A stretch of 64,000 nucleotides of DNA from Malania oleifera (Eukaryota > Streptophyta > Magnoliopsida > Santalales > Ximeniaceae): the NCBI RefSeq assembly GCF_029873635.1, contig NC_080419.1, positions 63,337,040 through 63,401,039 of the forward strand. Direction: 5' to 3'. The notes under the pieces were generated by a model that worked only from the letters and a program-made list of their open reading frames with translations, was not told where the DNA came from and made no database searches. The first letter of the stretch is position 1; the number at the start of each line of letters is the position of its first letter. This document shows, in pieces, positions 1 through 64,000 of this stretch. A program made the translations under genes and the position numbers.

Positions 1-1549
1 TTTAGATAGGGAAAAAAAAGAAAAGAAAACAGAGGCATGCGTGGGCTCATGTAGACTTTGTATCCTCAGATCTCTGCCTCACCTTTTATAACGTGGGGGG
101 GCGTTCCCTGTGTTAATTGTATTCTTTATCTTATAATCATTTATGGATGAATCTTCTCCTTTATTTCTTGTCATGGATGAATTTACTTTTCATTTTTATT
201 TACTTTTTCGTTTTTCTATATTTGTTTCTTGAATTAAAGGGCTGTTTTGGTCGCACTATAAAAAATGATAGAACTGAAAACTTTAAAAAAAAAAAAAAAG
301 ATCAGAAATAGAATACTACCAATAAATTTTGGTCCAACAAAAATTATGGAAATGAAAACAAAAAATGAAAAAAATCAGAAATACATACTCAAGTGAAAGT
401 GGCAACTAGAAATTTATTTGTTTACTGTTTTTAAAATTTAAGTAAATAATGCTATTAAACTATTAAGAATTAAAGGCATAAATTAATTGTAAGTGCTATC
501 ATATCTTGAATGAAATTTGTGTTTTAACGGAGAACATCATAAGTTTTACTTTTTAAAACAACAGGAAATTAGAATGTAGATAAATATGTGATCTGCAAGA
601 ATCACGTATGAGTTCATGCAATCAAATGACTCCTCGTGATTTGATTTGGGAAGAAAAATAATGGAAGAAAAACTGTGCTATAGGATGCAAGAAGCCCGTA
701 AACAAATTGATTTTGGGTTGTGTTGAAGACGACAAGATGCTTGGTAAGTTGAAAAATTAAAATAAAGATTAAAGAAAATAAAAGTTCCATTACCATCAAG
801 GTGCAAAAAAAATATCATAACCTTGTGTTTTGGGGGCATCTTGAATTTTGGATTTACATTAATTTAGATAAAATGGGTGCAAAATTGTATTGAACTTTGT
901 CCAAATTCACACAAATCCATTTTGAGGGATTGATATCAATCTCCCAAATGTAGCATAAGAGAATTTATCACTCTTCTCCCCATAATTATGAAAACCCACT
1001 GCTATATTATAACCCAAGAACCTAAGGGTGGACCAATGTTAAAAACTCGTCGTCTTTTGGCTTGAACTTATACTTCCCAAGGCACAACTCACCTCTTTCT
1101 TCATGGTTAGTAAATACTCATGCTACATTATATATACTATCGTCCCTAAAGTCAAGATATAACTTTGAAAAATAATACTCTACTATGCTTGGAAAGTTAA
1201 GCCAAGTACATTATCCTACAAAGAGCCTTCAAGGAAGAAACGGCCAAGTTAAAAAAAGTAAACTATGCATGTCTTGAAAAGAAAAACCTCCCATTAATGC
1301 ATAAACAAACTAAAGGCTAATAAATTAGTCTTGAAAACAAACTTGAAATGAAATTGTGCCTATGTCAACCAAAACATTTATGCCCCATACAAGGTTCAAC
1401 TTCTAAACATCCTTCTTCCTTTTAGTTTTATTTTTATTTTTATTTTATTTTATTTTATAATTTCAATAAGTAGGTTCCACTGCTAGGTGGGACTAACTAA
1501 CAAATCTCTACCTTGTGGTATGTGGTGCCATCACATGTTGGCCCAAGTG
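1..1549. other. AT-rich intergenic sequence without supported gene
   Basis: No reading frame longer than about 80 codons and no recognisable protein motif. It holds an A-tract at about 285-299 and T-rich low-complexity sequence at about 1419-1462. I see no terminal repeat, tRNA or promoter structure that I would defend. Confidence 0.6.
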
Positions 1550-2510
1550 GCAACCCAAAGGGGGGCGATAAATTGGGTTCAATGAAACTTAAGAGTTTGA
1601 TTACTAAAATTAAAACACATTCAAGGAATTCAATCAAATTCACAAAAATATAAAAGTAATTAAAATAAAAAGAGTAAGGGAAGACAAATGCAAACCCCTT
1701 TATAGAGTGGTTCAGCTGTCCCAAGTCTATGTCCATTCCTTAAGACCCAACCACCTTGAGGTTCCACTAATCCTCTTACTTTAATAGAGGCAAAGTCACC
1801 AATTACCCTTTTCTTTGATGAAGGCAAGGACTCCAAGAGATTTGAATATAAAAGAAAGATTTCCTCATAAGGAAAGACACATAACTTGAAAGACCAAATA
1901 TAAATACAAAGTTATCAAGTCATGGAACTAATTAAGAGTTTTGTATTTTATCTCTTTGAGAAAAATAAACAAATTTGAGAGACTAGTAAGAGCTTCAGAG
2001 TATTTGGATGTGCAAATATGATAACAAAAGATTCTCTTCCATTTATTTGCTCTTAAAGGGAATATATATAGAATTTGAAGTCAAACTAGTTGTTTTCCAT
2101 TCGTTGGGATGTGTCAGCCTATTGACTGATTGGCCACTCTTTAGGGTCAATCAATCGATGACTACCGTTAGGCACATTCAACTCAGGATCTGATCAACCG
2201 TCCTTGAGGACTAGTCAACCAGGCAACCTTTTTTTTTTTTTCCGAGGGCGGTTGGCTTGAACTAGTCAACCTACCTCTAATTGGACCAGTCGACCTGCCC
2301 TTTGACCTAAAGTGGCCAACATGCTCTTTGGGATGGGCGACTGGTTTGGGTAGAGTAGCCCACATCAATATCATTTATTTTATTAATTTTCTTATCTATG
2401 TTATGAATTCATAGCACAATATAAGCATTATTTTCAAAATCATATCATGTTCAAAATACTTCAAAATAAAAAGTTTTCAAGTTTCTTCCCTATTGATGGT
2501 CATTTTGACT
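1550..2510 (-). mobile_element. degenerate Sirevirus-like LTR fragment
   Basis: Read on the minus strand, the segment ends near 1555-1585 with the 'aattcacccccttgggatt'-type sequence that terminates the copia LTRs elsewhere in this window. It also has a TATA stretch (2061-2070) and, at 2105-2345, spaced GTCGACC/GTCAACC motifs like those of the intact LTRs. No partner LTR, primer site or target duplication is visible. I call it an old LTR remnant; the upstream boundary (about 2510) is a guess. Confidence 0.45.
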
Positions 2511-2565
2511 GAATGAGCAGAGATTGACAAATCTTATTTATCTCCCTCTATCTTGAAAGTAATGA

Positions 2566-4326
2566 TGTAATCCCAAAAGGAGGGGTGAATTGGATATTTT
2601 AAAATTATTAAGCATAGTCTCAGGTTATTTAAAACCTTTTAAAATATACCAATCACAATCTCACACCAATCTCAAACACAATCTACTAATCAGCGATAGT
2701 ACTATACCAATAGACAATCCTAGGTATATATGAAATTGAAAAAAAGACTCTAAATTTAAGCTTTCAACTAGTTCAACAATTACTCTGAATTCAATCAAAA
2801 ATCAAATATGTTATTTAAGACAAAAATTCAATAATGCAAACTTAGCACCTTACTTTCTTGTGCTTGAATACACAACCAGTCACAATAGCTTTGCCTCAGC
2901 CAATAGAAACTAAATCCAAGGTTCAAGACTTGTTTGAATTTCAACTGAAAACTTTAAAACATACAAATCATTAAACAAACCAATCGATTTATTCAAAGTA
3001 CTCTAGAACCGAACTCAACATGCAATTTAATTTTCCCAATGAATTTAGAAACATACACAACAGATTATGATTGCAAAATTTAAAGAGATAAGGAAAGAAT
3101 ATTGAACACCATATTTTTTACAAGGTTCGGCTTACCGCCTCTATCCTTGCCTCAAGAAACTTGCTGTGAGGATTTCCTTTACCCACTTTGTTCAATAGGT
3201 GGAGTACGCCTCTCTCCGTTGGAAGGTGGAGACCCCTGTCTAACGAGAACACCCTCTCGCTAGGCAACGATTCAAACCCTAGACCGTCAAATTGCTAAAC
3301 CAACAATACAAATTTTTTGTACAATAAAAACACTCTTATACTTCGAAAATCAATATGCAATAGAAGCTCATAGAAGCTCATAGAAGCTCATAAAGCACTA
3401 TATACTTCGAAAATCAATATGCAATAGAAGCTCATAGAGATTGCAAAGATATTATGATTGTAAGATAAGAGAATTATAAAAACAAAATCAGAAATCGTCT
3501 AGGGCTTTCAGCAAAAAATGCACAGCAGTTTTTTAGAGTATGAATCAAGAGTATAACAAAAATTTGAATTGTATATGCGAGTATTGGATGCCCTGACTAC
3601 GTAAAAAACATCTTTATATAGAGTAGGAAAAATTGTTACCGTTTTCCCTAAGTTTGGAAACCAAATCATTCGAATTTGGAAAGAAATTAGTGCTATTAGA
3701 AAGTTTAAAACATAGACTTCAGTTGCCTGAACCATGAGGTCATTTTCCTGAACTAAGTAAAAATAGCGCTCCAAAACAGGCAGTAGTAGTTCAGTCGCAT
3801 GACCCCGAGAGTTCAGCCACCCGACCCTGTTCTATTTTCTTTTTACATTGGTAGTAGCATATTAGTCACCTAATTGGTAATCATCAATCACTTGAACACT
3901 ATACTACTTAGTGTTTTTCACATTTTGATTCCAAAACTTGTTTATATTAACTTTGAAGAGTATTTTGAACCTTTTAAAAATATTTTTCATATTCTAAATA
4001 AAGTCTCTAAGTCCATAATTAAATCCTAAGAGCTTCAGCCACAATATTAAATTTTATAAGTACTTACATGAGACTCTAAAAAGATAAATACACTTAAATT
4101 CCTAAGTCTTCATGTTGCATAGCTTTTGACATTGTCCAAGCTTGATCATCACTTCAATACGCTTATATCCTTCATGACTTGTAGCTTTAAGTTTGGGCTT
4201 CATTCAATCTTTTAAAAGTAGAACCATTTACTTTGTGACACACTCGATTCCTGAAAAACTTGAAAGTACAATTAGTAACCTTGATTTTTTATCAACAAAA
4301 CGAGATTAAACCTTGTTAGGCCAACA
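2566..4326 (-). mobile_element. 3' LTR of minus-strand Sirevirus-like element B
   Basis: On the minus strand it begins TGTTGGCC at 4326 and ends GGATTACA at 2566 (TG...CA). A polypurine tract lies immediately upstream (plus-strand 4327-4340), so this is the 3' LTR of an element lying to the right. Inside are a TATA box (minus strand, about 3613-3620), an AACGG core 18 bp upstream of it (3639-3643), and TTCAG..CTGAA-type motifs at 3720-3835. The same family recurs as the solo LTR 26069-28175. No target duplication can be tested because the 5' end is not seen. Confidence 0.75.
3340..3440. repeat. local duplication with 10-bp tandem repeat inside LTR B
   Basis: A stretch starting 'cttcgaaaatcaatatgcaa' occurs twice (about 3341 and 3407). 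The first copy is followed by three tandem copies of TAGAAGCTCA. It looks like replication slippage within the LTR. Confidence 0.7.
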
Positions 4327-4724
4327 ATCTCCCCCTTTTATTGATGACAAAAAAGGAGTAAAATGAGGTAGCCTTGATAAGGCTCCCCCTCACAATAAGC
4401 ATAGAACACAAAAAATATAATCAATATACAACTATGTGTTAAAGCTTTAACCGTGAGTTTGTGCTTCTCCTTTTAAAAAGATTGCCCTCAACAAGTCATT
4501 TCATGAATATTAACACTTACAAAGCTCATATCATAATTTCAATATGACATGTATCAAGCTTTAGAAAAAATATCGTATATCAAGCTAACATGTATTACTC
4601 CCCCTGAATGTAATGTTTCTTTGAACAACATTCAATGTTCAATAAATTCATAAGAGATTTCAATACATTCATAAGATATATCTACATTTAGCATAAACTT
4701 ATCAGCATGTATAGCAACAATTTA
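4327..4724 (-). mobile_element. 3' internal region and polypurine tract of element B
   Basis: The plus-strand run ATCTCCCCCTTTTA (4327-4340) is, on the minus strand, a purine tract directly abutting the LTR start, as expected for second-strand priming. The rest is non-coding 3' sequence with further pyrimidine-rich blocks. It is cut at 4725 by element A and appears to resume at 25531. Confidence 0.65.
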
Positions 4725-5640
4725 TGTTGACTCTATGTGTAACGACCTGCTTAACTTATCACATAATAACCATAAATAATAATAACATCAACCCGAACCC
4801 GTGGGTAGCGGGGATAGCCTGACATGAACAGCGGAAACCTAAGCAGCAGTAAAAATAAATTACATCCATCAAACCATTAATTACATAATACCAGAGTTTA
4901 CTACATCATCAAAATACTATATTTATATACAACCTCCAAAACATAAAAATAATCTTAGGATCATACAACAAAAATCTCCTGATCCTAGATCAAAATCTTA
5001 CCCTCCTAGTGGGGTAACTCCTCTCACTCAATGGCGGCCACGACCCGCCGGTCTTTCAGGGTCTCCTGAAAAATTAATTTAAGTTCAGGGGTGAGACACT
5101 TCTCAGTAAGGGAAAATAAACTAAATACAACTGTGTGGCAACATGAATATATAATGCAATTATACATATATAATACATTTCATATAACTATAAATATTCG
5201 TCATAACATATTGAATCATCATATACTTTCATATTTTTCTAGTAACTCATATCATTCATAAATCGTCTGTTATATCTGATAATACTGAAAACAAACCTAG
5301 GATGAATAGTTAGCTGATGTCATGTATTACCCCCCTATGACGGGTTGTGCAGGCCGAAGGCGGGACCCGACAATGGCTGGCCGACCACTACCGAGTCAAA
5401 AATGTTTGTAAGTACGATGGGTCCGCCACACCTTGGTTTGGACTTCCAGGTGGACGTTTACAACTCTACACTGAAAGCCACCTCGACTATCCATCTCCCA
5501 CCCCCTCGTGGGGTGGTTAGCATAAGTCTGAACATAGATATCTAATCTATATATATAGCTACGGTACCGAGCTCCTGAAACTGAACTAAACTAACATCTG
5601 GATTCTGATAACATATAATACATGATATTATAACATCTTT

Positions 5641-5850
5641 CATAATTTCATAAATATGGCCTTGCGCCGAAATCATTTCATAAATACGACCTCGTGCCGA
5701 TCGTTTCGTAAATACGGCCTCGTGCCGAACATTTCATAATTATGGTCTCATGCCAAATATTTCATAATTACAGTCTCGTGCCGAATATTTCATAATTACG
5801 GTCTCATGCCGAATATTTCATAATTACGGCCTCGTGCTGAACATTTCATA
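5641..5850. repeat. 28-bp tandem repeat array, about 7.5 copies, in the 3' LTR
   Basis: Units of about 28 bp of the form 'catttcataattacggtctc' plus 'rtgccgaa'. Copies differ mainly by C/T and G/A changes in ACGG/CGTGCC. There are no unique spacers, so it is not a CRISPR-like array. The sister array is at 12765-12976. Confidence 0.9.
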
Positions 5851-6559
5851 CATATCATTTTGAAAATAAATCAATTATCATGTATTTCAAAATCATCATA
5901 CACTGCATTATTACGTAATTCCTGAAAACATGTTTACTCGTAAAATTGTTGTAACGTAATATATTTCATGAAAAATAATACTCATGCCACACAATGCTAA
6001 ATTAAATCATATGTTCCATTCTAAAATTGTAATTACTGTAAACAGCAGTATTTTCCCAAGTATGCATTTATTCCATAATATTCAAATATCGTACATATTT
6101 TTCAGAAAATCAATTTGCTCATAAATAATAGTAATTTGGTTGAAAAATAATTGCTTTAGTTTATTCCCTTGCCTGACTACTGAGAAAGCCCCTAAAATAT
6201 CCTGGTCTAACACCCATAGGATTTCCTGATCAATACCTTGAAAATGAAAATTTTCAGTATTAAACTTCAGTATTTTCATGAGTATATCATTTTCTATAAT
6301 TACCGCAAGACCAAATTTAGCTTAAAAAGCCTTACCTCAACTCAGGGATGATTTTCAACGGAGTTCCACCAACGATCCACTTTGGCAAATATGCAGAGAA
6401 CTTCTCTAAGAGTGTCGTGGTGGTCTCAGATTGTCAATCCGGCAAGCAAGGGAGCCGAAATCGAAGAGAGAAGAGAGAGAAACCGTAGGGAGAGAGAGAG
6501 TGAGTGAAATTTTTCCTTAATTTTGACATTTAATCCGGGTTTTTTATATTTATAGGACA

Positions 6560-6710
6560 GGATTCATCGACGAGCCACGTCATCTCGTCGATGAGTCCTT
6601 CAATAATTTCGTCGATGAAACCCACTCCTCGTTGACGAAATTCAGACTGCTCAAAACCTCTCTCGGTATTTCCTCGTCGACAAATCCCCTATGTTCGTCG
6701 ACGAGGCCCT
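6560..6710. repeat. cluster of TCGTCGACGA-type palindromes in Tekay 3' LTR
   Basis: About six copies, spaced 20-40 bp, of variants of the palindrome TCGTCGACGA (for example CGTCGATGAG and TCGTCGACAA). Several are degraded by CG to TG/CA changes relative to the sister cluster at 13705-13860. Confidence 0.8.
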
Positions 6711-6802
6711 GACAACTTCTCTCGGTTATTCCTTCTGTTACTATTTCCATTTCCCTTCCTCTTTATTTAAATTACATAATAATTATTATTCGGGTCGTCA
6801 CA

Positions 6803-6813
6803 TTCTCCCTTCC
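6803..6813 (-). promoter_or_regulatory. polypurine tract of the Tekay element
   Basis: The plus strand TTCTCCCTTCC reads GGAAGGGAGAA on the minus strand and directly abuts the LTR TGTGACGACC. This is the expected primer for plus-strand DNA synthesis. Confidence 0.85.
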
Positions 6814-7059
6814 TTATAAAATTTCGTCCTCGAAATTCACTATCTATATTTCCTTCTATCATCTCATAAAGGCAAAATGGTCTACTTATTTTATTACTTA
6901 CTCTCACTTATGGCGGAGGAATACCGTGGTTACATTTCAAGTCCTAGGAGATTACATATACCAAAATAAAATTTCCCCCAAAATTAAAATACCACATACT
7001 ACCTAAAACATTACATGTGCCTGCACAAGAAACATCACATATTTACTCACATTTCTTAA

Positions 7060-7479
7060 TCACATCTGATCTTCCAGGAACAGTTGCGGGTATTTTTTTC
7101 TGATCTGCTCCTTGAGTTCCCAAGAAGCCTCTTCTACTGCGTGATTCCTCCATAGAACTTTTACTAGAGGAATCTTCTTATTATGTAGTTCCTGTTCCTG
7201 TCGGTCCAAGATCTGCACTGGTACCTCCTCATAGACTAGCGAATCATTGAGCTCTAACTCACCATAGCTGATAATATGAGAAGGGTCTGGGACATATTTC
7301 CTCAACATAGATACATGGAATACGTCGTGTATCCTGGATAGTGTAGGTGGCAAAGCTAGTCTATAGGCCACTGGCCCCACTTTCTCTAAAATCTCAAATG
7401 GACCGATAAACCTAGGACTAAGTTTACCCTTCCTACCAAACCTCATAACTCCTTTTAATGGAGCTATCTTCAAAAACAC
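7060..7479 (-). pseudogene. Tekay integrase C-terminus with chromodomain
   Basis: An open stretch of 139 residues at the end of the polyprotein. Residues about 18-45 hold the GPF/Y module of chromovirus integrases ([20 protein letters not shown]). Residues about 82-134 ([12 protein letters not shown]...VLWRN...ASWE) match the strand-strand-helix pattern of the chromodomain-like tail, with the Leu-Trp and Trp-Glu positions kept. In chromoviruses this tail is thought to direct integration to marked chromatin. It is the best-preserved part of the element after the RT. A frameshift separates it from the integrase core upstream. The stop lies just left of 7062. Confidence 0.85.
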
Positions 7480-8729
7480 ATAATCACCAGCATCGAATCC
7501 AAATTCCTGCGGCGATTATCGGCATAACTTTTTTGGTAGCTCTGAGCTGCACTGATTCTTTCCCTGATAAGTCGAACCTTGTCATATGCCTGCTGCACCA
7601 TCTCTGGACCCACAACTTGCCGCTCACCCATTTCATCCCAATACAAAGGAGATCGGCATCTCCTGCCGTATAAAGCCTCAAACGGTGCCATGCCAATACT
7701 GGTCTAATAACTATTATTATACGCGAACTCTACCAGCGGCATGAACTGAGTCCAGCTACCCCCAAAATCCAATACACATGCACGGAGCATATCTTCTAGT
7801 ATCTATATCGTCCTCTCAGTCTGTTCATCTGACTGAGGATGGAATGTCATGCTAAACGATAACTGAGACCCCAGAGCCTCCTGCAAGCTCCTCTAAAATC
7901 ATGACGTGGATCGTGGGTCTCGATCTAACACAATAGATACAGGCACCCCATGAGAACGAACTATCTCCTTAATGTAAATCTCAGCTAAACGGCTGAGGGA
8001 ATAGCTAATCTTGATAGGGAGAAAATGGGTGGACTTAGTCAACCGGTCTACTATCACCCAAATCGCATTCTGGCCATGGGATGTCGATGGCAGCCCTAAG
8101 ACAAAATCCATAGATATATGATCCCACTTTCACTCTGGGATAAATAGCGGCTGCAATTGACCCACTGGCCTCTAGTGCTCAGCCTTTACCTGCTGGCACG
8201 TCAAGCACTGGGCTACATACTCGGCAATCTCTCTCTTCATACCACTCCACTAGTACGACTCTCGCAGATCTCTGTACATCTTCGTACTACCGGGATGAAC
8301 TGTATACAAAGATCTATGAGCCTCCTCTAAAATAGTCCTTCTAATGTCAGCATCCGCAGGAACATATAATCTAGAACGGAACCGCAAAGCTCCGTTATCT
8401 GAAATGCAGAATTCCTCTCCCTGACCACTCTGCACTCTGTCCATTACCTCTACCAATTCTGGATCTTCTTTCTAGGCAGTTTTAATTCTTTCCTCCAAAG
8501 TAGGCTATACCACTAAGCTAGTGATACATACTGGAGTATTACTCTCTATCAATTCAATGTCGAGTCTCTCTAGATCCATCATGATCGGACACTGGATCTC
8601 CATAACTGCCAACGCTGGTTCCCCAAATTTCCTACTCAGTGCATCAGCTACCACATTTGTTTTCCCTGGGTGGTAACTGATAGTACAATCAAAATACTTA
8701 ATCAACTCTAACCACCTTCTCTGCCTCAT
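7480..8729 (-). pseudogene. Tekay integrase, zinc-binding and catalytic core, broken
   Basis: Pieces in several frames: a zinc-finger segment around 8200-8330 (EEAHRSLYTVHPGSTKMYRDL followed by an ECLTC-like CLTCQQ motif after a stop) and the catalytic core from about 8111. The first acidic residue is in MDFVLGLP and the second in LDRDPRSTS (usually SDRDPRFTS). The glutamate is in the TERTI segment near 7800, followed by a stop. The core then continues through EFAYN and MAPFEALYGRRCRSPLYWDE to 7470. At least five in-frame stops and frame changes are visible. Not functional. Confidence 0.85.
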
Positions 8730-9125
8730 ATTTAATTCCTTCTGGGTGAAAAAATACTTTAAACTCTTGTGGTCAAAGAAAATCTCACACTACTCACCGT
8801 ACAGATAATGCCTCCAAATTTTTAATGCGTGTACTACTGTAGCCAATTCAAGATCATGGGTAGGGTAGTTCTTTTCATATTCTTTCAAATGTCTGGACAC
8901 ATACGCCCCCACCCTGCCATGATGCATCAATACACAATCAAGTCCTTTCAAGGACGCATCACTGTAGATAGTATAGCCCTCACCCCCTGATGAGATGACT
9001 AATACTGGCACTGTGACTAGCCTCTGCTTCAATTCCTGAAAACTTTGTTAACAGCTGTCATCCCATTCAAATCTGGTATTCTTTCTAGTTAGTTGTGTCA
9101 GAGGCCTGATAAAGCTGAGAACCCC
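8730..9125 (-). pseudogene. Tekay RNase H domain, broken
   Basis: Segment [22 protein letters not shown] carries the first catalytic Asp (SDAS). [24 protein letters not shown] carries the Glu helix. The next frame has the DHKSLKYFF and VVADALSR motifs (8650-8780). It follows the RT after a frameshift near 9190 and a stop near 9035. Confidence 0.85.
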
Positions 9126-9836
9126 TCAACGAAATGACGGTAATAACCAACTAACCCAAGAAACTCCCAATCTTCTGGATGTTCCTCGGTCTAGCCAATT
9201 CATTACCGCCTCAATCTTACTGGGATCTACAGAAATTCCGTCTCCTGAGATAACATGCCCCAAAAACACAACTTTCTCGAGCCAGAATTCACATTTATTG
9301 AATTTCGCATACAACTTCTTCTCTCTAAGCATCTGCAAGACCTGCCTCAAATGTATCTCGTGCTCCTCATAGCTCCTCGAATAGACCAGTACATCATCAA
9401 TAAAAACAACTACAAACTGATCTAAATATGGATGAAAAATCCTATTCATCAAATCCATAAATATCGCAGGAGCATTCGTCAAACCAAATGGCATAACGAG
9501 GAACTCGTAATGCCCATACCTGGTTCTGAAAGTCGTCTTTGATACATCCTCTACTCTCACCTTTACCTGATGGTAACCTGACCTGAGATTGATCTTGGAA
9601 TACACCCGTGTACCCTGGAGCTGGTCAAACAAATCATCAATACGGGGTAGAGGATACTTGTTCTTGATAGTCACTTTATTAATCTCCCTGTAGTCTATGC
9701 ACATCCTCATAGAGCCATCCTACTTTTTCACGAATGGTACTGGAGCTCCCCACGGAGATACACTTGGTCGTATGAAGCCCTTATCAAGCAAATCCTGCAG
9801 CTGATCTTTCAGTTCTACCAACTCTGCTGGTGCCAT
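9126..9836 (-). pseudogene. Tekay reverse transcriptase
   Basis: The Ty3/gypsy RT is recognisable from [10 protein letters not shown] (then a stop at about 9720) through [28 protein letters not shown] and the catalytic FIDDVLVYS (Tyr replaced by Phe, both Asp intact) to [11 protein letters not shown]. The stretch 9710-9126 is open for 194 codons, but its last 20 are frameshifted away from the expected WEFLGL...GYYRRFV sequence. Two stops and one frameshift disable it. Confidence 0.92.
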
Positions 9837-10847
9837 TCAGTACGGTGTTTTAGAGATCGGTGCTGTACCTGGAAGTAGATCAATAGGGAAATCTACTTCA
9901 CGATCAGGCGGCAAACCTAGTAATTCATCTGGAAACACATCTGTAAATTCTTTTACCATGGGCGTATTGATAAGCTTCAATTCATTTTTTGACATTTCCT
10001 TCACAAAAGCCATGAATCCCAGACAGCCACTCTGGAGCAGTCCCCTCGCTTGAACAGCTGAGACCATCTGAGGTAAAGATTGCACTTGTGACCCTGTAAA
10101 TCTGAATTCTGGTTTTCCTGGAGGTCTAAATATCACTTCTCTTGCACGATAGTCTATTATAGCAGAATTAGCTGCTAGACAATCCATGCCGAAGATGATA
10201 TCAAACCCGTGTATATCCAGCACCACCAAATCAGCAGATAGAATTTTCCCCTGAACATCAACTGGACAACCACGGAGTACCCTACTACATCTCACCGCTG
10301 ACCCGGTCGGTGTAGCCACTAATAACTCGACATCTAGTGATTGTGTTTCGACCCTACACAGTTTAACACACCCTAAGGACACAAACGAGTGTGTGGCACT
10401 AGAATCAAAAAGTGAAATAACTTTAAATGAAAACACATTAATCGTACCTGTCACCACGTCGCTGGCTGTCTCAGCATCACCCGGCGTCAAAGCAAAAACC
10501 CTGGCTAGGGCTATATTCCTCTGCTGGCTTCCACGTGGCGCCTGGTAGCCTCCTCCAGCAGGTCTAGGAGCAGGAGCAGCATCAATCTGAGCTTGGCAAT
10601 CCCTCATCACATGCCCTGGCTCCCCATATCGATAGCAAACACCTTGCCCAGCACAACACTCCCCTAGGTGCCTCTTCCCACAAGTCAGGCAAACTGGAGG
10701 TGGTTGTACACCCTGAAAACCGCGATTCCTGGTCTCTTGCCTCCGATCTCTGTAGTAGCCACCCCTCTTCCACAAACCACGTCCGACCCCCTGCTGGGAA
10801 CCAGAAGGTGTGGACCTCTTCTTCTGCCTCTGCTTCTCAGCCTCCAA
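9837..10847 (-). pseudogene. Tekay gag C-terminus, protease and RT linker (336-codon open segment)
   Basis: Residues 53-66 and 71-84 form zinc knuckles. In the second, the second Cys is Tyr (CYRYGEPGHVMRDC), so zinc binding is probably lost. Residues 147-155 are the aspartic protease active site, FDSSATHSF instead of the usual FDSGATHSF. IIFGMDCLA and a later hydrophobic loop fit the rest of the retropepsin fold. Residues 290-330 lead into the RT (FTDVFPDELLGLPPDREVDF). The segment ends at a stop at 9837, probably from CGA to TGA. Both active-site changes are simple transitions. Confidence 0.88.
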
Positions 10848-11539
10848 CCGCTCCCCAATCTCTACTATAGTGGCTCGTTTAACCAGCTCGGCGAAGTCCT
10901 ATAACTTCAGTATCGATATCTGCTTGTATATTTCTCTCCCCAGGCCTCTTTCAAACTGTCATACCTTCTTCACCTCATCTAGAATGATGTATGGGGCGAA
11001 GCGAGATAGCTAGATGAACCTCGCCGCGTACTGCTGCACTGACAGCTGTCCCTGCTTCAGATTCAGGAACTCCTTAATCTTAGCCTCCCTAGACGAGGCT
11101 GGAAATGTCTGTCAAAGAATATTTCTTTAAACCGTTCCCACGTCATTTCCACAGGCACAGTCCTCTACTGCTCTAATAACCTCACCGCCGACCACCATCT
11201 CTCGACCTCTCCAATCAGTTTATATATGGCAAATAGTACCCTCTATTCCTGATAACCCTGCAACACTGCAAATATCTTTTCGATCTCCTACACTCAGTTT
11301 TCCGCGACTGCAGGATCTGTTCCCCCTGAGAAAGCTGGAGGATTCATTTTAATAAACTTCTCGATCGAGCTACTGTGGCCTGCCGATGGACCACCATGCT
11401 CCCTCGAACTTCTGGCAATCTCGGCCATGACTTGCTAAGCTACGCTGCGTAAGACTGCATCAGAATCACTACCCGTAGTGCCCGAGGGTCCAGCACCCTC
11501 ACTCCCACTAGTGTGGGCACTACTACCACCGGGGTCCAT
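10848..11539 (-). pseudogene. Tekay gag N-terminal part, broken
   Basis: A start codon lies at 11539 (MDPGGSSAHTSG...). The capsid-like retrotransposon gag domain is readable in pieces (FIKMNPPAFSGGTDP, EIEKIF, VERWW) but contains at least four stops. Several of these fit Gln CAG to TAG or Trp TGG to TGA changes. It leads into the knuckle segment at 10847. Confidence 0.8.
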
Positions 11540-11846
11540 CTTGAAAAACAATAAACTTAACTCAGAACCCCCCCCCCCTTCACTATACATATCATCCAAC
11601 TCATATAATATATTCTCCTACTTAATTTGTCACTTCTGATCTTAATTCAAGGTTCAATCCTGTGACCTAAATACTCAATCCGACAATAGTTTACAATGAC
11701 TTTCCTGAAATCATCACCCCAGGAAAATCACACAAACCACCACGGAAGTCGTGCATCTAGACTACAAAACCAGACCTCAAATCCCCTTATCTTATACTTC
11801 AGTATTATTACTACTGCATTCTAGAGTCTACAAAACCTAGTAACCT

Positions 11847-11860
11847 TGGCTCTGATACCA
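11847..11860 (-). promoter_or_regulatory. primer binding site of the Tekay element
   Basis: Minus-strand TGGTATCAGAGCCA, complementary to the 3' end of initiator tRNA-Met, starts three bases inside the 5' LTR end (11864). Confidence 0.92.
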
Positions 11861-11863
11861 AAC

Positions 11864-13612
11864 TGTAATGACCTGCTTAACTTATCACATAATAACCATA
11901 AATAATAATAACATCAACCCGAACCCGTGGGTAGTGGGGATAGCCTGACATGAATAGCGGAAACCTAAGCAGTAGTAAAAATAAATTACATCCATCAAAC
12001 CATTAATTACATAATACCAGAGTTTACTACATCATTAAAATACTATATTTATATACAACCTCCAGAACATAAAAATAATCCTAGGATTATACAACAAAAA
12101 TCTCTTGATCCTAGATCAAAATCTTACCCTCCTAGTGGGGTAACTCCTCTCACTCAACGGCGGCCACGACCCGCCGGTCTCTCAAGGTCTCCTGAAAAAT
12201 TAATTTAAGTTCGGGGGTGAGACACTTCTTAGTAAGGGAAAATAAACTAAATACAGCTATGGGGCAACATGAATATATAATGCAATTATACATATACAAT
12301 ACATTTCATATAACTATAAATATTCGTCATAACATATTGAATCATCATATACTTTCATATTTTTCTAGTAACTCATATCATTCATAAATCGTCTCTTATA
12401 TCTGATAATACTGAAAACATACCTAGGATGAATAGCTAGTTGATGTCATGTATTACCCCTCTATGATGGGTTGTGTAGGCCGAAGGCGGGACCCGACAAT
12501 GGCTGGCCGACCACTGCCGATTCAAAAATGTTTGTAAGTACGATGGGCCCGCCACACCCTGGTTCGGACAGCCAGGTGGATGTTTACAACTCTACACTGA
12601 AAGCCACATCGACTATCCATCTCCCACCCCCTCGTGGGGTGGTTAGCATAAGTCTAAACATAGATATCTAATCTATATATATAATTACGGTACCGAGCTC
12701 CTAAAACTAAACTAAACCAACATCCGGATTCTGATAACATATAATACATGATATTATAACATCTTTCATAATTTCATAAATATGGTTTCGCGCCGAAATC
12801 ATTTCATAAATACAGCCTCGTGCCGATCGTTTCGTAAATACGGCCTCGTGCCGAACATTTCATAATTACGGTCTCATGCTGAATATTTCATAATTACGGC
12901 CTCGTGCCAAATATTTCATAATTACGGTCTCGTGCCAAATATTTCATAATTACGGCCTTGTGCCGAACATTTCATACATATCATTCTGAAAATAAACCAA
13001 TTATCATGTATTTCAAAATCATCATATATTGCATTATTACGTAATTCCTGAAAACATGCTTACTCATAAAATTATTGTAACGTAATACATTTCATGAAAA
13101 ATAATACTCATGCCACAGAATGCTAAATTAAATCATACGTTCCATTCTAAAATCGTAATTACTGTAAACAACAGTATTTTCCCAAGTATGCGTTTATTCC
13201 ATAATATTCAAATATCGTACATATTTTTTAGAAAATCAATTTGCTCACAAATAATAGTAATTTGCATGAAAAATAACTGCTTTAGTTTATTCCCTTACCT
13301 GACTACTGAGAAAGCCCCTAAAATATCCTGGTGAAACACCCGTAGGATTTCTTGATCAATACCCTGAAAATGAAAACTCCTCGTATTAAATTTTAGTATT
13401 TTCATGTGTATATCATTTCCTATAACTACCGCAAGACCAAATTTGGCGTAAAAAACCTTACCTCAACTTAGGGATAATTTTCAATGGAGTTCCACCATCG
13501 ATCTGCTAAGGTAGATATGCAGAGATCTTCTCTAGGAGTGTCGTGGTGGCCTCAGATCATCGATCCGGCGAGCGACGGAGCCGGAATCGAAGAGAGAAGA
13601 GAGAGAAATCAC

Positions 13613-13649
<37 letters not shown>

Positions 13650-13946
13650 GTGAAATTTTTCCTTAATTCTGACATTTAATCAGGGTTTTTTTATATTTAT
13701 AGGACTGGATTCGTCGATGAGCCACGTCATCTCGTCGACGAGTCCTTCAATAATTTTGTCGACGAAACCCACTCCTCGTCGACGAAATTCAAACTGCTTA
13801 AAACTTCTCTCAGTATTTCCTCGTCGACGAATCCCCTGTGTTCGTCGACAAGGCCCTGACAACTTCTCTCGGTTATTCCTTCTGTTACTATTTCCATTTC
13901 CCTTCCTCTTTATTTAAATTACATAATTATTATTCGGGTCGTCACA
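11864..13946 (-). repeat. 5' LTR of the Tekay element
   Basis: 2083 bp, partner of 4738-6802. It has the 28-bp array at 12765-12976, GTCGAC-core palindromes at 13705-13860 (including CTCGTCGACGAG at 13731-13742 and TCGTCGACGA at 13821-13830), and a longer (GA)n run at about 13612-13647 than its sister. Confidence 0.92.
12765..12976. repeat. 28-bp tandem repeat array in the 5' LTR
   Basis: The sister array of 5641-5850 with the same unit. Copy order has been preserved since insertion, so it was present in the parent element. Confidence 0.9.
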
Positions 13947-14947
13947 CTATGAGTCCTTCCCCTTTTGATTATGAAAAATCCACTGGTTCTTACCTGTGCA
14001 CTGAGTTCTTTGAACACGACCATTCTTAACACGAAATGGCAAATATTCAGACAAGGCCATAAAGAACTCAATGCTGACATCAAGTTTGGAGAAGTGAAGA
14101 AAATGAAGACCAAACAAATTCAATTGTATTTTCTATTTAATTCATTTGGGTCTATAATATTATATATGGTCTGTAATAATTAATGCATTGCGAGCATGAT
14201 AGGTAGAATAAGCTCAATGACCAAAGGGTGACCTTAGGACCCTATGCACATAAATGAAAAATCTCTTAAGCTCAAATATCACATTAATACAAACAGGGAT
14301 AAAACTTAGGGTCAAAATTACATTTTTAAATAGCTTCGATCGACCAAACCAAACTAGTAATAACTATCTTCGTCGACCGAACACTCTATTGGTATAAAAG
14401 TCCAAGTGTTGACGATGCCTCAGTTGACCGAACTCTAGGTGGTTGGTCGACTGAACTGGTCAAAAGTCAACAAGTTGACTTATCACGGTCGATCAAACTA
14501 GAATGTGTCTAACCCCCCAATTATTCGGCCGACCGTTTGTGTAGTTCAAATTGGCCACAGTTGACCGAACCATATGAGTGGTCAACCGAACCTTAGCCAT
14601 GGTCGACCAAACCTATGAAGGGTTCAAAATCGCCTTGAGACAATCGACCATTTCCATAGTTCAAAATTGCCACGGTAGACCGAACTTAGCAATATGGTCG
14701 ATTGAATCTTGAAAATGGTCGACCGAACCTCTCGGGTTAGCGAAATTTTTACCGAAGTTAAATTGGGTTATTTTTCGTTAAACATAATTAAACATTTTCA
14801 TAAATACCCATTGAGTCCCAAATGGTTATAATTTTTGGAGTGTCTATAGATATTCCTTCATATGTCTTGATTAGCATCTGATTAGCAAACATCATTAGAA
14901 AAAATTGTTTGAATTTTCAAATACCCATTTTTCCCATACAAGCTTAA

Positions 14948-17065
14948 TGTTGACTTTTTGGTCAAATCCTTGTTTTGATTATGACAAACTACAGTATCTC
15001 ATCTATATGCTTTGAGTATTTGAGCAGGTTATGTTTTAGTTAGCACAGATGATGATACAATTTGGAAACCGAGAAACACTTACATAAGCACATCATTCGG
15101 CGCATTCCATAGTTGCCAAGAAGCTGAGCATGAAGCCTTAATTTGTTCTAAGTTGTAATTTTATATATTTTAGTTCGATTTTGCAATAATTTATGGTATG
15201 TAACTAATGCATATCATGCATGGTAGGAATATAAGCTCAACATGACCATAGATTGACCATAGGGAACCGAATGCCATTAGGGCTTCGGTCAACTGACGCC
15301 AGGTTTTTTAGGCTAAGTTAAAATAGCCTCAAAGACCTTAGAAGGCCCTTAGGTCCCTACACATATGCACATATAGTTCCCATTATCAATCACACTACCA
15401 GGGGATTAAATTGAAATGAATTGGACCAAAATACACAAAAATAAGAGAGGTCGGGCAACCAAACCCTTTGTGTTCAAAACACATCAGGCACCCGAACCGT
15501 GGACAAGTCAACATATTGACTTGGATTTGGGCGGCCGAACATATTTGACCGCACCGTCCACAGGCGACCAAATCCCTGACCTGACACCTTTTCATCAACC
15601 CGGGTGCCCGAACTTAGCGTTCAAAATGGCCTTAGGCGAACGAACACTTGAGTTTGGTTAATTGAATCATAGACCGGGTGACTGAAACGTGGATAGAATG
15701 AATTTCACCTTGGTTCAGCCAACCGAACATATACCCAGGCACCCGAACCTTCAAAAGTGGCTTTTTAAACTGAGTCTATTCAGGCGACCAAACCATACTT
15801 CAGCCACCCGAAACTCTTGGGTTGTTTTATTTTTTAACCGACGTAAAATAGGTTAAACAGGGTTAATTTTTCTAAACACTTTTAAAAGAATTTTAAGAAT
15901 TACCCTGGTGTTCCCAACGATCACAATTTGTGCGATGTCTATAAATATATGCTCATTTGCACAGACTAAACATAGATTAGTGAGTTGATTAATAAAAATT
16001 CTCTCTGAATTTTTGAGAGTTCCTTACTCACATTCAAGCCTAAAGTTCTTCATCCATTGCTATTTCTTTACTAAAACAAGTGTGGTAAGAGTGCATTGAG
16101 TTATCCTACATTATTCCCACTTGCTTATACTCTCATAGATTGTGTTGATCATTGATTTTTTAAAAGAGAGTTGAGCCCAAAAATTTATCCCATAGTTTTA
16201 GTTCATGAATTTATTGTGTGGGGGAAATTTCACTAGCTTGCGAGTCTTAGCACTTTATTGCAAGACTCTTGAGCTTGCTTGTGTTTTTTAAGAACATTTT
16301 TTTTTTTCAAGCTTGCTTGCAAATATCTCTTGTGCTTAATCTTTTGAAAATCATTTAGAGATATTTTGTTATACTCTTGGAAATTTTTGAAACATTATTT
16401 GTGGTTGATATATTTATGTAGATTGTTTCAAAGAAACTTTGCTAACTCACTCTCATACATTGATTGCACATTGATATAATATTGAGAGTAGTTTCACACA
16501 TCTTCACTTAGCTTATATTTCCTATCATCTAGAAGTGCATTGATTATACTGTGCTGAACTGTGGTACATAGTCTGCTTAGTTAAGAAGCATTTATGTGTA
16601 TGCAAATTTTCATATCGATTGTATTCTAGGCGTGGGCCTGAATAGTCCCAGATTGGCTTAGACCTGGTTAGGGAAGTTAGGTGCACCATCCTGGTAAGGT
16701 GTGTGTAGATTGAGGTCAACTCCGTGAATTAACCTGGTTGTAACCAGTGCCGCTCCACCTGTTAAGTGAGCATTAGTGGAATCCTCGAGCTTGCAAGTTA
16801 GAGGCGGGGACGTAGACACAGTTGACTGAAGCCCGATAACATATCGTGTGTGCACTTTACTTTTCTATAATTTATTTTCTGCACGTGTATGTTATTTTAT
16901 GAATGTCATGCATGATTTAATTTCCACATATTATCTGCGTGTTTGGGTTTATGTGTATATAGAAAGACTCTAGGTTGTGAAATATTGCTATTGGATTAGC
17001 TAAAAATAGGAATAAATTTTAAATACCCAATTCACTCCCCTTTTGGGAATACACCAAGGCTTACA
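14948..17065 (+). mobile_element. solo LTR of a Sirevirus-like family
   Basis: 2118 bp, TGTTGACT...GGCTTACA, flanked by CTTAA on both sides (14943-14947 and 17066-17070). The empty site is visible in A's 3' LTR at about 24491. There is no internal region, so it is the product of LTR-LTR recombination. Inside: the palindromic cluster 15285-15830, an AACGG-type core at 15916-15920 (decayed to AACGA), a TATA box at 15940-15949, and the conserved downstream block at 16621-16841. It is a different family from A, although its start (GTTTTGATTATGACAAA) is shared. Confidence 0.9.
15940..15949 (+). promoter_or_regulatory. TATA box with AACGA core 19 bp upstream (solo LTR)
   Basis: TATAAATATA. The motif CCCAACGATCA sits at 15913-15923. 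The core 15916-15920 and the TATA are separated by 19 bp (15921-15939), the same spacing as in six other LTRs here. Confidence 0.6.
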
Positions 17066-17407
17066 CTTAAAAATCCTACTCCTACACATTCATCTTGCTA
17101 AATCTCTTTGGTAGAGTGTCTTGAAATCATTCTTAAGTTTACACTCGCATATTCTCTGATTGTTGTTGATTTTTATTGAGAGTAAGCTTGAGTTTTCCCT
17201 TGTGATTTAATTCATAAGTCTTCTTTTGGAAAACTCTTTAGGCCTTGTGAGTTTTGCATTTTTGTTACAAGACTCAAGAGCTTGCCTTGTGTTTTTAGCA
17301 AAATATTTTTGACAAGCTAGAAATCCAAATATCTCTTATACTTAATACTTGATAAATCATTTTTGAGATATTTATTTGTGTTCTTAAAATCTTTGAAACC
17401 ATATTTA

Positions 17408-17409
<2 letters not shown>

Positions 17410-17446
<37 letters not shown>
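17410..17446. repeat. (AT)n microsatellite in A 5' LTR
   Basis: A pure TA run at the position where the 3' LTR has (CA)n(TA)n (24841-24907). Confidence 0.9.
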
Positions 17447-17449
<3 letters not shown>

Positions 17450-17994
17450 TTAAAGAATCAATCATTACACACTCTCACATATTACTTTCTATATTTGCAT
17501 TATCTTGAGAGTAGTTACATATTGTACACGAAATTTATATTTCATTATCAGTTATATTTCAAGCATGGCCTGGGGGGGTGTTGATCTAACTCATAAGGAT
17601 TGTTTGTAAAGGTTGAGGTCAGCCCTTTTAATTTGACATGGGGTTTCCCTTACCCAGTAAAGAAAGGGTGTTGTATTCGGTGTCGCTCCACCCGCAAGTG
17701 AGCTTTAGTGGAATCCTAGGACTAGCGAGTTAGAGGCGGGGACGTAAGCACATTTACCGAACCTCGATAACACATATGGTGTCATCTTTACTTTATTTGC
17801 TTTGCTATATTGTGCTTGCTTGTTTAAATTTATCTGGAGTAATTTAATTGCAGTTGCATCTATCTGTTTATTCTATACTTGCACTAGATTGACTCTAAGT
17901 TTGTGAAATACCACTGCTGGTTAGTTAACCTAGGAAGAAAGTTTTTTAAATATCTAATTCACCCCCCTCTTGAGATTACACTAAAGTCAAAAAT

Positions 17995-18006
17995 TGGTAT
18001 CAAAGC
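17995..18006 (+). promoter_or_regulatory. primer binding site of element A
   Basis: TGGTATCAAAGC, one mismatch from the initiator tRNA-Met complement TGGTATCAGAGC, two bases after the 5' LTR end. Confidence 0.88.
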
Positions 18007-18048
18007 ATAGTTGCTTAGACTTAATCATTTTTCTAGAAAAATATCATA

Positions 18049-19730
18049 ATGGCTCATGTTAGTGTAACCCCTTTTGCTGAGGGACACTCGTCCACACGTC
18101 CTCCTTTTTTCAGTAGTGTGAACTACACTTTTTGGAAACAAAAGAAGCTCATTTACCTTCAAAACATTAATTGGAAGGTGTGGAAAGTGTTCTCTAGAGG
18201 AAATTATATTCCCATGAAAACTGTAGAGGAGGATAGAGTACCTAAGACTGAGGATGAATGCACTGATGATGACATAAAAACAATAAATGTAAATGTAACT
18301 GCTATGAATAATTTATATTGTGCACTTAATGCAAATGAATTCAACAGGGTTATGGCATTCAAAATAGCTAAGGAAATATGGGACAAATTAGAGATTACTT
18401 ATGAGGGCACTAGAGATGTTAAAGATAATAGAATTGACATGTTGACTAGTGAGTACGAGGCATTCAGGATGAACACTAGTGAATCCATACAGAGCATGTA
18501 CACTCGTTTCATTCACATCACTAACTCATTACTTGCATCAGACAAAACATATCCCATATATGAAATGATTAGGAAAATTCTTAGGGGATTGCCATCTATT
18601 TGGGAAGCAAAGGCTACTGTTATAGCTGAGGGTAGAGACTTAAAGGCAATGACTCTAGATGAACTAATAGGGTCACTTATCACATATGAGATGGCTATTA
18701 ATGAGAGATTGAATGAGCAAAACAAAGTAAAGAAGGTAATTGCCCTAAAGATATCTGCTAACACCTCTAGTGAATGTAGTGAACCAGAATCAGGAGAAGA
18801 TATGGTTATGCTTACTAGGAAATTCAGTAAGTTCTTTAGAAAGAATAGTAGACCATATAGAAGATTCTAGAGCCCAGTATCTGAAAAGGGAGAAACAAGT
18901 AAAAGAAAAGAAAAATCAAATGCTCCCACATGCTACAACTGTAACAAAGTCGGGAATATCAAACCAGATTAACCACTATTGAAAAAGAAGAAAGCAATGA
19001 AAGCTAGCACATCGTGGGACAAACATAATAGTAGTGATTTAGACATGGACTCTAGTGACTCTGAGGTTGCTAGCTTGTGCTTGATGGCACATAGTGATGA
19101 AATACTATCATGTTGCTCTTTATCTTCTTACTAATCTGATGATGATTCTGATTCTAACAGCATGCCTACATATAAAGAACTGCAGTATGAATATATTTGT
19201 GTCTCTAAATTGCTAAATAAGATGACCAAGGAAAATGATGCTTTGAAAAACAAATGTGAAAATTGGTCAAAACTTTTTGAAATTGGAAAGAAGTCCCATG
19301 TCGCATCTCTTAAATAAAATGATTTGAAAATTGTTAAGCTTGAAAGAAAATTGGAGGACAGCTCCAAAATTATCTATAAATTTACAGAGGGCCAAAACAC
19401 TTTTGAAAAACTTCTTGGGGCCCAAAGAAATTCGCTTAGTAAAGAAGGTCTCGGCTTTAATGGAATTGAAAACATAAGACGAAATGATCTTTATTTGGGA
19501 CATTTTACTCATAAATCAAAAATCCACATTCCACTTAAAGAATCATTCAGGCAAATGACATATTTTAAATGCAAATAGAATGGTGATATTCAATTTGACT
19601 GTCAATTTAGAAATAGACATGTGAAAATTAAGAAAGCATGGAGAGTCAAAGGTGAACCAAGCACTAACCCCTTTGGACCCAACAAAATTTGGGGACCAGC
19701 ATCAGTTACTTAAATATTTTTGCAGGTGTT
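18049..19730 (+). pseudogene. element A gag
   Basis: The first 273 codons (18049-18870) are open. Residues about 25-130 are the copia gag N-terminal region (NYTFWKQKKLIYLQ...WKVW). Residues about 125-235 are UBN2-like (EIWDKLEITYEG...YTRFIHITNSLL...LPSIWEAK). After a stop at 18868 comes a ruined knuckle (CYNCNKVGN, His and last Cys lost; stop at about 18970). A coiled-coil part follows at 19324-19578 (LERKLEDSSKIIYKFTEGQ) and a second damaged knuckle at 19560-19615. The two-part gag with a long coiled coil is typical of Sirevirus-like elements. Confidence 0.85.
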
Positions 19731-20150
19731 CTTGAGGTCGTCCTCATCTAAGGACAAGTGGTATATGAATAGCGGCTGTTCACGACATATGACTGACGAC
19801 AAGGCCAAGTTCGCATCTATTGCTCCCAAGGAAGGAGGGTTCGTGACCTTCGAGTGACCTTCGAGTACAACGCAAATGGCAAAATCATCAAAGTAGGTAA
19901 GGTTTGTAAGGAACCTTCCCTTGTTATTGATAATGTATTATTAGTTGATGGTTTAAAACATAACCTACTGAGTATAAGTCAACTATGATAAAGGTTGTAG
20001 AGTGTCCTTTGAAAATGACAAATGCATTGTTGAAAATAAATTTGATAATAAAATTCTTTTTACTGCTGATTGTCACGAAAATGTTTACACCATTAGTTTT
20101 GATTACTTAGCTTTACAACATGTAACATGTTTTTTCTGCTATAAATGAAG
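19731..20150 (+). pseudogene. element A protease
   Basis: The copia retropepsin signature is readable as KWYMNSGCSRHMTDD; the catalytic Asp of the usual DSGCS is Asn. An 11-bp tandem duplication (TGACCTTCGAG, 19847-19868) then shifts the frame. The region continues through a LLVDGLKHNLLSISQ-like stretch (19940-19985) with a stop. Inactive on two independent grounds. Confidence 0.82.
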
Positions 20151-21340
20151 CAAGTTGGTTGTGGCATAGGCGTCTAGGGTATGTTAGCATGGATCTACTG
20201 TCAAAACTTGTGAAAAATGATCTTAAAGGCTTACCAAAAACATCTTTCGTGAAAAATAAAGTTTGTGATGCATGTCAAATGGGTAAGCAGACGAGGTCTA
20301 GCTTCAAGACAAAGATAATCATATCTACTACTAGGCCACTTCAAATGCTCCACTTAGACTTATTCGGCCCTAATTAAGTTCAGAGTTTAGGAGGAAAATT
20401 ATATGCATTTGTAATTGTAGATGACTATTCTAGGTTCACATGGGTTCTATTTCTTACACATAAAGATGAATCATGCGAACAATTTACTAGACTTTGTAGA
20501 AGAATCCAAAATAAAAAGGGGTACAAAATAACACACATTAGTAGTGATAGGGGAACTGAATTTAAAAATGAAGGAATAGAGAACTACTGTGATTTAGAGG
20601 GCATATCTTATAATTTCTCTACTCTTAGGACCCCATAGCAAAACGGTGTTATTGAAAGAAAGAATAGGTCTTGGCAAGAAATGGGTAGAACAATGCTTAA
20701 TGAACATAAATTATCCAAATATTTCTAGGCCGAAGCAGTGAGCACTGCTTGCTACGTAATGAACAGAGTATTAATCAGACCCTCTCTTAATAAAACTCTC
20801 TATGAATTATGGAATGACCATAGACCAAACATCTCTTATTTTCATGTATTTGGCTATAAATGCTTTGTGCTTAGGGATAATGAGCATTTAGGAAAGTTTG
20901 ACTCAAAATCTGATGAAGGAATTTTTCTAGGCTATTCACTTGACAGCAAGGCTTACAGGGTATTCAATAAAAGAACATTAACTGTTATTGAGTCCATCCA
21001 CGTAGTCTTTGATGAGTCTAATCCTTTTTTCTAAAAGAGATGATGAGGATTATATTGAAATTATATCAGGATTAGAGAAGCTCTCCAGTGAAAATAATGT
21101 AGATAGGAATTTAGAGATTAATGATAAATCGATTGAAGATAATAAAGCTGAAAATGAAGTTCAGGAACTACCTAGAGATTGGAAATTTATTAGGAACAAT
21201 CCTTTAGAATAAATCATAGGTAAACCCTCATGTGGAGTTGCTACACGTTCTTCCTTAAGAAACCTAGTTAGTCATTTTGCATTTTTATCTTAGGAAAACC
21301 TAAAAATATTAATGAAACCATAGAGGATGAATCATGGGTA
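20151..21340 (+). pseudogene. element A integrase
   Basis: 20159-20377 is the HHCC zinc-binding segment (WHRRLGYVSM...CDACQMGKQTR). The second His of WHRRLGH is Tyr. The core follows after a stop: VIVDDYSRFTWVLF (first Asp), SSDRGTEFKNE (second Asp), and NGVIERKNR (Glu), with further stops at about 20637 and 20728. The C-terminal part 20738-21034 is open (VNRVLIRPSLNKTLYELW, HVFGYKCFVL, EGIFLGYS). The catalytic triad can be read, but the frame cannot be translated through. 21035-21340 is the integrase-RT linker. Confidence 0.87.
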
Positions 21341-22360
21341 CTATCTATGCAGGAAGAGCTAAATCAATTTGAAAGAAATACAGTCTCGACGCTAGTTCCT
21401 AGACCTGATAATCACACTATTATTGGAACCAAATGGGTTTATAGAAACAAAAAGGATGAAAATGGAGTAGTGACTAGAAACAAAGCTAGGTTAGTAGCCC
21501 AGGGGTATAATCAGGAGGAAGGAATAGACTTTGAGGAAATTTATGCTTCCGTGGCTAGGATGGAGACCATTCGCATGTTACTTGCATATGTCGCTTTTAA
21601 GGATTTTAAATTATATCAAATGGATGTTAAAAGCGTCTTTTTGAATGGCTATATAAATGAAGAGGTCTATGTAGAACAACCACCAAGATTTGAAAACCAT
21701 AAATATCCTAATCATGTATATTGATTGCCTAAAGCCTTGTATGGATTGAAACAAGCTCCTCGAGCTTGATATGAGAGGCTTAGTGGTTTTCTTCTAGAAA
21801 ATGGATTTATCAGAGGAAAGATTGATACTACACTTTTCATTAAATCTAAAAATGATCACATGCTCCTTGTGCAATTATATGTTGACAATATTATCTTTGG
21901 AGCTACAAATGATGAATTGTGCAATGAGTTTGGCAAATGCATGCAAACGAATTTGAAATGAGCATGATGGGTGAACTAAGCTTCTTCCTAGGACTCCAGA
22001 TTAAACAAGTCAAACATGGGACTTTCATATGTCAATCAAAATATGTTAGGGACTTGCTCAAGAAATTTAATATGAAAGATGGTAAAATTCTAGGAACTCC
22101 TATGAGCTCTTCCACTAAACTTGACAAAGATGAGCAAGGTATTCTTGTTGATGTCAAACTTTATCGTGGCATGATTGGTAGTCTCTTGTATCTTACAGCT
22201 AGCAGGCTTGATATTATGTTTAGTGTTTGTATGTGTGCTAGATTTCAGGCTGCACCTAAGGAGTCTCACTTGTTTGCAGTTAAGAGGATACTTAGGTACC
22301 TTGTTGGGACTATTGAATTAGGATTATGGTACCCTAAGCATACTTCATTTGAGATTGTTA
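21341..22360 (+). pseudogene. element A reverse transcriptase
   Basis: The RVT_2-type copia RT starts at about 21347 ([13 protein letters not shown]...[42 protein letters not shown]). A stop at 21722 precedes LPKALYGLKQAPRA. The catalytic motif reads YVDNIIFGA, so one of the two conserved Asp (YVDD) is Asn. After a frameshift the thumb resumes at 21937 (GELSFFLGLQIKQ, GTPMSSSTKLDKDE, SLLYLTASRLDI). Confidence 0.9.
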
Positions 22361-22860
22361 GTTACATGGATGCTGACTTTGCCAGTAGTAAAGTAGATCG
22401 AAATAGCACTAGAGACACTTGTCATTACTTAGGACAATATCTGGTTTCTTGGTTCTCCAAGAAACAAAACTCAGTTGCCTTATCCACAGCCGAAGCAGAA
22501 TATATTGCAATTAGAAGTTGTTGTGCTCAAATGCATTATATGAAGCAACAATTTATGGATTTTGGTTTGCACTATGACACGGTTCCAATCAAATGTGACA
22601 ATACTAGTGCAATCAATATCTCAAATTATCCTACTCACATTCACAAACCAAACACATTGAAATTAGACATCATTTTATTCGTGATCATGTGCAAAAGGGG
22701 GATGTGGCACTTGAGTTCATGTGCACTAATGAACAGTAGGCTGGCATATTCACAAAACCTCTTTAGGAGGATAGATTTATTGAAATTAGACATGAATTAG
22801 GTCTAATGCACAGTAGAGATGCCACCTAGAAGTATGATCGAGTGCATAAATTGAGGGGGA
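22361..22860 (+). pseudogene. element A RNase H and pol C-terminus
   Basis: YMDADFASSKVDRNST (first Asp), STAEAEYIA (Glu) and [11 protein letters not shown] (Asp) are present in frame with 21937-22660. The expected end of pol (a FTKPL and FIEIRHELGL stretch) is reached only after a frameshift at about 22660 and two stops. Confidence 0.87.
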
Positions 22861-23473
22861 GCCTCTTAACTTAGAAAACTTTGGCTTTGAAATTTAAATA
22901 CTTCATACTTTGTGAGATCACTTTTGTTATCCATTTTGCACTACATGACTATACTATATTTTGGATGTTAGAAGTAATGTACTTATTGTATAAACTGCTT
23001 TGATTCATACTGGACTACTTGAGTTGATTGATGTGGATTATTGTAAAATATTAGGTGAAATCAATTAGGTCATTGATATACATTTTTTTTTTTTTTTTTG
23101 GGAAATGTCCTACTTTCAAACAACACGCTGCCAAAATTTCTAAAAATCATCCCCAAACTATATCTTGTATTTGAATGACTATTATCCACTACATGCTTAT
23201 AAGCTTCTATCTAAGGTTATTTTCAAATGATCATATCTTTTCTACCTTAGCCCTTTTGCTGATGCCAAAAAGGGGAGAAGTATGCAAAACTAGGTAAATC
23301 ACCATAATAATGTAAAAAATTTAAAATTGCATAATGAATTTTTTTTGGGTGTCTTCTTTCCACATATGTTTGAGCTTTATTATGAATTTTTATTATGTAT
23401 ATTCTCAGGGGGAGCCTATTAGGCTTTTCCCACTTTTTCTTATTATATTTGTCATCATAAAAAAGGGGGAGAA
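22861..23473 (+). promoter_or_regulatory. 3' untranslated region and polypurine tracts of element A
   Basis: Two purine tracts are visible: AAAAAGGGGAGAAG at about 23267-23280, and AAAAAAGGGGGAGAA ending at 23473, directly before the LTR. Repeated tracts upstream of the true one are a known Sirevirus feature. At 23101-23140 is one copy of the GCTGCC-containing motif also found three times in element E. 23447-23462 is the left arm of an inverted repeat with 23498-23514 in the LTR. Confidence 0.8.
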
Positions 23474-24396
23474 TGTTGACTCTATGAGTCCTTCCCGTTT
23501 TGATTATGACAAATGGTTCTTACATGTGCACTGAGTTCTTTGAACAGGACCATTTTGAACATGAAATGAAAAATATTCAGACAAGGCCATAAAGAACTCA
23601 ATGCTCACATCAAGTTTGGAGAAGCAAAGAAAATGAAAACCAAACAAATTCAATTGTATTTTCTATTTAATTTATTTTGGTCTGTAATATTATATATGGT
23701 CTGTAATAATTAATGCACTGCATGCATGATAGGTAGAATAAGCTCAATGACCAAAGGGTGACCTTAGGACCCCATGCACATAAATGAAAAATACCTTAAG
23801 CTCAAATATCACATTTATACAAATAGGGGTAAAACTTAGGGTCAAAATTATGTTTTTAAATAGTCTCAATCGACCGAACCAAACTAGTAATAACTAGTTT
23901 GGTCAACCGAACACTCTATTGGCAGAAAAGTCAAAGTGTTGACCATGCTTCGGTCGACCGAACTCCAGGCAGTGTAAAAGCCTTGGTTGACCGAACTGGT
24001 CAGAAGTCAACAAGTTGACTTTTCACGGTCGACTGTTCTAAATTGAACGTATCATTCTTGGCCGACCGAACCGGAACGTGTCTGACCTCCCAACTATTCA
24101 GCTGACCATTTGTGTTGTTCAAATTGGCCTTAGTCAATCTCACCATATGAGTGGTCAACCGAACCTTAGCCATGGTCGACCGAACCTACGAAGGGTTCAA
24201 AATCACCTTGAGAAGGTTGACCATTTCCGTAGTTCACAATTGCCACGGTCAACCAAACTTAGCAATATGGTCAACTAAACCTCTTGAGTTGGCAAAATTT
24301 TTACCGAGGTTAAACTGGGTTATTTTTCATTAAACATAATTAAACATTTTTAGAAATACCCATTGAGTCCCAAACAGTTATAATTTTTGGAGTGTC

Positions 24397-24405
24397 TATA
24401 TATAC
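24397..24405 (+). promoter_or_regulatory. TATA box of A 3' LTR with AACAG core 19 bp upstream
   Basis: TATATATAC, preceded at 24373-24377 by AACAG (the equivalent of AACGG elsewhere). The gap 24378-24396 is 19 bp. Confidence 0.6.
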
Positions 24406-24840
24406 TCCTTCATTTGTCTTGATTAGCATATGATTAGCAAATATCATTAGAAAAATTTTCTGAATTTTCAAATACCCATTTTTCACATACAAGTTTAAAA
24501 ATCCTACTCCTACACATTCATCTTGCTAAAACTATTTGATAGAGTATTTTGAAACCATTCATAAGCTTACACTCTCATATTCTCTTATTGTTGTTGATTT
24601 TTATTGAGAGTAAGCTCGATTTTTCCCTTGTGATTTAATTCATAAGTCATCTTTGGGAAAACTCTCTAGGGCTTGTGAGTCTTACATTTTTGTTGCAAGA
24701 TTCAAGAGCTTGCCTTGTGCTTTTAGCAAAATATTTTTGACAAGCTAGAAATCCAAATATCTCTTATACTTAATACTTGATAAATCATTTTTGAGATATT
24801 TGTTTGTGTTCTTAACATCTTTGAAACCATATTTGTGATT

Positions 24841-24841
24841 G

Positions 24842-24907
<66 letters not shown>
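24841..24907. repeat. (CA)n(TA)n compound microsatellite
   Basis: About 40 bp of CA repeats followed by about 26 bp of TA repeats in A's 3' LTR. Confidence 0.95.
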
Positions 24908-24911
<4 letters not shown>

Positions 24912-25530
24912 TCAAAGAATCTATCGTAACACACTCTCACATATTACTTGCTATATTTGCATTTTCTTGAGAGTAGTTACATTAATCTTCACTGAGCTTA
25001 TAACTCCAATCATATTGAAGTGCATTGATTGTATTGGTACATATATGCTTATTGGAGAAGCACACATATTGTACACGAAAATTTATATTTCATTATCAGT
25101 TGTATTCCAGGCGTGGCCTAAGGGGGTGTTGATCTAGCCCGTAAGGATTGTTTGTAAAGGTTGGCGTTAGCCCTGTTAGTCTAACCTGGGGTTTCCCTTG
25201 CCTAGTAAAGAAAGGGTGTTGTATTCGGTGTCGCTCCACCCGCAAGTGAGCTTTAGTGGAATCCTAGGGCCTGTGAGCTAGAGGTGAGGACGTAGGCACA
25301 TTTACCGAACCTTCTAGTGTCATCTTTACTTTATTTGCTTTGGTATATTGTGCTTGCTTGTTTAAATTTATCTGGAGTAATTTAACTACAGTTGCATCTA
25401 TCTGTTTATTCTATACTTGCACTAGATTGACTCTAATTTGTGAAAATACTGCTGCTGGTTAGTTGACCTAGGAAGAAAATTTTTTAAATATCCAATTCAC
25501 CCCCTTCTTGGGATTACACTAAAGTCAACA

Positions 25531-25963
25531 GTTCAGCATAATCATTTAGCATGAGCTCAATATTCAGCATGTAGACATGAAAACTCGTAATCTTTATCAT
25601 TTATCTCATTTTCATTTTTCTATAACTTCTCCCCCTTTTGACATCAACAAAAAGGAATAAATTAGAAAATTTAACATGCAAAGTGTCAAAGGACCATATA
25701 ACAGCATTCAGTTCACTAACACTAGGTCCAATAATCAGCAAGCAATTCTCAAACCAAATATCCAACAAGATGTCCAATACGATATCCATTAATCAGCTTG
25801 CAAAAGATACACAATAAGATCCATTTCCAGTCCAGCATATCAAAAGTAAGAGAAAGTAGCAAGAAAGATAAGAAAATTACAAAAATGTAAAAAAATAAAA
25901 ATACCAAGTATCATAATACTACAACCCAAATTGTTTTTAGTGAATGAAATTAAAAATAAGCAT
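25531..25963 (-). mobile_element. 3' untranslated region of element B downstream of its aORF
   Basis: On the minus strand it follows the aORF stop and contains a purine tract (plus-strand CTTCTCCCCCTTTTGACATC at about 25626-25645) of the same type as the Sirevirus tracts. It should join to 4724 once element A is removed, although no target duplication proves the join. Confidence 0.6.
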
Positions 25964-26068
25964 CTAGTCTGCATCATCATCACCACCGTCAGAAGATGTA
26001 CCCTCCTTCTCCTCCTCATCATCATCATCCTCGCCCGAGCTTGCCCTCATAGGTGCTGAAAACAAAGG

Positions 26069-28175
26069 TGTAGTCCCAAAAGGGGGGGTGAATTGGGTTT
26101 AAAATTTTTCTTTTAATTCTTTTTAAGAATCCTTAACCTCTTTTACTTTTTTTTTTTAATGAATTCTTGACTTCTTGTTGATTTATTCAATACACGACAA
26201 ATACTTAGTCTTTTTACAATTCACAACCGCACAATTATTTAATCAATCAAGTAACCAATCAATCAACCAAACCAATCAACCACAATATGAGATTTAGCTT
26301 ATATGCAAGTTTCAACTTTTGCAACCTTCTGTATATAAATTTGATTCAAGCTTTTAAAGTAGAAATTGATAACGTAAGTTTTTTGATATAAAACCCTGTA
26401 TTAATGGATTTGCTTTCTCAAAATGAAGGGTAATATAAAATCTAAGACTCTTTCCAAAAGCTTAGACTTTAAATAAACTTTCAGTTAAAGAGTCTTTGGG
26501 TGTTAACCAATCAATGTACTTCCTTACGGTTTCTGCAAAGTATTGATCAACCAATGTACTCCCTTTTGGTTTCCACAAGCCCAAAAACAATTTAAACTTC
26601 AATTTATTTAATTTCCAAAATCAGTATTATTTATGACTAAGAATTTAAAACATCCACGCAGTTTATATGTATGCTGGAATTTAAAGAGAGTAAGGGAAAG
26701 AGAGTGACACCGGGATTTTACAAGGTTCGGCTTATCCCCAGCCTATGTCACCTTTGGCAAACCACCAAAGGATTCACTAAACCAGTTCTTTTTCAGGTGG
26801 AACAAAATCTTTACACACTCCTTCAATAGGCTAGAGCCCGCCTCTCCAAGCGATACCCCACGCTTGGTCACTCCTTCAATAGGCTAGAGTAGTCACCTCT
26901 CCAAGTGATATCCCCTCACTCGGTCCAATGATCCAAATACTTTGGACTTGTCACAATCTACAAGAGAATCAACAAATAGATGTGTACAAGAAACACTCTC
27001 AAATAGAGCAGGTTAGTACAAGTTCAACACTATATTCTTTAATGTAAAATATCAAAAGAATTTAGATTGAAGCTCAAGAAATTTATCACCGGTTTCCTTC
27101 TCTTGAATAGAATCAAAAACTTGGTTTGTTTGCCTTAGAGAAGTTGTAATAAACTCAGAAATCACTCAGTTAATTCACAGCAATTCAGAGCACAAAGAAG
27201 TAGCAAGAGAACATTGAGAGAAAGAGAGAGCTTTGAGAGATTATTCAATTCTTGGTAAGTTTGATTTTCATAAACCATGTATTTATAGGCTTAGAAATAC
27301 TCTCATTCGTGTTGCCCAAGTTTACTTGGAGTGTCCCCCAAGGTTTTAGAAATATTGGGACCCAAGAAGTTTAAATTTGAAATCAGAATATTTAAAAAAT
27401 TTGGCCGTTAACAGTGTTCAGTCGTTTGAACAGTTCAAAAACACTGAAGAATTTGAACTAATACAGGGTCAGCCATATGAAGATCATGTTCAGACGTCTG
27501 AGGTGACACTTCAGTCATATGAGGATCGAGTTCAGACGTCTGAAGGTATATTGCCTCTTCAAAATCTGTTCAGGAAATTCTTCAGCTGTCTGAATAAAAT
27601 CTTCAGCCGTCTGAAGTGAACCTTCAGTCGTTTGGATAGACAAAAACAGTTTTTTTTTTCAGTTTATTTTTCAAACACTCATTGCTCTCTTACTTTAATT
27701 ACTTTATAAAACATTTTCTGGGGTTTTGAAAATTAGGTATCCAAGTCTATAATACCCCTAATGAGCTTCAAAATATTTTCTCATGGTATTTTAATATGAA
27801 GTACTTACATTGCATATCCTAAAGCCCTACACTCTGAGCTTGAAGTCTTCCATGATATGGTCACTTTGAGTTTCCTTGGATTTTAGCTTGAGTCAGCTTT
27901 ATATTCCTCCTCCTTTGATCATTTTGGTGTTGCTTTGAGCTTCCTTTGGATCTCTTTAAGTACTTCAATAACTTTAAGCCTTTAGCACATTCTCTTTAAC
28001 ATCCACACTCTCAAGATCTTCAAGCTTTAATAGATCTCATCTTTGCATCCATGCTTTGACTCTTCTTTGTGATCATTTTACTTCTCATCCTGAAATATCA
28101 TTACTCAACCAAATATGTTAAGTTTCACTTTTTTGTTAACATCAAAACAGGATGTTAAGCCTTGTAAGGCCAACA
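26069..28175 (-). mobile_element. solo LTR of the B family inside the B aORF
   Basis: 2107 bp. On the minus strand it runs TGTTGGCC...GGGACTACA, matching the ends of LTR B (2566-4326). It holds the palindromic cluster 27400-27640 with perfect TTCAGACGTCTGAA at 27531-27544, and a TATA-like CTATAAATAC near 27279-27288. Flanks AAAGG and GGAGC do not match, so no target duplication is visible. The aORF reading continues on both sides. Confidence 0.78.
27400..27640. repeat. cluster of TTCAGACGTCTGAA palindromes
   Basis: About ten copies or half-copies of TTCAGACGTCTGAA (two near perfect at 27489-27501 and 27531-27544, others such as TTCAGCCGTCTGAAG). The centre GACGTC contains an ACGT core of the type bound by plant bZIP factors; binding here is inference. 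Confidence 0.85.
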
Positions 28176-28907
28176 GGAGCCGTCCCTTTTGAAGAGGAAG
28201 AACTGCCCATATGACTCTCAATACGTGTGAGTTGCTAATTGAATGAAGTCAAACTAGACTGGAGTTTGTTATACTTCGTATCCATGTCACCATGAAACAC
28301 ACTCAGCTAAGATTCCATATGTTGATGATAATTGATAAACCAAGAAAGAGCATCAGTATCAGGTACTCCTGGTGTAGGTGGTGTGTCTTGATGTGGATCT
28401 TGATCAGGTTGCTAATATGCTTGTAGTCCTACATCACCTCGAGGAGCTCTACTAGGCTTAGGTAGCCATCCATGGTCTTAATACTTCTCGTATCCTATGA
28501 GTTTTACCATAGGTTGATATGTAATGAATATCTCCCATCCTAAGACATTAAACATATGTAGGATGTTGGGAAAGTTCTTTTGCATCAAATGAAATGTCTA
28601 AAACCTTACCAAGGATAGGTTTCGTGGATTTGATGTGCTCTCTGTACATTATCCTTGCTATGAGAGAGACTAGCCATTTTTGAATATCCTCAGAGTCATC
28701 CTTCCCAGAAGTTTGACTCCGGTTTGCACTTGTCTTAGTTCTTGGCATGGTTTGAGAGAAATATATTTGGTTAAATCAACTAAAATGAGTAAAGGAAGCA
28801 AGATTAGAAGCCTTTATGAAGATTAATCGACTAAATATGTGTAGGAGAACACTTAGAAGTGGAAGACGAGCCTTTAGAAGAGGATAGAATAGTGTTAAGG
28901 TCAAAAT

Positions 28908-28917
28908 GTATTTATAT
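28908..28917 (-). promoter_or_regulatory. candidate internal TATA box upstream of the B aORF
   Basis: Minus-strand ATATAAATAC, 160 bp before the aORF start at 28748 and directly downstream of a palindrome cluster (28920-29110). This is the same order as in the LTR promoters. Confidence 0.5.
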
Positions 28918-28919
28918 TA

Positions 28920-29110
28920 GCGCGGTTCAGGCGCCTGAACTGAAGCAGTCAGTTGCCCGACTTATCTGGGTTTTAAAAATTCTTAAGTCAGTAGTGGTTT
29001 AGTCGACTGAGGATGAAAGTTCGGTGGCCTGAAGTGCATGGACTTTGAAAAATATGCAAGTTAGTATTAGTTCGGTCGACTGATAATGAAGGGTCACTCG
29101 CCCAACCTTC
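28920..29110. repeat. palindrome cluster upstream of the B aORF
   Basis: Contains perfect GTTCAGGCGCCTGAAC (28924-28939) and several variants (GTTCGGTGGCCTGAAG, GTTCGGTCGACTGAT). It lies in the internal region of the element, not in an LTR. Confidence 0.8.
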
Positions 29111-29221
29111 TGAAATTTTGACTAACTTGCTCTTTTGACTCAAACAATCATTTTAATGAATTTCTTCCTCTCAAATCACTTCTCTACTGTGTAATAAACC
29201 TAATTCTCGTCGTATTGAGAT

Positions 29222-29373
29222 TGTCAGCCCAAGTGTGTGTCTAGAGGGGGGGTGAATAGACACTTTTCACGAATAATAAAATTTTCTACAAAACAATAAA
29301 TCTTGGCAAAAAACAAGTGATTTAAAATCACAATAACTATCCAAGTAAATAATCAAAAACAAACAAAATAAAT

Positions 29374-29415
<42 letters not shown>

Positions 29416-30213
29416 AGCTTGACACCGAGATATTAACGTGGTTCCCAATCTACGTCCACACCTTGAGACCAACTCAGGATTGTCAAATCCACTAAATAAT
29501 CTCCTTTCAAGATGGAGAAGCCTTTACAAATTGGGTACCAAACCCAGCTGCTCACCAAGATCTAAAAACAAGGTGTTCACCAAGAACCACCTTACAAATG
29601 GCTCACCAAGAACCTTCAACCTCACAATGAATCACTAGCAAATAGAGATAACAAGAGATGCTCCTTTTTGAGCTGATAACACAGATTGAAACCTCACACT
29701 ACTCTCTTAAGCAAGTGATGTATAACAAGAATAAGGTGCAAGAGAGGTTTGAGCAAATGTAAACCTAGAATGAATGTTGCAACTAATTTTCTCAACAACC
29801 AATATTCAATCAATGTTCTTAACAAATGCGAATGGTTGGTATTTGTGAGCAAGGGGATGAGCTAGACGTTGTCTAGTCGTTGGGCATTTATTGTTGCAAG
29901 GCAAAGCAAAAAATAATCGTTTGAAGCTTATTTATTACAGGTCTGCTCCCTATTAATTGTCAACGAATGCCATGGATTCTTCGACAAGATGCTTTCTTTC
30001 GTCGATGAGTCACCTAGTCTGAGAGTCATGTTTTAGCTACTAGAATTTTTTGTCGACGAGTCAGCCTCACTAGTCGACGAATGGCCCCATTTATTGATGA
30101 CACACCTGAGCAGTTACTCAATAAGGCTACTAGAATGTTTAGTCTACGAATGCAAACCATTAGTCAACTAATCCCCTATTTTTCATACCAATGAGTCTCT
30201 TAATGAAGTACCC
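29222..30213 (-). mobile_element. LTR-like fragment with GTCGACGA motifs
   Basis: On the minus strand it ends with CACCCCCCCTCTAGACACAC...GGGCTGACA, like the ends of other copia LTRs here. It contains about seven GTCGACGA/GTCAACGA-type motifs (29955-30160) and a (GT)n(GA)n microsatellite. It is cut at 30214 by LTR C. Family uncertain. Confidence 0.5.
29373..29415. repeat. (GT)n(GA)n microsatellite
   Basis: About 26 bp of GT repeats then about 17 bp of GA repeats. Confidence 0.95.
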
Positions 30214-32043
30214 TGTTGGAATTAGCATGTTCCCAAGAGGGGGTGAATTGGAAATTTAAAACTTTTGCCTAGGTCAATTCAGATTCCTCAACCAGTATTG
30301 CACAAACTTAGGGTCTTTCTATTTAATCAAAAACTTAATCAAATATTAAAACAATTAAACTCAAACACTCAAGTGCTGAAATTTAAAGTAGAAATTAAAA
30401 GTAGGCACAAGAAATGTTATCGGGGTTCGGCCAATACTGCCTACATCCCCACCTCAACTCGCAAGTCTGAGGATTACCACTATTGCTCATTTAATGGGTG
30501 GAGCAGCACCAGTTACAACCAGGTCAAATTACTAGGGCTGACCTCAACCTTTATAACTTGATCCTTATGGGCTAGATCAATACCCCCTCAGGCCACGCTT
30601 GGAATACACAGATCAATATAAACTTTTACGTACAATTCAAATGCTTCTACATAAGCATATATGTACCACGATAAGCTCAATAAAATTACAAATTGCACTT
30701 CCGTATGATATGAAAGTATAAGCTCGATGAAGTCTAAATGTGACTACTCTCAAGATAATGTCAATATTATCAAGCAATATGTGAGAATGGTGTGAGTATA
30801 TCTTTGTGTTAGAAATGTGTATATCAATCACAAGCAATAACCACAAAGAATTCAAAAGAACAAATATTAAGTATAAAGTATACAAGATATTTGAAATCAA
30901 GCTTATTTGAAAAGTATTTCACAAAGCACAAAAACTAGCCTTTGAATACTTGCAACGATAAAGCAAGAATCACAAGCTCTAGAGAGTATTCCCACTGAAG
31001 ACTTATGAATTAAATCACAAGGGAAATTTCAAGCTCACTTTTAATAAAATGAACTATAATGAAAGTGTGAGCTAATATGAACAATCTCAATAATACTCTT
31101 ACCAAAAGATTTTAGCAAGTAGGATGAGTAAGTGATGGATTATTGGCTTGTATGTGAGAAAATAAGGGTTTTGAATTTTAGAGAGTTTTGGCTAATGATA
31201 TTTTCTAATCCCCCATTAATCTTTCCAAATGAATTGGTATATATAGAAATTCATAAAAATATAACCGTTGAGGGACGTAGGAGTCTTTTTAGAAAAGATT
31301 AATGAAGGTTAAATAAAATTAACCTTGTTTTACTGCAGTTAAAAATGTTCAACCTGAGAGGTTTTGGTTGACTATATTTTAAGTTCGGTCAACTGAGGCA
31401 TTTTTGAACTGAAGGTTTGGTCAACTAAAACAAGGTGATTTCTGAACCCTTTGAGGTTCGGTCAGCTGTATCTAACTTCGGTTTACTATACTTTATGGTT
31501 CGGTTGACTCAATCAAAAATGAATTGGAAGTTCGGTCGACTGAGTTTGGTCGACTGAGAAAAATACGTTAAAAAAGATTCAGCTGACCGAGTGAAGTCAA
31601 AATGTTGACTTCCACTCAGTTTAGTCGACTGAGAAATTTTACACTGGCAGGATTCGGTCGATCGAATTAGTCCACAACTTATTTTTGGCCCAAATAAAGA
31701 CCTAAGTTAGATCCGTATTAAAGTGAGTTACTAGCCTATTTACTTGAGGGATTCCTATAGTCATTCTATGGTCTTTTTGAGCTTATGCAATCTATCATGC
31801 AAGTCATGCAATTTATTACAGACCAAATTGAAAGCAATACAATGAAAACTTCCTCTTCTTTCTTTTGCTTTTCAGATTCCCATGGATTATACTAGGAGTA
31901 TGCGCTCATTGAGATCTTTTTGGCAACACATCACTTTCATGTGTGTGTTCTGAATGATTAATTTGTTCAAGTACTTTAGTACACACATTAGTAACATCGG
32001 TTTGTCATTATCAAAACCAGGGATCAGACTAAAAAAGTCAACA
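30214..32043 (-). mobile_element. 3' LTR of minus-strand Sirevirus-like element C
   Basis: 1830 bp. On the minus strand it begins TGTTGACT at 32043 and ends ATTCCAACA at 30214. A purine tract abuts it at 32044. Palindromic cluster 31340-31670, AACGG at plus-strand 31265-31269, TATA box at 31238-31245, and conserved block 30415-30608 follow in the same order as in the plus-strand LTRs. Confidence 0.85.
31238..31272 (-). promoter_or_regulatory. AACGG core and TATA box of LTR C
   Basis: Minus-strand CTCAACGGTTA (31272-31262), then TATATATA (31245-31238). The gap between AACGG and TATA is 19 bp (31246-31264). Confidence 0.65.
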
Positions 32044-32336
32044 ATCTCCTCCTTTTTTATGATGACAAACGCATCAGAACAAAATGAGGTTAAGCCTGCA
32101 AGGGCTCTCCCTAAGAATATGCATAAGTTAAGTTTAAGCAATAAAGCACACGCATATTAAAGAAAGAAGACATTTCAGAATAATTGCATTCAATTGTAGC
32201 AATGAGGTACGAATACATACATTTTGCTCAATAAAAGTTATCCCCCTTTTGGCATAAGAAAAAGGGCTAAAAATAAGCTGAACAAACGTAGCGAAAGAGA
32301 ACTCCTTTTCTTGCCAAATAAAAAAAACATATGTAG

Positions 32337-32391
<55 letters not shown>

Positions 32392-32840
32392 CCTTATGAA
32401 ATTATCAAGAAGTACTAGGGGTGTGCTTACTGAAAAAGAGATTTTAATTTTTAAGCGTCAAGTAAACAACATTCATCTAGTTAAGCATTTTAGCAAATCC
32501 TAAATATAACTAGACAAAATCAACCATAAAAATTCTAAAGATCTCAGGAAAGTTAAGCAGGGATTATATGGCAAGCAGATGATTGTGGCAAAAAAAAAAT
32601 AAAGTCAATATATTTTAGTACATGCCACAATAAATTCATTTAACATCTAAGCCAAACATATTGAGAGCAAAAAAAAGAATAGGATTTGATTTTGGATGGT
32701 CCCCCTTTCGATTTATATCCTAACTTAGATGAAATAAATTTGCTTATACTAGAAAAGATTTAATTTATTAAGTATACCAAGAAGTATAAGCAACCTATTA
32801 GAATTTATTTATCATATCTATACTGGATATTTGTTAATTC
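32044..32840 (-). mobile_element. 3' internal region of element C with several polypurine tracts
   Basis: The terminal tract is plus-strand ATCTCCTCCTTTTTT (32044-32058). Further pyrimidine runs on the plus strand occur at about 32240-32252, 32388-32394 and 32700-32708. 32053-32070 is one arm of an inverted repeat with 32000-32016 in the LTR. An (AT)n run of about 48 bp lies at 32341-32388. The region is cut at 32841 by element E, and the rest of C is not seen. Confidence 0.7.
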
Positions 32841-34840
32841 TGTTGACCTCATAGATCACACCCAGTTTTGATCATGACAAATACTCTTAGTACTAATGTT
32901 TGTACTAAGGCATGCAGGTTCACCTTACTCGCGTATTCAAACTAAAATATATATCATGATGGCGTGTGGTGATCAAGCAGAATAATGAAGAAATCTATGT
33001 TGTAATTTGTAATTTTTATTCATTTTCTTCATTCTGGGATGTAAATTTAATTATGGATTGTACACCTATGGCTTGTAATAATTTGCATCATGCATGATAA
33101 GTGGGTATGCTCAAATCGACCCTAGTTGGACTTTAGGTACCTACACATAGTACACATGGTTCCTAACATCACTTATTATATCAGGGGAGTTAAATGAAGC
33201 AAAATTAGACTTTAAATGAAAATATTGTGAGAGGTCGGGTGACCGAACCTGTGGCATTCAAAATGCCTTAGGCAACCGAACCGTGGACAAGTCAACATGT
33301 TGACTTGTGTTCGGCAGACCGAACCATTTTTGAACATATCTTCCTAGGTCAACCGAACCCGTGTTAGAGTACTTTTCACCAACCCAGGTGCCTGAAACTT
33401 TGTGTTCAAAATGGTCTCAAGCGACCGAACTTGTTAGTTCGGTTAACCAAATTGTACTCCGGGCACCCGAACTGCGGTCTTTTTGGGAATTGCCTTTGTT
33501 CGGCTCACCAAAGCATATATCAGGTGACTGAACCTCAAAAATACCTATTTTGCATTGAGTCTGTTCGGGCACCCGAATCTTGGACCGGACACTCGAAACT
33601 CTCAGGTTGAATTAATTTTAACCGAGATAAGATGAGGTAAACTGGGTTAATTTTTCTAATATCTTATTAAACTTTTCGAATAATTCTTATTGGGTTCCCA
33701 ATGGTCATAAATCAGCCCTTGCCTATATATACATGTTCATTTGCTTATATTAGTAGTGATTAGCTAGATCATTAAGGCCAAAATTCTCTCAAATTCAAAA
33801 ATCATTTTATAGCCTATACTACTCCCATACACTCATACACTCCATTTTCTTTGATCATTCAAGTTTCTGAGTATATTTAGTGTGCTTGTGCTTCATTCTA
33901 ATTTGCTCATACTCTTGTTTGTTGTATTGATTGATTGATTTTTCTTGAGAGTAAAACATTAAGTTCTTCCATTGATTTTATTTGATAAATCTTGTGTGGG
34001 AAGACTTAGAGGCTTGTGGTTCTTGCATTGTCATTGCAAGTTACCTTAGCCTATATTTTTTTGTGCAAAAATCATTTTCAAGCTTGCATTCAAACATCCA
34101 TTGTGCTTAGTATATTGAGAACATCTTGTTGAGATTGTTTGAATCATCTTGCTAGCATTTTTGAAACCTTGATATGATATTGTGATATTCAAATATTTTG
34201 TTTCAAATCTTGCTTTGATATACACTCTAGATATTGATTGATTATTCTTACTTGATTGAGTGTTTAACACACATATTTGAGCACTGAGTATATTTACATA
34301 TCATTCGTGCTTGCATTATTGCTTGAGCTATACTTGTGTACATATCTGCTTTTGGAGGAGCATATTTCCTTGTATGCAAAATTTTATACACATTTGCTGT
34401 ATTCCAAGTGTGGGCCTGAAGAGGGAGACTAGCCCTGTGGAATAGCCCCAGATTGGTTTAGACCCGGTTAGGAAAGTTAGGTGCACCATCTTGGTAAGGT
34501 GTAGGTTGAGGCCAACCCCACTAATTGACCTGGTTGTAAACGGTGCTGCTCCACCTATTAAGTGAGCTTATAGTGTAATCCTTGTGCAGGTGTTCCAAGG
34601 CAGGGATGTAGGCAATATTTGCCGAACCTCGATAACATATCTGGTGTCAGTTTTATTTTTCACAATTGATTTTCTACACTTGTATGTTTACATTTATTGC
34701 CTGAATATCAGATTGAGTTTGCAATTACATAGAAAGACCCTAAGCTTGTGTAATACTGATTGTTGGATTAGTTGAACCTAGGGGATAAATTTTTTAAATA
34801 CTAATTCACCCCCCATCTTGGGATTGCACTAAAGCTAACA
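32841..34840 (+). repeat. 5' LTR of element E
   Basis: 2000 bp, TGTTGACC...GCTAACA. Palindromic/CCGAAC cluster at 33230-33600, AATGG core at 33700-33704, TATA box at 33724, conserved block at 34399-34636. Confidence 0.9.
33700..33732 (+). promoter_or_regulatory. AATGG core and TATA box of E 5' LTR
   Basis: CCCAATGGTCA spans 33697-33707; AATGG is the CpG-decayed form of AACGG in the sister LTR. TATATATAC starts at 33724. The gap is 19 bp (33705-33723). Confidence 0.65.
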
Positions 34841-34842
34841 AT

Positions 34843-34854
34843 TGGTATCAAAAT
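34843..34854 (+). promoter_or_regulatory. primer binding site of element E
   Basis: TGGTATCAAAAT, a degraded initiator tRNA-Met complement, two bases after the LTR end. Confidence 0.75.
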
Positions 34855-34892
34855 CTCGTAACTTAGACTTAAGTGTCATTTAGTAAAAGATC

Positions 34893-36139
34893 ATGATGGC
34901 TCGTGTTAGTGCATCCCCTTCATTTGAGGGAAGGTTAGTCACACACACTCCAGTATTTTTTGATGAAAACTATGCTGTATGGAAATTTAGAATGACTGTA
35001 TATGCGAAAGCTTTAAATTGGAGATTTTGTAAAGTTATTGATTAGGGTGATCGTGTGCTTGTTAAATCCATTGATTATACTGATGTTCCTAAATCTGAAT
35101 GTGAATTGATTGATACTGATAGGAAGTTAGTGCAAGTAAATTTTAATGTTATAAATACCTTACTGCATGCTTTAGATTCTAATGTTCTACGTAAGGTTAT
35201 TGCATGTAGCAGTGCTAAAGAGATCTAGGATGAACTTGAGAGGAGATATGGAGCATCCATGCAAAATAAAGTGACCACTCCTTGTGACTCAAGCCCTGCA
35301 GATCTTGAAGGAGGTAACCAATGCTTCGTTGCTTTAACTAATAATGAGGTAATCTCAACTCCTTCTGTTTTAGTAGATAAATATGGAAATGATTCATGTG
35401 CTAATTTAAATGATATATCTGATTCTAAATCATATGATAGTTATGATGATGAAAGCATGCCAACTTATGAAGAATTGCAACTTGAGTATGTTAGAATTCA
35501 TAAGTTGTTAAATCTTACAAGAAATATACTATTTTGGAAAACAAGTATGAAGCATGCATGAAAGAATGTGAATCTAAAGTTCTTACTGAAAGAGAAAATG
35601 ACCTGAAAATTAAAAGATTAGTGAGCAAGAATGAATCATTAGAAAAAGAAATGACTATCCTGAAATCTAAAATTTCTAATGATAATAATAAAGATCTTTT
35701 GATTGGAGAACTTGAACAAAAAGCAAACAACATAACTAAAGAGTTTATTAAATTACAAGATGTTTGCAAATGTCTTAAAAACTTGAAAATGCAAGAGCTA
35801 GAAAAGAAAATAGAAGACCAAACTAAGATCATCCACATGCTCACTAGAGGGAAGGACAATTTTGATAAGTTGTTAGGATCACAGAAGATGATGTTAGATA
35901 GAGAAGGTATAGGATACAACGGAGTTAGAAATAGAAAGAAGAAAAATTTGTATATGGGGTACTTTGTGAGAGAAGTAGATAATTGTGCTAGTACCTACTC
36001 TGGTCCATATACCCATACCTACTGTGCATTGTGTAAAAAGAAGGGACGTACCAAATTTGATTGTGCATTTAAAAGAAAAGGGGTTAAAATAAAACAAGTT
36101 TGGAGAGTGAAAGAAAAATCTGATCCCGACTCTTCTTGA
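34893..36139 (+). pseudogene. element E gag
   Basis: Starts MMARVSASPSFEGR. The first part carries the copia gag N-terminus (ENYAVWKFRMTVYAKALNW) and a UBN2-like stretch, with stops at about 35044 (Gln in element F) and 35227 (Trp in F). 35259-35561 is open and acidic. A frameshift near 35525 leads to 35534-36139, a 201-codon stretch of heptad-rich coiled coil (SLEKEMTILKSKISND...LEKKIEDQTKI) and a knuckle, CALCKKKGRTKFDC. The knuckle His is Arg here; F keeps the His. Close to F's gag throughout. Confidence 0.87.
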
Positions 36140-36259
36140 ACCAAATATGTTCCCTAGTATCCATAAGGTAGGTTAGAAAGACTCCATAAACCCTAGGTCT
36201 CATATTTAAATCATAGGGGGTCCTTCCATATGAGAATTGGTCAAATAAAAAATGTTGAC

Positions 36260-38702
36260 CAAGTTCGGGCTGCCGAACCCATTTGTGCCTTGGCACTTCG
36301 GGTAACCGAACTTGGAGTATGACCAGTGCATTCCATCACTCGGGGGGCTGAACTTCATAGTTCAAAAGTGTTCAGGCTACCGAAAGTAGTTCGGGTAACC
36401 GAATATGTAACGCCCCGAACCCTTAAACCCGGGTCCGGTGCATTATACCTGATCATATCCCGATAAATCATATTCCATAACATACACAGCGGAAAACATA
36501 ATCATAATCTACATATAACATAACACCAGAGTTTACTAATTCTAACTATAATCCATATTAAATCATCCATCACCAGCATTTTCATAAATCTACATAACTC
36601 CCAAAACAATTTAGTATTTTCACAATCATTCCTTACTCAATAGCCTTAAAACATAAAGGCATAAAACATAAATATTTACATTCCCCAAAATTAACATAGA
36701 AATATACCATTTTCTTTTTCTATTTCCCAATAATGCCATAAAAACCTCGAGCTCTCAAAGCTCGATCTCGAGAAAATCCTAAAAAAAAATAAATTCATAT
36801 TCGGGTGAGACACGTCTCAGTAAGGGAAGAAACCATATATTAAAACAGTGTGTGGCCAACATGAGTTTATATATACATAATACTTAACATTTGAAAATCC
36901 TTAACATAATTTCCGAAATCATTCCCTAATCCTAATCAAACACATGCAAATGTTTAACCCACAAGATTACCCAAGGATAGGGATGATTACCCACCCATAC
37001 AAGTAGCACCTCTCTGCTCTGATACATTTGAAAACCCAAAGGTCACAACTAAAGCATACTAGGACACTCACCTTACTCAGTAAGCTCTCAAGTGATAAAT
37101 TGATCTCGCACTCACACAATTCAAACAAAAGTTTACTGGCAAAGGCCCTAAGGATAGGGAAATCTACCCGCCCATACAAGTAGGTTCCCTCTTCCCTAGT
37201 ACGTTATGCGGCTATTGTCACATCTGTAGCTACTAGTGCACTCGCCTTACTCATCAAGCCCTCAGGCGAAAGGTACGCCTCGCCCAATCGTAACATGTTC
37301 TACGTACATACATACTTCTAATATCATAATACATCATTCTTTCCATCGTTATTCAATCATTCACATTCCTTCATGTTCATAATTTAACATTTCCTTGTGT
37401 TTCACTTTAAGTGACTCTTTCCCATTTGTATCATTCACATTTCACATTTCATTTCATTGCATTGTCATTCCATTGTCATTTCATTTCATAACATTTTCAT
37501 TTCATTGCTTTGTACTACAGCCGCTCTTTAGCCGTCATTTGTTAGTCCACATAGAAATGCGCTAGAATCTAACACAACTCCTTTTAGCCGTCATCAGTTA
37601 GTCCACATAGAAATGAGCTAGATCTACTAACTCGGCTTTCAGCTGTTGTACCTTTACATGGTTGCATTTAACATACACAGGCAATATTGTCCATATCATA
37701 TTTTATTTTCATTGCTTTACTTACTTAGCCTGCATCTCATACATTTAACATATATTTGCACAAAATTTACATTTACTCATGCTACACAATTTAATAGTAA
37801 AATTCATACATATTTCTTATAAAATAAGCCAACCCACATTTAACATTTATATGCTCAAAATACATTTCATTTCTTATTTAATTCATCAGAAAATTCTTTC
37901 GACTTTCATTCGTTCACTTTCATATATGCATAATTATATCGACAATCCTAGGCTCAGAAAACATAAATTTCATGGCTGGCATTTTAAACCCACATAAAAA
38001 AAACATATATACATAAATAACACATAGTTATTTTTTAATTCATGAAAAACCTGATTTAATATATAAATTTTCACCTTACCTGATTTCTTGAACTACGCCA
38101 ACAGGGACTCCGAAAAATACCTGCGGCGCTCACCCGGACCCTGAAATTAAATTCCTAGTTCTAATAAATTATTTCTGAATAAAATATTATTTAAATATTA
38201 CCTAGGGCCATAATTCCTAAATAAATAATAATACCCTTAAATATAACCAAATTTCTCAAATCCCACTCTCGCTTTGGAGTAGGGTCTAGAAAATCTCAAT
38301 TGACAAATTACCTACGTCAAAATGACGGTGACGACGACTAGGACCACATGGTGGTGTCTGATCATTGATTTAACCGCATATTAACAGCGAAATTGAGAAA
38401 ATGCGGAAAAATTACATTTTCCTAGGAGCAGTGCCTAAGTCGTTCCTACGACAAATCTGCTCCAGTAGAAATGTCGATGGCAGAGCCAGGAATCCAATGA
38501 CACCTTCTGTTTCTCGATCCATCGCAAACTCACCAAGAAATTGAGAGAGAAAGAGACGGAGATGGAGGTGGCTGGCGCTGCATGCAGGAAGTTTTAGGCG
38601 GGGGTTGCTGCCTGCTCCAACTTCTTCTTCTTTCTTCTTTCTTCTTTCTTCTTTCTTCTTTTTCTTTCTTTTACTTTACTTTATATATATTATAATAACT
38701 TA

Positions 38703-38743
<41 letters not shown>

Positions 38744-38843
38744 TTCTAATTAGTTTTTTTTTTTAAATCCAATGTAAAAATATTTAATTTAATAACTAAT
38801 TATTTAATTATTTAATTTATCTTAATTTAATTTAATTTCTTTA

Positions 38844-38882
<39 letters not shown>

Positions 38883-39180
38883 TTCCTATGCCATTCCTTT
38901 TATTTATTTATCTGTTATTTTATTTATTTTTTTTTCAAATTATTTTAATCCTTTAAAATTTTCGGGTCTTTACAGAATATATTTTCGAGTAATTGAATCA
39001 TTAATTTAGCCAACCGAACTTTGCAGTTCAAATTGAGTTTGGGCTACCGAGCATTGGTAAACTAAAAAGGCGTTTGAACTTTAGCCAACCGAACCTATGT
39101 TCGGTCAATAGAACAAACTTAGTGCCCTCTATAATTATTGCAGTTCGGGCGACCAAATCACTGTTTAGGTGCCCAAACCA
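36260..39180. repeat. internal palindrome cluster between gag and aORF of E
   Basis: Two parts, 36260-36405 and 38975-39180, separated by the solo LTR. About a dozen TTCGGGYNNCCGAAC-type motifs (for example TTCGGGTAACCGAA at about 36298-36311 and again at 36390-36403). It is the same motif class as in the LTRs but lies inside the element, ahead of the aORF. Confidence 0.75.
36406..38974 (-). mobile_element. gypsy solo LTR (Tekay-related)
   Basis: 2569 bp, TGTAACGCCC...GTCTTTACA, flanked by GAATA on both sides (36401-36405 and 38975-38979). No internal region. A stretch at about 36803-36830 (GTGAGACACGTCTCAGTAAG) is shared with the Tekay LTRs (5085-5105), which suggests the same lineage and minus orientation. 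It contains a run of TTTCTTC repeats (38625-38665), an (AT)n run (38700-38741) and an (ATT)n run (38847-38882). Confidence 0.88.
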
Positions 39181-39315
39181 CGCTGTTAAAATTGAAAACC
39201 TGCGTAAATTGTGTCATTTTTCGTCCATCCTTGAGAGCTCCTCCGGTTTTCCTCACTTCCAGCCACTCCATTTTCATTTCCAGCTTAGTGCCTTTTAGGA
39301 AAACTTTTTCCCACC

Positions 39316-40467
39316 ATGTCTAGAGACCAAAGACGCACTGCGGTAGGCATTCCACTTGATCAATGGTTCCATACATCTGAGAGACGGATCAAGTATGATA
39401 AAGTTTTCCACCTCAAGGATCCCATCCTTGGTAAGATCATGGACATCGAATTTATACAAACTCACTTCAACAATGTGTTGGATATGTTCAAGTACCAGGG
39501 TTGGTACGAGTTCATTGCTTTCCAGCCCAAGGGCATGTATCCTATGCTCATCTGGCTATTCTATGCCAACCTTGGGCAGGATGGCTAGGGTTATTATTCT
39601 CCGATGTTCGAGATTGACATCTGCTTCAACGACCATACCTAGTGGAGGTGTTTGACATCCAGCGTGGCTACTTCGTTTGTCCTGATTCGACCTCCACCTG
39701 GATTAATGAGTATGACTTTACGGTGAGCACCTTTGTGAACCTTGTTATGTCGCATCCTATAACTGACCTAGCACACACACACCTAGCTACAAATCTCTGA
39801 CTTTGGAGGCAAAGGTGGTACATCACCTGATTTCATACAATATACTACCAAAGTCGGGATCTAGGGATCACGTGTCTTATTTGGATTGCTTCGTAATGTG
39901 GTGTCTATTAACGAGGAAGAAGTTGGATCTCCCTAGATTGATCCTCCAATGGATGTTTGTTAAAACTGTGGGAAAGAGGATCATACTGCCCTACGGTGGT
40001 ATTCTTTCTAGGCTATTTGTTAGGGAGAGGGTCACCAGCACTACATATGCTGTAATTAAGAAGGTTAAGCCTCCGACATCTTTACCTCTACTACCCTGAA
40101 GTTAATGTGGTACGAGCTCGCTGGCAACATGTGGTTGCCCACTGTTTCTGAGAGAGGTCCAGGCGCTCAGGAGATCCCACAGGAGTTGCCCCATATGCCG
40201 TCTAACACCGAGATCATGGTGGTCATCACTTGTATAACTGCTTCATTTGAGGAGTTCAGGACCTCCATGACAGAGCAGGCGTCCTCCTCCCATGCTAGAC
40301 TTGATGCTCTCTATGGCAAGTTCTCCGAGTTCCAGTCTGATGTGCAGGCAAACTTTCATATCCTCGGTGAGTGCTTAAGAAAGATGAATGATGAGGAGGA
40401 TATTAGGGAGGATCAGATGGAGATGAGTGGTGATGAGGACGACGATCCCGATGATGGGGACACTTAA
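39316..40467 (+). pseudogene. additional ORF (aORF) of element E
   Basis: Start at 39316 (MSRDQRRTAVGIPLDQWFH). It is open for 90 codons, then a stop at 39586. The reading then moves between frames: VEVFDIQRGYFVCPD (39640-39685), then 39803-40099 (VVHHLISYNILPKSGSRDHV, LILQWMFVKT, ILPYGGILSRLF), then 40105-40467. The pattern GWYEF...YPMLIWLFYANL followed by an HHLISYNILP-type helix resembles the 'putative plant transposon protein' domain. The last 120 codons form a short coiled coil (SSSHARLDALYGKFSEFQSD) and an acidic tail ending at 40467. It matches the domain order of B's aORF. Biochemical function unknown. Confidence 0.7.
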
Positions 40468-41220
40468 AGATGTGCCTTGAGGATCAATTGCTCCATACTC
40501 TATCCATACTTTATCTATTTTATGAGTTATCTATATACACATGCATTTATATATATCTGGGGTTGTAATAACTTTAAATAGCTTTTTATTTTTACTCTTT
40601 CAGTTGTACACATTCACCACACACATACACAAATAGATATTGATACTCTAATGTGGTGATTGTCATTTTGATCATGCTTTTATATATATATCTATACATC
40701 TGATGATGATTAGCTTGCATGCTTTGTATATTTACTTGATTATTCTACTGAAATGCATGCCTGTGATGAAAGCCTCCAGCATAGCGGATGCAATGATTGA
40801 GAATTTCCTGTGGGTAGAATTAGGTTCTCACATGCTCAAAACTCTTGATATACTACTTGTTTGAGAATCCTTTTGTGCAAGTTAATTTGGGAAATGTACC
40901 GTTTACAAACGGCATGCTGCCGAATTTTTTGTACACATTTTCCCAAAAATGTTGAAATATTTTTCAAAATTGAAAATATATGTGCATGTAAAATTTGGTT
41001 TTGGATTTTAAAATATCTATACTTAGCTCATTTTAAAACTTAAATCTTTTGGAGCTGCTTGTGGATATATAATTGAATGCTTTGAAATTGGCAAGTTTTT
41101 ATGGGATAAGTCATATTTTCAAACAAAATGCTGCCGAAATTTTTCAAAATCATTGCACATATTTTATATATTTTCTAAGTGCTGAATATCTTAAAACTTG
41201 AGTTGTGCTTTCTTGCACTG
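40468..41220 (+). other. 3' untranslated region of element E, first part
   Basis: No coding potential. Two copies of the motif TTTCAAACGGCATGCTGCCG or its variants lie at 40900-40930 and 41113-41145. A third is at 43376-43405 after the LINE. Confidence 0.7.
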
Positions 41221-42826
41221 TACAACAACAACAACGAAACCAAGCCTTAGTTCCACTAAGTGGGGTCGGCTATATAAATCCTTTTCCGCCAATTTATGCG
41301 ATCATGGATCATTTCTTTTGATAGATTCAAAGATATTAAATCCTTACTCACTATCTCCTCCCAAGTTATTTTAGGTCTACCCCTACTCCTTCTACTGCCC
41401 CCCATAGTAACTAAGTCACTCTTCCTCACAGGTGCACTATAAGGCCTACGTTGCAAGTGTCCATACCATCTGAGTCGTCCTTCCCTTATCTTATCTTCTA
41501 TAGGAGCTACACCTAACTTACCACAAATATGTTCATTCCTTAATTTATCTTTCAATGTTATACCACTCATCCATCTAAGCATCCTCATCTCGGCAACTTT
41601 TACTTTTTGGATATTATGTTTCTTCCTCGCCCAACATTCTGATCCATATAGCATAGCTGGTCTTATAGCTGTCCTATAAAACTTCCCTTTCAATTTTAAG
41701 GGTATTCTACGATCACATAGAACACTTGAAGAACTTCTCCATTTTACCCAACCTGCTTTAACTCTATGCATTACATCATCTTCAATTTTTCCTTCAGCTT
41801 GCATAATAGATCCAAGGTATCGAAATCTATAAGTGCTATTTATTTCTTCATCATCAAGTTTAACTTTGTCTCCAATATTCCTCCTATCATTGCTAAAATT
41901 ACATTTCATATATTCTGTTTTATTTCTACTTATCTTAAAGCCTCTAGATTCCAAAGCTTCTCTCCCTAATTCTAACTCAGCCTCTACTCCATCCCTAGTT
42001 TCATCAATTAATACAATATCATCTGCAAACAACATACACCATGGAACCTCCTTTTGAATACTTTTAGTCAATTGGTCCATCACTAAAGCAAAAAGATAAG
42101 GACTCAAAGCAGATTCTTGATGTACACCTATGGTAATTGGAAATTCTCTAGTTTCTCCTTCTATAGTCTTTACACTAGTCATTACTCCATCGTACATATC
42201 CTTAATGACATCGGTATACCTACAACATACACCCTTTTTTTCTAAAACCCACCATAGAACTTCCCTAGGTATCCTATCATATGCTTTCTCAAGGTCAATA
42301 AATATCATATGCAAGTCCCTCTTCTTTTCTCTAAACTTTTCCATTAATCTTCTTAAAAGATAAATAGCTTCTGTGGTAGATCTCCCAGGCATAAAACCAA
42401 ATTGATTTTCTGAGATCTTCGTTTCTAACCTTAATCTTTGTTCAACTACTCTTTCCCATAGTTTCATCGTATGACTCATAAGTTTAATTCTACGATAGTT
42501 ATTACAATTTTGAATATCTCCTTTATTTTTGTATATAGGTATTAAAGTGTTTTTCCTCCATTCATCTGGCATTTTCTTAGTTTTTACAATTGTATAAAAT
42601 AAATTAGTTAACCATATAATTCCGTTATCACCCAAGCATTTCCAAACTTCAATTGGGATGTTATCTGGTCCCATAGCTTTCCTATTTTTCATCTTTTTTA
42701 GTGCAAACTTAACTTCGTTAACTCTAATTTTTCGAATAAATCTTATATTTTTAGTCTTTTCCTCATTTGACAATTCTAAATTTAAGCCTTCTATTTGGTT
42801 TTCGTTAAACAACTTACTAAAGAAAA
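41221..42826 (-). mobile_element. 5'-truncated RTE-type LINE with open reverse transcriptase frame
   Basis: On the minus strand a continuous frame of about 523 codons from about 42826 to 41256 encodes a non-LTR RT: KNRKAMGPDNIPIEVWK, NYRRIKLMSHTMKLWE, FGFMPGRSTTEAI, DLEKAYDR, and catalytic CMLFADDIVLI with both Asp intact, then the RTE-like C-terminal region (RWYGHLQRRP). The endonuclease is missing, so the copy is 5' truncated. It ends in the (TTGTTG)n-type tail (plus-strand TACAACAACAACAACG at 41221), typical of plant RTE elements. The first codons of the open frame (MKWLPLRIC) belong to the flanking element. Only the 4-bp TGCA is shared by the two flanks. Confidence 0.9.
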
Positions 42827-43663
42827 TGCATATTCTTAGGGGGAGCCACTTCACTTTAAATCATACGGCTTTAAGAAAAATGAAATGTATTTTATACTCT
42901 AATTCTATATCTTGTGGAAATACATTAACAAGTGGTAAATGTGCACGTTTGTAAACTTTTAATTGGCATCATTTTAATAAAAAGCTAACAAGTGGTAACA
43001 AGATAACTAGTGGTTTCTAACAATTGGTATCATATTTTTCTACCATGTAGTTGTAACAAATGGTATCAGTCCCACATATCTTTTCTTGTTTTATATCTCA
43101 TGGGAATGCATATTTTTGCTAGCAAGCGAAACTCAAAAATGATTATGATAGATTTTTGAAATCTTTTTGAAAGGTTGAGTGAAAGCCAAATGTAAAATTA
43201 ATCTTCATCCTTGCATAATCATCAATTGGGGGAGAATAGGAAATTTAGATTGCTAAATCTTTTATGCTGCATGATAATATTAGCCTTTAACTTATGTACT
43301 ATTTGAGTTGATTGGTTGAAATGTGCTATATACTGTTGGTTGAAACTCAAAACAGGTCACTTAGGTACAAAATGGTCTACTTTCAAATGGCATGTTGCCA
43401 ATTTTTTTAGAAATCCTCCCATATACCTTTTGTATCTAAATGATTTCCTTTGCCTTCATGCTATATTTCTTAACCCTTTTTGCTGTTGTCAAAAGGGGGA
43501 GAAGAGGCAAAACTGGGTACATTGATAAATTTAAATTTAATAACCCATTGATAAATTAGTTAATTTGAGCTTTAATTGTCTTTATGCATAAAGTCACAGA
43601 GAGTCCTTCTTGGCTGTACCCACTTTTGCATAAAATATTTGTCATCATCAAAATGGGGGAGAT
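42827..43663 (+). promoter_or_regulatory. 3' region and polypurine tracts of element E, second part
   Basis: Purine tracts: TAGGGGGAGCC at about 42837, AAAAGGGGGAGAAG at about 43491-43504, and the terminal AAAATGGGGGAGAT at 43650-43663 abutting the LTR. 43637-43653 is the left arm of the inverted repeat described in the findings. Confidence 0.8.
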
Positions 43664-45012
43664 TGTTGACCTAATAGGTCACACCCAGTTTTGATCATGA
43701 CAAATACCCTTGGAACTAATGTTTGTACTAAGGCTTGCATGCATGCTCACCTTACGCGCGTATTCATACTAAAATATACATCATGATGGCGTGTGGTGAT
43801 CAAGCGGAAGAATGAAGAAATATGTGTTGTAATTTGTAATTTTTATTCATTTTCTTCATCCTAGGATGTAAATTTAATTATGGCCTATACACCTATGGCT
43901 TGTATTAATTTGCATCATGCATGATAGGTAGGTATGCTCAAATCGACCCTAATTGGACTTTAGGTACCTACACATAGTGCACATAGTTCCCAACATCACT
44001 TATTATATCAGGGGAGTTAAATGAAGCTAAATTGGACTTTAAATGAAAATATTGTGAGAGGCCGACCGACCGAACCTGTGGCTTTTAAAACACCTAAGGC
44101 GACCGAACCGTGGACAAGTTAACATGTTGACTTGTGTTTGGCAGACTGAACCATTTTTTAACATATCTTCCTAGGTTGATCGAACTCGTGTAAGAGTACT
44201 TTTCACCAACCCGAGCGCCCGAACCTTAGCATTCAAAATGGCCTCGGGTGACCGAACTTGTTAGTTCGGTTAACCGAATTGTACTCCGGGCACCTGAACT
44301 ACAGTCTTTTTGGGAATAGCCTCTGTTCAGCTAACTGAAGCATATTTCAGGCAATCGAACCTCAAAAATACTTGTTTTGCATTGAGTCTGTTCAGGCACC
44401 CGAATCTTAGACCGGGCACCCGAAACTCTCAGGTTGAATTAATTTTAACTGAGATAAAATGGGGTAAATTGGGTTAATTTTTCTAATCTCTTATTAAATT
44501 TTTCTAATAATTCCCATTGGGTCCCCAACGGTCATAAATTAGCCCTTGCCTATATATACATGTTCATTTGCTTTGATTAGCAGTGATTAGCTAGATCATT
44601 AAGGCCAAAATTCTCTCAAATTCAAAAATCATTTTATAGCCTATACTACTCCCATACACTCATACACTCCATATTCCTTGATTATTCAAGTGTTGTGAGT
44701 ATATTTAGTGTGCTTATGCTTCATTCTAATTCGCTCATACTCTCATTTGTTGTATTGATTGATTGATTTTTATTGAGAGTAAAGCATTAAGTTCTTCCAC
44801 ATATTTTATTTGATAAATCTTGTGGGGGAAGACTTAGAGGCTTGTGGTTCTTGCATTGTCATTGCAAGTTACCTTAGCCTTTATTTTTGGGTGCGAAAAT
44901 CATTTTCAGGCTTGCATTCAAACATCTCTTGTGCTTAGTATATTGAGAACATCTTGTTAAGATTGTTTGAATCATCTTGCTAGCATTTTTGAAACCTTGA
45001 TCTGATATTGTG
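43664..45012 (+). repeat. partial 3' LTR of element E
   Basis: Aligns with 32841 to about 34182 of the 5' LTR, then is cut at GATATTGTG (45012) by element F. It holds a cluster with perfect TTCGGTTAACCGAA (44265-44278), an intact CCCAACGGTCA at 44524-44534 and a TATA box at 44551. The remaining third of the LTR is not found in the window. Confidence 0.88.
44524..44559 (+). promoter_or_regulatory. AACGG core and TATA box of E 3' LTR
   Basis: CCCAACGGTCA fits the published M-phase-specific activator consensus YCYAACGGYYA at every position. TATATATAC starts at 44551. The gap after AACGG (44527-44531) is 19 bp. Confidence 0.65.
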
Positions 45013-47041
45013 TGTTGACCTCATAGGTCACACCCGGTTTTGATAATGACAAATACTCAAGTATTTGATGGCTATCTAGTTTATGTGAAGGTTTATATTC
45101 GCAGATACTTTGATGGCACATGAAGTAGAGTATGAAGACCCTGAAGATAATTTTATATTGTAATTCATTATTATTCAATTTAGGTCTGTAATAGTAAACA
45201 TAGGAAACGATCTGTAATAATCTCTGCATGTCATGTATGTAGGTAATTGTAAGCTCAAGACCTTAAAAAGACCTTAGAGATCACCCTCGACCGATGCCGA
45301 ATTTTTTAGGTGTCCTCATAGATCCTAGAAAGACCTTAGGTCCCTACAAAAATGCACAAAATAGTCCCCATGATCACTTATAATATCAAGGGAATTAGTT
45401 GAAGTGAAAATGGACTAAATAGGCAAAATTTGTGAGAGGTCGGGTGACCGAACACGTTGTGTTCAAAACACTTCGGGCGGCCGAATGGCTAAGAAGTCAA
45501 TGGGTTGACTTGATTTTGGGCGACCGAAAAATATATGAACGTACCATCTACGGGTGACCGAAGCCCTGAACTGGCTTTTTCCACCAACTCAGCCAACCGA
45601 ATGTTTACATTCAAATTGGGCCTCAGGCGACCGAACACATGAGTTCGGTTAACCAAATCATAGACCGGGCGACCAACACACGGACAGAATGGAATTACCT
45701 CAATTTAGCATACCGAACATACACTCAGGCACCTGAATGTTCAAAAGTTGCTTTTTGAACTGAGTCTACTCGGGCGACCAAACCAAGGTTCAGCCACCCA
45801 AAAACTCTCGGGTTGTTTATTTTTTACTGAGGTTAAAATTGTTTAAACGTGGTTATTTTTCCTAATTGACTTTTAAATAATTCTAATAATGCCCTATGAG
45901 TCCTTAACGGTCATAATTTGTACAACTTCTATACATAGAGCCTCATTTGTGCAAATTAGCAAGAGATTAGTGAAAATCATTAGCAAAAATCCTCTCAATC
46001 TCAGAAAGCTTATTTTGCCCAATCTTCTTCAAATACTCTCATACATTCATTCCTTTGATAAATCCTAGTATTGTGAGAGTGCGTATTGTGCTATTGCTTA
46101 GTATAGATTGCTTAATACTCCCATTACTCTTGATTGATTTATTTATTTATTTTGGGGAGTTAAGCAAGGTTTATCCCACAAATTTTATTTGATAAATCTA
46201 GTGTTGGGAAAAACTTAGTAGCTTGTGGATCTTTGCATTGTCATTACAAGATTCCTATAGCTATATTTTTGGTGTGCAAAATATTTTACAAGCTATGTTT
46301 TTCAAAAAATTCTTGTGCTTATTTCATTTGAGAAAAATATTTTTGAGTTGATTTGAATATTGTTTGCAGCATCTTTGAAACCCTAATCTAGTATTGAGAT
46401 TTGATATATCTAGTTTCAAAGAAATAGCTTGTTTAGAACACTCTTGAGCATACTTGTGATTATATCTTGTTGAGTGTTGCTTGAACAAAAATCACATCGT
46501 AGAGCTTACAATTTCCTACTGTTGATGTGTGGTTGATTGATTACATTTGGTACATATATGCTTGATTAAGAAGCATAATCACTGTACCCTGTCATATTGT
46601 GAAAAATACTGTTGTATTCCAGGCGTGGCTTGAGGGGGCGGTAATCCATCCCGATAAGGATTGTATGTAAAGGTTGAGGTTAGCCCTGTGTTAGTATGAC
46701 CTGGTTGTAAAGTTTAAGGTCAGCCCTGTGCTAATTGACCTGGTTGTTTAGGTGCTGCTCCACCCGTTAAGTGAGTCGTAGTGAAATCCTTGTGCTGGTG
46801 TAGCCAACGCGGGGACATAGGCAATTTGGCTGAACCTCGATAACATATTTGGTGTTAGTTTAATTTCTGCACTTTATTTTATGCACCTGTATATTTATGC
46901 TTTGATTAAATATCTGTCTGGGATTGAAATCGCTTAGACTGCCTTTAGGTTGCGTAATACTGATTGTTGGATTAGATAAACTTGTGAGGTAATTTTTTAA
47001 TCTCCAATTCACCCCTTGTTAGGATTGCACCAAAGCTAACA
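45013..47041 (+). repeat. 5' LTR of element F
   Basis: 2029 bp, TGTTGACC...GCTAACA. CCGAAC-type cluster 45430-45800, AACGG at 45906-45910, TATA-like TATACATA at 45930, conserved block 46613-46845. Confidence 0.87.
45906..45937 (+). promoter_or_regulatory. AACGG core and TATA-like box of LTR F
   Basis: CTTAACGGTCA at 45903-45913 and TATACATA from 45930, with a gap of 19 bp (45911-45929). Confidence 0.6.
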
Positions 47042-47043
47042 AT

Positions 47044-47055
47044 TGGTATTAGAGC
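47044..47055 (+). promoter_or_regulatory. primer binding site of element F
   Basis: TGGTATTAGAGC, one mismatch from the initiator tRNA-Met complement. Confidence 0.85.
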
Positions 47056-47093
47056 CTTGTCACTTAGACTTAGACGTTATTTAGTAAAAGATC

Positions 47094-48490
47094 ATGATGG
47101 CTCGTGTTAGTATATCCCATTCATGTGAGGGAAGGTTAGTCACGAACCCTCCAGTATTTTGTGGTGAAAATTATGCTGTTTGGAAATTCAGAATGACTGT
47201 ATTTGTGAAAGCTTTAAATTTAAGGTTTTGGAAAGTCATTGATCAAGGTGACACTGTGCCTATAAAAACCATTGATTGTGTTAATGTTCCTAAATCTGAA
47301 TATGAGTTGGATGATAATGATAGAAACTTAGTGCAAGTAAATTTTGATGCTATGAATACCTTGCTGCATGCTTTAGATTCTGATACTCTCTATGAGGTAA
47401 TGACATGCAACAGTGCTAAAGAGATCTGGGATGAACTTGAGAGGAGATATGGAGCATCTATGCAAAATAAAGTGATCACTCCTTGTGACTCAAGCTCTAC
47501 GGATCTTAAAGGAGGTAACCCGTGCTTTGTTGCTTTGACTAATGATGAGGTAATCTCAACTCCTTTGTGCTTTGTTCCATTTTATTAGATGAATCTGAAA
47601 ATGATTCATGCGATGATTTAAATGATGTATCTGAGTCTGAATCATGTGATGGTACTGATAGTGAAAGCATGTCTACTTATGAAGAACTGAAAATTGAATA
47701 TATTAGAATTCATAAGTTACTTGTTTAGCTAATAAAAGATATACTGCTTTGAAAAACAAGTATGAGACATTTTTGAAAGAATGTGAATCAAAAGTTCTTG
47801 TTGAAAGGGAAAATGATTTAAAAATCAAATAGTTAGTAAACAAGAATGAAAATTTAGAAAAAAAAAAAAATTTAATGTTGTAAGATCTCAAATTTCAAGT
47901 GATAATAAAAAAATCTTCTCATTACAGAATTCGAGTATAAAACAAACACAATGTCGAATGAATTCATAAAATTACAAAGTGTTTGCAAAAACTAGAAAGA
48001 TTCAAAAATGCAAGATCTAGAAAAGAAAATAGAAGACCAAGCAAAGATCATCTATACGTTCACTAGAGGCAAGGACAACTTTAATAAGCTGTTAGGTTCA
48101 CAAAAGATGACCTTAGATGAAGAAGGTATAGGTTTTAATGGGATTGAAAATAGGAAAAGGAAGAACCTATACATGGGGTACTTTGTAAGAGAATCTAAAT
48201 ATTATGCTAGTACCTCCTCCAATCCATACACTCACACCACATGCATCTTATGTAAAAAGAAGGGGCACATAAAATTTGATTGCCCATTTAAAAGGAAAGG
48301 TGTGAAACCCAAATGGGTCTGGAGAGTCAAAGTATCACCTAGTCCTAACCCATCAAGAATCAAAGACAGAAAAATGGTATGGGTTGTTAAGAAAGCAAAC
48401 CCCTTGAAATACAAGGAAGAATTTACTCAAACAGAAATTACATGGTTACACAATTTTTCCTTAACATTGAGGATTAGTAATAGGGGGTAG
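47094..48490 (+). pseudogene. element F gag
   Basis: Starts MMARVSISHSCEGR and is open to 47588 (164 codons) with ENYAVWKFRMTVFVKALNL and EIWDELERRYGASM (UBN2-like). A frameshift and A-tract indels disrupt 47570-48007 (coiled-coil region). It reopens at 48008-48490 with LEKKIEDQAKI, YMGYFVRES and an intact knuckle, CILCKKKGHIKFDC. It is the best-preserved copia gag in the window and the reference for reading the damage in E. Confidence 0.87.
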
Positions 48491-49189
48491 TGACGATTAT
48501 AAGCTTGGGAAGTGGTTTGGGCTTCAAATGTCAAATCTTAGTATATGCACTCACTGCTATTATTATACTAAGAACCATAGGGAAGCAAGCCATTACAAAA
48601 ATTTAAGTGTCTTATCCATTCTGAATTTAATTCATATATATCATATTGGTGGGGTAAAACATAAAAATATATCAGCTATAGCATGTTAGAGTAAAATCCA
48701 CTTCTAAATGGGCATGGCATCTCTGCTAGGTAAATAATTCTTAATGCTTAACTCACGCTTAAATATGAATATCTTAAGTTAAGCAACTGTTGTCCATTAC
48801 ACAGAGATGAGCTTTAGGGGTCTATCATGTTCTACATATCTTTAACCCTAATCTCAATGATCAAAATTTTAGTCATCACTCTAGGCCTATGCACTGCTGA
48901 TCACATCTCCTTATTCTCTTGGTGCTTATTAAAAGACATTTTTATTAATCAAAATTAGAGGCATTCACTAGGGGATTTGAGTTTCACTGTTAAATCAAAG
49001 TATTCCCTTTGAGTTTTTAAATATAAATTCTATTTGCATATTTTTTATTATTATTGTCATTGCATAGTTATTTTATTGTATATTTATTTGCATTTTTTCA
49101 TTATTACATATTTATTTTATTGTATATTTATTTGCATATTTATATTATTATTGTTATTACATATGTATATTGTTCTAAGAGTGAGAATT
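48491..49189. other. unassigned sequence downstream of element F gag
   Basis: No reading frame of note. It becomes AT-rich after 49010. No clear LTR edge or target duplication. It may be rearranged retroelement 3' sequence. Confidence 0.4.
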
Positions 49190-49487
49190 TAGTTTACCCA
49201 GGAGATATGCCTACACTACTCCTATGATAAATCTGCTTCGGTAGAAATGTCGGTGGCAGAGCTTCTCTTTTTTTTCTTTCTGTTGTTTCTTCCTTCCTTG
49301 AGGAAGGATCCTGAAGGTTATTTTATATATATATATATATTATATTATATTATTTTAATTAATAATTATTATTTAATTTTTTAAAATTTTAATTTTAATT
49401 ATAATTTTTAATTATTTTTTAATTAATTTTTAAAATTTTTTTTTAAGTATCATTCCACTAATCTTATTTAACTATTTTTTGGGTTAT
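49190..49487 (-). mobile_element. fragment of the TGTAACGCC-type gypsy LTR
   Basis: Segment 49228-49262 (AAATCTGCTTCGGTAGAAAT, then GTCGGTGGCAGAG) matches 38448-38482 of the solo LTR 36406-38974. The fragment ends GGGTTATTACA near 49487, like that LTR's end. Confidence 0.6.
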
Positions 49488-50548
49488 TACATTATGTGAT
49501 TATTTAGGATTTTTTTTGGTTATTGTATTTATTTAGATTTTTTTTTTTGTATTATAAATGTTGTTATTGTTCGTATATCTATTTAGGGTGTGTATATTAT
49601 TCTTGTGTTATTTAATATTTGTCATTTGTTATGTAATCATATGTGTGGATTATTTATTTAGGTCCTTGTTGTATTATTTAGTATTTTTATTATGGCTGTA
49701 TAGTCATATTTATTGTTGTGTTATTTAATACTTTGTTAATTGTTCATATTTGTGGCTTATTTATTTAGGGTTATTTAATGTTTTCCTTTATTATGTTTTG
49801 TTGTGTTATTTAATATTTTGTTATTATTACATATTCATATTTTGATTATTTATTTATGTTATTGTTGTATTATTTTTATTGTTTTATTGTTATATAAATG
49901 GCCTATGTGTTTAACTTAGGATTTTTATTTATTTTCACGTTATAATTGTATATATTGCTTATTTAGGGTTTTTTGATTATTGCATGTTTTAATTGGAGTT
50001 TTGATTATTGCATGGTATATTTTGGATTTTTATTATTGCATGTTATTTAAGGGTTTTGATTATTGCATGTTTTATTTAGGTTTTTGTATGTTTTAATTAG
50101 AGTTTTGACTATTGCATTGGTATATTTAGTATTTTGATTATTGCATGTTATATTTAGGGTTTGGAGTATTGCATGTTTTATTTAGAGTTTTGATTGGCGC
50201 ATGGTATATTTAGGATTTTTATTCCTGCATATTTAGGGTTTTGGTTATCGCATGAAGTTTTTAGGTTAATCATTATCGCATGACATTTGTAGAGTTTGAA
50301 TAATTTCCATAATTGTAATCATTTTCATTGTTTCCATTCTTATTGCATACTTTACATATTAATTTTAGGGTTTACCTTGTTTTCCATATCGGTATTGTAT
50401 ATTAATGGTAGGGTTTTAGTTATTTCCATAATTATTATTGTATATTTTACATATTAATTCTAGGGTTTGTTTTGTTTCCATATTATTATTGTATATTAAT
50501 GGTAAGGTTTCAATTATTTCCATTGTATATTTATTTTAGGGTTTGAAC

Positions 50549-51048
50549 TAGGGATGAGCAAACGGTCAGTTTGGCCAAATTCGGTTAATTAACCGAATTA
50601 ATAGAAATTTTCGGTTAATGAGAACTGTTAACCGAACCAACCGAATAAAGGGGCCTCATCGAACCAAACCCGACCGAATCACCTTTTCAGGTAATTCGGT
50701 TAATCGAATTAATTTGAAATTAATTAATAAAAACAGAATATAATTGTAGATTTTTTACCAATTACTAATTAATATATTAACAAATTAATATATACTAATT
50801 AACATATTAACAAATTAACATATACTAATTAACATATTATCAAACTAGCATATACCAATTAACATAATAACAGTTATTTCGGTTAACCGAATTAACATCC
50901 CTCTTAACCGAACCGATTAAAAGATTAATCAAACTTTGTAAAATCATAACCAAATTGCCCAATCCTATTTTCTTAACCAAACCGAACCGATCAATTTCGG
51001 TCTGTTAATTCGGTTAATTTGGGTTTCCCCGAATTATGCTCACCCCTA
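50549..51048. mobile_element. hAT-type MITE
   Basis: 500 bp with 12-bp terminal inverted repeats TAGGGATGAGCA and TGCTCACCCCTA (one mismatch), flanked by a perfect 8-bp duplication GTTTGAAC (50541-50548 and 51049-51056). The 8-bp duplication and TAGGG start fit the hAT superfamily. It has no coding capacity. It is rich in TTAACCGAATTA-type inverted motifs, including perfect TTCGGTTAACCGAA at 50878-50891. Confidence 0.9.
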
Positions 51049-51234
51049 GTTTGAACTATTTCCATACTATTATGTTGAATATTAGTTTTAGGGTTTAGTT
51101 GTTTCCATCTATGTATATATTGTGTAGGTTGATTATCATTATATTCGTATGATATTAATGTTTTATACTAATTTTATAGTTTATTATGTGTCATATTATT
51201 ATAGTATAGTATTGTCATTATTACTATTATTATT

Positions 51235-51465
51235 TTTTTTTTTTTGGGTACGACCCGGGTATCCGCCTACCGTCAACGACGTCCGTTTTACGGTCCGTCG
51301 CACCGGCCAGCGACTAATCCCACGCCCCTTGGATCCGGCCCCACATCACCACGAGGAGGGTAAACCAGGAGCCCAGGGGCTGAATCGAACCCGGGAGGCT
51401 CATTGCTGACCTCGTGAGAGGCACACCCGTAGTCCGCTCAACCACCTGAGCTACGCCCTGGGGGC
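51235..51465 (-). mobile_element. tRNA-derived SINE
   Basis: On the minus strand it begins near 51465 with a tRNA-like head: box A GTAGCTCAGGTGGTTGAG at about 51438-51455 and box B GGTTCGATTCAG at about 51379-51390. An unrelated body follows, then an A-tail (T-run 51235-51245). It is flanked by the 19-bp direct repeat CATTATTACTATTATTATT (51216-51234 and 51466-51484). The box spacing (about 50 bp) and the target duplication support a retroposed SINE rather than a tRNA gene. Confidence 0.9.
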
Positions 51466-51529
51466 CATTATTACTATTATTATTGTAGGATATTATTAAG
51501 GTATGTGTTATAATATTATTATAATAGGT

Positions 51530-51561
<32 letters not shown>

Positions 51562-51580
51562 GTGTATTACCATAGTATGT

Positions 51581-51581
<1 letters not shown>

Positions 51582-51642
<61 letters not shown>
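51582..51642. repeat. (ATT)n microsatellite
   Basis: About 20 uninterrupted trinucleotide repeats; shorter ATT runs occur at 51531-51560. Confidence 0.95.
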
Positions 51643-52399
51643 GTAAGTGTCATTATCATATATATGTATATTATGATAGGTATTATTATTATTATATGTA
51701 CATTAAGTTATGTGCTATTATTGTTATCATGGTATGTGTTATTATTATCTACATATATTAAGATATTTATTACTATTACGTATTTTTAGTATTTTAGCAT
51801 GACATAGCTCATTATGGTATTATTTTTATTGTTATGCACTTTCAGTATTTAATTTATACTATATGTTTATACTTTGAATAATGAATTGTAGTATTTATTT
51901 TCTTTAAGTATTTTTGTATTATATTATTATGTCTTTTTGTGTGGGTATGTCTCTATGATTATAAAAAGGACAATAAGCATTTCAGGCCACTTGTATTAGC
52001 CCTGGGGGGGGGGGGGGTTCTAACGAGATCCTATCTTTTGGGGTCTTATTAGACATTCCTAAATCATATTCTGTTTTAATTATTTTCCATTAATTGTATA
52101 TATTTTGTTAACTTATTTGTTTATTTAAATAGGAATAAATTAAAAGGTTATTAATATTCAATTTGGGATAATTTCTTAGTTAATTAAATACCATTCATAG
52201 GACGGGTGCGTAGGGGGTGCGAATACCTTCTCCTAGCATAACCAAACTCAAGATCCTTGAGTAGTAATCAGGTGTTCTAATCACACTCAAAAAAGTTAAT
52301 GGCGACTCCAAACTTCCTATTTTTCTCAAAAATCAAACTTATTACTTTTATTTACCTCCTTGGGGCACCCTCGCTCCCGGGACGTCGCAACAAAATATA

Positions 52400-53270
52400 T
52401 CCATTAAATCCTATTCATATATTCTAAGGGAAAAAACAAAATGCAAGTAAAACTAATCCCCTATTTTATAGAACAAAACATAGGGCAAACAATTAAGCTC
52501 CAAATTTTGGTGTGTTGTTTTGTGTAATTGTTATGATCCCTTTTGTACCCATATCTTCTTAACACCTACATATGAATTTATTTTAATAGAGTAAGTGTTG
52601 TAATAATGCCTATTTTTACTACAAAAATTGCATTTCACAAATGGACAACTCGATTGGGTAAATTTCTCAAAGTAGTTTTGGTAAATTTTTTGCTTTGGAT
52701 TACTTCTATGCCTAATAACAACTTTGTCAATGACACATCTTTGTCTCGTTAGAATTTTGTCCAAGTTTTTCTTTCCTTGAATAAATTTTGAAAGCACATT
52801 ATTGAAATCTTCAACTTTATTTTTCAAATTTTCATTTCCAATCTCAAATCATTGGTAAGGGAACTAGACATAATCTTAGCTTTCAATTCCTTATTTTCCT
52901 TTCTTAATTTCTTATTACAATAGATAAAATATTTTATTTGCTTTTGAGCTTTTGTATTAAAATCCAATATACTCAAAGTCATCAAGCATCATATAACTCA
53001 TTATAAGAAGGTTTATCATAACTGGATAGTCATATACCTCTTCTTTGTCTTTAATAACTATGAGACAATGGTTTGCTACTTCATCATCATTTTTTTCTTT
53101 TGTCTTCAATTAAAACATGTCACATCCATGAGCAAACATATAATCTTTTGATAATTTTATTTCTTCGTGTGTATCCTCTCATGTGAAACTCCAAGAATGT
53201 GCCAAATTGCTTAGTCATATCACAAGTAGATACACTATTGAATTTACTATGACCTAATGCACAAAACAAG
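52400..53270 (-). pseudogene. copia gag C-terminal fossil
   Basis: A 98-codon open part (52827-52531) reads LSKFIQGKKNLDKILTRQR, then a knuckle CNFCSKNRHYYNTY in which the last Cys is Tyr, then KKIWVQKGS. This order (coiled coil, 'GQR' stretch, knuckle, KxWVxKG) is the C-terminus of Sirevirus-like gag. Broken coiled-coil sequence continues to about 53270. It is only distantly related to the gags of A, E and F. Confidence 0.7.
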
Positions 53271-53303
53271 GTGTTCATTGCATTTGCAATTATTGTGTGT
53301 AAA

Positions 53304-53309
<6 letters not shown>

Positions 53310-53342
<33 letters not shown>
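53310..53342. repeat. (AT)n microsatellite
   Basis: About 33 bp of TA repeats. Confidence 0.95.
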
Positions 53343-53450
53343 CTAGTTTAGGCTTTGTCACACCATTTTCCACATAATTAGGGGAGTATATCCATATTCA
53401 ATAATATTCCATATTTCAAATCAAGGGATTGGAGATATATGGTGTAGTGA

Positions 53451-54234
53451 TCCTTAATTAAATAATAATAATTATTAATTAAATAATATTATATTATATT
53501 ATGTTGAGAAGCATCCAGAGGACTTACTGAGTAAGGTGAGTGTTCTAATAAGTATCAGTTGTTACTGCACCCGAGTTAATCGGGTAACGTTACAAACGAT
53601 ATCAGAGCATAGAGGCGCTTCATGTATGAGCGTGTAATATTTCCTTTTCAGGAACTTTCACTGATAAATATTGGTTATATATGTGTTAGTATAAGAAATG
53701 GTAACATAGCTTATGCAATTATATTTTATATTTATATGATTATGATTACATATCGGTATAATTTCTCAGATGATGTAATCATTAAATTAGTGTATTATGA
53801 TATAACTAAACTCATGTGCCACACACTGTAAATAATTTATTCCGTTTTACTGAGAGGTCTCTCACTCAAGCATTAAAATATTTTAGGGAACCGTAACAGA
53901 TTAGGAGATAGAGCTCCGAGATAGAGGGGTGTAGGTACCCTGATAGTCAGGGTAAGTGTCTTGTATTAGGGATGTATGATTCCTTAGAGTATATTATGGA
54001 TATTTGGGGATGTGTATAGATGGTTAGAACTTTGGTTATTTATATTTTGGATGATTTGTAAATATTGACTTCCACTGTTAGGGTTGTTTGTATGAGATTG
54101 ACTGTTTACCCGATACCTATTTCGGGTCGGATTTTGTTTGAAATGGCATCAGAGCTTGTGACGTGGCAGATGATTTGATTGACTTATTGATTATTGTTTA
54201 TAAAATAAAATGATATGTAAATCGGGGCATCACA
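53451..54234 (+). mobile_element. gypsy LTR fragment related to the Tekay-type LTRs
   Basis: 53522-53550 (ACTTACTGAGTAAGGTGAGT) is the reverse complement of 37066-37090 in the solo LTR. 53850-53870 (TACTGAGAGGTCTCTCACTC) matches the TGAGA...TCTCA block of the Tekay LTRs. It ends TCGGGGCATCACA at 54234. Other edge uncertain. Confidence 0.55.
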
Positions 54235-55136
54235 AATGTCTACTTAAACAACCCAACAAGGTGTTTTTATAGTGAGTTGGATGCTAGATGAATGAATAAA
54301 GCACCTCAATTTTCATTGCTTTTTGTGTAGTTTCATTTCACTTAACTAAGATGAATTCTATTTGGTGTCACGAGGTAGTAGCTTAATAGTTGGGAAAAAC
54401 GCACTTTTATGAGAGGGCAAGAATAAGGCCAAAGCATAGGAGACAATAATAGCAGCAAGGTAGAAGGGTAGACATATGGATTGGAGGCTGCAATTGTAGC
54501 AAGGTAGATGGGCATGCACAAGGCAAAGGCATGGAAGGCAGAGTAATAGTAATAGTAGGGTACAATGGCAAACACATGGTATGGGTAACAATAGCCAACA
54601 AAAGAGGAAACTGTGATTTTAAAAAAACAATTCTTTGTAATGGAATGTGTAATGGTGTGGACATCATATTTTTTTTTTTTTAATTTTATTGATCACTATT
54701 TGAAGGACAAGAAGTCTTTATTTTTTTATTTATTTTTATGATCCCACTTCATCTCACATTGGAGAACAATTTTGGTGCTTGGTTATGGACAATAGGTTAA
54801 GTGTCTGGTTATGGAGAACAATTTTGGTGTTTGTTTGGCGTAATGATGTGCACGAGGTGTTTGGTGTTTGGTTATGGAGAAAAACATTGAGCAACTTTGT
54901 ATCTTTTGTTTATGCAATTAAAATGTTTGTAATGTAGACAACTTTGTATTGTACATTATGAATTTACCAACTTGCCAACTTATGGAAAGAGCCATGGTTA
55001 TTTCATTGCCAACATGAACAAAATATGGCTAACTTAACCAAACAAACACGGCTTTACTATATTTGCAACTTATATCATTGCCATAACTTACACAAACAAA
55101 CATGGCAACTTACATCATGCCATGTTGCACAAAATA

Positions 55137-55613
55137 TCTTCATTGCTAAACTTATTTTATTTTGCCTTTTCTTTTTTGTTTTACAAAAAACAATGACCAT
55201 ATCATCACTTCCAAAATGTGACATTACAATAGAAAGAAAAAAAAAAAAAACACCACAATGGACAACAAATTCCCTTGGCCATATAATTATATGCATTACA
55301 ACAAAAGCCATGACCTATACTTCAAAAAACATCATCATTGCATCGAAAACCACCATCATTACATTATAGGTAAAGCAAGATTATCTTCATACCAAAGCCA
55401 ACAAAAATATCATTTTCATTGCCAATTTAACTTTGTCTCTTTTACGAAACAACAACAGTCATATCATTGCTTTCAAAATGTGTCATTACAATAATTAAAA
55501 AGCACGACAATTACAACAACAAAAAAAAACCCCATTACCATAGAACTATATGCCATTACAACAAAAATCACTATCATTACATAAAAAACCACCACCATTA
55601 CATTATATACTAC
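55137..55613. repeat. diverged tandem duplication of about 250 bp
   Basis: Copy 1 (55137-55367) and copy 2 (about 55405-55613) share in order: TTCATTGC..AACTT, TTTTACRAAACAA, CATATCATYRCTTYCAAAAT, GTGWCATTACAATA, TATATGCATTACAACAAAA, and CCACCATTACATTATA. Substitutions and small indels are many, so it is old. Confidence 0.75.
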
Positions 55614-56191
55614 ATGCCCATGTTAGGGACACTATCCTCAAATTTTAAAGTTGGATAACCATCCTCATCCACCAAACCAATACTTATGATATAAACACAA
55701 AAACCACCATTAACACACACAAGATCTTTACTTTGAACTTTTCTATTATTAATTCTTCTTAATATCCTCTTCACTTTCCAGAGCAAGCCAAGAGTGACCT
55801 CTTTTTACTCTTTCTTCCAAAGCCACATCATAACACTTGAAATACCACAAAATTTACTCACTTGGACAACAAATATCAAAATAAAGACACATTTAACACA
55901 TGGAGAAACAAAGGCCAACAATATGGAACATTGAATTTACTTAATAACATTCATATTACCCCATAATTTCTATATCCAAGGAATACCCTACTTGGATTAA
56001 CATCAGTTATGATATTCTTACAAAAGCTATATCGCCATAATAGCAGATTAGAATGACAAGATTTGATGGGTGGCTCTCGGTGTTTGATCTAGGTATACAA
56101 CTGTAGTTGTTGTATTCCTCCTCTATCGACCTGGGTTTCATCTCTAGGTAATGAAAATTATAAGAAAACAAGAGTCGAAGATTAGGGAAGG

Positions 56192-56337
56192 CATGCGAGA
56201 AGGTTTTGCACATTTACGTTTCATTTAAATAATAAATTTGGATTTATTTGAGTCATTATTAAAGAAAGCACCATGTGAAGGTTTTGCATATTTTCATTTC
56301 ATTTGAATGATGAATTTAGATTCATTTAAGTCATTGA
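56192..56337. repeat. tandem duplication just upstream of the promoter
   Basis: GAAGGTTTTGCACATTTACG... (56192) recurs as GAAGGTTTTGCATATTTTCA... (56275) over about 62 bp, ending GAGTCATTA / AAGTCATTG. It lies 30-170 bp upstream of the TATA box. Confidence 0.8.
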
Positions 56338-56364
56338 ACTTCCATCCTTATTTTGGTTACCATT

Positions 56365-56380
56365 TATATATATATAAATA
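56365..56380 (+). promoter_or_regulatory. TATA box of the host gene
   Basis: TATATATATATAAATA, about 200 bp before the start codon, followed by a CT-rich stretch (56485-56570) typical of plant 5' leaders. Confidence 0.55.
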
Positions 56381-56581
56381 ACTTAAAAGTTAAGTTCGGT
56401 TTGTTATTCGATCTTCATTTCAATTTCCATTTCCATTTTTCTACTGCGTAACAGTAACAATATTGCAGCGGGTTGGTTATTCTGACTGCTCCTCTCGACT
56501 TGAGACTGCAGCAAAAGCTACAAAGATCTCTCATCCTCCCCGTCTTTCTTTCCTCTCCTTCTTCCATTGCACTTGCATGTA

Positions 56582-57335
56582 ATGAACAGTCTGAGCTTTG
56601 TATTTGGTACGTCTCAGTCTCAGCTCCCACGCATCGATGCCCACTACTGGCATCATTCTTGCCCTCCGATCTCATGCTCCATTCGTAATCAGAATCCTGC
56701 CAATAGACGCTCCCACGCCGCCAAATCTAAACTCAAATTCAAGCCCAAACCCTCCTCCTCTGCCTCTGATCGGAACCTTCATATCGTTATCGACCCTGCT
56801 TACCTCTCCCACCAAGTCTCCTCATCGATACAGCAACTCTTCTGCGCATCGCACTCCAAGTTTCGTCACTTTGTGTTCTCCAGCAAAGAGGCTTTTGAAG
56901 ATCTGCAGACGATGGTCTCCATCGATCGTGATCGGCGAGTCGTCATCTCCTGCCGCCGCTCTACGCTGGAATTCGTCAGTTATTTGATTCTGTGGTGCTG
57001 TGCGATTGTTCTTGCTTTTAGGGTTTTTGGGAATTTGAGGGTAGGGTTTTGGAGTCGATTCGAGCTTGGATATGGTGCCTTGGTTCGGAGGGACCGGAGT
57101 CTTGCGGGTCGAGAGGTTGTTGTGGGGAAGAATAAGAAGAATAAGGGTTTTTGGGTTATGGGTAATCCACTTTCTCCCGCACGAGGGACCGTCCCTGTAA
57201 TTTCAGAAAGGTTGCCTATGAAACGGGCGAGGATGGAGGAGAAGTTGCCAGGGTGGTGGCCCGTATCGCTTCCATCTCCGGTTATGACAGGGAACAAGGA
57301 GGAGCATCAAAGAGAGGCCAACAGATTAATTCGAG
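56582..57335 (+). CDS. first exon of a host gene, probable organelle-targeted protein
   Basis: ATG at 56582 (MNSLSFVFGTSQSQLPRIDA) is the first Met of a frame that is open for 251 codons up to the splice donor GAG|GTAAGT at 57336; the split codon is phase 1. Residues 1-65 are rich in Ser, Arg, Lys and Pro and poor in acidic residues, as in a chloroplast or mitochondrial transit peptide. A hydrophobic segment at about 131-149 (FVSYLILWCCAIVLAFRVF) could be a membrane helix. A conserved-looking end follows (EEKLPGWWPVSLPSPVMTGN, then EEHQREANRLIR). Codon use and GC content differ clearly from the retroelement DNA around it. I do not recognise the family with certainty. Reading on past the donor gives only six more codons before a stop (57353). 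Confidence 0.75.
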
Positions 57336-60300
57336 GTAAGTTCTTGTTATTTTAGCATAGAATGTTGGTAGTATTTGTGTAGCATTTTGCAAGGACTGCT
57401 GTCCCTTTCAGTATGCTAGAAAACTGTGGCACTCACTAAATGTGAAACGCAAGAAAGTATTAGGAAAGTGCTTTTAAACCAAACTGTACCTAATTGCACT
57501 CTGTTATGACATGATCATTTAAAGCATTATGTGTTTTCTAAGTTTCTGACTTGTAGAGTTGCTGCATTTGATATCATCTTGAATTGACAGTTTTTTGTCA
57601 AAGGGTGTTGGGGTTTTGTATGCAATTGAATTCGTCATGGTTCTCGTGAGAGGGGTTTTTCTATTTTTATTTATTTATTTATATATATAGAGAGGAAGAG
57701 GAGGAGCTTTAATGGACGTAGCAAGGACGCACTCCTTGCTAGTTTTTGTTTGCTTGTTTTTGGTTTTGTTTCTGTTTTTGTTTTTTGGTTCAGGTGGGGT
57801 GGGTGAGGGTTATCATCGTGAGAATTACAACAGTGAGGACTAGCTGTAGAATTTTAAAAAGTTAAGAAGTTTATGCTTTATATACCCCAATCATTTTTTC
57901 TTCAAATCTATCATTATAATGTTCTCTTTACTATATTACTCAAGGAGCTATCTCAAATTCCTTGTTTTGGGGAGATGCCACAAGCTGGGATCATGTAAGA
58001 CCCTGATAGTGTAGCCAACAATGCTAACAGTTTATATATAATATATTACAAAATTAAGACAAGTGTGGCTAGGACATTATTTGCTAGTGCTAGGCTGAAA
58101 TGGTAACTGCATCAGTGAATCAAGGTCTTGTCTATGTGTGTGCGTGTGCATGGCAATAATAACTTTGTATAATTGTTAGGATAGCAACAGGTTGACGTCC
58201 CAACGAAATTAATTCTCATATCCCTCCCATTCTCATGGATGAAATTTTTTTCATTCTCATCCTCGATTCATCAGGAAGTAAAGTAGATCCTTGGTCATGC
58301 CTCGCACCATCATCCATGTTCTTGCTTTGCACCTGTGCCACCCATAATGATATAAATCTCTCTCGCTGTCTCTCATGCAAGTGTTGGGGGGGGGGGGGGG
58401 TTTGTAAGAGGTGTATTGAGTAAAATAAATCAAAAGGGCATATCTATAAATAGATTTTCAATAAAGTTTAGGGAATTAGCAGCATAAATAAAATGAATTA
58501 TTTTATCTAAAATTAACAATATAAATGAAAAAAGTTATGCTCATGATAAAGAAATTGCCAACATTTAGTTATGGGGATTGGTTTGGGATGGGGATTTACC
58601 TGTCTCAGTGCTTATTGGCAGGGTGAAATTAATCTTTTAATGTAAGAGCAATTTGGGCATGTAATTTGGCCATGTGTGCCTGCTAACATGGTTAGATCAG
58701 CTGAATAGTTAGCCTAGAATTTAAAGATTTAGTTTTGTTTTAAGTATTTGTTCTTTTTTTAAATTAACTTTAATGACTTTTCTAATGAACTTCTGCCTAG
58801 ACTTTTAAATAGTCTTATTACTAGCTTGTTACTTTGTAAATGAATGGAGGGCTAGGAATAAAAGCATTAAAAGTGAGATTAAGGCTAGGATTATAGGGCT
58901 TCTGCATCTTGATATAAAATACTCTCTTGGAGGCTCTTATATGCTGTTCTCTGGAGTTAATTCAGTTTTTCTTTTGAGTTCCTTAGGGGTGGTTTAGTAT
59001 TATTGTCAAAAATTATGAAAAGAAAACCAAAACTAAAAAGCAGACACAAAAGCTAAAAATTGAACACCTATTTGGTTAATATTTATAAAATTAAAAAAAA
59101 TTAAAAAATTGACTTAAATAGCAATTATTATAATTATTTTACTTAAATATTATAATTAAAAAAAAATTCACTGTTTAGTGCTACAACTACAAGAACAATA
59201 TTTGATGGAAAGATGCTCTATCAATCCAAACTAAATCGAATCAGTGGTTTCACTTGGAGTGGGGATGGTGTGTCTGCTGTCATAGAACCAGGGGCGAAGC
59301 TAAAGAAAAATGCAGAAGTGATTTCCCCTTGCAAAACCGCTTCGTAAGTAGATTAGTCTAAGCTAGTCTTAGTCTTTTTTTTTTTTTTTTCCTTTTTATT
59401 TTATTTTATTTTTTGAGAGATATTGGTTAAGGAGCTAGTAGTTAGGGTAAATCCTAATGTTATTATACCTCAAGAATCCAAATTGGCAGAAGCAGATGGT
59501 TTTTTAGTTAGCTGTATTTGGTAATCTAGGTTCAAAGAAGTTATCCTTTCTTCCTTGGGAGTGTCAGGTGTCAGGCGGTATAGGGGTTTAATGATATGTT
59601 GGGGTGGCTATTAGTAGATATTTTATTTATAGGTGCTTTTTCGATGCTTGTGTTGCTAGATGGAAGGCTTGGTGGGAGTGTTGGAGTACATCCATCTACA
59701 AGCCCATTGATTTTTTTATTTTTATTTTTGGGGTTGGGGGGGGGGGGGGTCATGGTTCCATATTATTTGAATTTGTGAGAAATCAGGTGTAGACCAGGGT
59801 GACTGCTAGCATGAGGAAGTTTTTATTTATTTATTTTTCCAGGTTGTTGGCTTTTAGATATTCTTTTGCTTGATGGTCAAAGTCACTTCGACAGTATCAG
59901 GGTATAGGTGATTCCCTTGCATTTATTGTTGCCCTACTTCGGACGATTGTTCTCTGCAATTAGATTCTAAACCAGTTATGTGGGTTCTATTCCTTAATAT
60001 TTGAGAATATGTGGTCAGCCTGATACTCTTTTAGGAGTAAGATTGAAAAATGGTGGAGAGAGTGTCGGCTTTGTGGTTGGGAAGGTTTCAATTTTATAAA
60101 AAAAATGAAATTCTTGAAGAAAACTGAAAACATGGAATCGTAGGCAGGTCCCACTTGCATTTTCTGTTTTTCAAACATTGTTCATGAGGTTTTGTATAAA
60201 CCTATTTCAGACCATGGTCATGTGCTATTAGATTTATGTGGGTCTCATTCCTTCGCATTTGAGAATTCGGCCCACCACTCATTTATGACAAAAGATTGAG

Positions 60301-60662
60301 AAATGGAGGAAAGAGTGGTGGCTTTAGGGTTAGGAAGGTTTTGAATTTATAAGAGTTGGAAAGGTTTCAAATTTATAAACAAATTCGATGTTCCTGAAAA
60401 ATAAACTGAGAACATGGAATAAAAGGACTTTTAAAGAATGAGAGAGAGGAAGAATGATATTGGTTTTTAGATGGGAGGGTTGGACAGATTGGAGGAGTGT
60501 GGGCTGCTGAAATAGGAAGATGGGGCTAGAAGGATTCACCTCTGCAATGATTTGGAGGTCACTAGTTGGCAGCAAGTTGAGGTTAAAATTGGTCATGTAG
60601 GGAGATTGTAATTCTATGCTGGTGGTCCCTTGGGTGGTTAATGAGAGGAGGAAGAAGAGTTT
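57336..60662 (+). other. probable first intron or downstream region of the host gene
   Basis: It begins with GTAAGT. No exon in the expected phase could be recognised, so the next exon probably lies beyond 60.6 kb, past the Reina-like element. It contains poly-G runs at 58386-58400 and 59736-59749, T-runs, and the duplicated segment 59965-60425. Confidence 0.5.
59965..60425. repeat. diverged direct repeat of about 200 bp
   Basis: 59965-60135 and 60225-60425 share, in order, TATGTGGGTYCTATTCCTT, TTTGAGAAT, AAGATTGARAAATGG, GAGAGTG..GGCTTT, GGAAGGTTT, AATTTATAA and AAACTGARAACATGGAAT. Confidence 0.75.
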
Positions 60663-61062
60663 TGTTAAAGAGTTTTCCCAAATAAATTGGAATTTTCTAT
60701 TTGATGATAGGATTCCTGAATCAATTGGGATTTCTAATTAATTTATTATGATTCCCAATGAATTCTATTTAATGTTAGGATTATTTATGTAGGAATTTTT
60801 ATTTAATGTGTTGGGCTTCCCAAATCAATTGGGATTGGGTCCATGAAGGACTTGGATTGGGATATCTTATATTCCTAATAGGATTAAGTTTCTACCCTAT
60901 ATATATGTAACCCTACGGGGCTTTTCCATCCAAGCAATAACATGATTCATAGCCTTCGGCTAATTTGGAGGCAGATCCCCTTGAAGTGATCAAACCCTCT
61001 TAATATTTTCCCTTCTTAAAATTTCCCTAATTTCTTCACGATAAAACCCTATGGTCTTATCG
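60663..61062 (+). repeat. 5' LTR of a Reina-like chromovirus
   Basis: About 400 bp starting TGTTAAAGAG; a TATA box CTATATATATG lies at about 60897-60907 and a GGGGCTTTTCC stretch just after. The end is at about 61062, directly before the primer site; its expected terminal CA is CG. Short LTRs of this size fit the Reina lineage. Confidence 0.65.
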
Positions 61063-61064
61063 TT

Positions 61065-61076
61065 TGGTATCAAGGC
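61065..61076 (+). promoter_or_regulatory. primer binding site of the Reina-like element
   Basis: TGGTATCAAGGC, two mismatches from the initiator tRNA-Met complement. Confidence 0.75.
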
Positions 61077-61150
61077 CGACGTTCTTGTGGATGTCATTAA
61101 CCCGCCATCAAAAACAAGATCTTGGAATTCTTGATCCTCACTCATACGCA

Positions 61151-62150
61151 ATGACCTTAGAAAATTCAGTAGACTCCTAGATGGAAGCTAGCCTAAAACC
61201 TGAACTTAGCAATATGTTTAAGTCTCAATTTGAAGAGATCTAGGCATTGCTCTATAAACTACTCATTACATCTTCCCACAAAGAGAGAGAAGATGATGCC
61301 TCTACATCAACTAATTGTATGGAGCAGCTGTACTTGCGTGAAGGAGGTTACTAAGGAGAGCGTGATTGTGGTCCTTCTCGTATGAAGGTGGAATTTACTT
61401 GATGGGACAGTGATGATCCTACCAGTTCGGTTTCTAGGGATGAAAAATACTTTTGCTTTCACCGCACTCTAGAAACATCTAAAGTTGAGATTGCTTCTAT
61501 TAGTTTGGACGAAGATGCTATTCAATGGTATAATTGCTTTGAAGCTCATTATGGAATGCCTTCATGGGCAGAATTTGTTTCTAGATTATTTGTCCGATTT
61601 GGGTCCACTGGATATGAGAATATCAATGGAGAGCTTGCTAAAATACGCCAAACTAGCATTGTCTTGGAGTACTAGACACAATTTGAGCTACTATCAAACG
61701 AGGCTAAAGATTGGAATGAAAGCCACTTTGTTGGTACTTTTATTTGATAGACTCCTACTCGACATTCGACATGAGGTCAAAGTATGTGATGCAATTTCCT
61801 TTAAATGGTTAGAAGAAGAGAAGTTGGGGGAAAATGACGTCGTTCCAAGAAGACCATTAGCAAGTAGAATGTCAGCAGCACTATCACACCACATGCTCCT
61901 TGCAATCCTCTCATCAAATGATTAACTTAGGAGGAACTTAAAAAGAGAATGACAAAAGGTTTGTGCTGGCATTGTGATGAAAAGTGGCATAGAGGGCACC
62001 ATTGCAGAAATGGATGACTGTTGATGATTGAACCAGTGTAGGAGGTAGAAGAGGTTGAGAACGACCCGCCTTATTCAGATCAAGAAAGTATGGAATTTGA
62101 TGATAATGATGAATATCACTTCTTTAGTTCATGCTTTAGCTGGTTGTGCT
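61151..62150 (+). pseudogene. Reina-like gag
   Basis: Starts at 61151 (MTLENSVDS then a stop). The retrotransposon gag domain is readable in two frames: FCFHRTLETSKVEIASISLDEDAIQWYNCFE (61447-61550), then WAEFVSRLFVRFGS and NINGELAKIRQTSIVLEY. A stop at 61672 and frame changes follow. A knuckle-like CWHCDEKWHRGHHC sits at about 61960-62001. Not translatable as one protein. Confidence 0.8.
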
Positions 62151-62740
62151 AAGCCTCAAACCATTACAATTAGTGGCTTCCTAAAATGCCAACTTGTTAC
62201 TATCTTAATTGATATGAGCAGCACTAATAAATTCATGTACATTAAAATTGCTAAATGGCTAGCCTATCTTGTGGAGCAATGTGAAAAGTTTGATGTGAAG
62301 GTTGTAGATGGAAGAACCTTGACATGTTAGAGCAAGTGTCCGAAGGTTGAACTTACTATGCAAAACCATGGCTTGTATGTTGATTTCTTTTTGTTGCCAC
62401 TAGAAGACTATGAAGTGGTTTTGAGTATTGAACGATTAAGGACTTTAGGTGATATAGCTTGTAATTTCTCTAAACTAGTTATGCAGTTGGCTGTTAATGG
62501 CCAAAGAGTGACTCTTAAAGGCAAACATTGTGGTATTGTCACTAAAGTTTCAAGCCATTGTGTGGAGAAGCTCCTTAAAAAGGAGCAACATGGTTGCTTG
62601 GTACAACTTTGAGCACCAAAGTTCCAACTTCAATGTGGCCAGAATGAAGGGCTAGACCCTCTTATTTCAGAATTTTCTGACCTATTTATAGAGCCACAAG
62701 GATTGCCACCTCAATGAACACATGATCACCATGTTCCTCT
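62151..62740 (+). pseudogene. Reina-like protease
   Basis: LVTILIDMSSTNKFMYIKIA corresponds to the usual LIDSGSTHNFI active site, with the DSG changed to DMS. It continues with DGRTLTC, a stop at 62328, then FFLLPLEDYEVVLSIERLRTLGDI (usual GxD replaced). Confidence 0.78.
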
Positions 62741-63548
62741 ATTGCCAGGTAGTGTTCCTACTAATATCTGTCCTTATCGCTATCCTTATTTTCAGAAAGC
62801 AGAAATAGGAAAGATAGTGAAAGAATTGTTAGATGTGAGCATAATTCAATCAAGTGTCAATCCATATTCTTCTCCTGTCTTATTGGTGAAGAAGAAGGAT
62901 GGCTCTTGCTGGATGTGTGTTGATTATCGAGCACTGAACAAGAACATTGTGAAGGATAACTATCTATCCTTCTTGTGGATGAATTTTTAGATAAGTTGGG
63001 TGGTGCTCGACAGTTCATCAAACTCAACTTAAGATTAGGCTATCACCAGATTTGGGCACATAAGGATGACAATTAGAAGACTGCGTTTATATAAACTCAT
63101 GATGGCCATTACGAGTCCTTTGTTATGCCTTTTGGGTTAACCAATGCGCCTTTGACCTTCCAAAGTCTCATGAATGACATTTTCTGAACTTACCTACGTA
63201 AGTTTGTTCTCATATTTTTTTATGATATACTGATATATAGCTTATCTCTTGAAGATCCTTTAGGTCATTTGTGAATTGTACTCGTCACTCTTCGTGGGCA
63301 TCATCTGTTCGTGAAGAAATCTAAATGCAGTTTTGCTTGATCACATGTGGAATTCATTGGGCAATTTTGTTTCTCAAGAAGTTATTTCAATTGACCTTTC
63401 TAAAATAAAAGTGATGATAGACTAGCCTATTCCACAAACAATCAAAATGTTGCAAAGAATTTTGGGGTTAAGTAGTTACTACCGCAAGTTTGTCAAGGAT
63501 TATGGAAAGATTAGCACTCCGCTAACCGCTTTACTGAAATAGGGTGCA
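62741..63548 (+). pseudogene. Reina-like reverse transcriptase
   Basis: Open at 62742-62985 with RYPYFQKAEIGKIVKELL, SVNPYSSPVLLVKKKDGS and CVDYRALNK. Further motifs appear in shifted frames: YHQI at about 63045, the MPFGLTNAP region at 63127-63152, and a degraded active-site region at about 63218-63240 (one Asp visible in FYDILIYS). It ends with a [16 protein letters not shown] segment at 63468-63510. Many stops. Confidence 0.85.
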
Positions 63549-64000
63549 TTGAAATGGAGTGAGAAAGTTGAACAAGCCTTTGTCAACCTTAAGCATGCAA
63601 TATCCACCACACTAGTTCTTTGCTTGCCAGATTTCAACAAGTTGTTCATCATCGAGTCTAATGCATCAGGAATTGGCATTGGTGCAATTTTAATGCAAGA
63701 TAAATGCCCCATTGCTTTTAATAGTAAGGCTCTTTCTCCATCCCACATCAGCATGTTTGTTTATGACAAAGAGATGCGAGCCATAGTGCATGCAATTACG
63801 AAGTGGATATCATATTTAATTGGTTAGTATTTTCAAATCAGAACTGATCACTAGAGTTTGAAGTACTTTTTGGAGCAACGAATCTCTTCCATGGAACAAA
63901 AAAAGTGGGTCACTAAGTTGTTGGGCTATTACTATGAGATTATCTATGAGAAAGGGACTAAGAATATGGTGGCAGATGCACTCGCATGACTTCTTGAACA
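63549..64000 (+). pseudogene. Reina-like RNase H, running off the window
   Basis: WSEKVEQAFVNLKHAIS leads into IESNASGIGIGAILMQ, where the first catalytic Asp (usually TDAS) is Asn. MRAIVHAITKWISYL carries the Glu helix. After a stop at 63827 come RTDH, a further stop, SLKYFLEQR, KWVTKLLGYYYEI and MVADALA. Integrase and 3' LTR must lie beyond 64000. Confidence 0.87.

Follow-up and report, generated by a model that had tools for sequence, protein, structure and literature searches.

Why do seven retrotransposon LTRs, lying on both strands of a single stretch of plant DNA, carry an AACGG-type pentamer at one and the same distance from the TATA box? The stretch, referred to below as the window, comprises 64,000 nt of the Malania oleifera genome (GCF_029873635.1, NC_080419.1, 63,337,040-63,401,039, forward strand). 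A retrotransposon LTR is transcribed from a TATA box in U3, and the original prediction for this locus took the fixed gap of 19 bp, found in Copia LTRs assigned to several families, together with the best copy of the site, to indicate the plant M-phase-specific activator (MSA) element bound by three-repeat MYB proteins, with transcription possibly tied to G2/M.

LTR Sites and the Elements That Carry Them

The best copy belongs to the 3′ LTR of element E, where AACGG (44527-44531, plus strand) is followed after 19 bp by a TATA box (44551-44558) and where CCCAACGGTCA (44524-44534) matches the 11-base MSA consensus, YCYAACGGYYA, without a single mismatch, as predicted. On the same strand lie AATGG in the E 5′ LTR (33700-33704, a C/T difference from the 3′ copy; TATA at 33724), AACGG in LTR F (45906-45910; TATA at 45930), AACGA in a solo LTR (15916-15920; TATA at 15940), AACAG in the A 3′ LTR (24373-24377; TATA at 24397), and AATGG in the A 5′ LTR (14821-14825; TATA at 14845). 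LTR C carries AACGG on the minus strand (31265-31269; TATA at 31245). All seven predicted coordinates and all seven 19-bp gaps proved exact on re-reading, and so did the gap of 18 bp in the most divergent LTR, B (AACGG at 3639-3643, TATA from 3620, minus strand). The core is intact in E 3′, F, C, and B; the forms in E 5′, A 5′, A 3′, and the solo LTR had been described as single transitions, which they are. Measured against this consensus, E 3′ has no mismatch, E 5′, F, the solo LTR, and C have one each (hence 0-1 mismatch in five of eight LTRs), A 5′ and A 3′ have two, and B has four.

The E 5′ LTR (32841-34840, plus strand) runs from TGTTGACC to CTAACA, with a decayed PBS after it. The first part of the E 3′ LTR (43664-45012, plus strand) is preceded by TGGGGGAGAT, a polypurine tract (PPT) with one change, and is split at 45013 by the insertion of F, which is therefore younger than E; the F 5′ LTR (45013-47041, plus strand) is followed by the PBS-like ATTGGTATTAGAGC. 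The solo LTR (14948-17065, plus strand) is nested in the A 5′ LTR and is flanked by a 5-bp target-site duplication, CTTAA (14943-14947 and 17066-17070). The A 3′ LTR occupies 23474-25530 on the plus strand and the C LTR 30214-32043 on the minus strand, the latter preceded by AGGAGGAGAT, again a PPT with one change.

The ends of these elements bear the hallmarks of Sireviruses, a plant Ty1/copia genus, as published by Bousios et al. in 2010 (PMC2829016). The PPT AGGGGGAG stands exactly 10 bp before the 3′ LTR and is accompanied by the AT/TG attachment site. Tract and attachment site together are exact in B (AGGGGGAGAT at 4327-4336, minus strand, with the LTR starting at 4326) and one base off in each of A 3′ (PPT at 23464, attachment dinucleotide AA and not AT), E 3′, and C; the 5′ LTRs F, E 5′, and A 5′ are expected to lack a PPT, and the solo LTR has none. 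After the 5′ LTRs of F, A, and E, the exact PBS, TATCAGAGC, was not found, its place being taken by TATTAGAGC in F and TATCAAAGC in A 5′, one base off, and by TATCAAAAT in E 5′, two bases off. Upstream of the TATA box, E 5′, E 3′, F, the solo LTR, A 3′, and C contain 9-13 CGG-CCG sites of the repeated-motif (RM) type, compared with 1.6-2.4 in shuffled controls for those six LTRs; LTR B has only two, against 1.1 in shuffles, which is not significant. Finally, a polyC-rich end, AATTCACCCC, closes five of the six LTR ends read (A 5′, A 3′, E 5′, F, and C), the solo LTR ending in AATTCACTCCCC in its place; the E 3′ end is cut by F, and the B end was left out of this count. ORFs within A and F match Copia gag, and RVT_2 was matched in A. 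Judged by these terminal sequences, the seven LTRs are identified as Sirevirus-type Copia.

The window has other occupants as well. A Gypsy-like LTR pair (4738-6802 and 11864-13946) encloses minus-strand RVP_2 and RT ORFs; each of its LTRs contains a 28-bp tandem array and one plus-strand AACGG, which is not near a TATA box. A LINE-like RVT_1 ORF of 532 aa (41256-42854, minus strand) lies between the two LTRs of element E, and an ORF at 56567-57355, probably a host exon, shares 48-49% identity with uncharacterised proteins from Protea and Nelumbo.

Homology and Spacing within the Window

The seven LTRs are homologous: an nhmmer model built from their 300-bp promoter stretches finds the same seven again (E 2e-59 to 5e-78), even though identity between lineages is 54-66%, and four of the seven constitute two 5′/3′ pairs. 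All seven rows align without gaps over a block that begins 62 bp upstream of the motif start and extends to 69 bp downstream of it; with 132 columns (44465-44596 when mapped on E 3′, plus strand), it is the longest stretch of the LTR alignment free of gaps, the next longest having 76. The 19-bp spacing in the window has therefore been inherited and does not represent seven independent events, and the homology of the LTRs rules out the fixed spacing as independent evidence. As to the original prediction, the gap is indeed exact in all seven LTRs but belongs to one related lineage; the LTRs, which do lie on both strands, probably all come from this one Sirevirus lineage. A decamer, GGTTA(A/T)TTTT, about 55 bp upstream of AACGG, is likewise constant in the seven.

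Identical spacing and a gap-free alignment are what one would expect if AACGG were just a stretch of a conserved core promoter, kept by shared descent, with no MYB function of its own and an accidental likeness to MSA. Conservation within the window is compatible with this explanation, being middling: by plain column identity, the MSA 11-mer ranks only 69th of 589 windows of the LTR alignment, and when AACGG is counted by lineage, 44 of 1,299 windows are better and 53 equal. On the evidence of the window alone, the motif could not be called specially conserved. Nor is the MSA word over-represented, with one perfect match in 64 kb (expected 0.2) and seven matches with at most one mismatch (expected 6.6, SD 2.7). 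It is the placement that is over-represented: five of those seven matches sit at LTR promoters, and AACGG with a TATA at a gap of 18-19 occurs four times in the window, against 0.64 expected and a maximum of three in 200 simulations.

LTR B is instructive here, since it is missed by the model of the seven. With a model of a short block containing the motif, only the seven training copies score better than B (E 0.15, against 0.37 for the match after it); with the same block lacking the motif, it is absent from the 14 best matches. In a B-like 1-kb stretch, the chance of AACGG at a gap of 18-19 before TATAWA is 0.001 (0.002 for gaps of 17-20). According to these models, what B has in common with A-F is the motif and little else.

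Genome-Wide Counts

The prediction had proposed that AACGG at the 19-bp spacing be counted genome-wide against controls. In the host genome (1,494,336,490 bases, or 1.49 Gb), searched with reversed patterns as controls, the arrangement CCCAACGGTCA-N16-TATA, corresponding to the gap of 19, is present at 6,930 places, and its reversed pattern at none. The word CCCAACGGTCA itself occurs 8,346 times (reversed word, 157), so that 83% of its occurrences have TATA exactly 16 bases later. When the gap was allowed to vary from 6 to 35 (2-31 free bases before CTATA), 7,134 places were found (control 9), and among the 100 of these that were listed the gap was 19 in 92, 29 in six, 18 in one, and 20 in one. 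The 92 listed places with a gap of 19 contain 71 different spacers, with an average of 7.5 differences over the 16 positions. The C-to-T form AATGG was counted 1,750 times (control 8) in this N16-TATA frame, and AAAGG and AAGGG together 192 times (control 5). All eight places fetched match the window LTRs by BLAST, and these figures count copies of related families, not independent events. The arrangement is most likely, on this sequence evidence, a conserved promoter feature of a single Sirevirus LTR lineage, amplified to thousands of copies.

Copies outside the host were looked for in viral contigs, with no match in a DNA pattern search, four pattern matches in a protein search, and 26 in an alignment search, none of the latter two sets being confirmed. 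A single match in an Opitutia MAG among genome contigs does not match the promoter model and was taken as chance.

Promoters Sampled without the Motif

Two samples of promoters were collected without using the motif. In twenty 10-kb stretches of contig C1, there are eight promoters of the window type, five with AACGG and the others with AATGG, AATGA, and AACAA. The second sample consists of stretches spanning LTR positions 500-1299 that are anchored on AGGGGGAGATTGTTG; of the 7,622 occurrences of this word in the genome (control 0), 100 were listed, 80 fetched, and 79 used (L066, overlapping L065, was dropped before the counts), and the TATA-spacing count drew on the first 60 fetched, with 59 used. 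A search of both samples with the motif masked in the query yielded 18 promoters outside the window. All 18 have AAYRR within four bases of the expected place, 16 exactly in register, and nine retain intact AACGG. A rerun of the masked-query search returned 25 places, including the window's seven, with none dropped; two PPT-anchored stretches that match A-F promoters or LTRs, L063 and L076, have no placed promoter.

Column counts were made on the 23 in-register promoters (16 from outside the window and its own seven), L014 (gap 20) and L025 (gap 17) being left out. Both A columns are invariant (23 each), followed by C 17/T 6, G 18/A 5, and G 18/A 5, which amounts to 16 transitions and no transversion in the C/G/G columns. 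This constancy of purine/pyrimidine class across all five columns, amid flanks upstream of TATA that average 60% identity, speaks against shared descent as the whole explanation. Only two of 103 five-column windows are free of transversions, AACGG and ATTAG at +25. At position -18, a Y in the MSA consensus, T is found in 12 promoters, C in 10, and another base in one.

Downstream, TCATTTG and ATTAG, which span +13 to +19 and +25 to +29 from TATA, respectively (44551-44590 and equivalents), form a well-preserved part of the promoter: most of their columns, like those of TATA, are better kept in the 23 promoters than AACGG.

Methylated cytosines mutate mainly by transitions. The transition-only pattern of the motif is partly such a CpG mutation bias, a point in favour of shared descent: of 25 further conserved CpG columns in the LTR alignment, 17 likewise show only CG, TG, or CA. 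The contrast between the motif (16 transitions, no transversions) and 27 other C/G columns (98 and 117; Fisher test, p 7e-6) is not strong evidence, because of the CpG bias, the post hoc choice of columns, and the relatedness of the rows. The last G of AACGG, in a CHG context, is also a possible methylation site, and only the two invariant A's escape the argument. The defective forms agree with the methylation decay proposed originally: all are transitions, and within the single insertion A, one CpG has decayed in two ways, to AATGG in the 5′ LTR and to AACAG in the 3′ LTR.

Other LTRs of the Same Genome

A universal Sirevirus motif was ruled out. AACGG stands 15-23 bp before TATAWA in only three of the 59 PPT-anchored stretches, and only 13 of 79 have a BLAST match to the A-F LTRs. 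The 66 stretches without such a match include 24 with AACGG, against 14.7 expected (54th of 1,024 words), and seven with CCGTT; this excess of AACGG is mild and inflated by relatedness.

Sites of the same type do recur in distinct LTR groups. Group X comprises 12 loci, 11 without a BLAST match to A-F and one (L034) with a single 38-bp match; its TCCAACGG-type sites lie 22-31 bp before the first TATA (22 in five loci, 27 in one, 28 in two, 29 in three, and 31 in one). AAYRR is present in all 12 aligned loci, and in seven of seven when the five seeds are set aside. In group Y, AACGG is found in six and a transition form in four of 13 aligned loci (six of them seeds), with no clear TATA distance; this is a loose set, in which the seeds differ in context (L050) and three of 13 loci lack AAYRR. 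In a further LTR group (L054, L083, and others), gttcAACGGgcaaa is followed about 40 bp on by TAGCCGTTTGA, an inverted AACGG core.

Of the 100 listed places, the six with a gap of 29 all have a second AAYRR 11 bp downstream, at a gap of 18. A strict helical phasing derived from the gaps of 19 and 29 was ruled out by this second site and by the group X distances. Two fetched loci, L110 and L111 (C1:8708071-8708111 and 8095976-8096016), show the tandem AACGG-type sites 11 bp apart, at gaps of 29 and 18; a further similar stretch was read by eye upstream, and neither a PPT nor a clear PBS was found in the fetched stretch.

AACGG on the sense strand close to the promoter is thus seen repeatedly, yet no general rule holds for whether it is present or how far away it lies. 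The second sites in the gap-29 places, together with AACGG-type sites before TATA in B and group X without BLAST alignment to A-F (except for the 38 bp of L034), weigh further against shared descent alone, which we regard as improbable. The fixed gap does not hold as originally worded, because other Sirevirus LTRs of the same genome have AACGG elsewhere or lack it, and because tandem sites occur and MSA elements, as published, vary in both number and orientation. What stands of the original interpretation is a conserved MYB3R core, AACGG, just upstream of TATA; the gap as a general rule does not.

Proposed Mechanism

The promoter data make it very probable that AACGG is a conserved functional element of the LTR promoter, and its sequence is predicted, with good though lesser confidence, to be a MYB site. 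AACGG has been identified as the MYB3R core by yeast one-hybrid in tomato (PMC9730800), and for Arabidopsis SCL28, MYB3R ChIP-seq has been described along with a reporter whose activity is lost on changing AACGG, the altered form being ATTGG (PMC8964727). The flanks appear largely to fit the fuller MSA consensus, including the position that keeps both T and C. That the binder is a MYB3R protein is an evenly balanced call, and G2/M-timed transcription of the LTR is put forward more tentatively still.

A two-repeat R2R3-MYB might be the binder instead, in which case the LTR promoter would answer stress or hormone signals and not the cell cycle. The broader MYB core, YAACNG, includes AACGG, and the decayed AACAG copies resemble the Rider type. 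There are precedents, namely, Tto1 activated by NtMYB2 and the MYB core sites of Rider LTRs; yet the latter, CTGTTG and CTGTTA, read CAACAG and TAACAG on the other strand (PMC6762207), and in the present site the fourth base is seldom anything but G or the transition product A. AACTG fills the N16-TATA frame at 124 places (control 1) against 6,930 for AACGG and is found in none of the 23 promoters. With the MSA-like flanks also against it, R2R3-MYB control seems unlikely. MYB3R is favoured over R2R3-MYB because AACTG is rare, which is not proof; the rarity may reflect a lack of mutation as well as selection.

The preferred reading, in which a single lineage of Sirevirus-type Copia carries AACGGTYA as an MSA-type site that is bound by MYB3R and timed to G2/M, has, taken whole, about an even chance of being right. 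U3 would carry a conserved promoter block in which AACGGTYA, about 19 bp upstream of TATA, acts as an MSA-type activator. The protein bound there, beside the core promoter, would be a MYB, most probably one with three repeats (MYB3R), and transcription of unmethylated copies would take place chiefly in dividing cells at about G2/M. Common ancestry and constraint on the promoter block, not any requirement of MYB3R, would preserve the gap of 19 bp, and methylation after insertion would let the CpG in the site decay to AATGG or AACAG.

MYB3Rs include activators and repressors, which share one binding element (PMC5608833, PMC9730800), so the site could also keep LTR transcription off in non-dividing cells instead of activating it at G2/M; a selfish element would presumably gain little from a site that only represses, and this role appears very unlikely. 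A broader speculation, rather doubtful at present, builds on the activator reading: the Sirevirus lineage may have adopted the host's mitotic MYB3R programme as the logic of its core promoter, one MSA site at a constant distance from TATA driving genomic RNA in dividing (meristematic, pre-germline) cells, with the cDNA meeting chromatin at nuclear-envelope breakdown.

A mitotic MYB link for this LTR lineage is plausible, and with a specific candidate factor for the conserved site, Sirevirus regulation becomes open to direct testing. If the link is true, plant LTR promoters, for which stress cues have been described, would gain a cell-cycle cue as well. The elements, which hold 83% of the CCCAACGGTCA words, would then amount to a very large stock of potential MYB3R sites that methylation normally hides, and scans for MYB3R targets in such genomes could be dominated by LTRs.

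Comparison with Known Systems

With the Sireviruses of Bousios et al., the window elements share the PPT and AT/TG attachment site, the CGG-CCG repeated motifs upstream of a conserved TATA box, and the polyC-rich LTR end with PBS remnants (PMC2829016). The main text of that paper describes the repeated motifs, for which it names no common binding factor, and the TATA box, but it contains neither AACGG nor MYB. About 21% of the maize genome is reported to consist of Sireviruses (PMC3599292). Among the open-licence articles listed, judged by title and opening of the abstract, no report of MSA elements in, or MYB3R control of, LTR retrotransposons was found.

MYB-type sites in a Copia LTR promoter are themselves familiar from Tto1 (NtMYB2) and Rider, as here, but the type of site differs: Rider has been linked to drought and ABA and Tto1 to biotic stress, both via R2R3-MYB (PMC6762207). 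With the MSA elements of host genes, the LTR site has in common the core AACGG, largely matching flanks, and a promoter-proximal position, and in two fetched loci also the presence of more than one copy. MSA elements in host genes are usually close to the transcription start and vary in number and orientation (PMC10905365), whereas the LTR site is usually single, forward, and at a set distance from TATA.
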